From Opitutaceae bacterium (GTDB taxonomy: Bacteria > Verrucomicrobiota > Verrucomicrobiia > Opitutales > Opitutaceae): a stretch of DNA of 43,689 bases. The first letter of the stretch is position 1, and the number at the start of each line of letters is the position of its first letter. Below, piece by piece: positions 1 through 43,689 of the stretch. The stretch covers positions 1 to 43,689 of the forward strand of contig CANJNJ010000029.1 in NCBI GenBank assembly GCA_947474995.1. Reading direction: 5' to 3'. The notes under the pieces were generated by a model. That model made no database searches and had not been told where the DNA came from. It saw only the letters and a program-made list of their open reading frames with translations. The position numbers and the translations under genes were made by a program.

Positions 1-452
1 AGGCCGCCGGGTTTCAGAATCCGATGCGCCTCGCGAAAATAACGGTAGATGTCCTCCTGCGGCAGGTGGGTGAACACCGAGAAAAAGCACACGAAATCAG
101 CCATGCCATCCGCGCAGGGAATCTTCGTGCCGTCGGTGTGGACAAATTTCCAGTCGGGCCGGCGACACAAGTCCGTCGCGTAGGTCAGGAGCCGGGGCAC
201 CACGTCGCTGCCGATGTAGCGCAGATTCGGGAACGGGGCGAGCTGGCACGCCAGCCGGCCGCTGCCGCATCCGACGTCGACGACGAGATGCTCGTCGCGG
301 AGTCCACGGGAGCGCAGCAAGTAATACTCGAGGCGGCCCATGGCCACGAACTCCCCGCCCACGGCGCGGCGCAGCGCGTCGTCGGTCGTGAGACGACGCT
401 CGAGATCGGCGACATGCTGAAGATAAGACGAGGGCGAACTCGGTGAACTCAT
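1..452 (-). CDS. Class I SAM-dependent methyltransferase, partial (3' end beyond window)
   Basis: The minus strand is open from an ATG at 452 to the window edge, giving about 150 residues. After a short helical leader comes a clear motif I, VVDVGCGSGRLACQL, at about residues 58-72, then a second-strand acidic segment (YIGSDVV) and a motif ending HRILKPGG just before the edge. These mark a Rossmann-fold class I methyltransferase of the Methyltransf_11/25 type that transfers a methyl group from S-adenosylmethionine. The substrate cannot be read from the sequence. Its neighbours are membrane proteins and a glycosyltransferase, so a sugar or polysaccharide intermediate is likely (inference). It is transcribed away from the frameshifted membrane protein gene to its right. 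Confidence 0.85.
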   Translation of the reverse strand, partial: MSSPSSPSSYLQHVADLERRLTTDDALRRAVGGEFVAMGRLEYYLLRSRGLRDEHLVVDVGCGSGRLACQLAPFPNLRYIGSDVVPRLLTYATDLCRRPDWKFVHTDGTKIPCADGMADFVCFFSVFTHLPQEDIYRYFREAHRILKPGG

Positions 453-798
453 CGGAAGTCCGTCTGGCTTGCTCGACTCCGGCGATTTCCGCCAACCGAA
501 AATTCAGCCAAACAGCCGGCCGGGGTCGCTCTCCCTTTCGACACGGTCGGCCGCCGAGATCGTCTAACGGACGAGCCGTCCACGTAGGCCACAGCGAATC
601 ACCCCACCTTCGGCGACACGGAGCAGGCCCTTTCATCGAAGACCAAATTGCTGTCGCGGCGCGACGTCGAATTGGCATCACGCCGGACCTCTGACTCCCG
701 TGGGTATGACCAATTTTATGTCACGGCCGCGACATGGAATTGGCAAACGACTCTGTCTCGAGGGTTCCGGCCGGGATACGGATTTGCCGTTGAGGGAG
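453..798. other. Divergent intergenic region with a 34-bp palindrome
   Basis: About 345 bases between a leftward methyltransferase and a rightward membrane protein gene, so promoters for both should lie here. I see no credible coding in it. The notable element is an imperfect 34-bp palindrome at 710-743, with ends CCAATT/AATTGG, an inner ATGTC/GACAT pair and a CGGCCG centre. About 14 of 17 positions per arm match. No confident -10 or -35 boxes could be assigned. Confidence 0.5.
710..743. promoter_or_regulatory. 34-bp imperfect palindrome, possible operator
   Basis: The arms pair outward from a CGGCCG centre: GACAT with ATGTC, then AATTGG with CCAATT, with two mismatched bases between. It lies in a divergent intergenic region 56 bases upstream of the most likely start (799) of the membrane protein. 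The symmetry fits a dimeric regulator site. A hairpin in a leader transcript is the alternative. Confidence 0.35.
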
Positions 799-2099
799 AT
801 GCACCGGCGCCGGCGCGGCGAAGCGCGCTTGAGTATCTCGGCCCGCTTGAAAAACTCGCCGCCCGTGACCGCCCCGTCATTTTTCAGCCGAGCGATAAAA
901 TCCCCCCGCGCCCAGACGTGGGCGGCCGTGGGGGTCGCCCTGCTGGTGCTCGGTGCGCGCAAGCCCTGGGCGCTCCTGACCCCGCAATTGTGGGCGGAAG
1001 ACGGCACGATTCATCTCAACGATTATGAGCAGTCGGGTGCGCGCGCCTTTTTTATTCCGTACCGCGGCTACCTTCACCTGCTGCCACGATTAATCGCGTG
1101 GCTGGCCGGTCAGCTGACGGACGTGGTGAACTGGCCGGCCTTCTACAACGGCGGCGCCTTGCTGACGACGGCGTTGCTGCTGGTCCGGATGACTTCGCGC
1201 CGGCTGGACCTGCCGGGCAAGCCGTGGCTCGTGCTCGCGTTCGTCCTGGTCGCCCATAGCGGCGAGGTTTTTCTCAACATCACGAACCTGCACTGGCTGA
1301 CGGGATTTTTCTCGTCCAGCAGGCCTTGATCGCGCGGCCCGTGACTGCGGGGCAACGCGTCGGCGATTGGGCCCTGTTGGTTTTGGCGGGGCTGTCGGAT
1401 CCGTCCGCGATTATTTTCTTCCCGCTGTTTCTCTGGCGGTGGTGGCGCGAGCGTCATGCCGACAACCTCGCGGTCCTGCTCGTGGTGAGCGCATGTGCCG
1501 CGGGGCAGGCGTATTTTTTGGCGACGGCGACCAAGCATTTTGGCGCCCAGGTGCAGTCGCTCAATCTGGCGGCCCTGCTCGAAATTTCCGGCAGCCGGCT
1601 GGTGATTTGGCCATTCTTCGGAGCGCGGATGGTTACGCTTGTGCCCCCGCTCGGGCAGGCGGCGCTGGCGTGGGGATTGATTCTGGCCCTCGCGGCCTGG
1701 GTGTTGCGGAATGATCCGCGCCGTCCGCTGCGCTTACAAGTGCTGGCGGCGTGGACGCTGATTACGTTCGCCTGCGTGTACCGGATTCGGCCGGACGTGT
1801 GGCCCGTCGGAATCGACAACTTGAGCTATGCGGAGCCGTACTTCTACATGTCGCGGCTCCTTTTGTTTTGGCTCGTGATTTGGGAATTTGAGGCGCGCCC
1901 GGCCGCCGTGGCTTGGTTGGCGCGGACCAGTTGCGTGGCGGGAGTCGCGCTCGCGCTGCCGCGGGCGCGGGAAGCCGCGCCGCCCGATTACAAATGGGCC
2001 GAGCACTGTGAACCGATTCGGCGTGGGGTTCCGGCCAACATTCCCACGTTGCCGGAAGGCTGGACGCTCGAATATCGCGGCCGGCCCAAGTCCCGGTGA
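799..2099 (+). pseudogene. Polytopic membrane protein of unknown function, interrupted by a frameshift
   Basis: Two reading frames together make one protein. The first runs to a stop at 1327-1329 after NLHWLTGFF, and the second continues as LVQQALIARP with hydrophobic helices to 2099. Adding one T to the short T run near 1306-1310 joins them perfectly, so one base has been lost, either in the genome or in the assembly. The protein has an early loop AEDGTIHLND, about 8-10 predicted membrane helices and a soluble tail ending around EGWTLEYRG. It looks like the GT-C-like or unknown polytopic proteins common in polysaccharide loci, and no catalytic motif is certain. The start at 799 is preferred over an ATG at 700 because the latter reads through the palindrome at 710-743; a GTG at 865 is also possible. 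The gene ends seven bases from a convergent membrane protein gene. Confidence 0.7.
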
Positions 2100-2106
2100 A
2101 CGCGGG

Positions 2107-4248
2107 TTAGGGCGTGGCCTGGCATTCGCGCAGGCCGCCAACGATCACGCCGGCGAGGGCGGCAGAGGCGAGCGCCAGCCATGGCCAACCGGCCGCCGGA
2201 CCGAAGACCGTTTCGCTCGGCGGCGCCCAGGTCGTGGCGAGCGTGAGCCCCTGAAGCGCCGCCACGGCCACAATCATCCAGCGACTCGCCGCGTCGAACC
2301 AGGCGCAGCAGAGTATAAACAACCCGATCGGCACGGCGTAGGAGCCCTGGTGAATAACCGCCTGATTCGTGCCAAACATCAGCAGACACCAACCGATGAC
2401 GCTGAGCGCGGTCCACGTCGCGAGGGCGGCCTGCAGGCGTGGCGCGGGAATTTTTCTTCGCGTCGCGAGCAAGACGGGCGTGACCAGCAGGGCGGCGCCG
2501 CACCACGCGAGGGAACGCAGCAGATAAAAGAATTCGTCGGTCCGGCGCGGGCGGGCCCCGGTCGGCGCGAAATCGAACAACGCGCCCCAGCTTCCGCGAA
2601 ACTGCGTCGCAAAATTCGAGAGCTTATTGTTCCCCAGTTCGGGCCCGGGGGTCGCGTGATAGGCGTCGCGAATCGTCTCCCAGGTCCCGCGCGGATCAAT
2701 TGCCTGCTGGCCGGCGAGGTGCCATTTCAGCAGCCGATTGCCGGGAGGATCGTAGAATTTTTGGTAGGCCAGCCACGGCAGCGCCAACGCGGCGAAGAAG
2801 GCGGCAGCGAACGCCCACGCGCGCCACTCACCACGCCCCGCCCGCCAAGCGAGCCACGGTGCCAGCGGGAGTAGTGAAAACGCCACTCCGCCGTGCGCCA
2901 GCCAGCCGAGCGCGGCCAGTACGGCGCCGAGGACAAGATCGCGGCGGGGGTGTGACGCGCTGGGTGCAACCCAAAGCGCAAAGGCACCGCAGGTGAACGC
3001 GCCTGCCGATAACTTCGGCCAGGTGAAGACCGTGTTTTGGACGAAGAAGCCGCTGAGCGCGAGAACGGCGAGCCACGCGCTGGCTCGACCTGGAGTGAGG
3101 CCGAGCAGGCGCAGCAAACCGTATCCGGCGGCGACCCAGAGCAATTGGAACCAGACCGCGGTCGTGCCGCTGACAATCGACGTGTCAAATCCAAACACCG
3201 GCGCGATCGGCAGCGTGAGCAGCTCGCACCCGGCCAGGAGAGGAGGGCGGTCGCTGGACAACCAGTCGGGGGTGAAGTTTTTCAAGCTGCCCCCTTCGAA
3301 AAGCCGGAGTGCCGTGTCGTGCGAAATCCGGTTGTCGTCGGGCAGCGCGCCCACGAAGCGGTGCGCGGCGAGATCGTAGAAATCACGGGGACTCGGGTAG
3401 AGATACAGCAGGGCGAGGTGAAAAAATCCGACGACCGCCATCACCAGAACCACGCGCGGCCATTCGGAGCGCTTGTTCGCCGGGTCCGGGCGGGTTTGAA
3501 TCCACGCGACGACGCCGCCGCCCACCACGACGAATGAAAGAATCCGACCAGCGAGCGGATTTGCCCAATAGGCCCAAAACGTAAGGTAGCCGGCGACGGC
3601 CGCGGCCGCTCCGGCGCCCAGGGCGATCCACGGCGGCGAAAGCCAGGCCCGCCGTTCCAGCCAGCGCGCGGTCGCGACAAAGCCGGCGCCGAGCAGCAGA
3701 CCGTTCCAGAGCCAGGCCGCGAATGTGGTCGCGAAGCCGGTGGCGAAAGCGCGACCGTCGGCCGGCGGCAAGGGTTCGGAGACGGCGAGCCAGCCGCCGG
3801 AATTGCGCGACGCATCGACGGCGACGAGGTTGACCAGGCGTTCCTGCCAGCCGGGAGGAACGGAGAGATCGACGATTTGCCAGTGTTCGCGCGCTTCGTC
3901 GACGGGTAGAGGATATTTCAGGCCCAACTCGGGAAGCTCGAGGTAGAGATTATTTCCTCCCTGGTGGTGAGGATAACCGCTGACGGCGAGACGCAGGTGC
4001 GCCGAGGCGAGAAACGGGCCGATTCGAAGTGTGCCCGTGTTCGCATCCGAGCCCGCCCAGGAACCCCACACGCGCAGCCCAGGTTGGAGGCGGAGAGGCT
4101 CACCGGGATACTGGCCGTCGCGAACGAACGTTCCTTGCACCTGCACCGCCGGCGGTGGATTGGTGGGCCCGAAACGCCGCAATGCCTTGGTCGCAATCAG
4201 CGCCAGCGAACCGGCGACCACGACGAAGAGCAGGCGGCGGAGATTCAT
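2107..4248 (-). CDS. Large polytopic membrane protein, GT-C/GT39-like
   Basis: A 713-residue protein starting MNLRRLLF. The ATG at 4248 is preferred because sequence upstream of it encodes only a dispersed repeat. After an N-terminal membrane anchor comes a soluble region of about 190 residues, rich in beta strands, then about 12 hydrophobic helices. The loop PSPRDFYDLAAHRFVG resembles the first luminal loop of GT-C type glycosyltransferases, where an acidic residue acts in transfer from a lipid-linked sugar (by resemblance, not proven). It lies downstream of a GT2 glycosyltransferase (4424-5176) on the same strand, separated by about 175 bases holding a long inverted repeat. A role in assembling or transferring a surface glycan is inferred; it could also be a membrane protein without transferase activity. 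Confidence 0.75.
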   Translation of the reverse strand: MNLRRLLFVVVAGSLALIATKALRRFGPTNPPPAVQVQGTFVRDGQYPGEPLRLQPGLRVWGSWAGSDANTGTLRIGPFLASAHLRLAVSGYPHHQGGNNLYLELPELGLKYPLPVDEAREHWQIVDLSVPPGWQERLVNLVAVDASRNSGGWLAVSEPLPPADGRAFATGFATTFAAWLWNGLLLGAGFVATARWLERRAWLSPPWIALGAGAAAAVAGYLTFWAYWANPLAGRILSFVVVGGGVVAWIQTRPDPANKRSEWPRVVLVMAVVGFFHLALLYLYPSPRDFYDLAAHRFVGALPDDNRISHDTALRLFEGGSLKNFTPDWLSSDRPPLLAGCELLTLPIAPVFGFDTSIVSGTTAVWFQLLWVAAGYGLLRLLGLTPGRASAWLAVLALSGFFVQNTVFTWPKLSAGAFTCGAFALWVAPSASHPRRDLVLGAVLAALGWLAHGGVAFSLLPLAPWLAWRAGRGEWRAWAFAAAFFAALALPWLAYQKFYDPPGNRLLKWHLAGQQAIDPRGTWETIRDAYHATPGPELGNNKLSNFATQFRGSWGALFDFAPTGARPRRTDEFFYLLRSLAWCGAALLVTPVLLATRRKIPAPRLQAALATWTALSVIGWCLLMFGTNQAVIHQGSYAVPIGLFILCCAWFDAASRWMIVAVAALQGLTLATTWAPPSETVFGPAAGWPWLALASAALAGVIVGGLRECQATP

Positions 4249-4257
4249 ACGACCCCG

Positions 4258-4410
4258 TTGAAAGTTGAAGGTTGAAAGTTGAAAGACCGCTCGCGCCCCG
4301 CGGTTTCCACAAAATTGGGGCCACGGTTTGGTGGGGCTCGAAACCGCGTGATGTGGGGTGGTATCGGGTGGGTCTTCATCGCTTTCAACTTTCACCTTTC
4401 AACCTTCAAC
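4258..4410. repeat. Inverted pair of GTTGAAAG-type dispersed repeats
   Basis: A 29-base run of GTTGAAAG/GTTGAAGG units at 4258-4286 is matched in inverse orientation at 4382-4410, with about 95 bases between. The two arms agree at nearly all positions. The element sits between two co-directional genes, just upstream of the membrane protein start. A related GTTGAGAG-type run occurs inside the nuclease gene at 17705-17735, so this is a dispersed family. Confidence 0.75.
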
Positions 4411-4423
4411 TGGATTGCGCCTC

Positions 4424-5176
4424 CTACGACAATCGCTGGAAGCGATATTTCACCAAGGCCCAAATCCACGTGAGGGGGTCACGAAAGAGGGAGATTTTTT
4501 TCCCTTCCTTGAACGAGCGCGACTTGTAGCTGATGGGAATTTCGATCGGCCGGTGGCCCTGGCGCACGAGCTTGATCAAAAGTTCCCAGTCAAAGTCGAA
4601 GCGATTGGATTCAAACGTGAGCCCCTTGAGGCAATCGCGGCGGAATACTTTGTACATCGTGAAGGGATCGCGCAGCCAGATCCCGAGCGCGCAATTGATG
4701 AGCAAGGTGAAGCCCCAATGCCCGACATTGAGGATGAGCGCCTGCACGGGCTGATCCGAAAATTTGCGGATGGCCCAACCGCCCTGGCCGTGGCGCGAGC
4801 CGAGGACGAATTCCTGCCGCCCGGCCGCGATGGGCGCGAGGAGGACGTCGTAGTCCTTGAGATCGTATTCGAGGTCGGCGTCCTGGATGAGCAGGACTTC
4901 ACCCGTGGCCCGGGCGAAACCGGCGCGGACGGCGTGGCCCTTGCCGCGGGGCTTGTCCTCGAGCACCAGCGTGACGCGCGGGCGATCGCGATAACCGAGG
5001 ACGATTTCCCGCGTGCCGTCCGTCGAATTGCTTTCGACGAGAATGATTTCGAGCGTCCAGCCGGGAATCGTCTTGGCGAGGATCGCGTCGAGGGCGGCGG
5101 TCACGGTGGCGCGTTCGTTGAAGATCGGCACGATCACCGAAAGGACGCGCGGGGAGGACTCGGAAGGGGAAGGCAT
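4424..5176 (-). CDS. Glycosyltransferase family 2 (dolichyl-phosphate mannose synthase-like)
   Basis: A 250-residue cytoplasmic enzyme. The GT-A fold begins with LSVIVPIFNE at residues 12-21, followed by ILVESNSTDGT (46-54) and the metal/nucleotide site QDADLEYD at about 98-105. LLIKLVRQGHRPIEIPISYKSR towards the end is typical of GT2 enzymes that put a sugar onto a polyprenyl phosphate. There are no clear C-terminal membrane helices, so it would act at the membrane surface on its own. The ATG at 5176 is taken as start; a TTG two codons upstream is less likely. The gene follows the zinc-ribbon methyltransferase by 18 bases, probably in one operon. The sugar and acceptor are not known. Confidence 0.92.
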   Translation of the reverse strand: MPSPSESSPRVLSVIVPIFNERATVTAALDAILAKTIPGWTLEIILVESNSTDGTREIVLGYRDRPRVTLVLEDKPRGKGHAVRAGFARATGEVLLIQDADLEYDLKDYDVLLAPIAAGRQEFVLGSRHGQGGWAIRKFSDQPVQALILNVGHWGFTLLINCALGIWLRDPFTMYKVFRRDCLKGLTFESNRFDFDWELLIKLVRQGHRPIEIPISYKSRSFKEGKKISLFRDPLTWIWALVKYRFQRLS

Positions 5177-5194
5177 GGGCAACGCGCGTTGGAC

Positions 5195-6100
5195 TTAATT
5201 CGTGGCAGGTTTGCGGGCCACGGCGACGAGTCCACTGGCGACGAGGGGAAAGAGCTTTTGCCGCAATGCGGCCGGGCTCAGGGCGCGCAGCAGGCGAAGT
5301 CCGCCGGTGAGGCCGGGGATCGGATATTTTTCAAAATGAGCCGCGACGTATTCGAGGCTGAGCAGCTTCACGCCGCGATGGAGGGAGCAATCCGTGAAAC
5401 CGGCGAGGGTGAGCTGCCGCTCAATCGTGGCCGGACGATAATAGAAAAGGTGCTCTTCCTTGAATTCCATCCACCGCCGGCCGAGCAACCGGGCCGACCA
5501 GGAATCGATGCTCGGCGTGACGACGAACACCACGCCGCCGGGACGCAACAGGGCGAAGGCGGAGCGCAAAAAGGCCGCTGGGTCGCGCACGTGTTCGATG
5601 ACATCGCACAGGGCGCAGATATCGTAGGTTCCGGCTTCGCTGGCGACGGCGTCAATTTCCCCCTGAATCACGCGGCCCTTGCCACCCAGCGTGTGGCGGG
5701 CTCGCTGGCAGGCAAAGGGAGAGTATTCCACGCCGGTGACGTCGAACCCGCGTTGCGAAGCTTGCCGGAGAAAATCGCCCTGGCCGCAACCAACTTCCAG
5801 CAAGCGACCGGAAGCGGGTGCCCCGGTGGCGGCGAGCAAATCAAGGTAGCGGTCCGCGGTGGCGCGCTTCGAACGGGAAATCAGCGCTTCGCCCTCGGGT
5901 CCGCGCAGCGGCAAAATATAATCGGGGCCGTAGATGGCGGCGAGTTCAGCGTCGGCCGGCTGGGGATTGGTAAACTGCAAGCCGCAAGCCTGGCAGCGGA
6001 CCACGGGGTGCGGGCCCACCGTGACAATCCAGCGCAGCTCGCGGCCGCCGCACAAGGGGCAGGCTTCGACTTTGGGGCGAACAGGAGATGGGCCGGGCAT
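5195..6100 (-). CDS. Zinc-ribbon class I SAM methyltransferase (Methyltransf_23 type)
   Basis: A 301-residue protein starting MPGPSPVRP. An N-terminal zinc ribbon is formed by Cys14, Cys17, Cys36 and Cys39 (CPLCGG and CQACGL). Motif I is LLEVGCGQGDF at residues 100-110, and DVIEH at 166-170 is the usual post-motif II of this family. HLFYYRP near residue 230 is also typical. Proteins of this layout methylate sugars or other small acceptors in surface glycan and secondary metabolite clusters. It is likely the first gene of an operon with the GT2 enzyme downstream. Upstream lie two tandem hairpins that end the PhoD transcript. The ATG at 6100 is chosen because the zinc ribbon begins right after it and sequence further upstream is hairpin DNA. 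Confidence 0.93.
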   Translation of the reverse strand: MPGPSPVRPKVEACPLCGGRELRWIVTVGPHPVVRCQACGLQFTNPQPADAELAAIYGPDYILPLRGPEGEALISRSKRATADRYLDLLAATGAPASGRLLEVGCGQGDFLRQASQRGFDVTGVEYSPFACQRARHTLGGKGRVIQGEIDAVASEAGTYDICALCDVIEHVRDPAAFLRSAFALLRPGGVVFVVTPSIDSWSARLLGRRWMEFKEEHLFYYRPATIERQLTLAGFTDCSLHRGVKLLSLEYVAAHFEKYPIPGLTGGLRLLRALSPAALRQKLFPLVASGLVAVARKPATN

Positions 6101-6156
6101 GGACAAACGTCGGAGCAAAGGGTCGGGTTGGCAGGTTGTCGCGCCAAATTTGGCGG

Positions 6157-6201
6157 GCGGCACGCTCCACGTGCCGCTAGACCGTGCGCGGGCGCACGGT
6201 C
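6157..6201. terminator. Two tandem hairpins after the PhoD-like gene
   Basis: Between the stop of the phosphatase (6205) and the methyltransferase start lie a hairpin with an 8-bp stem (GCGGCACG/CGTGCCGC, 6157-6177) and one with a perfect 10-bp stem (GACCGTGCGC/GCGCACGGTC, 6180-6201). Neither has a T tract, so intrinsic termination is uncertain. They may stabilise a 3' end or separate the two transcripts. Confidence 0.5.
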
Positions 6202-6204
6202 CGT

Positions 6205-7971
6205 TCACTGCACGTCGTAGACCTCGACCATGATGCTTCCGACCGCGCCGTTCTGGCTTCGGGCCTGCAACGTGTAATTGCCCGGCGGAAGCGTGACGGT
6301 CATGGCCGCGTCGTGGCGCGTGGCGGTAGGCGTGGCCAGGCGGAAGGCCCCGGCCCGATCGAAAGCGGCATTGAGTGTGGTGGGATCCAGCAGGCCCCAA
6401 TTGTCGTTGGAGGCAATCGGAGTGGCGCCCTGGAAGAGGGAGAAGGCGGGCAGCGGAATTCCGTCGGCGAGATTGAAGGCGGTCAGCGAGGGTCCGACGG
6501 CGCGCAACAAAAGCGTGCGGGCCGTGCGCCCACTGACCGAGAAACCGGCCGTCATCGTGTCGCGGGGACTGCTGATCCGGCCGAGGGCGGAGATGTTGGC
6601 CAACGCACGGTCGCCGCTGACGTCGGTCGCGGTGACGGGGCGGGTTTCCACCGCGGCGGCGGACGAGCTGAATTGGAAAACCAACTTGGCCCCTTCGCCG
6701 ACGCGCTTGCCGGTGAATCGGGCCTGGATGGTCGGGCCGCCGTTATCCGTGATCTCGATGATGCCATATTGGGGTGAGCCAGGGAAGGGACCCGCCGTGT
6801 AGGGTCCGCCCTTGATATTTCCTTCCCGCGTGAGGGCCGCCGCATGGAGCACGATGAGCGGCGCGCCGCCGCCAGTGGCATAATCGGAATGGCTGCCGTC
6901 ATCGTAGGCCAGCGCATGCATGTCACCGGACAGGATGACGACATTCCTGATTCGGTTGTCGCGGAGGAAATTCGCGATCTCGGTGCGCTCGGTGGCGTGA
7001 CCGCCCCAGGTGTCGGCCCCGAGTTGAGCCGCATCGATCCACGGGTCGCTGTTGGCCCAGAGGATGAGGGGAAAGCCGGCATCGCGCGCGCTGATGAGCT
7101 CCTGCTTGAACCAGGCCTTTTGGGCGGGACCCAAGCGGGACTTGGTGGCTGACTCGGGGAGAAGGGGATCGCTGGCGGCGCTCCGGGTGTCGGTCATGAT
7201 CACGCGCACCCGACCGACGGTGAATGATTGCGCCACGGTGCCGCCGGGCACGTTGATCGGGTAGTGCGGGACGTATTCGCGATACGTGGCCCGCGCGGCG
7301 GCGGCGCCGATGGCGGTGCCGTTGCTATTGTCGCCTCCGGAGAAATCGTGGTCGTCCCACATGTAGGCAATCGGCACGCTGCGATAAAGGGCTCCCTCGT
7401 TCGGGTGGTTCAGCACCTGGTCGTAGATCCGCCGGTAGTCGTCGGGATTGGTGGTCTTGATGTCGGCGTAATGCAGGTCGCCCGTGTGGATCATCAGGAG
7501 GGGTTGTTCGGCGCGGATTTCATCGAACGCGCGCTGGTCGGGGTCCCGAAAATCCCCGCAGGAGGCGAAGGCAATCTTGAAGGAGGCCGCACCTTGCGGA
7601 AAGGTGCGGAATCGACCGCGCGAATTGGGCTCGCTTCCCAGCGCGCCGCCCACCTCGAGGCCGTAGAAATATTCGGTGTTCGGCAGCAGTCCGTCCACGT
7701 CGATTGAAACGACGTTGCCCACGAGCGCGTTCGTGAGTTCGGGATTCGAAAAAATTGCCGGGGTCAGCGACGCGTTGGGACTGATCGCGAGGCGGACGCG
7801 AAGCCCGGGGGCATTTAACCGAATGGAAACCGTGGCACTGGTGGGCGTGACGTTGCCGCTCCAAGCTCCGCCCGCGAAGGGCGAAGGAGTTTGCGCCCAC
7901 GCCATTCCGATGGCACCCACCACCGACGTGGTCCATTTAAGAAAGTTGCGGCGCAATATGGGTGTAAACAC
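6205..7971 (-). CDS. Tat-exported PhoD-like phosphatase with C-terminal beta domain
   Basis: A 588-residue secreted phosphoesterase. The N-terminus has a twin-arginine signal (RRNFLK at residues 7-12, then a hydrophobic stretch ending AWAQ), as in Bacillus PhoD. A PhoD N-terminal beta domain occupies about 30-125. The calcineurin-type metal site follows: ASCGD (136-140), HTGDLHYAD (162-170), WDDHDFSGGD (205-214) and SGDMHALAYDDGSHSDY (348-364). These give a complete set of Asp/His ligands, so hydrolysis of phosphomonoesters or diesters outside the cytoplasm is expected. Residues about 457-588 form a separate domain (ISALGR..., LLLRAVGPSLTAF, LPPGNYTLQA, MVEVYDVQ), also found twice at the end of the neighbouring CotH protein. 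The gene is divergent from CotH with about 170 bases between. Confidence 0.92.
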   Translation of the reverse strand: MFTPILRRNFLKWTTSVVGAIGMAWAQTPSPFAGGAWSGNVTPTSATVSIRLNAPGLRVRLAISPNASLTPAIFSNPELTNALVGNVVSIDVDGLLPNTEYFYGLEVGGALGSEPNSRGRFRTFPQGAASFKIAFASCGDFRDPDQRAFDEIRAEQPLLMIHTGDLHYADIKTTNPDDYRRIYDQVLNHPNEGALYRSVPIAYMWDDHDFSGGDNSNGTAIGAAAARATYREYVPHYPINVPGGTVAQSFTVGRVRVIMTDTRSAASDPLLPESATKSRLGPAQKAWFKQELISARDAGFPLILWANSDPWIDAAQLGADTWGGHATERTEIANFLRDNRIRNVVILSGDMHALAYDDGSHSDYATGGGAPLIVLHAAALTREGNIKGGPYTAGPFPGSPQYGIIEITDNGGPTIQARFTGKRVGEGAKLVFQFSSSAAAVETRPVTATDVSGDRALANISALGRISSPRDTMTAGFSVSGRTARTLLLRAVGPSLTAFNLADGIPLPAFSLFQGATPIASNDNWGLLDPTTLNAAFDRAGAFRLATPTATRHDAAMTVTLPPGNYTLQARSQNGAVGSIMVEVYDVQ

Positions 7972-8141
7972 CCAGTTTTAGTTAGGGCGGATGATTTTTG
8001 AAGCAAGCGCCAAGACGGGGCATTTTTGGATTTACACTTTTGGGATGCGGCGTCGGGTGAATCGCCGCCGGAAATCGCCGGGGCGGCGCGAGGAAAGTGT
8101 GATTGCCATCGTCGGGTTCACCCCCTCGTGTCCATCGGCCC
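7972..8141. promoter_or_regulatory. Divergent intergenic region between PhoD-like and CotH genes
   Basis: These 170 bases must hold the promoters of both genes. AT-richer patches occur near 7975-8045 (for example TTTTTGGATTTACACTTTTGG), but no promoter boxes or Pho-box repeats could be assigned with confidence. Shared control is plausible because of the divergent layout and the shared C-terminal domain. Confidence 0.3.
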
Positions 8142-11100
8142 ATGATTTTCCATCTGCTACCCCGGCGCGTCGCTCTCTGGTTCGTGCTCGTGGTCGGTGT
8201 GGGGAGCCTGGCGTACGCCGATCCGATCATTTCGGAATTCATGGCGTCGAACCAAAAGACCGTGGCCGACGCCGACGGAAATTTTTCCGACTGGGTGGAA
8301 CTCTATAATCCCGACGCCGTCGCGTTTGATCTGACCGGTTGGTATCTGACGGATAACACGGCGAACAAAACCAAATGGCAGTTTCCCGCTGTCACCCTTC
8401 CAGCCAATGGCTATTTGGTCGTCTTTGCGTCGAATCAAAACCGACGCGACCCAGCAAAGCAGCTCCACACCAACTTCGTCCTCGGAGCCAGCGGGGGCTA
8501 TCTGGGCTTAATCAAGGCTGATGGCGCGACCGTCGCGACCGAATTTGCCCCCAAGTATCCCGCGCAGTTCGTGGACATTTCCTACGGCGTCACCCAACCG
8601 ACGACGTCGGGCGAGGCGCCGCGTCTTGGATTTTTTCGGAATCCAACCCCCGGGGCGCGCAATCCGGGGGTCGATGGGCTCGTGATTTTCGAGCGAGTGT
8701 CATTTTCCCGGCCCTCCGGGCCTTTCACCGGCACGGTGGCCGTGACGCTGGCTGGTGCGACGGCGGGTCAGAGCATTCGCTACGTGGTCGCGCCTGCTTC
8801 AGCGAGCGGCGCCAACGTGTTGGATCCCACCAACAAATCCGCCGAGTACACGGGACCGATTGCCATCAGCGCGTCCTCGATTATCCGGGCCACCGTTTTT
8901 TCCGCCAACGGCGTGAACCAGGGAATCGCGACCTCGGCGCATTACCTGCGGCTGGCGACCTCCGGCTCGGCTCGGCTCGATACGTTTTCCAGTCAGATTC
9001 CCCTCCTCGTGATCGACACGCACGGCACGGGTCCGCTGGTCAAGGACGGCATCGAGCGTCCCGCCTGGCTCTACGCGTGGGACCGGGCCAAGACCGGATT
9101 GACGGCGCTGACCAGCGCACCCACCTGGGCCACGTCACTCTCGACCAACGTCCGGGGGGCGTCGTCGTCGGATTTTCCCAAGAAAGGATATGCGCTGCGA
9201 CTCAACGACGGACTTGGGAACGACAATCCGCTCCCGCTTTTCGGCCTCCCGGCCTTTGGGAATTGGTCGTTGATCGCGACTTGGAACTACGACCGTTCGC
9301 ACATCCACAACCGTTTCATTTATGCCTTGAGCAACCGCATCGGTCGGTGGGCCCCGCGGACGCAGCCGGTCGAGGTGTTTTTCAACGCGAATGGCGGCGA
9401 CCTCGATGCGAGCGACTATGTGGGGCTCTACGTGCTGACCGATTCGCTCAAGATTGATGCGGCGCGCATCGATATCAAAGCCATCGACCCGACGGACGTG
9501 GGACCCTCGGCGGTCACGGGCGGCTATCTGCTCAAGGTGGATTTGGCCGACACCGACGAGCTCAATTTTCAAACCCGCTACGGCTTTCCCGGGATGCCGT
9601 CGGCCGTCGTGGTCGATACGCCCAAGCTTGCCGCCATGCCCAAGGCCCAGCGCGACTACATCCAGGGGTACGTGCAGAATTTCGAGGATGCGCTGTACCG
9701 CGATTATGCCGGCGGCTGGCAGCAACGGACGCACCTCGACTACATCGACCGGCCGGCATGGATCGATCATCACATTATCAGTGTTCTTGCCATGAACGTC
9801 GATGCCCTCCAGCGCAGCGCGTACCTGACGAAAGACCGCAATGGCCGCCTCGCGGCGGGTCCGGCGTGGGACTATGATCGTTCGATGGGCGGAGGCGACG
9901 TGCGCGCGGACATTCCGGATATCTGGCATGGGCCCGACGGCTGCACGGACTACTGGGCCTTCGGTTGGTGGGGGGTGCTGGCGCGGGATCCCAATTTCAT
10001 GCAGGCGTGGATCGATCGCTGGCAGGGCCTGCGCCAAGCGGAATTTTCCACGACCAACCTCACGGCGCTCGTCGATGCGCTGGCGGCCGATATCGGCCCC
10101 GCCGCGGCCGCCCGTGATGCGGTGCAGTGGCCGAACAACGCCAGTCGCTTCGGCGGCAGTTGGCAGGGTGAAATTGATCACCTGAAGACGTGGCTGACGC
10201 AGCGCGTGAATTGGATCGACGCGCAATTTGTCCCCCCGCCGGCGGTCACCCAAGCCGATGGTACGTTCAAAATTACCGCGGCCGCGAACACGCAGATCGC
10301 TTACACCACCGACGGTTCCGATCCCCGCGCCTTCGATGGCAAGCTGGGCTTGACGGCAAAACTGGCGACCGGGTCGTTGACGTTCGCGGAGTCGATCAAT
10401 CTCCAGGCGCGTGGTTACCGCGCGGACGTGGATCCGGATGCGGTGCCCGGGAGTGCTTGGAGCGGCGCCGTCGGCGGTCCCAACTCTTCGCCGCTCACCG
10501 TTCGACCCCGCCTCGCCAATTTGTCCAGTCGCGGCTTCGTGGCCGGCGAAGACAAGAATCTGGTCGCAGGCGTCGTGGTCAGCGACACCGCGGGCAAGCA
10601 GTACCTGGCCCGGGCGGTCGGTCCCGCCCTCGCGGGATTCGGCCTGACCAACACGCTCGCCGACCCGGTGCTCACGATTCTCGATGCCGCGGGCAAAGAA
10701 ATTGCCCGGAACAGCGGTTGGGGCACGGGTCCGGATGCCGCCCAGTTGCCGGCGATCAGTGCGGCCGCGGGCGCGTTCCCGCTGACCCGCAACAGCAAGG
10801 ACTCCGCGTTGATCATCCGGTTGCCGTTTGGCCAGTATGGGCTGCAGGTTTCGAGTGCGAGTGGCGCAACCGGCGTTGGCATGGTGGAACTCTACGAGTT
10901 GGATTCGGCGGTCGGACGGACCCTGAATCTCTCGACCCGCGGGTGGGTGCGAGCGGGCGACGGGATGCTGGTTGTGGGGCTGACCGTTGCCGGCACCGCT
11001 CCAAAACCAATGGTGATCCGCGCGGTGGGTCCGGCGCTCGCCGATTTTGGCGTGGCCGGTGTGTTGGCCGATCCGGTCCTAGCCATTCGTTCGGGCGGCA

Positions 11101-11324
11101 ATCTCGTCGCCACCAACGACGATTGGGAAAACCCGGTCGGGACGGCCGTGACGGCGGCGCAGATTAGTGCCGCTTCAGGCTTGGTGGGCGCGTTCGCGCT
11201 GCCCGCTGGCGGCCGGGATGCGGCGCTGGTGATGACGCTTCCTCCCGGCGGTTATACCGTGGAAGTCACTGGCAAGGCGAACGCCGAAGGCTTGGTTCTC
11301 CTCGAGGTGTACGAATTGCCATAG
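8142..11324 (+). CDS. Secreted CotH kinase-family protein with lamin-tail domain and two C-terminal repeats
   Basis: A 1060-residue exported protein. The ATG at 8142 is chosen because it starts a Sec signal peptide (MIFHLLPRR, then hydrophobic to SLAYA). Modules in order: a lamin-tail domain (about 26-160; IISEFMASN, DWVELYNP, LTGWYLTD), a chitobiase-C-like beta domain (about 190-275), a CotH domain (about 290-650) with FPKKGYALRLND, YVGLYVLTDSLKID and the signature GPAWDYDRSMGG near 570, another small beta domain, then two copies of a 130-residue repeat (about 789-920 and 922-1060) with RAVGPALA.FG and LVEVYEL-type motifs. CotH of Bacillus is a spore-coat protein kinase, and bacterial relatives with lamin-tail domains are secreted. 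A role in phosphorylating or binding a surface component is inferred. It is divergent from the PhoD-like gene, which carries one copy of the same repeat. Confidence 0.9.
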   Translation: MIFHLLPRRVALWFVLVVGVGSLAYADPIISEFMASNQKTVADADGNFSDWVELYNPDAVAFDLTGWYLTDNTANKTKWQFPAVTLPANGYLVVFASNQNRRDPAKQLHTNFVLGASGGYLGLIKADGATVATEFAPKYPAQFVDISYGVTQPTTSGEAPRLGFFRNPTPGARNPGVDGLVIFERVSFSRPSGPFTGTVAVTLAGATAGQSIRYVVAPASASGANVLDPTNKSAEYTGPIAISASSIIRATVFSANGVNQGIATSAHYLRLATSGSARLDTFSSQIPLLVIDTHGTGPLVKDGIERPAWLYAWDRAKTGLTALTSAPTWATSLSTNVRGASSSDFPKKGYALRLNDGLGNDNPLPLFGLPAFGNWSLIATWNYDRSHIHNRFIYALSNRIGRWAPRTQPVEVFFNANGGDLDASDYVGLYVLTDSLKIDAARIDIKAIDPTDVGPSAVTGGYLLKVDLADTDELNFQTRYGFPGMPSAVVVDTPKLAAMPKAQRDYIQGYVQNFEDALYRDYAGGWQQRTHLDYIDRPAWIDHHIISVLAMNVDALQRSAYLTKDRNGRLAAGPAWDYDRSMGGGDVRADIPDIWHGPDGCTDYWAFGWWGVLARDPNFMQAWIDRWQGLRQAEFSTTNLTALVDALAADIGPAAAARDAVQWPNNASRFGGSWQGEIDHLKTWLTQRVNWIDAQFVPPPAVTQADGTFKITAAANTQIAYTTDGSDPRAFDGKLGLTAKLATGSLTFAESINLQARGYRADVDPDAVPGSAWSGAVGGPNSSPLTVRPRLANLSSRGFVAGEDKNLVAGVVVSDTAGKQYLARAVGPALAGFGLTNTLADPVLTILDAAGKEIARNSGWGTGPDAAQLPAISAAAGAFPLTRNSKDSALIIRLPFGQYGLQVSSASGATGVGMVELYELDSAVGRTLNLSTRGWVRAGDGMLVVGLTVAGTAPKPMVIRAVGPALADFGVAGVLADPVLAIRSGGNLVATNDDWENPVGTAVTAAQISAASGLVGAFALPAGGRDAALVMTLPPGGYTVEVTGKANAEGLVLLEVYELP

Positions 11325-11595
11325 CTCGGGGGCGGGTTTCCCTTCTTCGTCCGTTCGAGTAAGCTGCGCCATTCAGGTTCCACGTGCCAGGGGGGCCGGC
11401 ACTCCGTGCGTGGCCCGGGCGTAAGGACCGACTCCTCCGTCCTGCGGCCGCGCGGCGGCGCGTCCAGCCCACCCCGGCGCGTAGTGCAGTAAAGGTCCGT
11501 CGCCCGACTTCGCTGCGATTGAGCAGATCGCGGGGCGCCGAGGGTCGCAAAGCGGCGTTTTCCCGCGAACGCACCCCGAAATCTCAAAGGGTATT
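11325..11595. other. Convergent intergenic region with a palindromic repeat
   Basis: These 271 bases lie between the ends of the CotH gene and the HlyD-like gene. No coding is visible. They contain a copy of repeat family A at 11376-11418 and a GC-rich stretch to about 11470 with a small hairpin (AGGAC/GTCCT, near 11424-11442). The region may end transcription from both sides. Confidence 0.5.
11376..11418. repeat. Palindromic repeat family A, diverged copy
   Basis: The reverse complement reads GGCCACGCACGGAGTGCCGG and continues into a CCC-rich tail. This matches family A copies at 25481-25520 and 40171-40245 (core GGCCGCGCACGGAGTGC) with a few changes. It is the least conserved of the three. 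Confidence 0.55.
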
Positions 11596-12699
11596 TCAGT
11601 GAATCACCACGTCGACGTGCTCGCCGGGGACTAAAGTCAGGCCTTGGGGCAAGGCGAATTCGACCCGCAAGCCTGATTCGGGCGCGGGTGAAGTGGGCAG
11701 CCGCATCGCGGCGATGAGTGTCGGGAGGATTGGCTCCATGGCCGGACCCACCTGTAGAATCTTGGTGGCCGCGATATGGCGGTGCAGCGTTCGCGTGCGA
11801 ATTTCGGCTGACATGCCGACCTTGGGCTCGAACGGAATGGGCTGCTGCAGAAATCCGACCAAACGTTCTGGCTTGGTCGCGCTGATCCGGAGAACGGGCT
11901 CGCCCGCGACCACGGTTTCACCGGTGCGTCGAAGTTGGAGCGCGATGATTCCGCTCATGGGCGCGACGAGCGGCAGGGGGTTGAGTTGCGCCTCGGCGAG
12001 CTGGAGTTTGGCCTCCTGCAGTTTGATCCCGGAAGCGAGCGCGGCGTCCGGTGACAGGGCGGCCGCCTGAGCCTCCGGCGTCGCAAGGGTTTTGACCAAC
12101 GGTTCGAGGTAAGCGACCAATTTGGACTGCTCCTCGACTTGCGCGGTGAGGGAATCGCGCGTGATCTTCATTTGTTCGTAAGCTTCCTCGGTGATCATCG
12201 CCGCCGCATACAACGGCGTGCCGCGCGTCAAATCAGCTTCGGCCTGTTGCAGGCGCCCGCGGAGGGACGCGAGCTCGACGCGGTGATTCATCCAATCCAG
12301 CTGCATGCGTTCCAGCGCAATCGTGACTCGCTGCGCGTCGGTGACACCGGCCAGAGAGGCGTTGAGCATCCCAATGTCCGCCTTGATGACCGCGAGGGTG
12401 GCGTCGAGGACCCGGGGGTTGGCGCTGGCGACCTGGCCGATGACGTCTCCCGCCTTGACCGTCTGCAACACCTCAATTTTAAGGCCGACGAGCATGCCGG
12501 CCTGGGGCGCGCGCACCTCGACGTGCGTGAAATCCGCCTCCGCGACAAGGGTGGCGGGAGCGACCCAGTTCGACCAGAGCCACGCGGCGGCCACCACGCC
12601 GACGAGAAACATCGCCCGCGGCAAATAGAGCAGCCGGAATTCCTTCCAGCGTTGGGCGGGCGGAGTCGGGATGGGGCCGAGTATGCGTGGGTCGTTCAT
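11596..12699 (-). CDS. HlyD-family membrane-fusion (periplasmic adaptor) protein
   Basis: A 367-residue protein with one membrane helix at about 29-46 and the rest periplasmic. The first lipoyl half-motif is VEVRAPQAGMLVGLKI (60-75) and the second PLVAPMSGIIALQLRR lies after a long alpha-helical hairpin of about 100-235, followed by a beta-barrel part. HlyD/EmrA-type adaptors normally bridge an inner-membrane pump and an outer-membrane channel. Here no ABC, RND or MFS pump and no TolC homologue is present. The partner encoded directly upstream is the DUF4956 membrane protein, with three bases between the genes, so these two are probably co-translated. It is the last gene of the VTC-DUF4956-adaptor operon. 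What it moves is not known. Confidence 0.9.
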   Translation of the reverse strand: MNDPRILGPIPTPPAQRWKEFRLLYLPRAMFLVGVVAAAWLWSNWVAPATLVAEADFTHVEVRAPQAGMLVGLKIEVLQTVKAGDVIGQVASANPRVLDATLAVIKADIGMLNASLAGVTDAQRVTIALERMQLDWMNHRVELASLRGRLQQAEADLTRGTPLYAAAMITEEAYEQMKITRDSLTAQVEEQSKLVAYLEPLVKTLATPEAQAAALSPDAALASGIKLQEAKLQLAEAQLNPLPLVAPMSGIIALQLRRTGETVVAGEPVLRISATKPERLVGFLQQPIPFEPKVGMSAEIRTRTLHRHIAATKILQVGPAMEPILPTLIAAMRLPTSPAPESGLRVEFALPQGLTLVPGEHVDVVIH

Positions 12700-12702
12700 G
12701 GG

Positions 12703-13386
12703 CTAGATCTCCGACTCCTCGGCCGCTTGCACACTCGAAACACGTTCCACGCCGGGGAAGGCGGCCAGTTCGGTGAGGAGTTCGGCGGCGCGCGCCGGAT
12801 CGCGCAGGAGAATCCGATACGAAAGATCGGCGCCCTCCATGCCCTTGCCGAAATGCTGGTTGGCGACGTGCACCCGCAGGCTGTGGCGCTCCAGGAGGAA
12901 CATCACCTCGGACAACTCGTCCGGCGGGCGCATCCAGCGCACATTCAGGATGAGGTCGAAGCGATGCCGCGTGCCGGCTGCCGTCATCCAAAGGTAAATC
13001 ATCAATAAGGCGATGGCGGGTCCACCGACGATTGCCGTGGAAAACTTCTGCGTGCCGCACGCCGTGCCGAGGATAATCACGGCGAGCACATAGCAGGTAT
13101 CGAGAGTGTCGCGCAGCACATTGCGGAACCGCACAATCGCGAACACGGCCATCAGGCCCAGGCCGATGACGAAATTGTTGGCCATCACCAGCAGCACGAG
13201 CGCGACGAGGACCGGCAGAACAATCAGCGAAACCACGAACGACCGCGAATACGAGATTCCCGAATGGGTGAAAACGTAGACCCAAGCGAAGAGCTGGCCA
13301 AAGAGAAAGGCCAGGATCAACGCCAGCGCGACGGTGTGAAAGTTGGTTGGGGCGAGTCCACTATCCCCTTCTAGGAAGAAATTCAT
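12703..13386 (-). CDS. DUF4956 membrane protein
   Basis: A 227-residue protein with four or five membrane helices between about residues 18 and 135, then a soluble C-terminal domain of about 90 residues. The segment AVFAIVRFRN, between helices 3 and 4, is the DUF4956 signature, and the tail (DLILNVRWMRPPDE onwards) resembles a small ferredoxin-like regulatory fold. DUF4956 genes are regularly found next to VTC-domain genes in bacteria, but as far as I know have no proven function. Here the ATG overlaps the VTC stop codon (ATGA at 13383-13386), a sign of translational coupling. A likely role is as the membrane partner of the VTC enzyme, perhaps in moving or anchoring its product (inference). 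Confidence 0.9.
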   Translation of the reverse strand: MNFFLEGDSGLAPTNFHTVALALILAFLFGQLFAWVYVFTHSGISYSRSFVVSLIVLPVLVALVLLVMANNFVIGLGLMAVFAIVRFRNVLRDTLDTCYVLAVIILGTACGTQKFSTAIVGGPAIALLMIYLWMTAAGTRHRFDLILNVRWMRPPDELSEVMFLLERHSLRVHVANQHFGKGMEGADLSYRILLRDPARAAELLTELAAFPGVERVSSVQAAEESEI

Positions 13387-14240
13387 CGGCGATTGGGTCC
13401 TAGGGCACTACGCAGTGACGCGGAGGCGTCAAGCCAAGGCGCACTGGTGGCGGCGGAAGTTTCAGATGAGCCCCATTCAAAACCGGTGCGCCGGCGGGCG
13501 ATTTTGTGTTCGCCGAGCAGGTAGACGCCCATGCCGTACTTGGCCGCTCCGCTCTTGGTGAGGTCGAAGCCGCGCACCATTTCAATCATCCACGTGGGCA
13601 TGAGTTCGGTGAACTTCAGCTCAAGAATCACAAAACCGGCGTAGACCTCGACCCCATTCTCCAAGGCGATGGGCAGGTCGCCGCCGAATTCCGGGCCGAG
13701 GCGGACCGCGCGATCAATCGTTACGCGCGCGGTGGCTTTGCCCGCAGTCACGTAGGCTTCGCGCATGTAGGCGTTGTGGGCGCGGGGCGCCGCCTCGATC
13801 GTCTCGACCAGGCGCCAGAAATCGAGCAGGTCCGCCCAGTGCTGGGGATGCCAGGACTGCAGGTGGTCGCGGGTCGGGCTCTCCCCGATTAAGAGTGAGT
13901 GGACCGCCTCGCGCCGGACCCGGGCGCGTTGCTTGACGATGCCTTCGTTGATCCGCCGCTTGATTTCGAAAAACACCGGCGAGTCCGGATTGTCATCGTA
14001 ATAACGGATGCGCAGCTTGAAGCGGTTGCGCTCGCCGATGATAAACGATGCGCGGTAGGTGTCCAAGTTGTTCGAGTCCAGGTAGAGCGAGTGAACCGTG
14101 TAGGAATTGTCGGCTTTGCCGATGGCAAACTCATCCGGCTCGAGGTAGCAGCTGACGAAACTTCGGACGGCCAACGCGGTGTCTTCCTTAATCAGGTATT
14201 TGATCTCGCGTCGTGAACGTTGGGCGCGGTCAGTCTTCAT
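13383..14240 (-). CDS. VTC-domain protein (polyphosphate polymerase-like)
   Basis: A 285-residue cytoplasmic protein with the triphosphate-tunnel fold of yeast Vtc4, which makes polyphosphate from ATP. Conserved pieces are visible along the sequence: RREIKYLI (10-17), SLYLDSNNLDTY (51-62), FKLRIRYY (74-81), VFFEIKRR (89-96), a central helical lid, VTIDRAVRL (173-181), ILELKFTELMPTWM (205-218) and KYGMGVYLL (234-242). The basic residues K14, R78, R80, K94, R95, R180 and K209, and acidic E92 and E207, line the expected tunnel, so it looks catalytically intact. The SPX domain of the yeast protein is absent, as usual in bacteria. The ATG at 14240 is preferred; a GTG at 14264 is the alternative. 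It is the first gene of the three-gene operon. The real product may be polyphosphate or another phosphate polymer. Confidence 0.9.
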   Translation of the reverse strand: MKTDRAQRSRREIKYLIKEDTALAVRSFVSCYLEPDEFAIGKADNSYTVHSLYLDSNNLDTYRASFIIGERNRFKLRIRYYDDNPDSPVFFEIKRRINEGIVKQRARVRREAVHSLLIGESPTRDHLQSWHPQHWADLLDFWRLVETIEAAPRAHNAYMREAYVTAGKATARVTIDRAVRLGPEFGGDLPIALENGVEVYAGFVILELKFTELMPTWMIEMVRGFDLTKSGAAKYGMGVYLLGEHKIARRRTGFEWGSSETSAATSAPWLDASASLRSALGPNRR

Positions 14241-14344
14241 GGGAGGTAGACAACTCACTGCCACGATGTATCACTGGCAACTGAAAAAAGGCCCGATGTG
14301 AAATGGGTTCGACTTGCCGGACCGCTCTCGGAAGATGCCGCGCG
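14241..14344. promoter_or_regulatory. Divergent promoter region between VTC operon and phytase-like gene
   Basis: About 104 bases separate the two starts, so both promoters and any shared operator lie here. An AT-richer stretch (ATGTATCACTGGCAACTG, then AAAAAAGG) occurs at 14265-14291. I could not assign promoter boxes. The layout allows joint control of the operon and the secreted esterase. Confidence 0.3.
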
Positions 14345-16855
14345 ATGCGCAGATTTCCTCTTGTTCGGGCCGGCCTCGCCCTGCTGGCGGCGGCTGGCGT
14401 TTCCGTGGCGGTGGCGCAGACCGCCACGTTGGGCGGGGCGACCTATACGAACAAGGGGATCGTGGGCGCAGGTCGGGTGGACCACACGAAGCGGGACAAG
14501 TTTGGCGAGACGTTTGGTTCACTGTCCGGTCTCGCGCTCGATCTGCGTTCGTGGAAGCGCGTTTCCAACAATACCTACACCGGAATTCTCTACGCCCAGC
14601 CGGATCGCGGCTACGTCAAATCCGGTGTCACGACCAACTACCAGCCGCGGCTCAACCGCCTCGCGCTGACGTTCAAGCCCGACACGAATGGTTCTTCGAA
14701 CCAGGACCAAGCCACGCTCACGCTCGCCGATACCACGCTCCTGACCGAGGCCGACGGCACGCCCCTGACCGGCATGGATCCGAGCCCGACCACCGTGGGC
14801 ACGCGGGCGGGATTCCCCAAGCTGCCGCAGGTCGTCAACGGCCGGCTCTCGCTTGACGCCGAGGGCCTGGTCTTGTTGCCCGACGGCTCTTTCTTTGTGT
14901 GCGACGAGTACGGTCCGTACCTCTATCGCTTCAGCGCCGCCGGGGTTTTGCTCGGGGTGATTCGGCCGCCCGAGGCGGCGATTCCGAAGCGGAATCTCCA
15001 GGACTCGTTCTCGTCCGACAGCCCGGCCGCTCTCCAGCCGGCCGCCTCGCCGAGCCAGCCGACCAATGGGCGCGAAAATAACAAGGGGCTCGAAGGTCTC
15101 TCCCTTTCCGCCGATGGCCGGACGCTTTACGCACTGATGCAGTCCGCCACGCGCCAGGATGGCGGGGCCGGGGGCGTGGCGGAAAACCGCTACGTGCGCC
15201 TATTCGCCTACGATGTCACCAATCCCGCGAGCGCGCCGCTCACGGGCGAGTGGGTGCTGCCGCTGCCGTTCTACACGGATGCCAACCGCTTCCAGCAGAT
15301 TGCCGAGCAGCACGAGTGCCTCGTCCTCAATAGTCACCAGTTTCTGGTCCTGGCGCACGACGGCAATGGCCGCGGTGCCTCTGTGACCCGTTCCCTGTAC
15401 CGCGCCGTGCTTCTTTACGATATCGGTGGTCCCGGCGTGCCGAACGCGACCAACATTGCCGGTACGGTCTACGACACGGCGACCGCGCCGGTTGCGCAGA
15501 ACGGCATTCTCAACAACGCCATCGTGCCGGCCCGATTCGAGGTGCTGGTCAATCTCAACGATGAAACCCAACTCGCCAAGTTCGGGCTCAACAACAATGC
15601 CAACGACAATTCCGAAACGCTCTCAAACGCGTGGGAAAGCCTGGCTCTCGCCCCGGTGCTCGATCCGGCCGCGCCGGACGATTATTTTTTGTTCATCGGC
15701 AACGACAACAATTTCTCGACGGGCAGCGGCTTCCAAGGCGTCGCCGCCTACAGCGCCTCGCCCAACCTCGACACGATGGTGCTCGTCTATCGGGTGACGT
15801 TGCCGGGCGTCATGACGGTGCCGAATATCTCCACGCTGCCATCGGGGCGCACGGTTGGCCTCGGTGCGGCGACGACGTTTTCCGCGGCGGCGATGGGTGG
15901 ACCGACGCCGACGTTGCAATGGAGCAAGGATGGCGTGGTCCTCGCGCCCACGGCGAATTCCGACCTGACGTTGGCGGCCACCCAACCCCGCGATGCCGGG
16001 CTCTATCTGGTCACGGCCGCGAACGCGAACGGCAGTGTTGCGAGCGCCGCCGCCATTCTCGGGCTGACCAGCGGGGCGAAGTTAACCGGGCTCGGCACGG
16101 AGTTTTCGGACATTTTTCATCCGGGAACGGGATTTACCTATGACCAAATCCTGCTGGGCGGCTCGGCGGCGAGCGTCACCGCCGACCCTGGTCAGATTTT
16201 ACGCATTTCGTATATCGATTTGAACGACGACATCGTGCAGGTCGAATTTTCCGGCTCGGGCACGCTCTCGCTGGTGCTCGACGCCGCTTCGGGTCCGGCC
16301 GCGCCGGTGTCCTACAACCAAGCCACGACCTATATGAAAGGCCACGCCGGGATCGTCCTGGCCGGAGCGAACGTCGGCACGAACCTTACGGTCTTTAGCG
16401 TGGGACGGGCGAACGCCGTCAATCAGGCGCTCTTCCGCAGCGATGTAACCTATGACGGTTTCGCCGATCTCGCGTTCATCGCGATCACGAGCACCGACGG
16501 AAAATTTGGCGGACTGCGCGCGGCCAACGCGAGCCTGTGGGCCACCAAGGGCCTCACCGGCATCTACGCGCCGGGCGTGCAATTCACCGGACCGGTGTTC
16601 ATCAGCGACATCAACGCTTTGGCCGACGCGACTCCCGTGTTTAACCTCGGCTCCGGCACGGATGTGCGTGTGACCGGCGGCGACTTGCTGCAGACGAACG
16701 GCCGGGCCGTGCAGGTAAGTGGAATCACGCAGGCGAAATTCACTGCTGGGAGCAATTCGCACGGAACCCTTTTCTCCGCCCAGAACAACCAGGGCCGGCT
16801 TGAGCAGAACGGCCTCGACGTCACGGCGCAGATCGTCGTCAACCCGACGCCGTAA
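14345..16855 (+). CDS. Secreted phytase-like esterase with Ig-like and extra C-terminal domains
   Basis: An 836-residue exported protein. The ATG at 14345 begins a Sec signal peptide (MRRFPLVRAGLALLAAAG, cleavage after about residue 25, AVAQ). Residues about 45-490 form a beta-propeller of the 'esterase-like activity of phytase' family: GSLSGLALD, ILYAQPDRGY, SLDAEGLVLLPDGSFFVCDEYGPYLYRF, NKGLEGLSLS and a late WESLALAP segment. Family members are calcium-dependent and cleave phosphate esters. An Ig-like domain follows (about 495-575; PTLQWSKDGVVLA, DAGLYLVTAAN), then about 260 residues of beta-rich sequence that I do not recognise (DILRISYIDLNDD-type strands). It does not end with the repeat domain of its PhoD and CotH neighbours. 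It is divergent from the VTC operon. Confidence 0.85.
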   Translation: MRRFPLVRAGLALLAAAGVSVAVAQTATLGGATYTNKGIVGAGRVDHTKRDKFGETFGSLSGLALDLRSWKRVSNNTYTGILYAQPDRGYVKSGVTTNYQPRLNRLALTFKPDTNGSSNQDQATLTLADTTLLTEADGTPLTGMDPSPTTVGTRAGFPKLPQVVNGRLSLDAEGLVLLPDGSFFVCDEYGPYLYRFSAAGVLLGVIRPPEAAIPKRNLQDSFSSDSPAALQPAASPSQPTNGRENNKGLEGLSLSADGRTLYALMQSATRQDGGAGGVAENRYVRLFAYDVTNPASAPLTGEWVLPLPFYTDANRFQQIAEQHECLVLNSHQFLVLAHDGNGRGASVTRSLYRAVLLYDIGGPGVPNATNIAGTVYDTATAPVAQNGILNNAIVPARFEVLVNLNDETQLAKFGLNNNANDNSETLSNAWESLALAPVLDPAAPDDYFLFIGNDNNFSTGSGFQGVAAYSASPNLDTMVLVYRVTLPGVMTVPNISTLPSGRTVGLGAATTFSAAAMGGPTPTLQWSKDGVVLAPTANSDLTLAATQPRDAGLYLVTAANANGSVASAAAILGLTSGAKLTGLGTEFSDIFHPGTGFTYDQILLGGSAASVTADPGQILRISYIDLNDDIVQVEFSGSGTLSLVLDAASGPAAPVSYNQATTYMKGHAGIVLAGANVGTNLTVFSVGRANAVNQALFRSDVTYDGFADLAFIAITSTDGKFGGLRAANASLWATKGLTGIYAPGVQFTGPVFISDINALADATPVFNLGSGTDVRVTGGDLLQTNGRAVQVSGITQAKFTAGSNSHGTLFSAQNNQGRLEQNGLDVTAQIVVNPTP

Positions 16856-17367
16856 AGGGGGCGTGGGCCTTTCCCTCTACCGGATCGGGACCCCATCGGT
16901 TCCACTCGGGGCCTGCGCCTGTCGAATGGCCTGAGTTCGTCGAACGGGCGCCCCGCGTTGGCCCCCATGCACCCAATCCATGGCTCGCGCAGAGGCGCAG
17001 AGATCGCGGAGGGCTGAAAGCGGAAGACCAGAATTCCAGAGGGCCGGAATGCGAGCAACTGGGCCCCGGGGCACTACCCCTTACGCCTTTCACTTAAATC
17101 CTCACACCGCCGCGCTCCGCCGCTTGCTCCTGGCTTCATGGCTTCTGAATTCTCCGGCTGGGAAATTCCCGGCTGATTAATTCAGAAGCCAGGAAACGAT
17201 CCAGCGGCCCAGCATGCCGGAAGTGAAAAGGTTCGGCCAGCTCCGAACTCTGCGTCTCTGCGCCTTGAGCGAAGCGGGCGGGAGTAATTCGTGTATCGTG
17301 GAATGATGGAAAAGGGGCCATTCGCTGCCGGATACCGACGGGAATCGGGCGTTGGCCGAGGGCGGCT
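16856..17367. other. Gene-free region with nested inverted repeats
   Basis: These 512 bases separate the phytase-like gene from the convergent small ORF and nuclease. I see no coding sequence. An AGAGGCGCAGAG-type repeat at 16987-17011 is matched in inverse orientation at 17241-17264. Between them a palindrome at 17140-17190 has 12-bp perfect arms (GGCTTCTGAATT/AATTCAGAAGCC) around an inner GGGAAATTCCC (17160-17170). Confidence 0.6.
17140..17190. repeat. Nested palindrome with 12-bp perfect arms
   Basis: The outer arms GGCTTCTGAATT and AATTCAGAAGCC are perfect complements. An inner palindrome GGGAAATTCCC and a pair of CCGGCTG-type stretches lie inside. It sits midway in a convergent intergenic region and could act as a two-way terminator or a repeat element. 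Confidence 0.6.
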
Positions 17368-17598
17368 TCAGCCGGCGGAGGCATTGCGGCGCAAGGCCAG
17401 CCACGTCCAGATCGCTCCCGCGAGATCGACGACTCCGAGCAGGGCGAGAGGGGGCGGAGCCAGCCGGAGCAGGGCCAGGGCGAGGAAGGCGACAAAAACG
17501 GCGGCGCGGACCCCGACCGTCCAACCCCAGAAGGCGGTGAGACCGGCGCGGACCGCGAGGAAATAGTAGCCTCCGGCCGAATCATCACGAGTGACGGT
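17368..17598 (-). CDS. Small membrane protein ORF lacking a normal start codon
   Basis: Directly after the nuclease stop codon (17599-17601), and in the same frame, 76 codons stay open to a TGA at 17368-17370. The translation is protein-like, with two or three hydrophobic helices (GYYFLAVRAGLTAFWGW, AAVFVAFLALALL and LLGVVDLAGAIWTWLAL) and a basic end, LRRNASAG. There is no ATG, GTG or TTG before the first helix. A GTC two codons in has a purine-rich GGAG about ten bases upstream. An ATG in the next frame (MIRPE) would need a one-base shift to join it. It could be a gene with a rare or mutated start, a frameshifted relic, or a read-through extension of the nuclease. Translation is not certain. 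Confidence 0.45.
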   Translation of the reverse strand, partial: TVTRDDSAGGYYFLAVRAGLTAFWGWTVGVRAAVFVAFLALALLRLAPPPLALLGVVDLAGAIWTWLALRRNASAG

Positions 17599-18684
17599 TT
17601 ATCTCCGCGCCATTTTCTCCCAGTCGCCGAATTCCCAGGCGGCCTTGCGTTCGGCGAGGCCGGTTGCGAGGAGGTGGTTGTTGAGGAAGAGCGGCCCTTC
17701 GGGCGGTTGAGAGTTGAGAGATGAGAGTTGAGAGTCGGATCCCGGAGCCAACTCGAGGAAGACGTCGGCGAGGTAGCGGTCGTATTTGTCGGGCTTGGTG
17801 GTGTGCACGGTGACGGACTTCGCGGCGGCAACTAGGGCCTCGACACGGCGTTTCGCGGTCTTGCCCTCGGGGGTGTCGATCTCGGGACAATCGAGTCCGC
17901 GGAGTCGCAACTTTTGCCGGAGCACAACGCCGGGCAGTGCCAGGGCGACTTCGAGGGTGTCGCCGTCGATCACGCGCCGCACGGTGGCGGCGTAGGTGAA
18001 AAGTTCGGTGGACTTGCCATCTGCGACGGCACTGACGCCGCCTTCGGCGTCGACCGCCACAGTTTCCCCGGCGGTGCGGTGGCGGGCCTGCGCCGGCGGC
18101 AGCGGCCGGCAGAGCTTGAAGCCGAGGTCGAGCCCCAGCCCATCGTCGAGGGCAATGACGCGGTAACGGCCAACGAGGCCACGCTTGGGCGTGAGCAGGT
18201 CGGCGGTTGGAGCCGCGGCCGTTTTGTCGGCCAAGCCCTCTGCGCCGCTCGAGCGGACGTTGCGGGCGGCGTTCAACTCTCGGACGCGCCGTTGGATTTC
18301 TCCCGAGGCCCAGTCGTGCTTCCTGGCCTGGGCGGTCAGCGCCGCGCGCTGCGGTTCATCGTCGACCTGGCAAAGGAGCCGGCACCGGTTCCAGCCCAAT
18401 TGTGCGACAGGTCGCACAATTGGGTAATATAGATAGAACTGTACACATTCATGCAGCGTGCGACTGCTGACTTTGACATCATGCGCCAGTCGGGTGAAAA
18501 GTTTGGCCCCATACCCGGCGCGCTTTTGGTTGCACAGCAGATGCTCCTGAATCAGCCGGCCGATATCGTGGTACGTGCGAACCCACGCGGCCTCGATGTC
18601 CCGGCGGCCGGCATACAGGACGCGTTCGACACTGCGGCGCAGCGTGGGATAGGTGGCTGCGGTCGTGAGTGGGGCGGGAGACAT
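17599..18684 (-). CDS. DUF1016_N-staphylococcal nuclease fusion protein
   Basis: A 361-residue protein with two recognisable ends. Residues about 15-140 match the DUF1016 (YhcG) N-terminal helical domain: GRLIQEHLL, GYGAKLFTRLAHDV, LHECVQFYLYYP, GWNRCRLLCQV. Residues about 232-350 are an SNase domain with the whole catalytic set: D242 in IDGDT, R260, D265 and E268 in RLRGLDCPE, and R303 in KYDRYLADV, matching D21, R35, D40, E43 and R87 of the Staphylococcus enzyme. A linker with LTPKRGLVGRYRV (164-176) joins them. Usual DUF1016 proteins end in a PD-(D/E)XK nuclease domain, here replaced. No signal peptide is visible, so it should be a cytoplasmic nuclease, possibly in defence or DNA processing (inference). 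Two oddities: a perfect 30-bp palindrome at 18395-18424 inside the first domain, and a dispersed repeat in frame at 17705-17735. The ATG at 18684 is preferred; a farther one at 18741 is less likely. Confidence 0.82.
   Translation of the reverse strand: MSPAPLTTAATYPTLRRSVERVLYAGRRDIEAAWVRTYHDIGRLIQEHLLCNQKRAGYGAKLFTRLAHDVKVSSRTLHECVQFYLYYPIVRPVAQLGWNRCRLLCQVDDEPQRAALTAQARKHDWASGEIQRRVRELNAARNVRSSGAEGLADKTAAAPTADLLTPKRGLVGRYRVIALDDGLGLDLGFKLCRPLPPAQARHRTAGETVAVDAEGGVSAVADGKSTELFTYAATVRRVIDGDTLEVALALPGVVLRQKLRLRGLDCPEIDTPEGKTAKRRVEALVAAAKSVTVHTTKPDKYDRYLADVFLELAPGSDSQLSSLNSQPPEGPLFLNNHLLATGLAERKAAWEFGDWEKMARR
17705..17735. repeat. GTTGAGAG-type dispersed repeat inside the nuclease frame
   Basis: Runs of GTTGAGAG and ATGAGAG encode SDSQLSSLNSQPP (residues about 316-328) on the minus strand. 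The unit resembles the GTTGAAAG runs at 4258-4410. It falls between the last catalytic Arg strand and the C-terminal helix of the SNase domain and keeps the frame open. Confidence 0.6.
18395..18424. promoter_or_regulatory. Perfect 30-bp palindrome inside the DUF1016 coding region
   Basis: The arms CCCAATTGTGCGAC and GTCGCACAATTGGG are exact complements separated by AG. The element encodes PIVRPVAQLGW (residues 88-98) of the DUF1016 domain. A perfect 14-bp dyad within coding sequence is unlikely by chance and could be a protein-binding site, perhaps autoregulatory, or an mRNA hairpin. Confidence 0.45.
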
Positions 18685-19292
18685 GAAAACGGGATTGGGT
18701 CTGTCATGGGCTTTTCCTGCGTGGCGTTCAATCCAGGTCATCCGACGCCAGCCGGAATTCGCTCCACTTCAAACCGTCCGAGCCGGACATCGATGGGCGT
18801 GGTTCGAGGCTTTGCTGGCCGATCCGAAAAACAACGCGCCGCTGTTTTGATGGGAAAGCACATTTCAGCAGTTCACGGAACCTTCGGATTCGGATTTGCA
18901 CAGGAGGCCAAACCGAGTTCGAGCCGAGAAAAAAGAATGCACCCACCTCCGTCCGACCTCGGCTTGTCCTCCTGTAAAATGGTTTGGGGCCTTGGGCGCG
19001 GATTAGAACCGGGGCAAGGCGTTCGCGGTTCGAGCATGCACCCGGCGGTGAATGTATTGGTCTCGGGGCGTGGGGAGATTTGAACCACTCATTCACACTA
19101 ATGGGACACTAATCCGGCGACGACCCACCGTCTGTCCTATTAGTGAGTCATTAGTGCGGATTAGTGGCAGAAGTTGCCTTGGATTCAGCCTGACGGGCCA
19201 CTCAAAGGGACAAATCAGTTTTGGACCACGGATTACACGGATTTCACGGATTCAAGCCGCCTTTATCCGGGATTGATCCGTGTAATCCGTGG
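18685..19292. other. Gene-free region with two inverted-repeat elements
   Basis: About 600 bases upstream of the nuclease and beyond the end of the next methyltransferase. A plus-strand 65-codon frame at 18653-18850 lacks a recognisable domain and overlaps the nuclease start, so it is not called. From 19086 onward two inverted-repeat elements fill the space (19086-19168 and 19221-19296). The nuclease promoter should lie in 18685-18900, but I cannot place it. Confidence 0.5.
19086..19168. repeat. Inverted repeat built of CACTAAT units
   Basis: A left arm at 19086-19116 (ends GGGACACTAATCCG) is matched by a right arm at 19134-19168 containing TCATTAGTGCGGATTAGTGG. The arms pair imperfectly around a GC-rich loop. 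It lies next to a second, similar inverted repeat. Confidence 0.6.
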
Positions 19293-19296
19293 TCAA
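19221..19296. repeat. Inverted repeat built of CCACGGATTACACGGAT arms
   Basis: Arms at 19221-19242 and 19275-19296 share GACCACGGATTACACGGAT in inverse orientation with a 32-base loop. A single arm with the same sequence occurs at 28206-28225. Such sequences are widely dispersed in bacterial genomes of this type. This one sits just downstream of the stop of the methyltransferase at 19293, overlapping it slightly, and may form its 3' hairpin. Confidence 0.7.
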
Positions 19297-20219
19297 ACCG
19301 CGCGCTTCACGGCACACGGCATTGCCGACACGCCGTAGAGCCAGTCGACCAGCCACACGGCGGGGGGGAAGGACAGCGCCAGGCGGGCCAAGGCGAGCAA
19401 GACGGGGCGGTGGCGCAGACTCTTCACGACCTTGAACTTCACCGTGCCGCGATACCGGACCCGGCGCGGCTCGAGCCCGTGCCGGCGGTAGAGGAGGGTG
19501 AGGCTTTCCGGATTGAAAAGACTCACGTGGATCTCCGGGACGCAGTAACGATAGTGGATGCCCTGCCGGCGCGCGACGGGGCCAGCGAGATTGCCGGTCG
19601 TGAGCAGCAGCAGGCCGCCGGGTTTCAGCAACCGCGAAACCAGCGCGATCACGGGGGCCGGTTCGGGGAGATGTTCGATCACTTCGATCAGGCTGATGAC
19701 ATCGTAGCGCCCGGCTGGCTCGCGTTCGAGGGCGGCGAGATCCAGAATCCGAAAGCCCGCGCTTTTCTGCAATCGCTCCGCGTAGGTGCCGACATCGTGG
19801 CCGGAAAGGTTTACGGCCTGACGGGAAATATTCCCCTGTTCCCTCAGGTATTTCAGGAAGCCCCCGGCGCCGCAGCCGAAGTCGAGCCATTCGATGGCCC
19901 TGGCCGGCGGAAATTCGGCGAAGAACGCGGTGACGATCTGGCCGAAGTCGTCAAATTCAAGGCCTCGATCGGTGGTGCGCCAGTCGTTGTACTCGGCTTC
20001 GTAGTCGACAAAAGGATCCGGCCCCTGCCCCCGGTAGTAGGCCTCGTTGTAGATTTCGAAACCCGAAAAGGGCTCCACGAAAAGGAGCGTGCAGCTGTGA
20101 CATCGATAAAATTCGAATTCACGGCGGAGGAATTCTCCCGGCTTGCGACCGACCAGGGCGACATCGGGCGAACCGCAGGCGTGGCAGGCGGGTGCGGCCG
20201 CGTTCCCCGTGGGTTTCAT
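19293..20219 (-). CDS. Zinc-ribbon class I SAM methyltransferase
   Basis: A 308-residue protein with an N-terminal zinc ribbon from Cys12, Cys15, Cys40 and Cys43 (CHACG and CHSC). Motif I is WLDFGCGAGGFL (111-122) and the post-motif segment is LIEVIEHLPEP (177-187). LLKPGGLLLLTT follows, and YCVPEIHVSLFNPESL is typical of the Methyltransf_23 group. The last 60 residues are hydrophobic (RPVLLALARLALSFPPAVWLVDWLYG split by short gaps) and may rest on the membrane. Its start overlaps the stop of the upstream YfhO-like gene by four bases (ATGA), so the two are translated together. It probably methylates a sugar or lipid-linked intermediate handled by that membrane protein. It resembles the enzyme at 5195-6100 in layout but is not a close copy. 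Confidence 0.92.
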   Translation of the reverse strand: MKPTGNAAAPACHACGSPDVALVGRKPGEFLRREFEFYRCHSCTLLFVEPFSGFEIYNEAYYRGQGPDPFVDYEAEYNDWRTTDRGLEFDDFGQIVTAFFAEFPPARAIEWLDFGCGAGGFLKYLREQGNISRQAVNLSGHDVGTYAERLQKSAGFRILDLAALEREPAGRYDVISLIEVIEHLPEPAPVIALVSRLLKPGGLLLLTTGNLAGPVARRQGIHYRYCVPEIHVSLFNPESLTLLYRRHGLEPRRVRYRGTVKFKVVKSLRHRPVLLALARLALSFPPAVWLVDWLYGVSAMPCAVKRAV

Positions 20220-23200
20220 GCGGTCCGGGGCCGGCGCCACGCGAGAAAGAAGGAAGCGGCGAGGAGGAATGCGCTCAGCCCGGACAGGCCGAGCAGCAGC
20301 GTGAAATTCCGGGGCCAGTAGCGAAAGGTCACGCGATAGTCGCCGGCGGCATCGACGGCGACGCCCTTGAACGCGTGGTTGAGCCGCAGGACGGGCCGCT
20401 TGGTGCCGTTCACTTCGACGCGAAAATCGCCGGGCCAGACCGTCTCGGACAACACGATGACCCCCGGGCCCGTCGCGTGGACGTCGAAGGCCGTGGTGTT
20501 TTCCGTCAATCGGTAGTTCTTCGCGGGTGCGACCGCTCGACTGGCGAGGTCGCGGTTCAGCGCGCGCAGCATGGGCTGCGCGACCAAATCGGGATTCTGC
20601 ATGGCGGCAAACGGACGGCCGTCGCCCCTCTTGAGCTGCGCCACGAAGTCGGCTGGCTCGTCGTAGCCGGTGACGCGATCGGTGAAGAACGCCCGCGGCC
20701 AGGCGGTCGGACTCTCGAACACATCGAGGTCGGCGGACTTCACGAGCCGGAGCGTTGGGTCCGACAGGGGTTGGGTCGTGTGAAGGTTGAAATACCAGCG
20801 CACGTTGAGGACGTCGAAAAAGGGCCGCACCTTGCCGACGGTGGCCGGGATGGCGTAGAGCCGCCAATTCCACTGCCGTTCGACGCCGGACTCGGTGATC
20901 AGGTCGCGGAGAAACGGATTCACGAGCGCATCGGGCCCGTGGATGGTCTCGAGTCCATAGGCGGGCGTCCAACCGGGGAAAAAATTTCCGTGCAGCCCGA
21001 AGCCGCGGCCGGGTTCGGCGGCCTGGGCGGAGCGGGCGAACTCCATGGCCTCGGAGCGGGCGTGAAAATCGACGCGCTCGGTCGGATGCGCGACATAGTT
21101 TTCGAAACCGACGGCCTCGGCGTGAAAACCGTGGCGCCAGAGCAAGACGGCGATAGCCGTCCCGCCAATCAAGGCGAGCGCCGGGGTCACCGCCTGACGC
21201 ACCAGGGTCCGCCGTGCGACCCAGGCCAGCGCCCCGCAGGCGAGCAGCAGGGCGGCCAGGTTATCCCAGATGAAGAAGCTCACCGGCAGCACGGTGCCGG
21301 GCTGGTTGACCGTGAAGGTGGGTCCCAGGATCCAGCGGTGGGCCGCCTGGCCGAACGCAATCCAGCCGAACACCAGGGCGAACAGCAGCAGTCCCGTCAC
21401 CACTAGATCGCCGCGCCCTTCGCGGGTGCCGAGGCGGCCGGCGGCCGAGGCAAAGCCCACGCCCGCGAGCACGGACCAGAGCACCAGGAGCACGCAGGTG
21501 AACGTGTTGTCGATGTGGGCGACGTTGCCGAGAAACGGCAGGCGCACGATCCAGTCCGGCGGCACCAGCCCAAAAGCGAGCGCCAGCGGCGGCAGGGTCG
21601 AGAGCGCGAGCGCCATGGCGGGGCGATTGCGGAAGTGCAGCCGCAGCGTGGCGAGAAAGGCGAGGAGACCGAGCAGCAGCAGAAAATTGAGCGAGGGATT
21701 GAAGACGCGATCCTCGGCCATCAAGGGGCGGAAGAAAATCTCGTCGAAGGCGCCGAGGAGCAGCGTGGGCTGAATCTGGTAGGCCGTGGCGATGTTGTAG
21801 GTGGTGAACGCGTTTTTCAGCGTGTGGAGAAAGGTGGCCCAGACCGGGGCGGTTAGCAGCACGAAGAGAACGCCGGCCCACGCCACGGCGGCCAGCTTGG
21901 CGAGTCGCGTGCGCCAGGGAGCCGGGTCGGCGAGCAGGACACAGGCGCCGGAGAAATTCATGCAGAGCAGGAGCATGTAGGCCTCCTTGGCCGTGCCGCT
22001 GTTCATCAACGCGAGGTTCGCCCCGACAAGGCCGCCGATCCAAAGCGCGCTCGCCCGGCGGTCGGCGGCTTCGGTCACGCGCAGCCAGCAGTAGAGGGCA
22101 GCGGGCGCGTAGCACAGGCTGAAGATGGCCGGATGATTGTAGCGGTAGAGGAAGAAACCGATGAATGGGGCGGACAGCGTCACCAGTAGGGCGGCAGACT
22201 GGTGTCGGGTGACGGCGAGCACCATCAGCCCGAGTGCGGTGGCAAAGAGCCACTTCGCGACGAGGAACTTGAGGTCCCACGCCCAGGCTGCGCCGTTGGC
22301 CAGCACCACGACGAGATGCAGCGGGTCGCCGAACATCGACTGGCCTTGGGCGAGGAGCGGGGTGCCGGCGGAGTTGTAGCGGTTCCAGAGCGGCAGTTCG
22401 CCTTGGGCCAGCGCGCGGTGCTGGATCATCGAAAGGGGAATGTGCGACCACATGACCGCGCCGACGTCGGCCAGCTTGACGTCGGTGACCGCGGAGGCGT
22501 GGTAGCCCGGCAGCGTCGGAAAATTGTCGTAGAGCAGCACCGTGCCGAGATTGGGTGAAACGTAGCTCCGGCCGAGAAACACGACCGGGTAGGCGCTGAG
22601 CGCGACGGCGAACACGGCGACGAGCGCCACGCCGCGGCGGGGATGCGCCTTCGCCCACCGGGCGGCCCGGGAACCGAGCGTGCGAACTAGCGCAACGCGG
22701 TCGATCAGGAACAAGAGCGCGGCGAGGGTGGCAAAGACCCCTGCTGCCCGGGGCGCCATCTGGCCGAGATACCACCAGAACGACGTGAGGCGGAGTGGCG
22801 GATCGAGCGCCAGCTCGAGCTGCGGATCGGTTTCCCCCTCGGCGACGACCACTTCAAGTTGGCCGCCAATTTCCCGTCGCGAGGCGATGTGCTCCAACGC
22901 GCGCAGGTTCGCCGGTGCCAGTGGCCGCACGAGGTGGCCGTCCTCGGTCAGCACGCGGAGCGATTCGATCACGATCGTGCCGGCGCTTTCCAGCGGATCG
23001 AAGCGCAGGGTCCGGTACGTGCCGGCGGGCAGGGGCAGCCGATAAACGACGGCCGTCGCACCGGCGGACACGGGGATGTGCGACGAGTCCGACTCCCGAA
23101 TGCCGTTGCCGCGATCGTAGAAAAGTTGGGCCCGGTTCTCGACGGTCGAGCGGAACCGGATTTCGAGCGCGAAGGCGGCGGCCTGCGTCCGGGCGGCGGG

Positions 23201-23272
23201 CAGGAACGGTACGACCACGACGGCGCTGACGAGAGCCGCAGCGAGCAGGGTCGTGAGCGTGAAGAACTTCAT
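20216..23272 (-). CDS. YfhO-like large polytopic membrane protein
   Basis: A 1018-residue protein starting MKFFTLTTLL at the ATG of 23272; the farther in-frame start at 23314 adds nothing recognisable. It has an N-terminal membrane helix, a periplasmic beta region of about 130 residues, about 12 membrane helices, then a C-terminal soluble region (about 700-970) and one last helix. The long first loop LYDNFPTLPGYHASAVTDVK, the phrase LNVRWYF and the closing FKGVAVDAAGDYRVTFRYWP followed by a helix are features of YfhO-type proteins, GT-C relatives linked to glycosylation of lipoteichoic acid or other envelope polymers in other bacteria. Here it is translationally coupled to a methyltransferase. 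Its sugar and acceptor are unknown. Confidence 0.82.
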   Translation of the reverse strand: MKFFTLTTLLAAALVSAVVVVPFLPAARTQAAAFALEIRFRSTVENRAQLFYDRGNGIRESDSSHIPVSAGATAVVYRLPLPAGTYRTLRFDPLESAGTIVIESLRVLTEDGHLVRPLAPANLRALEHIASRREIGGQLEVVVAEGETDPQLELALDPPLRLTSFWWYLGQMAPRAAGVFATLAALLFLIDRVALVRTLGSRAARWAKAHPRRGVALVAVFAVALSAYPVVFLGRSYVSPNLGTVLLYDNFPTLPGYHASAVTDVKLADVGAVMWSHIPLSMIQHRALAQGELPLWNRYNSAGTPLLAQGQSMFGDPLHLVVVLANGAAWAWDLKFLVAKWLFATALGLMVLAVTRHQSAALLVTLSAPFIGFFLYRYNHPAIFSLCYAPAALYCWLRVTEAADRRASALWIGGLVGANLALMNSGTAKEAYMLLLCMNFSGACVLLADPAPWRTRLAKLAAVAWAGVLFVLLTAPVWATFLHTLKNAFTTYNIATAYQIQPTLLLGAFDEIFFRPLMAEDRVFNPSLNFLLLLGLLAFLATLRLHFRNRPAMALALSTLPPLALAFGLVPPDWIVRLPFLGNVAHIDNTFTCVLLVLWSVLAGVGFASAAGRLGTREGRGDLVVTGLLLFALVFGWIAFGQAAHRWILGPTFTVNQPGTVLPVSFFIWDNLAALLLACGALAWVARRTLVRQAVTPALALIGGTAIAVLLWRHGFHAEAVGFENYVAHPTERVDFHARSEAMEFARSAQAAEPGRGFGLHGNFFPGWTPAYGLETIHGPDALVNPFLRDLITESGVERQWNWRLYAIPATVGKVRPFFDVLNVRWYFNLHTTQPLSDPTLRLVKSADLDVFESPTAWPRAFFTDRVTGYDEPADFVAQLKRGDGRPFAAMQNPDLVAQPMLRALNRDLASRAVAPAKNYRLTENTTAFDVHATGPGVIVLSETVWPGDFRVEVNGTKRPVLRLNHAFKGVAVDAAGDYRVTFRYWPRNFTLLLGLSGLSAFLLAASFFLAWRRPRTA

Positions 23273-23329
23273 CCGGAGCCCAGCAGTGTCGCGGAAAGGC
23301 GCGGGGTGCGACAAGGTTTTATGGTTTGG

Positions 23330-23446
23330 CGGAGCGCCGGTCTCCGACCGGCGTCGGGAGGATGGTTTGTCGTTCCGCCTTCAGGCGGAAGGTAGGTCCG
23401 TGATTGGAGAGTGGCGGATTCCGCCTGAAGGCGGAACTACGAACCC
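23330..23446. repeat. Cluster of three palindromes between membrane protein genes
   Basis: The space between two co-directional genes holds a hairpin AGCGCCGGTCTCCGACCGGC (23333-23352, continuing GTCGG) and two copies of TTCCGCC(T)TCAGGCGGAA-type palindromes (23373-23390 and 23419-23436) in inverse orientation. The first hairpin recurs at 41638-41662 with one change. The last palindrome overlaps the final codons of the upstream-side gene end at 23437. Confidence 0.75.
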
Positions 23447-25374
23447 ACGGACGCTGGCCCGCGCTGCCGCGACCACGCGAATGCTCCCAATCCGGCGGCC
23501 GCCGCCATCGAACCGTAAACCAACCACCACGCATTTTTCGCCGTCTGCCATGCGAGGAAGGACAGCGAGCCCATCTCGACCGGGGCGCTGAACGCGAGCC
23601 AGCGCTTCGGATCGGAATCCCGGGCCACGAGGGTGAAGGGTTGTCTGGGCGCCCGCACGTAGGCACCGCGCCAGTGGTCGCCCGAAATCTTGTTGGGCTG
23701 CACCGTCTCGATCAGCGCGCCCGTCCGGGCGTCATGCAGCTCGAGCGCGAGGCCCGGTTCCCCGAGCTGACCGGCCGTCTCAATTTTCAGCCAGCCCCCG
23801 ACCGACGCGGTCAGGGTAGCACTCTGCCATTCGCCGGTGGTCGCGGCACCGTTTTCGTCGAACGACCCCCATGTTTTCCGCGAGGCGAGGGGTGGGGTCG
23901 CGGGTGACAGGCCGTGGCGCGGCGCGGTTTCAAGGAGGAGTTGGGACGCGTTGTTTTCGCGAAAGACCGTCGGGGAATCTGGCGAGGGCTGGAGCGGAAG
24001 CGGCGCCCGCACGACGACCGGCATCAGGGCGCGGATGGGCGTAGGCGCGAGGCGTTCGATGAGCGCGGACGCGCTGGGATAGGGGATGTCAGGAAACGCC
24101 AGTTGGGCGGGGTCGTTGGTCGCAAGATAGCCTCGCATATGACTCTCGGCCTTCACGTAGTATTTTCGCGTGTCAGGCAGTTCGTGAAGGATATTGCGCT
24201 CGAGCGTGTCACGCAGGCCGAGCCCTAGCAGCGCGAGCCAGACCGCTCCAAGCCCGTAAAGACTGAAGCGGAGGTTTTGCCGCCGGCGGTCTGGGGCAAC
24301 GTTGGGAGGTGGCGTCAGCAGCCACGCCAGTGCGATGCCGTTCACGATCAGGCCGAAAGCGGGCGTGTCCATGTAACGGGAGGCGGGATAGTCGGCACCG
24401 GCGCCGCGGGCGTAGGCGGTCGCGGCAAGTTGTACCAGCACCCAGCCGCCGAGCCCGAGCAGCGTTTGGCCGAAGCGGGCCTCGGCCGATTCGCGCGCCT
24501 GCCACGTTCGCATCGCGGCCAGCGCCCACGGCAGCCAGAGGATCGCGCCCACCCAGTCGCGATCCCGCAGGGGCCACTCGAGACTGCGCAGGATGGAGAA
24601 AATAAAATCGTGCGCCGTCTTGGCCTTCAGCGGCTGGTGGTAGTAAACCTCGACCCGGGTCGCGGCGCCGATGGCGATGACGAGTCCCAAAAGGGCAAGA
24701 GTCGGCCAGGTTTCGCGCCACGAGATTTCCCGGCGCAATATTCGGTAGCCGAGCAGACCCAGTACCACGACCGACGCCAGAAAACCCGAGCCCATCGAGC
24801 CGAGGGCGAGGACTGCGGCCGCGAGGCCGGCCCACCACCGTCCGCTCCACGGACGGGCAAAGGACAGGACGACGACGGCGGCAAACGACAGGCCCAGCAG
24901 CCAGTATTGTTGCGAGTGAAACCCCCCGAGGATATTCTGCCAGGCGAGGGGCAGGGCGAACAACGCGGCGATGAGAAGAAAAAGCGGCGCATGCCAGCGG
25001 GGCGCCGTGGCGCGCCTGGCGAGCAGCCAGAACGCCACCGCGAGGGCGCTGTGCAGCGCGGCATTCACCAAACATTCGAGCCGCGCGTCCCACTGGCCAT
25101 TCAGCAGAGCCAGGCCGAGATTTTGCAGTTTGGTGATGACGATCCGGTGCTCGTTGTGCGGGTGAAAGAGATGGGAGACAAAATGGTCGTGGGTGAACCA
25201 CGGCACATAGAGCTCCATCGCCTCCGCGTCCCATTGATCCCAGTCCGGCATATCGGTGCCAAAGCGATCCACCGTCACCCACTTGGCCCCGAGCACGAAG
25301 CCAAATAACGCCGCGGCGAGGGCGGCGGTGAGCCAGCGGTTGCGAGGGATAGAATGCGGGGAAGTAATCTCCAC
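23437..25374 (-). CDS. Polytopic membrane protein, possible GT-C enzyme
   Basis: A 645-residue protein from a GTG at 25374 (VEITSPHSIPRNRW). An upstream ATG at 25491 lies inside a palindromic repeat, so it is not favoured. After a first membrane helix come PDWDQWDAEAMELYVPW and THDHFVSHLFHPHNEHRIV split by a short gap, a long loop rich in Asp, His and Glu like the first loop of GT-C glycosyltransferases. About ten further helices follow to residue 440, then a soluble beta-rich domain of about 170 residues (SVGGWLKIETAGQLGEPGLAL) and a final helix with a basic tail. The function is not established. Its neighbours suggest a role in moving or adding sugars at the outer face of the inner membrane. 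Confidence 0.78.
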   Translation of the reverse strand: MEITSPHSIPRNRWLTAALAAALFGFVLGAKWVTVDRFGTDMPDWDQWDAEAMELYVPWFTHDHFVSHLFHPHNEHRIVITKLQNLGLALLNGQWDARLECLVNAALHSALAVAFWLLARRATAPRWHAPLFLLIAALFALPLAWQNILGGFHSQQYWLLGLSFAAVVVLSFARPWSGRWWAGLAAAVLALGSMGSGFLASVVVLGLLGYRILRREISWRETWPTLALLGLVIAIGAATRVEVYYHQPLKAKTAHDFIFSILRSLEWPLRDRDWVGAILWLPWALAAMRTWQARESAEARFGQTLLGLGGWVLVQLAATAYARGAGADYPASRYMDTPAFGLIVNGIALAWLLTPPPNVAPDRRRQNLRFSLYGLGAVWLALLGLGLRDTLERNILHELPDTRKYYVKAESHMRGYLATNDPAQLAFPDIPYPSASALIERLAPTPIRALMPVVVRAPLPLQPSPDSPTVFRENNASQLLLETAPRHGLSPATPPLASRKTWGSFDENGAATTGEWQSATLTASVGGWLKIETAGQLGEPGLALELHDARTGALIETVQPNKISGDHWRGAYVRAPRQPFTLVARDSDPKRWLAFSAPVEMGSLSFLAWQTAKNAWWLVYGSMAAAAGLGAFAWSRQRGPASVGS

Positions 25375-25480
25375 GGTGAGACAGTTGGGCTTGGTGCGCC
25401 CCGCGCCAAGCTTGGAGGTGACGCCGGTCGCCGAGCGGCGACTTGGCGGACGGGTCGAACGTGAGATCGAAACCAAGGCA

Positions 25481-25520
25481 TGGCCGCGCACGGAGTGCCC
25501 GGCCCACCCGGTACGAGCGC
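25481..25520. repeat. Palindromic repeat family A
   Basis: The core TGGCCGCGCACGGAGTGCCC continues into GGCCCACCCGGTACGA. The same core forms both arms of the hairpin at 40171-40245. The homology also reaches upstream: TCGAACGTGAGA at 25455-25466 is repeated before the left arm at 40144-40155, so the unit is about 65 bases long. Confidence 0.75.
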
Positions 25521-25570
25521 TGTCCAGATGAATCGCGCGGCGGCGAAACGCGCGAAAACGGTGCCATCCT

Positions 25571-25641
25571 GGGACGCGGCGCCCGCGCCGCGTTGTGATC
25601 GGCCTAAAAACCGCGACGAGGGCGTCGCGATTCTAGTGAAC
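25571..25641. repeat. Palindromic repeat family B, left copy
   Basis: A 71-base unit starting GGGACGCGGCGCCC, with two complementary halves (CGCGGCGCCC.CGCCGCG and CGCGACGAGGGCGTCGCG) around an AT-rich centre. A copy in the same orientation lies at 27104-27173. The two copies flank the radical SAM gene. Confidence 0.8.
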
Positions 25642-25751
25642 ACTCTTTGAGAGGGCACGACAGCCCCTAGGCGCCAAGCTTGCCAGCGCCGGTCTGAACC
25701 GAATCATACCCTCCTCTTCCGGATCAATCGCACTCCCACTCACCCGCTCTC

Positions 25752-27044
25752 ATGCCATTCGAAGGTCACTTGGATCAAAACGACGGTTGGTCTGTCTCCG
25801 GCTGGGCGTTTGATCGCGACCGACCGAACGAACCGGTTGAGGTGGAAGTCGAATTGTCCTCTGGTTTCACGGGCCGCGTGCGGGCCGACGAGTTCCGGGC
25901 GGATTTGCTGGCTCACGGGGTGGGCAACGGTCGCCACGGATTTGTTTATCGCCTGCCGCTGGAGTGGAAAAGCCCGGCGATTGAAACCATCACGGCGCGA
26001 ATCAAGGGGACGTCGTTCACACTGAACGGCAGCCCGATGTCGCGCCAATCGCGGGCCTTGGTGGAGTTGGTGGCGGGCGACATCGTCAACAACTGTAATC
26101 TGCGTTGTCCGTTCTGCATCGTGGACTACGCGAACGTCAAAGGGCTCAAGCTGATGACGCTGGAGACGTTCAAGCGCTCGCTCGATTTGCTGCCGATCAC
26201 GAAGCCGGGAAATTTCTGGCTGTCGTGCCTGCACGAGCCGACGCTCAATCCGCAGTTCATCGATTTCATCGAGGCGGTGCCGGACGCCTATCGGGATCGC
26301 ATCAGCTTCACGACGAATCTCGCGAAGCGCCTGTCCGACGAGCTGCTGGAGCGGCTGGCGAACTCTGGCATCCACAGCATCCGGGTGTCGTTCGATTCCC
26401 GCGATCCCGCGGCTTTTGCCCGGCTGCGGCAGAATGGAAAATACGAGATTTTCGCGGACAATCTGGCGCGACTCAGCGCCCGGCTGAAAACGAGCCGGCG
26501 GCGACCAGTGCTGCATTTCATCACGATGGCGTTCAAGGACAACTATCGCGAGATTGCCGACCTGGTGCGTCACGGCCGCGAGCTCGGGAGCACGATCCAC
26601 GAGATCCGCTATATTTACTATGTCCCGCATGTGGCCCACTGGGGCAAGGAGCACATTCTCAATGCTGCGGAATGGGCGGAATTGGAGCGAATGCTGGCGC
26701 CGGTCGCCGCGACGGGACATCTCAGCGTGGCCGGGCCGGTCAACGGGACCCGCGAGCAATTTGAGGAAGAACGCGGCCTCGCGGATTACGTGGCGCGCGA
26801 GACCTCGTTTGGCGGCTCCCAGGACCCTGCGCACATGGTGGTGCCGGATCCGGCGGTCATTGGGCGGATGCTGCCCGATGAAGCGCTCCGGCTCCGGATG
26901 CGTTGGGATGGCGTGATGATGACCGAGCAAATCTCCGAGGATCTGTTTCGCGTGAACATCAACAAACTCGAGTACTCGGCGGCGTATTTTGCGTCGCTGC
27001 GCGTGGCGGCGATGGGGAAGGCGTTAGAAGCGGTCGAGGGGTAA
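25752..27044 (+). CDS. Radical SAM enzyme with N-terminal GW beta-sandwich domain
   Basis: A 430-residue protein. The iron-sulfur motif CNLRCPFC (Cys115, Cys119, Cys122) starts a radical SAM barrel; LSCLHEPTLNP near residue 160 stands where the SAM-binding GGEP-like segment is expected, and ISFTTNLAKRLS and IRVSFDS are later barrel strands. There is no obvious SPASM cysteine cluster at the C-terminus. Residues about 1-95 form a separate beta domain with SVSGWAF (14-20), FRADLLAHG (48-56) and HGFVYRLPL (62-70), similar in pattern to domains in the methyltransferase at 27187-28197 and the large glycosyltransferase. A radical-based change of a sugar or glycan-linked group is inferred; the substrate is unknown. 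The gene stands alone on the plus strand between two copies of repeat family B. Confidence 0.9.
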   Translation: MPFEGHLDQNDGWSVSGWAFDRDRPNEPVEVEVELSSGFTGRVRADEFRADLLAHGVGNGRHGFVYRLPLEWKSPAIETITARIKGTSFTLNGSPMSRQSRALVELVAGDIVNNCNLRCPFCIVDYANVKGLKLMTLETFKRSLDLLPITKPGNFWLSCLHEPTLNPQFIDFIEAVPDAYRDRISFTTNLAKRLSDELLERLANSGIHSIRVSFDSRDPAAFARLRQNGKYEIFADNLARLSARLKTSRRRPVLHFITMAFKDNYREIADLVRHGRELGSTIHEIRYIYYVPHVAHWGKEHILNAAEWAELERMLAPVAATGHLSVAGPVNGTREQFEEERGLADYVARETSFGGSQDPAHMVVPDPAVIGRMLPDEALRLRMRWDGVMMTEQISEDLFRVNINKLEYSAAYFASLRVAAMGKALEAVEG

Positions 27045-27103
27045 GAGACGAATTTTCTAGAGGAGGTCAGACACTTTAGCCCTCCCGAAACGGTGGTCTC
27101 ACT

Positions 27104-27173
27104 GGGGACGCGGCGCCCTCGCCGCGTTGACACGAGAAATAACCGCGACGAGGGCGTCGCGGCTCCAGTGAAC
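27104..27173. repeat. Palindromic repeat family B, right copy
   Basis: The second copy of the 71-base unit, starting GGGGACGCGGCGCCCTCGCC, in the same orientation as the copy at 25571-25641. The halves pair over about 24 bases, including outer ACTGG/CCAGT. It lies between the convergent ends of the radical SAM and methyltransferase genes, where it could act as a two-way terminator. Confidence 0.8.
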
Positions 27174-27186
27174 GTTGGTCGAACCT

Positions 27187-28197
27187 TTATGACGGAATCT
27201 CGGGTGCCGGATTCGACGCGACGGCCAGCAGATGATAATGCAGCGGCGTGCCTTCGGTGGTGCGGAGCGGACAGCCGCCATAGAGGCGAACTTCGACCTG
27301 GGCGTACGATCGACGGAGCAGGGCCGCGAGGCTCCAGCGCGTGAAGTAGTTCACGTGGGTCGACTCCAGCATGTGCCACGGCGCGGCGAGGTGGGCCCAG
27401 AGATAGCCGAGCAATTCGCAGTTGGGGACCGAGACGATGAGCTGGCGGGGCGACACGCGGCGCACTTCCCGTAGAAACCCCTCCGGGTCCGAGATGTGTT
27501 CCAGCACTTCGATGCACAGGGCGGAGTCAAAGGCGTCGTCGGGAAAAGGCAGCGTGCGACCATCCACCTGGCGGTGGGGCAGGCCGAGGCGCGTGAGTTC
27601 CTCGCAGTCTTTGGCGTCGATTTCGGCGCCCAGCCAATCGTAGCCCTCAGCCAGCAGATCGCGGCCGTAGGAACCAATACCGCAGCCGACATCAATGATC
27701 CGTCGCGGCGGCGGGCCGAGGTAGCGGCGCAGCAGGGCCGCCAGTTCGCCGCTGCCCTGGGCTTGGGACGGACCCGTGGCGAAGATGTTCTCCTCCCGCT
27801 GAATCGCGGTGGTGGCTTGATCGAGCAGAATGCCGAAATGGTGCTGCCGGTAATCGCGGGCGATCGTCGCCACGGTGGTTTGAGCCAGGAGCGGCGAGCA
27901 GGTGCCGTCGTGGAAACGGGCGCGGATGTGCAGAGCAAAAGGCTGGGCCGGTACTACCGTCGGATGGTGGGCGAAGAGTTCGAAGCCGGTGCGGGCCGTT
28001 GGGGGCAGCCCGAGCGAAGCGGAGACATCCGGGCGAACGTAGATGAAGGCGGTTTCGCCGACTTGGGTGCCGCCCGCCCACGCTTCGATCGCGACGACGT
28101 CGGATTGTCTCGAATCGAGTGAGAGCCAGCCGCGGACAAAAAAACAAAGCGGATCAATCGGCGGGGAAGACGCGGGCTCGTCGAGGTGGGCAGGCAT
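27187..28197 (-). CDS. SAM methyltransferase with N-terminal GW beta-sandwich domain
   Basis: A 336-residue protein from the ATG at 28197; a GTG five codons upstream is possible. Residues about 1-110 are a beta-sandwich with FFVRGWLSLD (19-28), VRPDVSASLG (54-63) and TGFELFAHHP (70-79), followed by a short helical linker. The class I methyltransferase domain begins at about 120: IIDVGCGIGSYGRDLL (167-182, motif I), LPFPDDAFDSALCIEVLEH (216-234) and RQLIVSVPN, typical of the Methyltransf_11/23 group. It is convergent with the radical SAM gene, which has a related N-terminal domain, so the two may work on the same molecule. Methylation of a glycan sugar is the best guess. Confidence 0.9.
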   Translation of the reverse strand: MPAHLDEPASSPPIDPLCFFVRGWLSLDSRQSDVVAIEAWAGGTQVGETAFIYVRPDVSASLGLPPTARTGFELFAHHPTVVPAQPFALHIRARFHDGTCSPLLAQTTVATIARDYRQHHFGILLDQATTAIQREENIFATGPSQAQGSGELAALLRRYLGPPPRRIIDVGCGIGSYGRDLLAEGYDWLGAEIDAKDCEELTRLGLPHRQVDGRTLPFPDDAFDSALCIEVLEHISDPEGFLREVRRVSPRQLIVSVPNCELLGYLWAHLAAPWHMLESTHVNYFTRWSLAALLRRSYAQVEVRLYGGCPLRTTEGTPLHYHLLAVASNPAPEIPS

Positions 28198-28205
28198 CGG
28201 AAGTG

Positions 28206-28412
28206 GGACCACGGATTACACGGATGGCCCAGATAAGGGTAGCACCATTTTCCGCCGGTGCGTTCCGTCCCGAGGTTCGATGACTAACCCGGACGCTTGC
28301 GGGACGGCGTGGGACCCCAGACTTTTTAGCCACAGATTTCACCAATGGCACAGATGGGAACCACATTGCCCGGGTCGGCATTTGTGACCATTTGTGTAAT
28401 TTGTGGCTAAAA
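28206..28412. repeat. Dispersed repeats upstream of the GW methyltransferase
   Basis: The 270-base gap 28198-28467 is non-coding. It holds one arm of the CCACGGATTACACGGAT family (28206-28225) and a separate inverted repeat with arms at 28323-28356 (TTTTTAGCCACAGATTTCAC...) and 28379-28412 (...TTTGTGGCTAAAA). The latter lies just downstream of the DUF6807 stop codon and may act in 3' end formation. Confidence 0.65.
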
Positions 28413-28467
28413 GGATTGGGCTTTTTTTGGGTGTCCCTGAATTCAAGCAACCCATGGCTCGATTGAG

Positions 28468-29682
28468 CTACTTCGCGTCCACGGTCACGATCGCGGGGTG
28501 TGCTAGGCTGTTCCAGTAGGCATCGAGTCGGGCGCGATCCGGTGCGCCGTCCGCCACGACGAATCGGTAGCGGGCGGTGTAGGGCTTGCCGGATTCGATG
28601 CGCACGTCGCCGAGTTGTACCGGGGCGAAACAGACGTACGGCATGTCCGGATGCACCCGAATCGGTTGGGGCGCGCTGAGGTTTCCGGGATGACTCAGCA
28701 TGGCGATGCCGGCCGACCCTCCACCCTCGACGGCGCCGCCAAAGTAACACCAGCGCACGCGGGTCATGTTGGCCGTCTCGCGGGTCGTCGCGCCTTCGGA
28801 AGTCAGGACGACGAGATTGTCCTTTCCGTTCCACTCGTCGCGACCGCGGAAGCTCGTTCCGCCGTAAAGGTTCTTCGGCATCACGACCGGATCCGACGTC
28901 GTCGCCTCTTGGGTGATGAGGAGGTCGAACACGCGCGCCGCCGGGGAAACGCCTTCGACGCGCCACGTGGTGACTTCCCACGATTCGTTGATCGCGGGCG
29001 TGGACTTCGGACCGGTGAAATCCACCATTTGCTGGCGGGCCACAAAGCCGCCGTGGACCGGGCCGTTCCACGAGCGCTCGATCCCCAGGAACTCCGTGTT
29101 GCCCTTCTGTTCGATCGTTTCCCAGAAATTGGTGGCGCGACCTTGGAATTGCACCTTCGACCAGGAGGACCAAATCCCGTGGTGATGAACGTGGTTCGAA
29201 GGAAAATTGCCCGTGACCACGGCGCCGGCGGGCGAGAGCACCGGGTGCAGGTACCCGGCGCGTTTGAACCGCACATCGATGTCGGTGCGGGGCAGTTTCT
29301 CCTTGTCCGTCTGGTAGACGAGCGCCGCACGGTCGCCCACGTTGATGCCGAGGTCGGACTTCGTGCGGGTCAGGTTCACGCCGCTGCCGGCGGACGTTCC
29401 CGTGACGAGCGTCAGCGCGAGGGTCTGGCCTGCGCGCAAATCCGGGATCAGAAAGCGGGCCTGGCCGTTCGCTTCGATTTGGAGCGGATAGGTGTGGCCC
29501 GCGGAGTCGCGCAACTGTGCCGGGGACGGCGCGCCGGGTGGGAGCGTGAATTCACCGGTGAGCGCCAGGCGATCGGCCGTGGCGGCGGCGATGGTCACGT
29601 GGTGGGCCGTGGAGGCGGCGCTTAAATAGGAGCAAAGAACCAGGGCCGCGAAGACGGCGGCGAGACGCGCAGGGGATTTCAT
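28468..29682 (-). CDS. DUF6807 (PmoA-like) secreted protein
   Basis: A 404-residue protein from the ATG at 29682, with a Sec signal peptide (MKSPARLAAVFAALVLCSYLSAAS split at about residue 24). The DUF6807 signature lies in the middle: YLHPVLSPAGAVVTGNFP (144-161) followed by HVHHHGIW (164-171). The His cluster is the conserved hallmark of the family and a likely metal or ligand site. Proteins of this family are common in Verrucomicrobiota and Planctomycetota and are often called 'PmoA' by annotation pipelines, but are not methane monooxygenase. They are usually found in sugar-degradation clusters. Downstream of a cytochrome c protein and TonB receptor on the same strand, it may act in sugar use. 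No enzyme activity can be read directly. Confidence 0.85.
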   Translation of the reverse strand: MKSPARLAAVFAALVLCSYLSAASTAHHVTIAAATADRLALTGEFTLPPGAPSPAQLRDSAGHTYPLQIEANGQARFLIPDLRAGQTLALTLVTGTSAGSGVNLTRTKSDLGINVGDRAALVYQTDKEKLPRTDIDVRFKRAGYLHPVLSPAGAVVTGNFPSNHVHHHGIWSSWSKVQFQGRATNFWETIEQKGNTEFLGIERSWNGPVHGGFVARQQMVDFTGPKSTPAINESWEVTTWRVEGVSPAARVFDLLITQEATTSDPVVMPKNLYGGTSFRGRDEWNGKDNLVVLTSEGATTRETANMTRVRWCYFGGAVEGGGSAGIAMLSHPGNLSAPQPIRVHPDMPYVCFAPVQLGDVRIESGKPYTARYRFVVADGAPDRARLDAYWNSLAHPAIVTVDAK

Positions 29683-29701
29683 GGGATGGGGAGGGTATCG
29701 G

Positions 29702-29770
29702 TCCCGCCTCTCCCGAGGCGGGCTACTGACGTCGAACTCCGGCTGTAGCCCGCTTCGGGAGAAGCGGGAT
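29702..29770. repeat. Double-hairpin repeat family C, first copy
   Basis: Two hairpins in a row: TCCCGCCTCTCCCGAGGCGG (29702-29721, then GCTAC) and TAGCCCGCTTCGGGAGAAGC (then GGGAT) separated by about 25 bases. The halves are also inverse copies of each other. The same layout recurs at 32725-32793. It lies between DUF6807 and the cytochrome protein gene. Confidence 0.8.
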
Positions 29771-29819
29771 TGGATGGGGATCCTGCCGACAGCCGGCATA
29801 TTGTCTGAGAACGGTTTCG

Positions 29820-32624
29820 TCAGCGCAGGCTCTTGATGTAGAGCACCAGCGCCTCGACCTGGGCCTCGTTGAGCAAGCCGGCATAGCTGGGCATCGCGAA
29901 TTCGCCTGTTTCAAAACCGGCGGCAATTTTCTTGGTCGGTTCGCGAATCGATTCCCGGATGTAATTCTCGTCGGCGACGACGGTCGTCTTTTGGCCGGCG
30001 ATAAAGACCGGGCGTTCCTTGCCGAACAGTCCATTCCAGCGGGGCCCCGCCGATTTGCTCAGATTCAAGCCGTCGGTCGCGTGGCAGGCCACGCACGCAA
30101 AAAGTTGTGCCAACCGTTGACCCTCCGCGATGCTGATCGGGCCGGCCTGCTGCACCACCGCGGCGCGAGGGGTGAGGTCGACCGTCAGGTCGCCGAAGCC
30201 CTCCGCCTTCGGATTGAAACTCGCGAGCTCGTACGGCGTGGTGTACGCGTTGTCCGAGAAACCTGCGCCCGCCGCCGTGGCGAGCGACCAGCCGATCCGG
30301 AGTTGCTCGACGGGCTTCAGACCTGGCACCCCGACGAAAACGGAGCGCCCGTCGGTCGCGAGATAGGCGCTGCTGGCGGTCAGTTCATCCTGGCCGGCCG
30401 TGCCGTCCGCCTTGTAGAGCGGCGAGCCGTACTTGTAGGTGCGCCGGTAGCCCCACGTTTGGAGTGAATAGTTGGCCGGATCGCGGGCCTTCGCGGGATC
30501 GAGCGCGACGTCAAAGCGAAGCAGCACGCCGTTCTTCATCGGCGTGACCTCGCGCGGCAGCGTCACGGGTGCGCCCGTGTAACGCATCCGGCCGAGGCCC
30601 GCGACGGTGTCGATGACATTGCCCCAGCCGATCACTTGGAAACCGGCGACATAGACCTGACCATCCGCGGGATTGACCGAGCCGTTGAGCGGCGGAAACG
30701 AAAAAGCCCGCGTGACGCTGACGACGGACGCCTGCAGGCGCGGGCTCCGTTCGTTCAGGAGCACGCGAAAAATCTCCGGCTTGTTGAAGCCGATGTGGAT
30801 GAGACCGTCGTTGAGCGGCCCCAGCCGCGCCCCAAACAGCCAGATCTGGGAGATGGCCGACGCATTGATGGCGTGCGGAATCCAGGTGAGCGGCTCGGCA
30901 ATCGGCGCGGGATAGATCTCCTTGGGCAGAAAACCCGCGAGGAAACCGTAGAACTGGCCGTCGCGCACGATGTGCAGCGGAGTCGAGGGAATGTATTGTC
31001 CCTGCTGATCGCTCGCGGTGACGAGTCCCGTCCGGATGTTCACCGCGATGTTCGGCTGGCGAAAGCCGTAGCCCAGCACCGTGGACTTGCGGCCGTCGGC
31101 CGAGACCCGGAGCACGCTGCCGTTGTGCTTGCCGAGCGTCGTGTCCTGCTGGCCGCCCTTGGCGATGATGAATTCACCGCCGGGAGCGAGCCGGAGCGTG
31201 GAAGGGAATTCCCGCATGTCCGCCGTTTGCGCGAAACTGTTCGAGAAGAGTTCGTGCACATCGGCCTCGCCGTTGCCGTCCGTGTCGCGCAGCCGCCAGA
31301 TGCCGTTCTTGTCGAACGCGTAAATCTGCCCCTCGCGGATCGCCACGGACATGGGCTCATGCAGGCCGGACGCGAAGCGCTTCCAGCGGACGTTGCCGGA
31401 CGCGTCATCGAGTCCGCGGACGAGCCAGACGTCGCCGTCGACCGTGATGACGACGCCCGTTCCGTCCGGCAGAAACTGAATGTCGCTCGGCCGGACCCGG
31501 CGCTGCCACGGGTTGTTTTGCGGCAGGTCCACCTCGTCGATCACGTAGGCGTCCTTGGCGGCGGAGAGCTTCACCTTCGTTGTCACTTCCTGCGGCCAGC
31601 GAGTCGGCGGGAGGCCGACGAGGGGAGGGCGCAGGGCGGCGACGGCCGTCGTCGGCGTCGCCCGGCCTTTTGCGTGAATCACGGCGAACGCGATCGATTC
31701 GGCGTGGGCCGGGAGTCGCACGGTCCAGACGGAATTTTCCTGGATAATTTCCGCGGCCCGTTCCGCGCCGGCGGGATATTCGAGCGTGAACGTCTCGTCG
31801 GGTGACTTGTAGCCGAGCACCAGGATGAGCGGCTGCAGCGAAGGCCCAACCTCGACGTGGCGCTCGATCAGGGGCCCATCGGGAGCCGCGGATGCCGCCC
31901 ACCATTCGCGTACCCCCGTTTGGCCGACGGTGTACTCGAGCCGGGCGCCCGAACCGACCAAACGCACCGCCTCGAAACGGCCCGCGGAATCTGCGATCGG
32001 ACCGCGGCCCACTTCTTCCGGACTGGGAGCGGGCGTGCGCGGATCGGCCAGGGACAAGCGTTCCCCCGTCTGCCATCCGGGATAAATTCCGTTCGCGAGC
32101 CACACCTTACCCTCGGACTCGGGCAAACGCGTTTGGCCCGACGGGGTCTTGCGCCCGTCGTCGTGGTACGAGCCTGGCGCGAGAGCCTTGGCGGAAACGC
32201 CCGGGCCGTTCCAAATGGCGGTGACGCGCAATAAGTCGGGGTCGAAGCAGGCCCAGCAATCCTGTCCGAGATTCAGCACGATCCCGCGGGGAGAAAGATT
32301 TGTGCCGGGAAATTCTCCGCCCGCCTTGCGCAGATCCAGGACCGAAGAAAAGAACGGGAAGTGGGGTTCGACCCAGGGTGGGAGAGCCGAGTTTGAATCG
32401 GACTTGGCTTTGCCCGATTCGGCGCCCGCGGCCGAAAGAGCAGATAAGATCAGCCCCATGCCTCCTAGGGCACAAACATATCGCGCCCAGGGAGTGAATC
32501 TACGACTTGGCCGCCGGCCCGGTAACGAACCGTTCGCCGCCGCATCGCGGGAAAGACCGGCACGCGGCGAATTGAATTTCGAAGAGGCCGAGGCGGGTCC
32601 GTCACACGAATAATGGGGATTCAT
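29820..32624 (-). CDS. DUF6797-type protein with beta-propeller and C-terminal cytochrome c
   Basis: A 934-residue protein from the ATG at 32624 (MNPHYSCDG); an N-terminal extension of about 55 residues precedes a hydrophobic export signal (VCALGGMGLILSALSAAGA). The first half matches the DUF6797 layout (VEPHFPFFSSVLDLR, LNLGQDCWACFDPDLLRVTAIWNG split by a gap). The middle is a sorbosone/glucose-dehydrogenase-like propeller (DIQFLPDGTGVVITVDGDVW, RDTDGNGEADVHELF). The end is a class I cytochrome c with heme motif CVACH near residue 845 and axial Met in FAMPSYAGLL. Such proteins in Verrucomicrobiota and Planctomycetota probably oxidise sugars or alcohols in the periplasm and pass electrons to the heme. 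Substrate not known. It lies downstream of a TonB receptor, with family C repeats on both sides. Confidence 0.85.
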   Translation of the reverse strand: MNPHYSCDGPASASSKFNSPRAGLSRDAAANGSLPGRRPSRRFTPWARYVCALGGMGLILSALSAAGAESGKAKSDSNSALPPWVEPHFPFFSSVLDLRKAGGEFPGTNLSPRGIVLNLGQDCWACFDPDLLRVTAIWNGPGVSAKALAPGSYHDDGRKTPSGQTRLPESEGKVWLANGIYPGWQTGERLSLADPRTPAPSPEEVGRGPIADSAGRFEAVRLVGSGARLEYTVGQTGVREWWAASAAPDGPLIERHVEVGPSLQPLILVLGYKSPDETFTLEYPAGAERAAEIIQENSVWTVRLPAHAESIAFAVIHAKGRATPTTAVAALRPPLVGLPPTRWPQEVTTKVKLSAAKDAYVIDEVDLPQNNPWQRRVRPSDIQFLPDGTGVVITVDGDVWLVRGLDDASGNVRWKRFASGLHEPMSVAIREGQIYAFDKNGIWRLRDTDGNGEADVHELFSNSFAQTADMREFPSTLRLAPGGEFIIAKGGQQDTTLGKHNGSVLRVSADGRKSTVLGYGFRQPNIAVNIRTGLVTASDQQGQYIPSTPLHIVRDGQFYGFLAGFLPKEIYPAPIAEPLTWIPHAINASAISQIWLFGARLGPLNDGLIHIGFNKPEIFRVLLNERSPRLQASVVSVTRAFSFPPLNGSVNPADGQVYVAGFQVIGWGNVIDTVAGLGRMRYTGAPVTLPREVTPMKNGVLLRFDVALDPAKARDPANYSLQTWGYRRTYKYGSPLYKADGTAGQDELTASSAYLATDGRSVFVGVPGLKPVEQLRIGWSLATAAGAGFSDNAYTTPYELASFNPKAEGFGDLTVDLTPRAAVVQQAGPISIAEGQRLAQLFACVACHATDGLNLSKSAGPRWNGLFGKERPVFIAGQKTTVVADENYIRESIREPTKKIAAGFETGEFAMPSYAGLLNEAQVEALVLYIKSLR

Positions 32625-32724
32625 GATAGCGTTTGATGACGCACCGGGCCCGTCGGACGCAAGGCATGTTGGCTGCGCCCGAAGGCCCGGGCGCAACGGC
32701 TGATGGTGGGTAGTAGCTCATTCC

Positions 32725-32793
32725 GTCCCGCTTCTCTCGAAGCGGGCCACAAAAAAACGTTCGACTGCGGTAGCCCGCCTCTGGAGAGGCGGT
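32725..32793. repeat. Double-hairpin repeat family C, second copy
   Basis: Hairpin GTCCCGCTTCTCTCGAAGCG (32725-32744, then GGCCAC), an AT-rich spacer with a run of A, and hairpin TAGCCCGCCTCTGGAGAGGC (then GGTGCC). Same layout as 29702-29770. It lies between the TonB receptor and the cytochrome protein on the same strand. Confidence 0.8.
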
Positions 32794-32832
32794 GCCGCGG
32801 CGGGCGCAGACGGTCCAAGGCTGAATTCGGCA

Positions 32833-35820
32833 TTACTGCCGCAGCTTCACGCCGAGGAAGAATCCTGGGGTCAAGATGCGCCGGGCGTTCGGCCGGTCGC
32901 CGAAGTCCGAGCCGGTCTCATATTCCTGCAGAATATTGTTTACGTCGAGGTAGGCGCTGACGCGCCGCGAGAACTGGTATTCGGTCTTCAGGTCGAGCGT
33001 GTCGCGTTTGATCGCGTAAACCAGCCGGGACGTGTCGACATTGTAGGTGGAGAGAAAACGCGCGCGGTGGTTGAACTGCAGCCGCACGGTCACCCCTTTG
33101 CGAATGTAGGAAATGCCGGCATTCATGGTTTCGGGATTAAATCCGGCCACCTTGCCCTTGGGATTTGGCGTTAATGAAATCGCGCCGCCGCTGCCGTAGT
33201 TGCCCTCGGTTTCCATCTGCGTGTAGTTGGCATAGGCTCCGAGTCCGCTGAAGATTCCCGGGAGAAAGGTGAACTGCTGGCTGTAGTTCAACTCGTAGCC
33301 CTGTACCGTGGCGGATCCGCCATTGAACTGGGTGGTGAGCGTGTACCCCGCATAATTGCCCCCGAAGCCATTTTCGGTGCCCGTCGGCACGATCACCCCG
33401 CCCGCGGTGTAGATGAAATTCTTGAGTTCCTTGCGGAAGAGTCCGACCGAAACGACCCCCGCCGGCTCGAAATAGTATTCCGCGGACAAATCGTAATTGC
33501 TCGCCGTTTGCGGCCGCAAACTTGGGTTGCTCGTCGAAATCGTTTGGGTATCGAAATTCGCCGTCGTGGCGGGAATCAGCTGGCCAATGCCCGGCCGCCC
33601 GATGTTGGTCGAGTAGCTGAACCGGGTGATGAGCTGGGGCATCGGCGTATATTTCAGGTGAACGCCCGGCAGCACATCCGTGTACTGGCCCGTGCGGGTC
33701 TGCCGGCCGCCGAACTCCGCAATCGTGCGGCGGGTGATCTCAGCATCGGTCAGCGCGCCCACGAACGTGGCCCGGCGGGCCTTTTCCTCCGGGGTGATGA
33801 CTTGCAGGGCGCCGACGCCCTCTGCCTTGGTGCGCTCGACGCGAACCCCGGCCACGACGGACAGTCGGCCGAAATCGACGTTGCCCATCAAATACGCCGC
33901 GGAGATCCGCTCCTTGAACGTCTGATCCCCCGTCAACTCACGCTGCAGATTGGTGGCCAGCTCCCGCCGGAATAGCTGGGGACTGGACTCAAGCAACGTG
34001 TCGATTTGCCGGTTGGGGTGATGCGGAAACGCCGGCGCCGGCACGTCCGGATACCGGCTGTCGTTGTTATCCATGCGCCCCCGCTCGGTCAGGCCGAACT
34101 GGGAAAGGTTGTCATCATTCACGCCGTTGGCGGGATTGGGCCCCATGACGCCGTCCGGCCCCGCGTAAAAGCCGCTCCACTGCGAGGCCTGCAGGATCCG
34201 GTCCTGCTCGCGTACCCGCACGCCAGCCTTGATAAAGGAGGGCAAGGTCGTGTGGAGATCTTTCTGGGCATTGAGCGAAACACCCCGGTACCCATCCCAA
34301 CCCGCGCGCCGATCGATCGTGTAGCGGTTGTCGGTGTAGTTAACGATATCCGAAAGATTCGGGCCACCGGTCTGGGTGATCTTCGGGAACGCGGCGTTGC
34401 CCCGTTGATCGATGGTGAAACCCACGCTGCGAACGGTGTAGGTGAGGTTACGCTGGCCGGGGTAATCCGTCTTCGAGTCGGATTTGTACACATTCCAGTC
34501 CAGTTTCATCGCCTGCAGTTCATGCACGCCGCCGATATGGTGATAGAGGGTCTTGGCATCCTTGTAGGCCTGGTCAGCCGCGACCGCGAAGGTGCTGTTC
34601 GGCACGGCACGGACGGTCGTGAAGGTATTCGTGTAGCCGGGCATGATGGAATTGGTGCCGGTCGGGTTTCCGTTGGCATCCAGCGTGGCCACGTTTTGCG
34701 CGGCGGTCCAGGTGGCCCAGCGGTCGGTGTCGTGATCCGTCAGCCGGTTGATGGTGTTGCCGAAATAAATCCGGTTACGCGCATCGATCTTGTAGTCGAG
34801 CCGCAGCCCGCCGCCCCACCGTGAAGTGAGGAGCCGCTCATCGAGGAAGCGCTCTTGATAGGTGTAGGCGGGCCCGGCGACCCCATTCGCCAGCGCCTGG
34901 TAGGTCTGGTTGACGGTGTCCTGCGGGGTGAAGAGATTCCGGTGCCCAAAGTTCAGCGCGACCGCCAGCTTGCCGCCGAAAACCTCCGAGTAGGACACCG
35001 CATAGTTGTAAGGCCAATTCGAACTCCGTTCATCGAGCGGGCGATACGTCACGCCGAAGTTGCCGCGAATTTGGCGGTCGCGGCTGTCGAAGCCCGATTT
35101 GGAAACCATGTTGACGGCACCGCCGATCGAGTCGCCGTCCATGTCGGGGGTGGGCGACTTCACCACCTCCATGCGTTCGATGGTGTCAGCGCTGACGGTT
35201 TGGAATTGATATTCCCGGGTGGAGCCGGCCGACGCGGCGTCCGCGAGCCGGTTGCCATCCATGGTGATCGTCGTGAGGTTTTGATTCAGGCCGCGGATGC
35301 GGACGTAGCGAACCGTGCCGTCCACCGTCGCGCCCTCGACTCCTGGCAGGCGGACCAGCAAATCGGCCGGATTGCCGACGAGATTGCCGAAAATGTCCGT
35401 GGAAACGATGTTCTTCACGCCGGCCGACGCCCGCTGGAGCGTCACCGCCTGGGCGTTGCCTTCCCGTTCGCCGGCGACGACGAACTTATCCAGCTTATAC
35501 GCGCGCGAGGTCAGATTGACGTCCAGCCGCGCGGCCTGGCCCGCCTGCACGGTGGTGTTCGCCGTGGCCGTGTCCAAGCCGGAGTAATAGACGTCGATGA
35601 CGACGGGGCCGGCCGCAACGTTTTCGACGGTGTAGCTGCCGGAGCGGTCCGTCAGGACCTGCGTGTTCGTTCCCTTTACGGAAACGCGGGCGCCTTCCAG
35701 CACCCGGCCCGTCGCCGAGTTGGTGACAGTGCCAGTCAGAGAGGATTGCGCCAGCGCACTTTGGGTGAAAGCGGCGAAGAAAATAATGAGAAGCGCGGCG
35801 AACCGTCGGGGAGTGAGCAT
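32833..35820 (-). CDS. TonB-dependent receptor with carboxypeptidase-like N-terminal domain
   Basis: A 995-residue outer-membrane receptor. The ATG at 35820 starts a Sec signal peptide (MLTPRRFAALLIIFFAAF, cleavage after SALAQ). A carboxypeptidase-regulatory-like domain follows (LTGTVTNSATGRVLEGARVS to about residue 105), then the plug (about 110-245; NPADLLVRLPGVEG, YVRIRGLNQNLTTITMDGNR, ERMEVVKSPTPDMDGDSIGG), then a beta-barrel to the end (TPGFFLGVKLRQ). The plug signature with DGDSIGG is typical of receptors for sugars and other large substrates in Bacteroidota and Verrucomicrobiota. It uses TonB energy to import a substrate into the periplasm. With the DUF6797-cytochrome and DUF6807 genes downstream, a sugar or sugar-acid uptake and oxidation module is likely. 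No SusD-like gene is next to it. Confidence 0.95.
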   Translation of the reverse strand: MLTPRRFAALLIIFFAAFTQSALAQSSLTGTVTNSATGRVLEGARVSVKGTNTQVLTDRSGSYTVENVAAGPVVIDVYYSGLDTATANTTVQAGQAARLDVNLTSRAYKLDKFVVAGEREGNAQAVTLQRASAGVKNIVSTDIFGNLVGNPADLLVRLPGVEGATVDGTVRYVRIRGLNQNLTTITMDGNRLADAASAGSTREYQFQTVSADTIERMEVVKSPTPDMDGDSIGGAVNMVSKSGFDSRDRQIRGNFGVTYRPLDERSSNWPYNYAVSYSEVFGGKLAVALNFGHRNLFTPQDTVNQTYQALANGVAGPAYTYQERFLDERLLTSRWGGGLRLDYKIDARNRIYFGNTINRLTDHDTDRWATWTAAQNVATLDANGNPTGTNSIMPGYTNTFTTVRAVPNSTFAVAADQAYKDAKTLYHHIGGVHELQAMKLDWNVYKSDSKTDYPGQRNLTYTVRSVGFTIDQRGNAAFPKITQTGGPNLSDIVNYTDNRYTIDRRAGWDGYRGVSLNAQKDLHTTLPSFIKAGVRVREQDRILQASQWSGFYAGPDGVMGPNPANGVNDDNLSQFGLTERGRMDNNDSRYPDVPAPAFPHHPNRQIDTLLESSPQLFRRELATNLQRELTGDQTFKERISAAYLMGNVDFGRLSVVAGVRVERTKAEGVGALQVITPEEKARRATFVGALTDAEITRRTIAEFGGRQTRTGQYTDVLPGVHLKYTPMPQLITRFSYSTNIGRPGIGQLIPATTANFDTQTISTSNPSLRPQTASNYDLSAEYYFEPAGVVSVGLFRKELKNFIYTAGGVIVPTGTENGFGGNYAGYTLTTQFNGGSATVQGYELNYSQQFTFLPGIFSGLGAYANYTQMETEGNYGSGGAISLTPNPKGKVAGFNPETMNAGISYIRKGVTVRLQFNHRARFLSTYNVDTSRLVYAIKRDTLDLKTEYQFSRRVSAYLDVNNILQEYETGSDFGDRPNARRILTPGFFLGVKLRQ

Positions 35821-35994
35821 GGTGTGAATCAAGCTGGGGGTATTTGGTTTTCAGGAAAAAAGGAAATTCCTGGAAGGTGGACCATCCGTGGGTTGGGCGG
35901 GGGCCGACTCAAGTGCCGGGAGCCCCATAATTAATAATAAATATGAACGGAACTGACGGGTGTGGAGCGCGGGCCATCCGCGGCTCGGGGGGCC
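35821..35994. promoter_or_regulatory. Upstream region of the TonB receptor
   Basis: These 174 bases separate the receptor start from the end of the large glycosyltransferase gene, both on the minus strand. An AT-rich patch at 35927-35946 (ATAATTAATAATAAATATGA) stands out in GC-rich DNA, and is a likely promoter or UP-element zone for the receptor about 110-120 bases upstream. There is also an imperfect palindrome, AGGAAAAAAGGAAATTCCT, at 35857-35875. Confidence 0.4.
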
Positions 35995-38900
35995 TTATCC
36001 CAGGGGCGGCCACGGTCGCGGCGGCAGAGCGAGGGTGAAATCGTTGATCGTCAGCGTGAGGTTCGGATTATACGCGGGGTCGTTGACCAGTGCGTCGCCC
36101 CACTTGGCCGTGATGTACTCGACCTCGCCGCGGAAGCGATCGCGCTTTTCGAGCGTATCCTCGGCCCCGCGGCTCGCGCTTTCGTGGTGGTAGAGTTCGG
36201 CGTAGGGCGTCCAGAAGTTGCGGTAGCCCGCGGCCCGGACCTTCAGGCAGAAATCGACATCGTTGAACGCGACTTTGAGCTTTTCGTCGAACCCCTCCAC
36301 CTGCTGGAACACTTCACGGCGCAACACCAGGCACGCGGCGGTCACCGCCGAGAGATTTTGCTGCAGCAGGTTGCGGTGGGCCTGACCGGCCGCTCCGCGC
36401 GGATGGGTCTGCCACGCATGAGCCGCCACGCCGCCAATGCCCAGGATCACCCCCGCGTGTTGGATGCGGTCATCGGGATAGTAGAGCTTTGCGCCCACGC
36501 AGCCGATGTCGGGTCGCAACGCGTGGCTGACCATTTCGTCGAGCCAGTCGGCGTTGATCACCTCGAGATCATTGTTGAGCAGGCCGAGGATCGGGGCGTC
36601 CGTGTGCTGGACGCCGAAATTGTTGATCGCGGAGAAATTGAAATCGCCGGGAAAGCGCACCACGCGGACGCGGGGCCCCGGGGCGATCGTCTGGAGTTCC
36701 TCGAGATACGCGAGCGTCGCGGGATCGTCCGAATCGTTGTCGACGATGAGAATTTCGAAATTTGCGTAGGTCGTCTTGGTGCGCAGGCTCTCGATGCAGG
36801 GCGCGAGGACGTTGAGCCGGTTGCGGGTGGGGATGATGAGCGTGACGCGCGGCGCCGGGTCGGGCAACGGATAGTGAATGCGCCAGTAGGACCCCTTGGT
36901 GGGGGAAATCGTGGCATTGATTCCGACGCGGGCGAAGTGCTCGCCGATGACCTTTTCGGCTGAAACCACGGCATAATTCTTGGCGCCGATGAGCATGGCG
37001 GTGGAGCCGGGCACCGCGCGCCAATGGTAGAGAATCTTGGGGATGTGGCGGATGCGATCGGGCGCGGAACGCTCCACCACGCGCATCGCGAGGTCCCAGT
37101 CCTGCGAGCCTTCGTAGCCGACGCGGAAGCCGCCGACCTCGCGCACCAGCAGGGTCCGATAGACCCCGAGATGGCTCACGTAGTTTTGCACGAGGAACAG
37201 ATCAGGATTCCAGTCGGGCTTGAAGTACTGGTCGTAGCGATGGCCGTTCTCGTCGATCTTGTCCTCGTCGCTGTAGATGAGATCCGCCTCGGGATGGGCA
37301 TCCAATTCCAGCGCCACGCAGGCCAGCGCGTGCGGCCGGATTTCGTCGTCGTGGTCCAACAGCGCCACGAATTCACCGTGGGCGAGCGCGAGGGCGGAGT
37401 TGCTCGCCGCCGAGATGTGGCCGTTGGTTTCGCGATAGACGACCTTAATGCGCGGATCCTTTTTCTGGTATCGCTCGAGGACCTTGCGGACGTGGGGCTC
37501 CTGCGACGCATCGTCGGCAATGCAGAGTTCCCAGTGGTCATAAAGCTGCCGGCGCACGGACTCGATGGCGCGGACCAACCACTTCTCGGGCGTGTTGTAG
37601 GTCGGCAGCACGATCGAAATGAGCGGGCGCTTGGTCAGCCCCTGCAGCTTCTGGCGAATCCGATCGGCGGTCTCGGGGGTCAGCGTGTCGTAAGCCGCGA
37701 CCCAGGCGGAATAGGAATTGGGGGGCGGTGGCGCGGCGTCGGCCGTGCGCTTGAGTTGACGGGAATAGGCAACGTGCCACACGCCGGACTCATCTCTCGC
37801 TTCAATCACCAGCGCGTGGGTGCCGAAGCGCGGCACGTCGACCTTCACGATCCAGCCACAGCGTTCCGCCCCGGGGTGGTCCCGGAAGTGATCGAGCACA
37901 TCGAGCCGCTCCAGCCCGAACTCAGCGGGCACGCTGTGATTGTCCAGGCGGGCGCGAACGGCGGTCAGCGCCTTGCGCTCCTTGTGCAGCGACCAACCGC
38001 GGACGTTCAGGGTGGGCGGAATATTACCCCAGTCCTGCGGGTAGTCGATATTGCCGAGCAGATTGGCCGCGGGTGCGGGCGGAGCCGGTTGGTCGAACAA
38101 CGCCCGCCGGGCGGCCCGGAGCGGGGCGGTGACCCTCCAGGAGAAGGTCGACTGCATCTTCGCGATTTTTTCCTCGCGTGCCCGGATGACGGCCTGGGCC
38201 TGGGCCAGGCGGTCCGCGGCGGCAGCCAACTCGGCGGCATGGCCGGCCTGGGCCTGGGCCAGGCGGTCCGCGGCGGCAGCCAACTCGGCGGCATGGCCGG
38301 CCTGCAACCGGGGAATCTCGGCGCGGGCGCCGGCGGTTTGTTCGCGCGAATCACGGAGCTCGGCCTGCGTCTGGGCGAGCGTGGACTTCAGCGACGCGAT
38401 TTCCGCGTCCGCCTCGAGCAGGGCATTTTCGTACGCGGTGACCTGCAGGCGGGCGGTGCGCAGGAGGGTCTCGGCCTGCTCGCGGCGCTGCTGATGCTTC
38501 GCCACGTCCTTGGCCATGTTGTCGGCGTAGACCTGCGTCATGTCGCGGGCCTTCTCGAGTCCGGCGGCGTGTTCATTCGCGGCGGTCAACAGGCGCTCGA
38601 TGTTCTGGACGTGCTGCTGGGTCAGCTTCTCGCGGGCGAGAATGGCCTCGCGGTCCGCGGCGACCACGGCCACGCGCAGGGCGGCGCTGGTTTCGATGGT
38701 CTGCTCGAGTTGGCGAACGATGTGGGCGAGTAGGTCGGTGGCGGTCGCGAGTTGGGTCGTCGCGGCTGCTTTCGCCAAGTCGGCGGCGAAAAGGGTCGCG
38801 TCGCTCGTCGTCGGGTCCTGCACGAGCGCCCAGTCGGTGCGGGTGGGCTGCGCGAGTGTCGCCGCGTAGAACTCGCCCAGCGTCTTCGTATTCGCGGCGA

Positions 38901-40011
38901 GGTCGAAATGCCGGTGGGCAAAGGCCAGGCCATTTTTGCCGAGCTCAGCGCCGAGACTTGGATTGGCAAAGAGCCTTGCGCAGGTGTCCGCAATTTCCAT
39001 CGGCGAACCGGTGGGCAGGAAGACGGCCTCCCGCCCGTCATTCATCGACGTGGCCAGGTTGGTCGGGGGGAGTACCACGGGTCGACCGCTGGCGAGAAAC
39101 TCCGGGAGCTTCGAAGGCAGCCGGTAGTCGTTGAACGGACCAACGCGACCGGGCTGAACCAGGACGTCGGCCAGCGCGAGCAAGCGGGGAAGTTTGGCTT
39201 TCTCGATGAAGCCGAGGTCGAGGACGTGCTGCTGAACCGCGGGCGAAAGTCCCGCCAGAAATTTGGGCGAATTGAAGCCGGTGCGGACCAGTCGCGTGGG
39301 CGTGCCGCGCTCGTTGAGCAGCGCCACCGCGAGGTAGAGGTCGCGCATCTCCGGCTCGTTGGCGAACGTGTTGCTCCCCGTGAACACGATGATTTTCTCG
39401 TTTTCGCGCAGTGTCAGTTCGGCGCGCCAGGCCGAGTCGGCTTCCTGCGGCCGATAGAGCGAAAAATCGACGCCGGGCGGCAGCAACTGGGTCGGGACGC
39501 CGGCCGGCGCGAATTCGCGCAGCCGATCGATGATGTGGGTGACCCCATCGGCCACGCGCAGAAAACTTTCGTGGCGCAGCGGATGCGGGAGCGCGTCGAT
39601 CAGCCAGGTGGTTTCTTCCGTCGGACTGGCGTCGCGCAACGAGGCGAACGACTTGCCGGTATAGGCTTCGAGGAGGAAATGTTCGTTATCCTCGAGGTGG
39701 ATGATCAGGCGGGCGGGCGCCGTCGCGGCGCGCTGGTAGGCGAGGACGAACTTGCGCACCCCTTCCCGGGGCGTCCACGCGTGGATGACCTGCGCCGGTT
39801 TCCCGTTCGGAAAGAGGCCGGGCTGCGCCAGTAGTTCCGCGTAGGTCGCGGGGATAAAAAGGGGCTGGGCGATGTGCGCCAGCGTTTCCTTCCCTTGCGG
39901 CACGGCGACAATGCAGGCATGGCCGTCGGCGCACAGCGTGTTGGCGAACCCGCCGATGTGGTTCAGGCTGTTGGTGGTGTAGTCGCCGTAGTTGACGAAA
40001 AGGATGTTCAC
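35995..40011 (-). CDS. Giant three-domain glycosyltransferase (GT4 + coiled coil + GW + GT2 + GT2)
   Basis: A 1338-residue protein, apparently cytoplasmic. The GTG at 40011 (VNILFVNYGDYTTNSLNHIG) is preferred, because sequence upstream encodes a dispersed repeat. Modules: a GT-B glycosyltransferase of the GT4 type (about 1-400, with LPSKLPEFLASGRPVVLP), a coiled coil (about 430-625) holding an exact 18-residue duplication, a GW-type beta-sandwich (about 650-755; LNVRGWSLHKE, GWIVKVDVPRFG), a first GT2 domain (about 790-1045; ISIVLPTYNTPEKW, ALLDHDDEI, SDEDKIDE) and a second (about 1050-1330; LIIPTRNRLNVL, GLLNNDLEV, FNDVDFCLKVRAAGY). Similar fusions build O-antigen or capsule chains, with the coiled coil setting reach. 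Here three linkages may be made by one protein. It follows the heptose operon, so heptose may be one donor (inference). Confidence 0.92.
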   Translation of the reverse strand: MNILFVNYGDYTTNSLNHIGGFANTLCADGHACIVAVPQGKETLAHIAQPLFIPATYAELLAQPGLFPNGKPAQVIHAWTPREGVRKFVLAYQRAATAPARLIIHLEDNEHFLLEAYTGKSFASLRDASPTEETTWLIDALPHPLRHESFLRVADGVTHIIDRLREFAPAGVPTQLLPPGVDFSLYRPQEADSAWRAELTLRENEKIIVFTGSNTFANEPEMRDLYLAVALLNERGTPTRLVRTGFNSPKFLAGLSPAVQQHVLDLGFIEKAKLPRLLALADVLVQPGRVGPFNDYRLPSKLPEFLASGRPVVLPPTNLATSMNDGREAVFLPTGSPMEIADTCARLFANPSLGAELGKNGLAFAHRHFDLAANTKTLGEFYAATLAQPTRTDWALVQDPTTSDATLFAADLAKAAATTQLATATDLLAHIVRQLEQTIETSAALRVAVVAADREAILAREKLTQQHVQNIERLLTAANEHAAGLEKARDMTQVYADNMAKDVAKHQQRREQAETLLRTARLQVTAYENALLEADAEIASLKSTLAQTQAELRDSREQTAGARAEIPRLQAGHAAELAAAADRLAQAQAGHAAELAAAADRLAQAQAVIRAREEKIAKMQSTFSWRVTAPLRAARRALFDQPAPPAPAANLLGNIDYPQDWGNIPPTLNVRGWSLHKERKALTAVRARLDNHSVPAEFGLERLDVLDHFRDHPGAERCGWIVKVDVPRFGTHALVIEARDESGVWHVAYSRQLKRTADAAPPPPNSYSAWVAAYDTLTPETADRIRQKLQGLTKRPLISIVLPTYNTPEKWLVRAIESVRRQLYDHWELCIADDASQEPHVRKVLERYQKKDPRIKVVYRETNGHISAASNSALALAHGEFVALLDHDDEIRPHALACVALELDAHPEADLIYSDEDKIDENGHRYDQYFKPDWNPDLFLVQNYVSHLGVYRTLLVREVGGFRVGYEGSQDWDLAMRVVERSAPDRIRHIPKILYHWRAVPGSTAMLIGAKNYAVVSAEKVIGEHFARVGINATISPTKGSYWRIHYPLPDPAPRVTLIIPTRNRLNVLAPCIESLRTKTTYANFEILIVDNDSDDPATLAYLEELQTIAPGPRVRVVRFPGDFNFSAINNFGVQHTDAPILGLLNNDLEVINADWLDEMVSHALRPDIGCVGAKLYYPDDRIQHAGVILGIGGVAAHAWQTHPRGAAGQAHRNLLQQNLSAVTAACLVLRREVFQQVEGFDEKLKVAFNDVDFCLKVRAAGYRNFWTPYAELYHHESASRGAEDTLEKRDRFRGEVEYITAKWGDALVNDPAYNPNLTLTINDFTLALPPRPWPPLG
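38191..38298. repeat. Perfect 54-bp tandem duplication in the glycosyltransferase coiled coil
   Basis: Two identical 54-base units (38191-38244 and 38245-38298), each beginning GGCCTGGGCCTGGGCC on the plus strand. They encode AGHAAELAAAADRLAQAQ twice. Identity at every base shows a recent duplication, and its length (a multiple of three, 18 residues) keeps both the frame and the heptad-type helix. Confidence 0.95.
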
Positions 40012-40299
40012 GCGGTCGGAGGAAACGAGAACGCTCACGAAACACACGAATCCCGCGAAAGGAATACCAGAATTTGCGGTCGGAGGGTTCCCGCGTTTCA
40101 AAGAAGCCGTTTTTGTCTGGGTGCGACGGCCCGGGCGCTGGAATCGAACGTGAGAGCGAACCCGCCGATTTGGCCGCCCACGGAGTGGCCGGCTCACCGT
40201 GCACGATCATCGTACCGGGTGGGCCGTGCACTCCGTGCGCGGCCAGGGCCCGCAAACGCCAGCTGAGCGCACCAAGCGCGGGGTATTTAAGCCACCCTC
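40012..40299. other. Intergenic region with dispersed repeats upstream of the giant glycosyltransferase
   Basis: These 288 bases hold a TCACGAAACACACGAATCCC-type dispersed sequence at 40037-40056, a family A hairpin at 40171-40245, and little else. No coding is apparent. They separate the transaldolase from the glycosyltransferase, which are on the same strand. Confidence 0.5.
40171..40245. repeat. Family A repeat pair forming a long hairpin
   Basis: The left arm (40171-40207, TGGCCGCCCACGGAGTGGCC...) and right arm (40209-40245, ...GCACTCCGTGCGCGGCCA) are two inverse copies of family A. They pair over about 37 bases with a handful of mismatches, leaving almost no loop. The right arm is nearly identical to the copy at 25481-25520. 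Confidence 0.8.
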
Positions 40300-41019
40300 C
40301 TACAGCTTGAACCCAGCCTCGGCCGCATCCTTGGCAAAGCCCTTCACCGTATCGAGCGAGACGGCCGTGAGATCGAGGCCCATCATCTTGGCCGCTTTGC
40401 CGAGAATGTCGTGCGGAACCGTGATAATCGCGCAACCGCACTCTTCCGCCTGGATGATGTTGAATACCTCGCGGGTGCTGGCCCACAGCAACTCGGCCTT
40501 CGGCTGGCCGTAGAGCAGGGCGCCACACGCCCCCATAATCGGAATCGGGTCGAAGCCGGTATCGGCGATCCGCCCGGCAAACACGGAAACCACCGCCGGA
40601 ACCGCGGGATTGAGCGCCGCCGCGACCCCCGCCACTTGCTGCACCGTGAGCAGCGCCGTGACGTTGAGTTTCACGCCCTGCCGGCCGAGCTCCGAGATCA
40701 ACGGCAGCGAGGACTCACCGCGGGAATTGGTAATCGGGATTTTGGTGTAAACATTCGGAGCCCAGCTGCTGATCTTCAGCGCCTGCCGCTTCATTTCCGT
40801 GAAGTCGTCCGAAAGGACTTCGAGGGAAATGGGTTTGGCGGTGACTGTCTGGAGGATGTCCTTGGCGAAGGCCTCGTAGTCCTTGATGCCGGCCTTCTTC
40901 ATGAGGCTGGGGTTGGTCGTCAGTCCTTTGACGTAGGGCTTGGCATAGAGATCGAGGATGCCGGCCTTGTCCGCGCCGTCGGCATAGAGCTGAATCTTTA
41001 GGTCGTTGAGTGATTTCAT
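40300..41019 (-). CDS. Transaldolase / fructose-6-phosphate aldolase family protein
   Basis: A 239-residue TIM-barrel enzyme. LYADGADKAGILDLYAK (11-27) holds the family's first Asp, GLTTNPSLMKKAG (32-44) is the classic transaldolase motif, and NVYTKIPIT (89-97) contains the Schiff-base Lys93. LNVTALLTVQQV, VSVFAGRIADTG and a late segment complete the barrel. It is close in length to the small transaldolase subfamily. Transaldolase can form sedoheptulose 7-phosphate from fructose 6-phosphate and erythrose 4-phosphate. Here its start overlaps the stop of the gmhB-like gene by four bases (ATGA), so it is translated with the heptose genes and probably supplies their first substrate (inference). 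A direct aldolase role is the alternative. Confidence 0.93.
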   Translation of the reverse strand: MKSLNDLKIQLYADGADKAGILDLYAKPYVKGLTTNPSLMKKAGIKDYEAFAKDILQTVTAKPISLEVLSDDFTEMKRQALKISSWAPNVYTKIPITNSRGESSLPLISELGRQGVKLNVTALLTVQQVAGVAAALNPAVPAVVSVFAGRIADTGFDPIPIMGACGALLYGQPKAELLWASTREVFNIIQAEECGCAIITVPHDILGKAAKMMGLDLTAVSLDTVKGFAKDAAEAGFKL

Positions 41020-41600
41020 CGCGACGGGGGATAGCGGTCATTCAGTTTTCGCTCGCTGGGCCGGGCAAGGACAATCCTCGCCGCTTCGGTCAGGGAGCGC
41101 ACGGTGAAATCAGGCGGATGGAGGAGTTCCTCGGTGTAGCCAAAATCGATGAAAATGGTGCGGACTCCGGCCCGCCGGCCGCACTCCACGTCGCGCCAGC
41201 GATCGCCGATCATCCAGGAGTGGGCGAGGTCGAGATCGAGCGCCTGCGCGGCGTCAATCAACATGCCGGGCTCGGGCTTGCGGCGCCGGTCGGGCGGCCC
41301 TGATTTCTCCTGACCGGGGGCGTAACAGACTTCGATCCGGGCAATCTGCGGAACCAGTTGCCGGAGTTTTTCATGCATCGCCTCGACGGTTGCCTGTGCC
41401 ATCGCGCCGCGGCCGACGTCGGGCTGGTTCGTCGCGACGACGAGCACGAAGCCGGCGGCAGCGAGGTCGGCGCACGCGGCGGGCACATCGTCAAACAACG
41501 CGAAATCCTCCACGCGCATCGGCGAAAACGGCTTGCCGTCGCGAATCACCTGCCGATTCAACGTGCCATCGCGATCGAGGAAGACTGCCGGACGAGGCAT
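41016..41600 (-). CDS. gmhB: HAD phosphatase, heptose bisphosphate phosphatase (GmhB)-like
   Basis: A 194-residue HAD-superfamily hydrolase. The catalytic motif FLDRDGTLN has nucleophile Asp9 and acid/base Asp11. VVATNQPDVGRG (54-65) is motif II, RKPEPGML (107-114) motif III, and IGDRWRDVECGRRAG (131-145) motif IV. This is the layout of D-glycero-D-manno-heptose 1,7-bisphosphate phosphatases, and the neighbours gmhA and hddC fit. Such enzymes remove the 7-phosphate in heptose activation. Odd feature: the usual zinc loop (CPHH...CxCRKP) is reduced to CYAPGQEKSGPPDRRRKP, with only one of the expected cysteines, so zinc is probably not bound. The gene overlaps the transaldolase start by four bases. 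Confidence 0.88.
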   Translation of the reverse strand: MPRPAVFLDRDGTLNRQVIRDGKPFSPMRVEDFALFDDVPAACADLAAAGFVLVVATNQPDVGRGAMAQATVEAMHEKLRQLVPQIARIEVCYAPGQEKSGPPDRRRKPEPGMLIDAAQALDLDLAHSWMIGDRWRDVECGRRAGVRTIFIDFGYTEELLHPPDFTVRSLTEAARIVLARPSERKLNDRYPPSR

Positions 41601-41637
41601 GATTTATTGGGACCGCGTGGGCCAGTTGATTGGAAGT

Positions 41638-41662
41638 AGCGCCGGTCTCTGACCGGCGTCGG
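41638..41662. repeat. Hairpin repeat between gmhA and gmhB-like genes
   Basis: AGCGCCGGTCTCTGACCGGC followed by GTCGG, one base different from the hairpin at 23333-23357. It is within the 104-base gap between two genes of the heptose operon, next to a wider inverted pair (GTAGCGCC ... GGTCGCTAC, 41636-41681). Confidence 0.7.
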
Positions 41663-41704
41663 CCGCACAGAAGGTCGCTACCAGCGTATCAGACGCGACC
41701 GGCT

Positions 41705-42310
41705 TCACGGTTTCCCCGCGACACTTTCCCATTTTGTCTGGTTCACCTTGAGTTCCGGATGCGACACGAAGAGATGCCAGAGCACCGCTTGAAACGCCTC
41801 GCTGTGCGGCGTGACGTTGTTGGCGTTGACCGTGGGCACGATGACACACGCGTCGGCCACTTTGGCCGCATACCCGCCATCCTTGCCGACGATGGCGACC
41901 ACCCGGGCACCCAACTGCTTCGCGAGTTGCACCGCGAGAACCAGGTTGGGCGAGACGTTCTGCTCCAGATTGCCGCCGCCCACCGAGAAGATGAGCAACG
42001 CGTCCTTCTGGTTCAGTCGCGAACCGCGCAGCCATTCGGCAAACACGGAGGCCCAGCCATCGTCGTTGGTCCGCGCGGTGAGTTCGGCGACGTTGTCGGT
42101 CGGCGCGTAGCACTCGAGGCCCGCGATTTTCCGGAAATCGTTTACGGCGTGCGAGGCGTTGGCCGCGCTGCCGCCCACGCCGAGGATGAAAAGCCGCCCA
42201 CCGCGGTCCCGGACGCCGCGCAACTCGCGGACGCATTGCTCGCAGTCCTCGGGGTTGAGGCGCGCGACAATTTCCGCGGTCTCCTTGAGGTGCTGGACAG
42301 AATAGGACAT
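41705..42310 (-). CDS. gmhA: Sedoheptulose 7-phosphate isomerase (SIS domain)
   Basis: A 201-residue SIS-fold protein from the ATG at 42310; an upstream start at 42343 gives an unlikely leader. LFILGVGGSAANASHAVNDFRK (40-61 in two parts) is the phosphosugar-binding motif, and SVGGGN (109-114) with LEQNVSPNL is found in isomerases of the GDP-heptose branch. ARVVAIVGKDGGYAAKVAD follows, then VTPHSEAFQAVLWHLF, carrying the conserved catalytic-region His. It converts sedoheptulose 7-phosphate to D-glycero-D-manno-heptose 7-phosphate in the cytoplasm, the first committed step of activated heptose synthesis. Its neighbours hddC, gmhB and the hddA end complete the pathway. Confidence 0.93.
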   Translation of the reverse strand: MSYSVQHLKETAEIVARLNPEDCEQCVRELRGVRDRGGRLFILGVGGSAANASHAVNDFRKIAGLECYAPTDNVAELTARTNDDGWASVFAEWLRGSRLNQKDALLIFSVGGGNLEQNVSPNLVLAVQLAKQLGARVVAIVGKDGGYAAKVADACVIVPTVNANNVTPHSEAFQAVLWHLFVSHPELKVNQTKWESVAGKP

Positions 42311-42377
42311 GGGCGCAGCCAAGGGAGAAAGCCGCAAAAGCACAAAGCCGAAACTTCCGCGTCGGAGGAGTCGGGTT

Positions 42378-42438
42378 GGGCGCGCGGCCGTCCCCGTCCG
42401 CTCGACGCCGGAATGCGCCCGAGGGCGGCCGCGCTCCC
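42378..42438. repeat. GC-rich hairpin between hddC and gmhA
   Basis: Arms GGGCGCGCGGCCGTCC (42378-42393) and GGGCGGCCGCGCTCCC (42423-42438) are near-perfect complements with a 29-base loop. It lies in the 137-base gap within the heptose operon, just after the hddC stop. Confidence 0.65.
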
Positions 42439-42447
42439 AGCCCGCCG

Positions 42448-43176
42448 TCAGCCCGGAATTGCGCCGCGCGAGCTGTCCACCCGCAGCAAAGTGTCCAACT
42501 CCTTCAAACCCTCGGGGGAACCGATTTCGTAGAAGCGCTGCTTGATCTCCAGGCCGGCCAGCTGGTGGTGCTCGACGAGGGACTTTTGCACCGCGGCGAG
42601 ATCGACGACGGCGTCGCGTGGAAAAGCGTCGAAGGCATTTGCGTGAAAAATCCCCAGCCCATAGTCAATGTGGTGCATTTGGGGCACCTTGTTCTTTTTG
42701 TCGTAGAGCCGGATTTCGCCCTCCTCGAACCACACATTGCTCGAATCGAAGCGTCCGTGGTTTTCGAAGACCGTCATCAACCCGGCGCGACCAGACCGCA
42801 GGAAAAAATCGCCGGCGGCGCGATAATCGATGGGCAGGTAACTGTCGCCGTAGAGCACATAGAACGTTTCACCGAGCTTCGGCAACGCGCCAATCAAGGC
42901 CCCGCCGGTGCCGAGGAGTTTCGGTCCGTCAAAGACGTAGTCGATCTTGACGCCCCACGCGGCTCCATCGCCGTAACGTTCAACGATCTTTTCTCCGAGA
43001 TGCCCGACGCAGAGTACCAGTCGCGTCAGCCCGGCTGCCTTCAACAGGCGGATTTGATGGGAAAGAAATGGTTTGTCAGCGACCTCGATAAGGAGCTTGG
43101 GAATTTTTTCCGTGATGGGCCGAAGACGGGTCGCGAGGCCACCGGCGAGGATGGCAATCGGAAAATCGGAAAACAT
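42448..43176 (-). CDS. hddC: D-glycero-D-manno-heptose 1-phosphate nucleotidyltransferase
   Basis: A 242-residue nucleotidyltransferase. The N-terminus carries the NTP-binding motif AILAGGLATRLRPITEKIPK (residues 8-27), then KPFLSHQI and VLYGDSYLP (108-116, metal-binding Asp) and IDYGLGIF (about 168-175). Length and motifs match HddC, which joins heptose 1-phosphate to GMP from GTP to give GDP-heptose. A general sugar-1-phosphate nucleotidyltransferase would look similar, but gmhA, the gmhB-like gene and the hddA end nearby favour HddC. Its ATG at 43176 lies inside the purine-rich left repeat of the four-helix-bundle cassette (43159-43204), so the upstream operon is interrupted just before this gene. 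Confidence 0.9.
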   Translation of the reverse strand: MFSDFPIAILAGGLATRLRPITEKIPKLLIEVADKPFLSHQIRLLKAAGLTRLVLCVGHLGEKIVERYGDGAAWGVKIDYVFDGPKLLGTGGALIGALPKLGETFYVLYGDSYLPIDYRAAGDFFLRSGRAGLMTVFENHGRFDSSNVWFEEGEIRLYDKKNKVPQMHHIDYGLGIFHANAFDAFPRDAVVDLAAVQKSLVEHHQLAGLEIKQRFYEIGSPEGLKELDTLLRVDSSRGAIPG

Positions 43177-43204
43177 GGAAAATTGGGAAAGCGGAAAACG
43201 GGGA
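43159..43204. repeat. Left flanking repeat of the four-helix-bundle cassette
   Basis: A purine-rich run of GGAAAA, GGGAAAGC and GGAAAAC units. It is matched by a pyrimidine-rich run in inverse orientation at 43569-43603. The run overlaps the start codon of hddC and lies just after the stop of the four-helix-bundle gene. Confidence 0.6.
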
Positions 43205-43208
43205 TAAA

Positions 43209-43571
43209 CTATCGCCGTTTGGCTTTTCGATTGATGGTCGTGAGGATGGCCAAAAGCTCGCGTGCTTCGGCTGCGAGTGCGGTTGTTTCCGCTTCCGACC
43301 CGATCTTTGCCTGCCGGCAGATTTCGAGCCAGTAGTCGGTTTCGGCTGCTTCCTTTTGGGCGAGGGCAGTTTTGTGGATAAAGTCATCCCGTGATTCGGC
43401 GCGATTTGCTTCGCGATAGTTTGCTCCGACCGAGGTTGCGGAGCGCAGCAGTTGGCGGCCAACCACCGAGGTCACGTCGTTGCGGGGCAGCGAAGACACG
43501 AATCGAATCACCGCGACGGCAAACGCGAGCGATCGTCGCTCAAGATCGTTTTTACCTCCGGCGTTTTTCAC
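43209..43571 (-). CDS. Four-helix-bundle protein (S23/IVS-encoded family)
   Basis: A 120-residue all-helical protein from a GTG at 43571 (KNAGGKNDLERRSLAFA). Signature pieces are FVSSLP, QLLRSATSVGANYREANRAES (in two parts, 41-60), DDFIHKTALAQKEAAETDYWLE and a last LLAILTTINRKAK helix. The family was first found in intervening sequences of 23S rRNA genes and is related in fold to the accessory protein of diversity-generating retroelements. It probably binds nucleic acid and its role in chromosomal copies is unknown. It sits between the hddA end and hddC, with inverse purine/pyrimidine runs on both sides, and so looks inserted into the heptose operon. The start codon is uncertain because the upstream run can encode further residues. 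Confidence 0.9.
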   Translation of the reverse strand: MKNAGGKNDLERRSLAFAVAVIRFVSSLPRNDVTSVVGRQLLRSATSVGANYREANRAESRDDFIHKTALAQKEAAETDYWLEICRQAKIGSEAETTALAAEARELLAILTTINRKAKRR

Positions 43572-43603
43572 TTTTCCGATTTCCCGCTTTTGAAGTTTTC
43601 CGG
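43569..43603. repeat. Right flanking repeat of the four-helix-bundle cassette
   Basis: A run of TTTTCCGATTTCCCGC and TTTTCCGG units, inverse of the run at 43159-43204. It ends two bases from the hddA stop codon (43605-43607). Confidence 0.6.
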
Positions 43604-43604
43604 T

Positions 43605-43689
43605 TCAGTTTTGAGCGACAACCTTGGAGCCTTCGAAATCAAACCGGAACCGGATTTCCTCCAGCCCTTTTTCCCTCATGGCGTGGCGG
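43605..43689 (-). CDS. hddA: C-terminal end of a probable heptose 7-phosphate kinase (HddA), partial
   Basis: The last 27 codons of a gene that enters from the right edge: RHAMREKGLEEIRFRFDF, then EGSKVVAQN and a TGA at 43605-43607. The ending, a helix then FRFDFEGSKVV, matches the C-terminus of GHMP kinases of the HddA type, in which this strand closes the fold. HddA puts the 1-phosphate on heptose 7-phosphate before GmhB and HddC act. The assignment rests on this short piece and on position next to hddC. Confidence 0.55.
   Translation of the reverse strand, partial: RHAMREKGLEEIRFRFDFEGSKVVAQN

Follow-up and report, generated by a model that had tools for sequence, protein, structure and literature searches.

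We found that an uncultured Opitutaceae bacterium encodes a putative VTC polyphosphate polymerase, a DUF4956 membrane protein and a HlyD-type periplasmic adaptor together, in what is best read as an operon that makes polyphosphate and, probably, exports it across the cell envelope. We give this reading an even chance of being correct. The protein families, the tunnel residues of the polymerase, the fold of the adaptor and its docking motif, the operon spacing, and the recurrence of an envelope partner were all observed in sequences or in a structural model. Export itself we infer from the comparison of sequences.

A six-gene block and its recurrence among Opitutaceae

The window (the whole stretch of DNA analyzed, 43,689 nucleotides) contains a block of six genes. 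The genes, with their Pfam matches, and the sites within them that are discussed below are:

6205-7971, minus strand: PhoD-like phosphatase (PF09423, 1e-27), with a twin-arginine-type signal by eye
8103-11324, plus strand: secreted CotH kinase-fold protein with a lamin-tail domain (CotH PF08757, 9e-42; LTD PF00932, 1e-14)
9795-9872, plus strand: CotH active-site region, with N-x-D and W-D (N216, D218, W240, D241)
11596-12699, minus strand: HlyD/EmrA-type periplasmic adaptor, or membrane fusion protein (HlyD_3 PF13437, 3e-7)
12190-12225, minus strand: HlyD motif R159-x3-L163-x6-T170 at the hairpin tip, from alignment and model
12703-13386, minus strand: DUF4956 membrane protein (PF16316, 8e-10)
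13123-13131, minus strand: DUF4956 Arg86-Phe-Arg88, at the end of predicted helix 72-87
13383-14264, minus strand: VTC, triphosphate-tunnel polyphosphate polymerase domain (PF09359, 1e-34)
14303-16855, plus strand: secreted phytase-like esterase family protein with an Ig-like domain (PF13449, 8e-32)

A sequence-only reading had named these six genes and given their orientations, and it was right in both: all six are real, each with the expected Pfam domain. By eye, likelier start codons lie at about 14240 (VTC), 14345 (phytase-like) and 8142 (CotH). There is a 4-nt overlap between VTC and DUF4956 and a 3-nt gap between DUF4956 and HlyD; judged from this spacing, the three genes look like one tight transcription unit. 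The same reading took all six genes to point at phosphate chemistry. HlyD and DUF4956, however, are no phosphate enzymes, and "phytase-like" is the name of a Pfam family (111.7 bits versus a cut-off of 27.6), the activity of the protein itself being putative.

A VTC gene turned up in 38 of 115 relatives, and 43 further neighborhoods were fetched. A scan of GTDB contigs contributed the best 80 of 271 confirmed VTC loci, almost all of them with Verrucomicrobia or one of its subgroups in their titles. The clade of the window comprises 20 loci (L054-L071, with 63-72% VTC identity, plus L018 and L027), one of which (L061) is a lone VTC copy and was left out, giving 19 loci that were scanned. All 19 had VTC, DUF4956 and the phytase-like gene, 18 had HlyD, 13 had CotH and 8 had PhoD, with several of the contigs ending early. 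The proteins of the block are 54-82% identical across the clade, and the six genes that flank the block (three on each side) were found at 0/19 loci. Because the block recurs in order and its flanking genes do not recur, gene order appears to have been kept while the surroundings changed, more than by chance. The earlier reading had allowed that the six genes might be neighbors in this genome only; they are not, as all six occur together in eight further loci. It had also allowed that VTC-DUF4956 might elsewhere lack the other members, which is partly so: HlyD recurs, and among loci L011-L133 PhoD and the phytase-like gene lie beside VTC only in this clade.

These counts bear on the possibility that the six genes came together by accident in a single clade, with a VTC operon happening to lie next to unrelated secreted enzymes. 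PhoD-CotH pairs and phytase-like genes do occur elsewhere, some of them in VTC-less genomes, which would fit an accident. Against it, the surface genes stand beside VTC in 19 (phytase-like), 13 (CotH) and 8 (PhoD) of the 19 loci, at 54-82% identity, where no flanking gene does, and we consider an accident very unlikely.

The window PhoD matched the PhoD structure 2yeq (1.5e-16) with GD, DDH and GD-H aligned, which we take to be metal motifs; it missed the NCBIfam equivalog for alkaline phosphatase PhoD (55.5 bits versus a cut-off of 1000). In CotH, N216, D218, W240 and D241 were invariant in 5/5 sequences, and the N-x-D and W-D residues presumably bind metal. An alignment of the five CotH sequences matched the CotH structure 5jd9 (E = 6e-29), and no solved structure was matched by the window CotH sequence alone.

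The make-up of the block is modular. Among PhoD copies with at least 60% identity in the relatives, window included, 29/35 lie divergently beside CotH; 7 of the 29 pairs are on a VTC contig, a number that may be low where fragmented contigs hide some. All 12 phytase-like copies with at least 60% identity, window included, are beside VTC, and phytase-like relatives at 53-58% identity sit away from it, some in VTC-less genomes. Within the genus of the window there was no genome-wide association between the phytase-like gene and VTC (12/17 versus 6/10, p = 0.68). CotH (at least 44% identity) was present in 16/17 VTC-bearing versus 2/10 VTC-less genomes of the genus, with p = 1.7e-4 uncorrected for kinship and genome size, both of which confound the association. 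Because the PhoD-CotH pair is mostly away from VTC and the phytase-like gene has no genome-wide association with it, the block is, by these comparisons, a VTC-DUF4956-HlyD operon with surface genes as an optional addition, and not one indivisible system. The earlier proposal that the block makes and moves a phosphate polymer keeps its core by comparison, as VTC-DUF4956-HlyD recurs across the Verrucomicrobiota, often with TolC, and a different envelope partner is present at other loci; it loses the view that all six genes form one system. The surface enzymes of the window appear to be a clade-specific addition, and their link to the polymer is unproven.

There were several other observations on secreted proteins and neighboring genes. 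A second divergent PhoD-CotH pair is present in the genome of the window (L249, contig C211; 1302-3065, minus strand, and 3446-6361, plus strand) with no VTC beside it. A second, weaker phytase-like protein (35% identity) is encoded some 1.7 kb away from one of the two PPK1 genes of this genome (L248, contig C128; the two genes are at 4920-6677, minus strand, and 8352-10562, plus strand), and the next frame is metallophosphatase-like by eye. One weak paralogue at that distance is too thin to serve as a hint that polyphosphate is the substrate of the phytase-like proteins. Secreted proteins of the window share a C-terminal domain of some 140 residues (6208-6651, minus strand; 10509-11318, plus strand), which has 56 matches in the genome, often in tandem, and perhaps serves in sorting or anchoring. 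Given these 56 matches, we rejected the domain as grounds for a joint system of PhoD, CotH and the phytase-like protein. At 17599-18741 (minus strand), the window encodes an odd fusion in one reading frame, in which residues 47-154 form a DUF1016 N-terminal domain and residues 277-365 a staphylococcal-nuclease-like domain.

The putative polymerase, the membrane protein and the adaptor

The VTC domain of the window scored 120 bits against a curated Pfam cut-off of 23. In an alignment of the window with the 25 of 40 references listed, the tunnel residues E20, K22, R85, R87, K102, K111, R168, R180, E215, K217 and K242 were invariant (26/26). A VTC profile found structures of yeast Vtc4 first (3g3q, E = 1e-25), with the basic tunnel residues and the catalytic Glu aligned. 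The invariance and the Vtc4 alignment bear out the earlier claim that the catalytic basic residues are intact. By Pfam, the 293-aa chain contains the VTC domain alone, and no SPX or membrane domain was found in it. PPK1 is kept in 27/38 VTC genomes, with two copies in the genome of the window, and we therefore rejected the idea that VTC replaces PPK1.

Yeast has the same domain seated on a membrane channel with a lining of basic residues; there, synthesis is coupled to translocation, and mutation of these residues eliminates the vacuolar polyphosphate store (PMC9911596). The yeast complex (Vtc1/3/4, with cytosolic synthesis and vacuolar translocation) and the bacterial operon have in common the catalytic tunnel domain with its conserved residues, and in both the polymerase adjoins a membrane protein, here one with invariant basic residues. 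Yeast VTC has SPX and a fused membrane domain, whereas bacterial VTC has neither and DUF4956 would be the membrane part. The adaptor and outer-membrane parts would be bacterial additions.

The DUF4956 protein of the window matched PF16316 with 39.2 bits (cut-off 30.6). Its AlphaFold2 model (pLDDT 83) has five predicted N-terminal helices followed by a C-terminal ACT/ferredoxin-like domain. In a structure search, this C-terminal domain matched ACT-like folds, including the C-terminal domain of MgtC (2lqj); the matches shown fall mainly on that domain and barely cover the membrane half. A sequence search of the PDB with DUF4956 gave no match better than E = 0.25. Arg86 and Arg88 were invariant in 204/204 unique sequences with a residue there, the sole positions to reach 204/204. 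By analogy, we infer that these arginines may parallel the basic residues of the yeast VTC channel.

In a different reading, DUF4956 is a regulator or sensor, with an MgtC-like membrane part and an ACT domain, and adjusts VTC or ATP synthase within a phosphate-stress regulon, with no export of polymer. The predicted membrane plus ACT-like architecture is consistent with such a role, as is the description of a streptococcal DUF4956 member as MgtC-like with ACT (PMC12345266, excerpt). Homology to MgtC was rejected: hhalign gave a probability of 0.4% in a comparison with MgtC-type proteins from five relatives (five sequences only, of the long type only), and DUF4956 had no match to PF02308 (MgtC) at E = 0.01. 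Because a profile match to MgtC is absent, we claim a likeness of architecture only. In addition, a simple scan of three intergenic stretches found no Pho-box-like site at ≤4 mismatches, and HlyD, TolC or porins are not called for by a regulator. We regard this role as quite unlikely.

In its model, the window HlyD has an N-terminal membrane helix, a split lipoyl domain, an alpha-hairpin and a beta-barrel, and EmrA was the best-scoring solved structure. The tip of the hairpin is at residues 166-170. R159 and L163 were invariant (24/24), and the third motif position was S or T in 19/24 by eye; we take R-x3-L-x6-S/T at the tip to be the "RLS" motif for docking to TolC. The TolC-bearing relatives in the alignment (A4; L042, L046-L048) have E or D, not S/T, at the third place. 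We found no TolC gene on the contig of the window, and 11 OEP proteins are encoded on other contigs of the genome. HlyD adaptors normally serve pumps, and the adaptor fold, hairpin and docking motif found here are also those of the EmrAB-TolC and MacAB-TolC pumps. Those systems have a pump gene, whereas here VTC-DUF4956 occupies the place of the pump; a TolC-family gene is in line in 23/71 loci of the phylum draw described below, but not in the window. No ABC, RND or MFS pump was found among the nine window genes scanned, the operon consists of VTC, DUF4956 and HlyD only, and we know of no pump function for DUF4956.

Envelope partners of VTC-DUF4956 beyond the clade

When neighboring genes at unique VTC loci were clustered without labels, the four large clusters were VTC (98 members), DUF4956 (91), HlyD (79, all at +2 on the same strand) and a mixed cluster of LTD, CotH, PhoD and phytase-like surface proteins (68). 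The next cluster had 14 members at scattered places, and no further neighbor was at a fixed position.

VTC was present in 66/337 genomes drawn from the Verrucomicrobiota and in 43/247 genomes drawn from a second phylum (probably Bacteroidota; the phylum of the L129 genome), from which 40/48 places were fetched. The partner counts keep duplicates between draws, and outside the window genes were labeled HlyD, TolC or CotH with profiles made in this analysis. In the Verrucomicrobiota draw, DUF4956 was beside 67 of 71 VTC genes and absent from 4. The partner was HlyD with TolC at 23 of these 67 loci, HlyD alone at 10 and a porin O/P relative at 7 (40/67 together), and there was no envelope partner at 27, of which 24 had CotH near. 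The 43 VTC genes of the relatives had HlyD (25), HlyD with TolC (4), a porin (1), no partner (7) or no DUF4956 (6); the GTDB loci (best 80 of 271) had HlyD (68), no partner (4) or no DUF4956 (8); and the 40 VTC genes of the second phylum had HlyD (23), HlyD with TolC (1), DUF2490 (12) or no partner (4). With duplicates removed, HlyD in the second phylum was at -1 in 15 loci, at -2 in 1 and at +2 in 7. As HlyD occurs both upstream and at +2 of VTC, it is linked to VTC-DUF4956 in more than a single arrangement. Across the 3.5 Mb of fetched DNA, 165 genes matched the HlyD profile, and 155 of the counted VTC genes have one adjoining. Over all loci, duplicates kept, the median spacing was about 0 nt for VTC-DUF4956 (206 pairs), 3 nt for DUF4956-HlyD (139) and -4 nt for HlyD-TolC (28).

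The labels were compared with Pfam. TolC labels had a match in 11/13 cases (one just under the cut-off; L156 and L160 without a match), and HlyD labels in 8/9 (seven over the cut-off; L227 without a match). In divergent loci, the gene after HlyD belonged to the TolC family in 3/4 scanned (Pfam), L040 having no match. DUF2490 was confirmed in 12/12, with weak outer-membrane-barrel matches alongside in several. A porin O/P gene (PF07396) lies directly after DUF4956 in 8/8 Verrucomicrobiota loci so labeled, all confirmed by Pfam, and one of these (L044) belongs to the window's own family. These porins, which are absent from the window, take the place of HlyD after DUF4956; the family match is weak (E-values between 2e-7 and 8e-12) and partial, spanning some 150 of the 370 profile positions. 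Both phosphate and polyphosphate can cross porins O and P. As judged from sequence, then, an envelope partner of VTC-DUF4956 is often present in these two phyla and differs by lineage: HlyD, HlyD with TolC, a porin O/P relative or a DUF2490 barrel.

A plasmid collection contained four loci of Gram-positive type (Planococcus, Paenibacillus, Pseudobutyrivibrio and Nonomuraea). VTC-DUF4956 was present in 4/4, CotH in 3/4 and an envelope partner in 0/4, a contrast with two-membrane bacteria that, at four loci, is no more than suggestive. DUF4956 and DUF2490 genes also appear together in a table of iron-responsive genes of Bacteroides thetaiotaomicron (BT3498-BT3499; PMC10434189), as they do in 12 loci here; the passage on them in that paper gives no function.

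Individual loci showed other arrangements. In another part of the Verrucomicrobiota (L178-L187, L196, L197 and L205-L207), VTC, DUF4956 and CotH are co-directional with no envelope gene. The order in L231 is CotH-DUF4956-HlyD-TolC-VTC, all co-directional, with TolC confirmed by Pfam. An ABC-F-type ATPase is encoded directly upstream of VTC in L226 (4444-6504, plus strand), and L229 has an upstream gene of comparable length. In L137 (Pseudobutyrivibrio plasmid pNP95), CotH-VTC-DUF4956 lies amid glycosyltransferase, acyltransferase and pyruvyl-transferase genes, with no Pel genes in the annotation shown.

Proposed polyphosphate export and its alternatives

In the reading that we prefer, cytoplasmic VTC would polymerize the gamma-phosphate of ATP inside its basic tunnel, and the chain would go straight into DUF4956, with Arg86 and Arg88 as counterparts of the basic residues of the yeast channel. 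DUF4956 would carry the polyphosphate through the inner membrane. HlyD would take up the chain in the periplasm and dock to a TolC-type channel, whose gene would be elsewhere in the genome here and is directly downstream in some relatives; in other lineages a barrel may take polyphosphate out instead of HlyD/TolC. Outside the cell, CotH, PhoD and the phytase-like protein may put phosphate onto the polymer or onto surface molecules, take it off or recycle it.

The grouping of these families has precedent. CotH, a poly-P polymerase and DUF4956 are accessory genes of Gram-positive Pel loci (PMC7112168), which agrees with the earlier statement that VTC and DUF4956 are known neighbors with CotH sometimes near. 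The three families are clustered there as they are here; in Pel loci the set is tied to Pel, and HlyD and TolC are not mentioned in the excerpt of that paper. Single mutants of each of the three genes in Streptococcus intermedius still aggregate; the DUF4956 and CotH mutants aggregate less, with more and less Pel, respectively, and for the polymerase mutant the excerpt reports no change (PMC12345266). From effects of DUF4956 and CotH mutants without a reported effect of the polymerase, DUF4956 and CotH may act without VTC. According to the same excerpt, the CotH-polymerase-DUF4956 arrangement was not found outside Pel loci, in contrast to the many loci outside Pel in which we found it.

VTC-DUF4956 might bring polyphosphate to the periplasm only, where it would fuel extracytoplasmic chemistry such as phosphorylation of surface proteins or glycans by CotH, and HlyD/TolC would export another product, for example a phosphorylated glycan. 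The altered amounts of Pel in DUF4956 and CotH mutants (PMC12345266) favor this possibility. So does the frequency of VTC-DUF4956 with CotH and without an envelope partner (24/27 partnerless loci in the Verrucomicrobiota draw). This partnerless set is also the Gram-positive form, and it has glycan genes nearby both in two annotated plasmids and in Pel loci (PMC7112168). Delivery to the periplasm only leaves unexplained why an envelope gene is inside the VTC-DUF4956 operon with gaps near zero, and why one alternative partner resembles phosphate-selective porins. We consider this alternative possible but doubtful.

Several findings count against export across the envelope: the 27/67 loci without a partner, the S. 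intermedius polymerase mutant, the E or D in the docking motif of TolC-bearing relatives, the weak porin matches, the normal service of HlyD to pumps, the presence of PPK1 as well, and the lack of a TolC gene on the window's contig.

Searches of the literature (few subscription journals, no preprints) found no paper on polyphosphate together with HlyD and VTC, and the sole match for bacterial "polyphosphate export" concerns a diatom; among the other papers listed, PMC7112168 alone gave a sign of the arrangement. The sequence-only reading did not know an assembly with an adaptor, PhoD and a phytase-like enzyme as described. The CotH-VTC-DUF4956 part is already known from Pel loci, and the outer-membrane arm appears undescribed within the literature searched.

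A broader extension is that VTC-DUF4956 serves bacteria in general as a polyphosphate synthase-translocase whose outer-membrane exits are interchangeable (HlyD/TolC, porin O/P or a DUF2490 barrel), that CotH kinases draw phosphate and energy from the exported polyphosphate, and that PhoD and the phytase-like protein are erasers. This extension is speculative and we think it unlikely. If it were true, the cell surface would be phosphorylated at the expense of polyphosphate in a place where ATP is absent.

If the export reading is right, DUF4956 would gain a function, there would be a concrete set of genes in at least two phyla for the exit of polyphosphate and for the donor of secreted kinases, and the principle of yeast VTC, making a polymer and threading it through a membrane, would extend to the two-membrane envelope.
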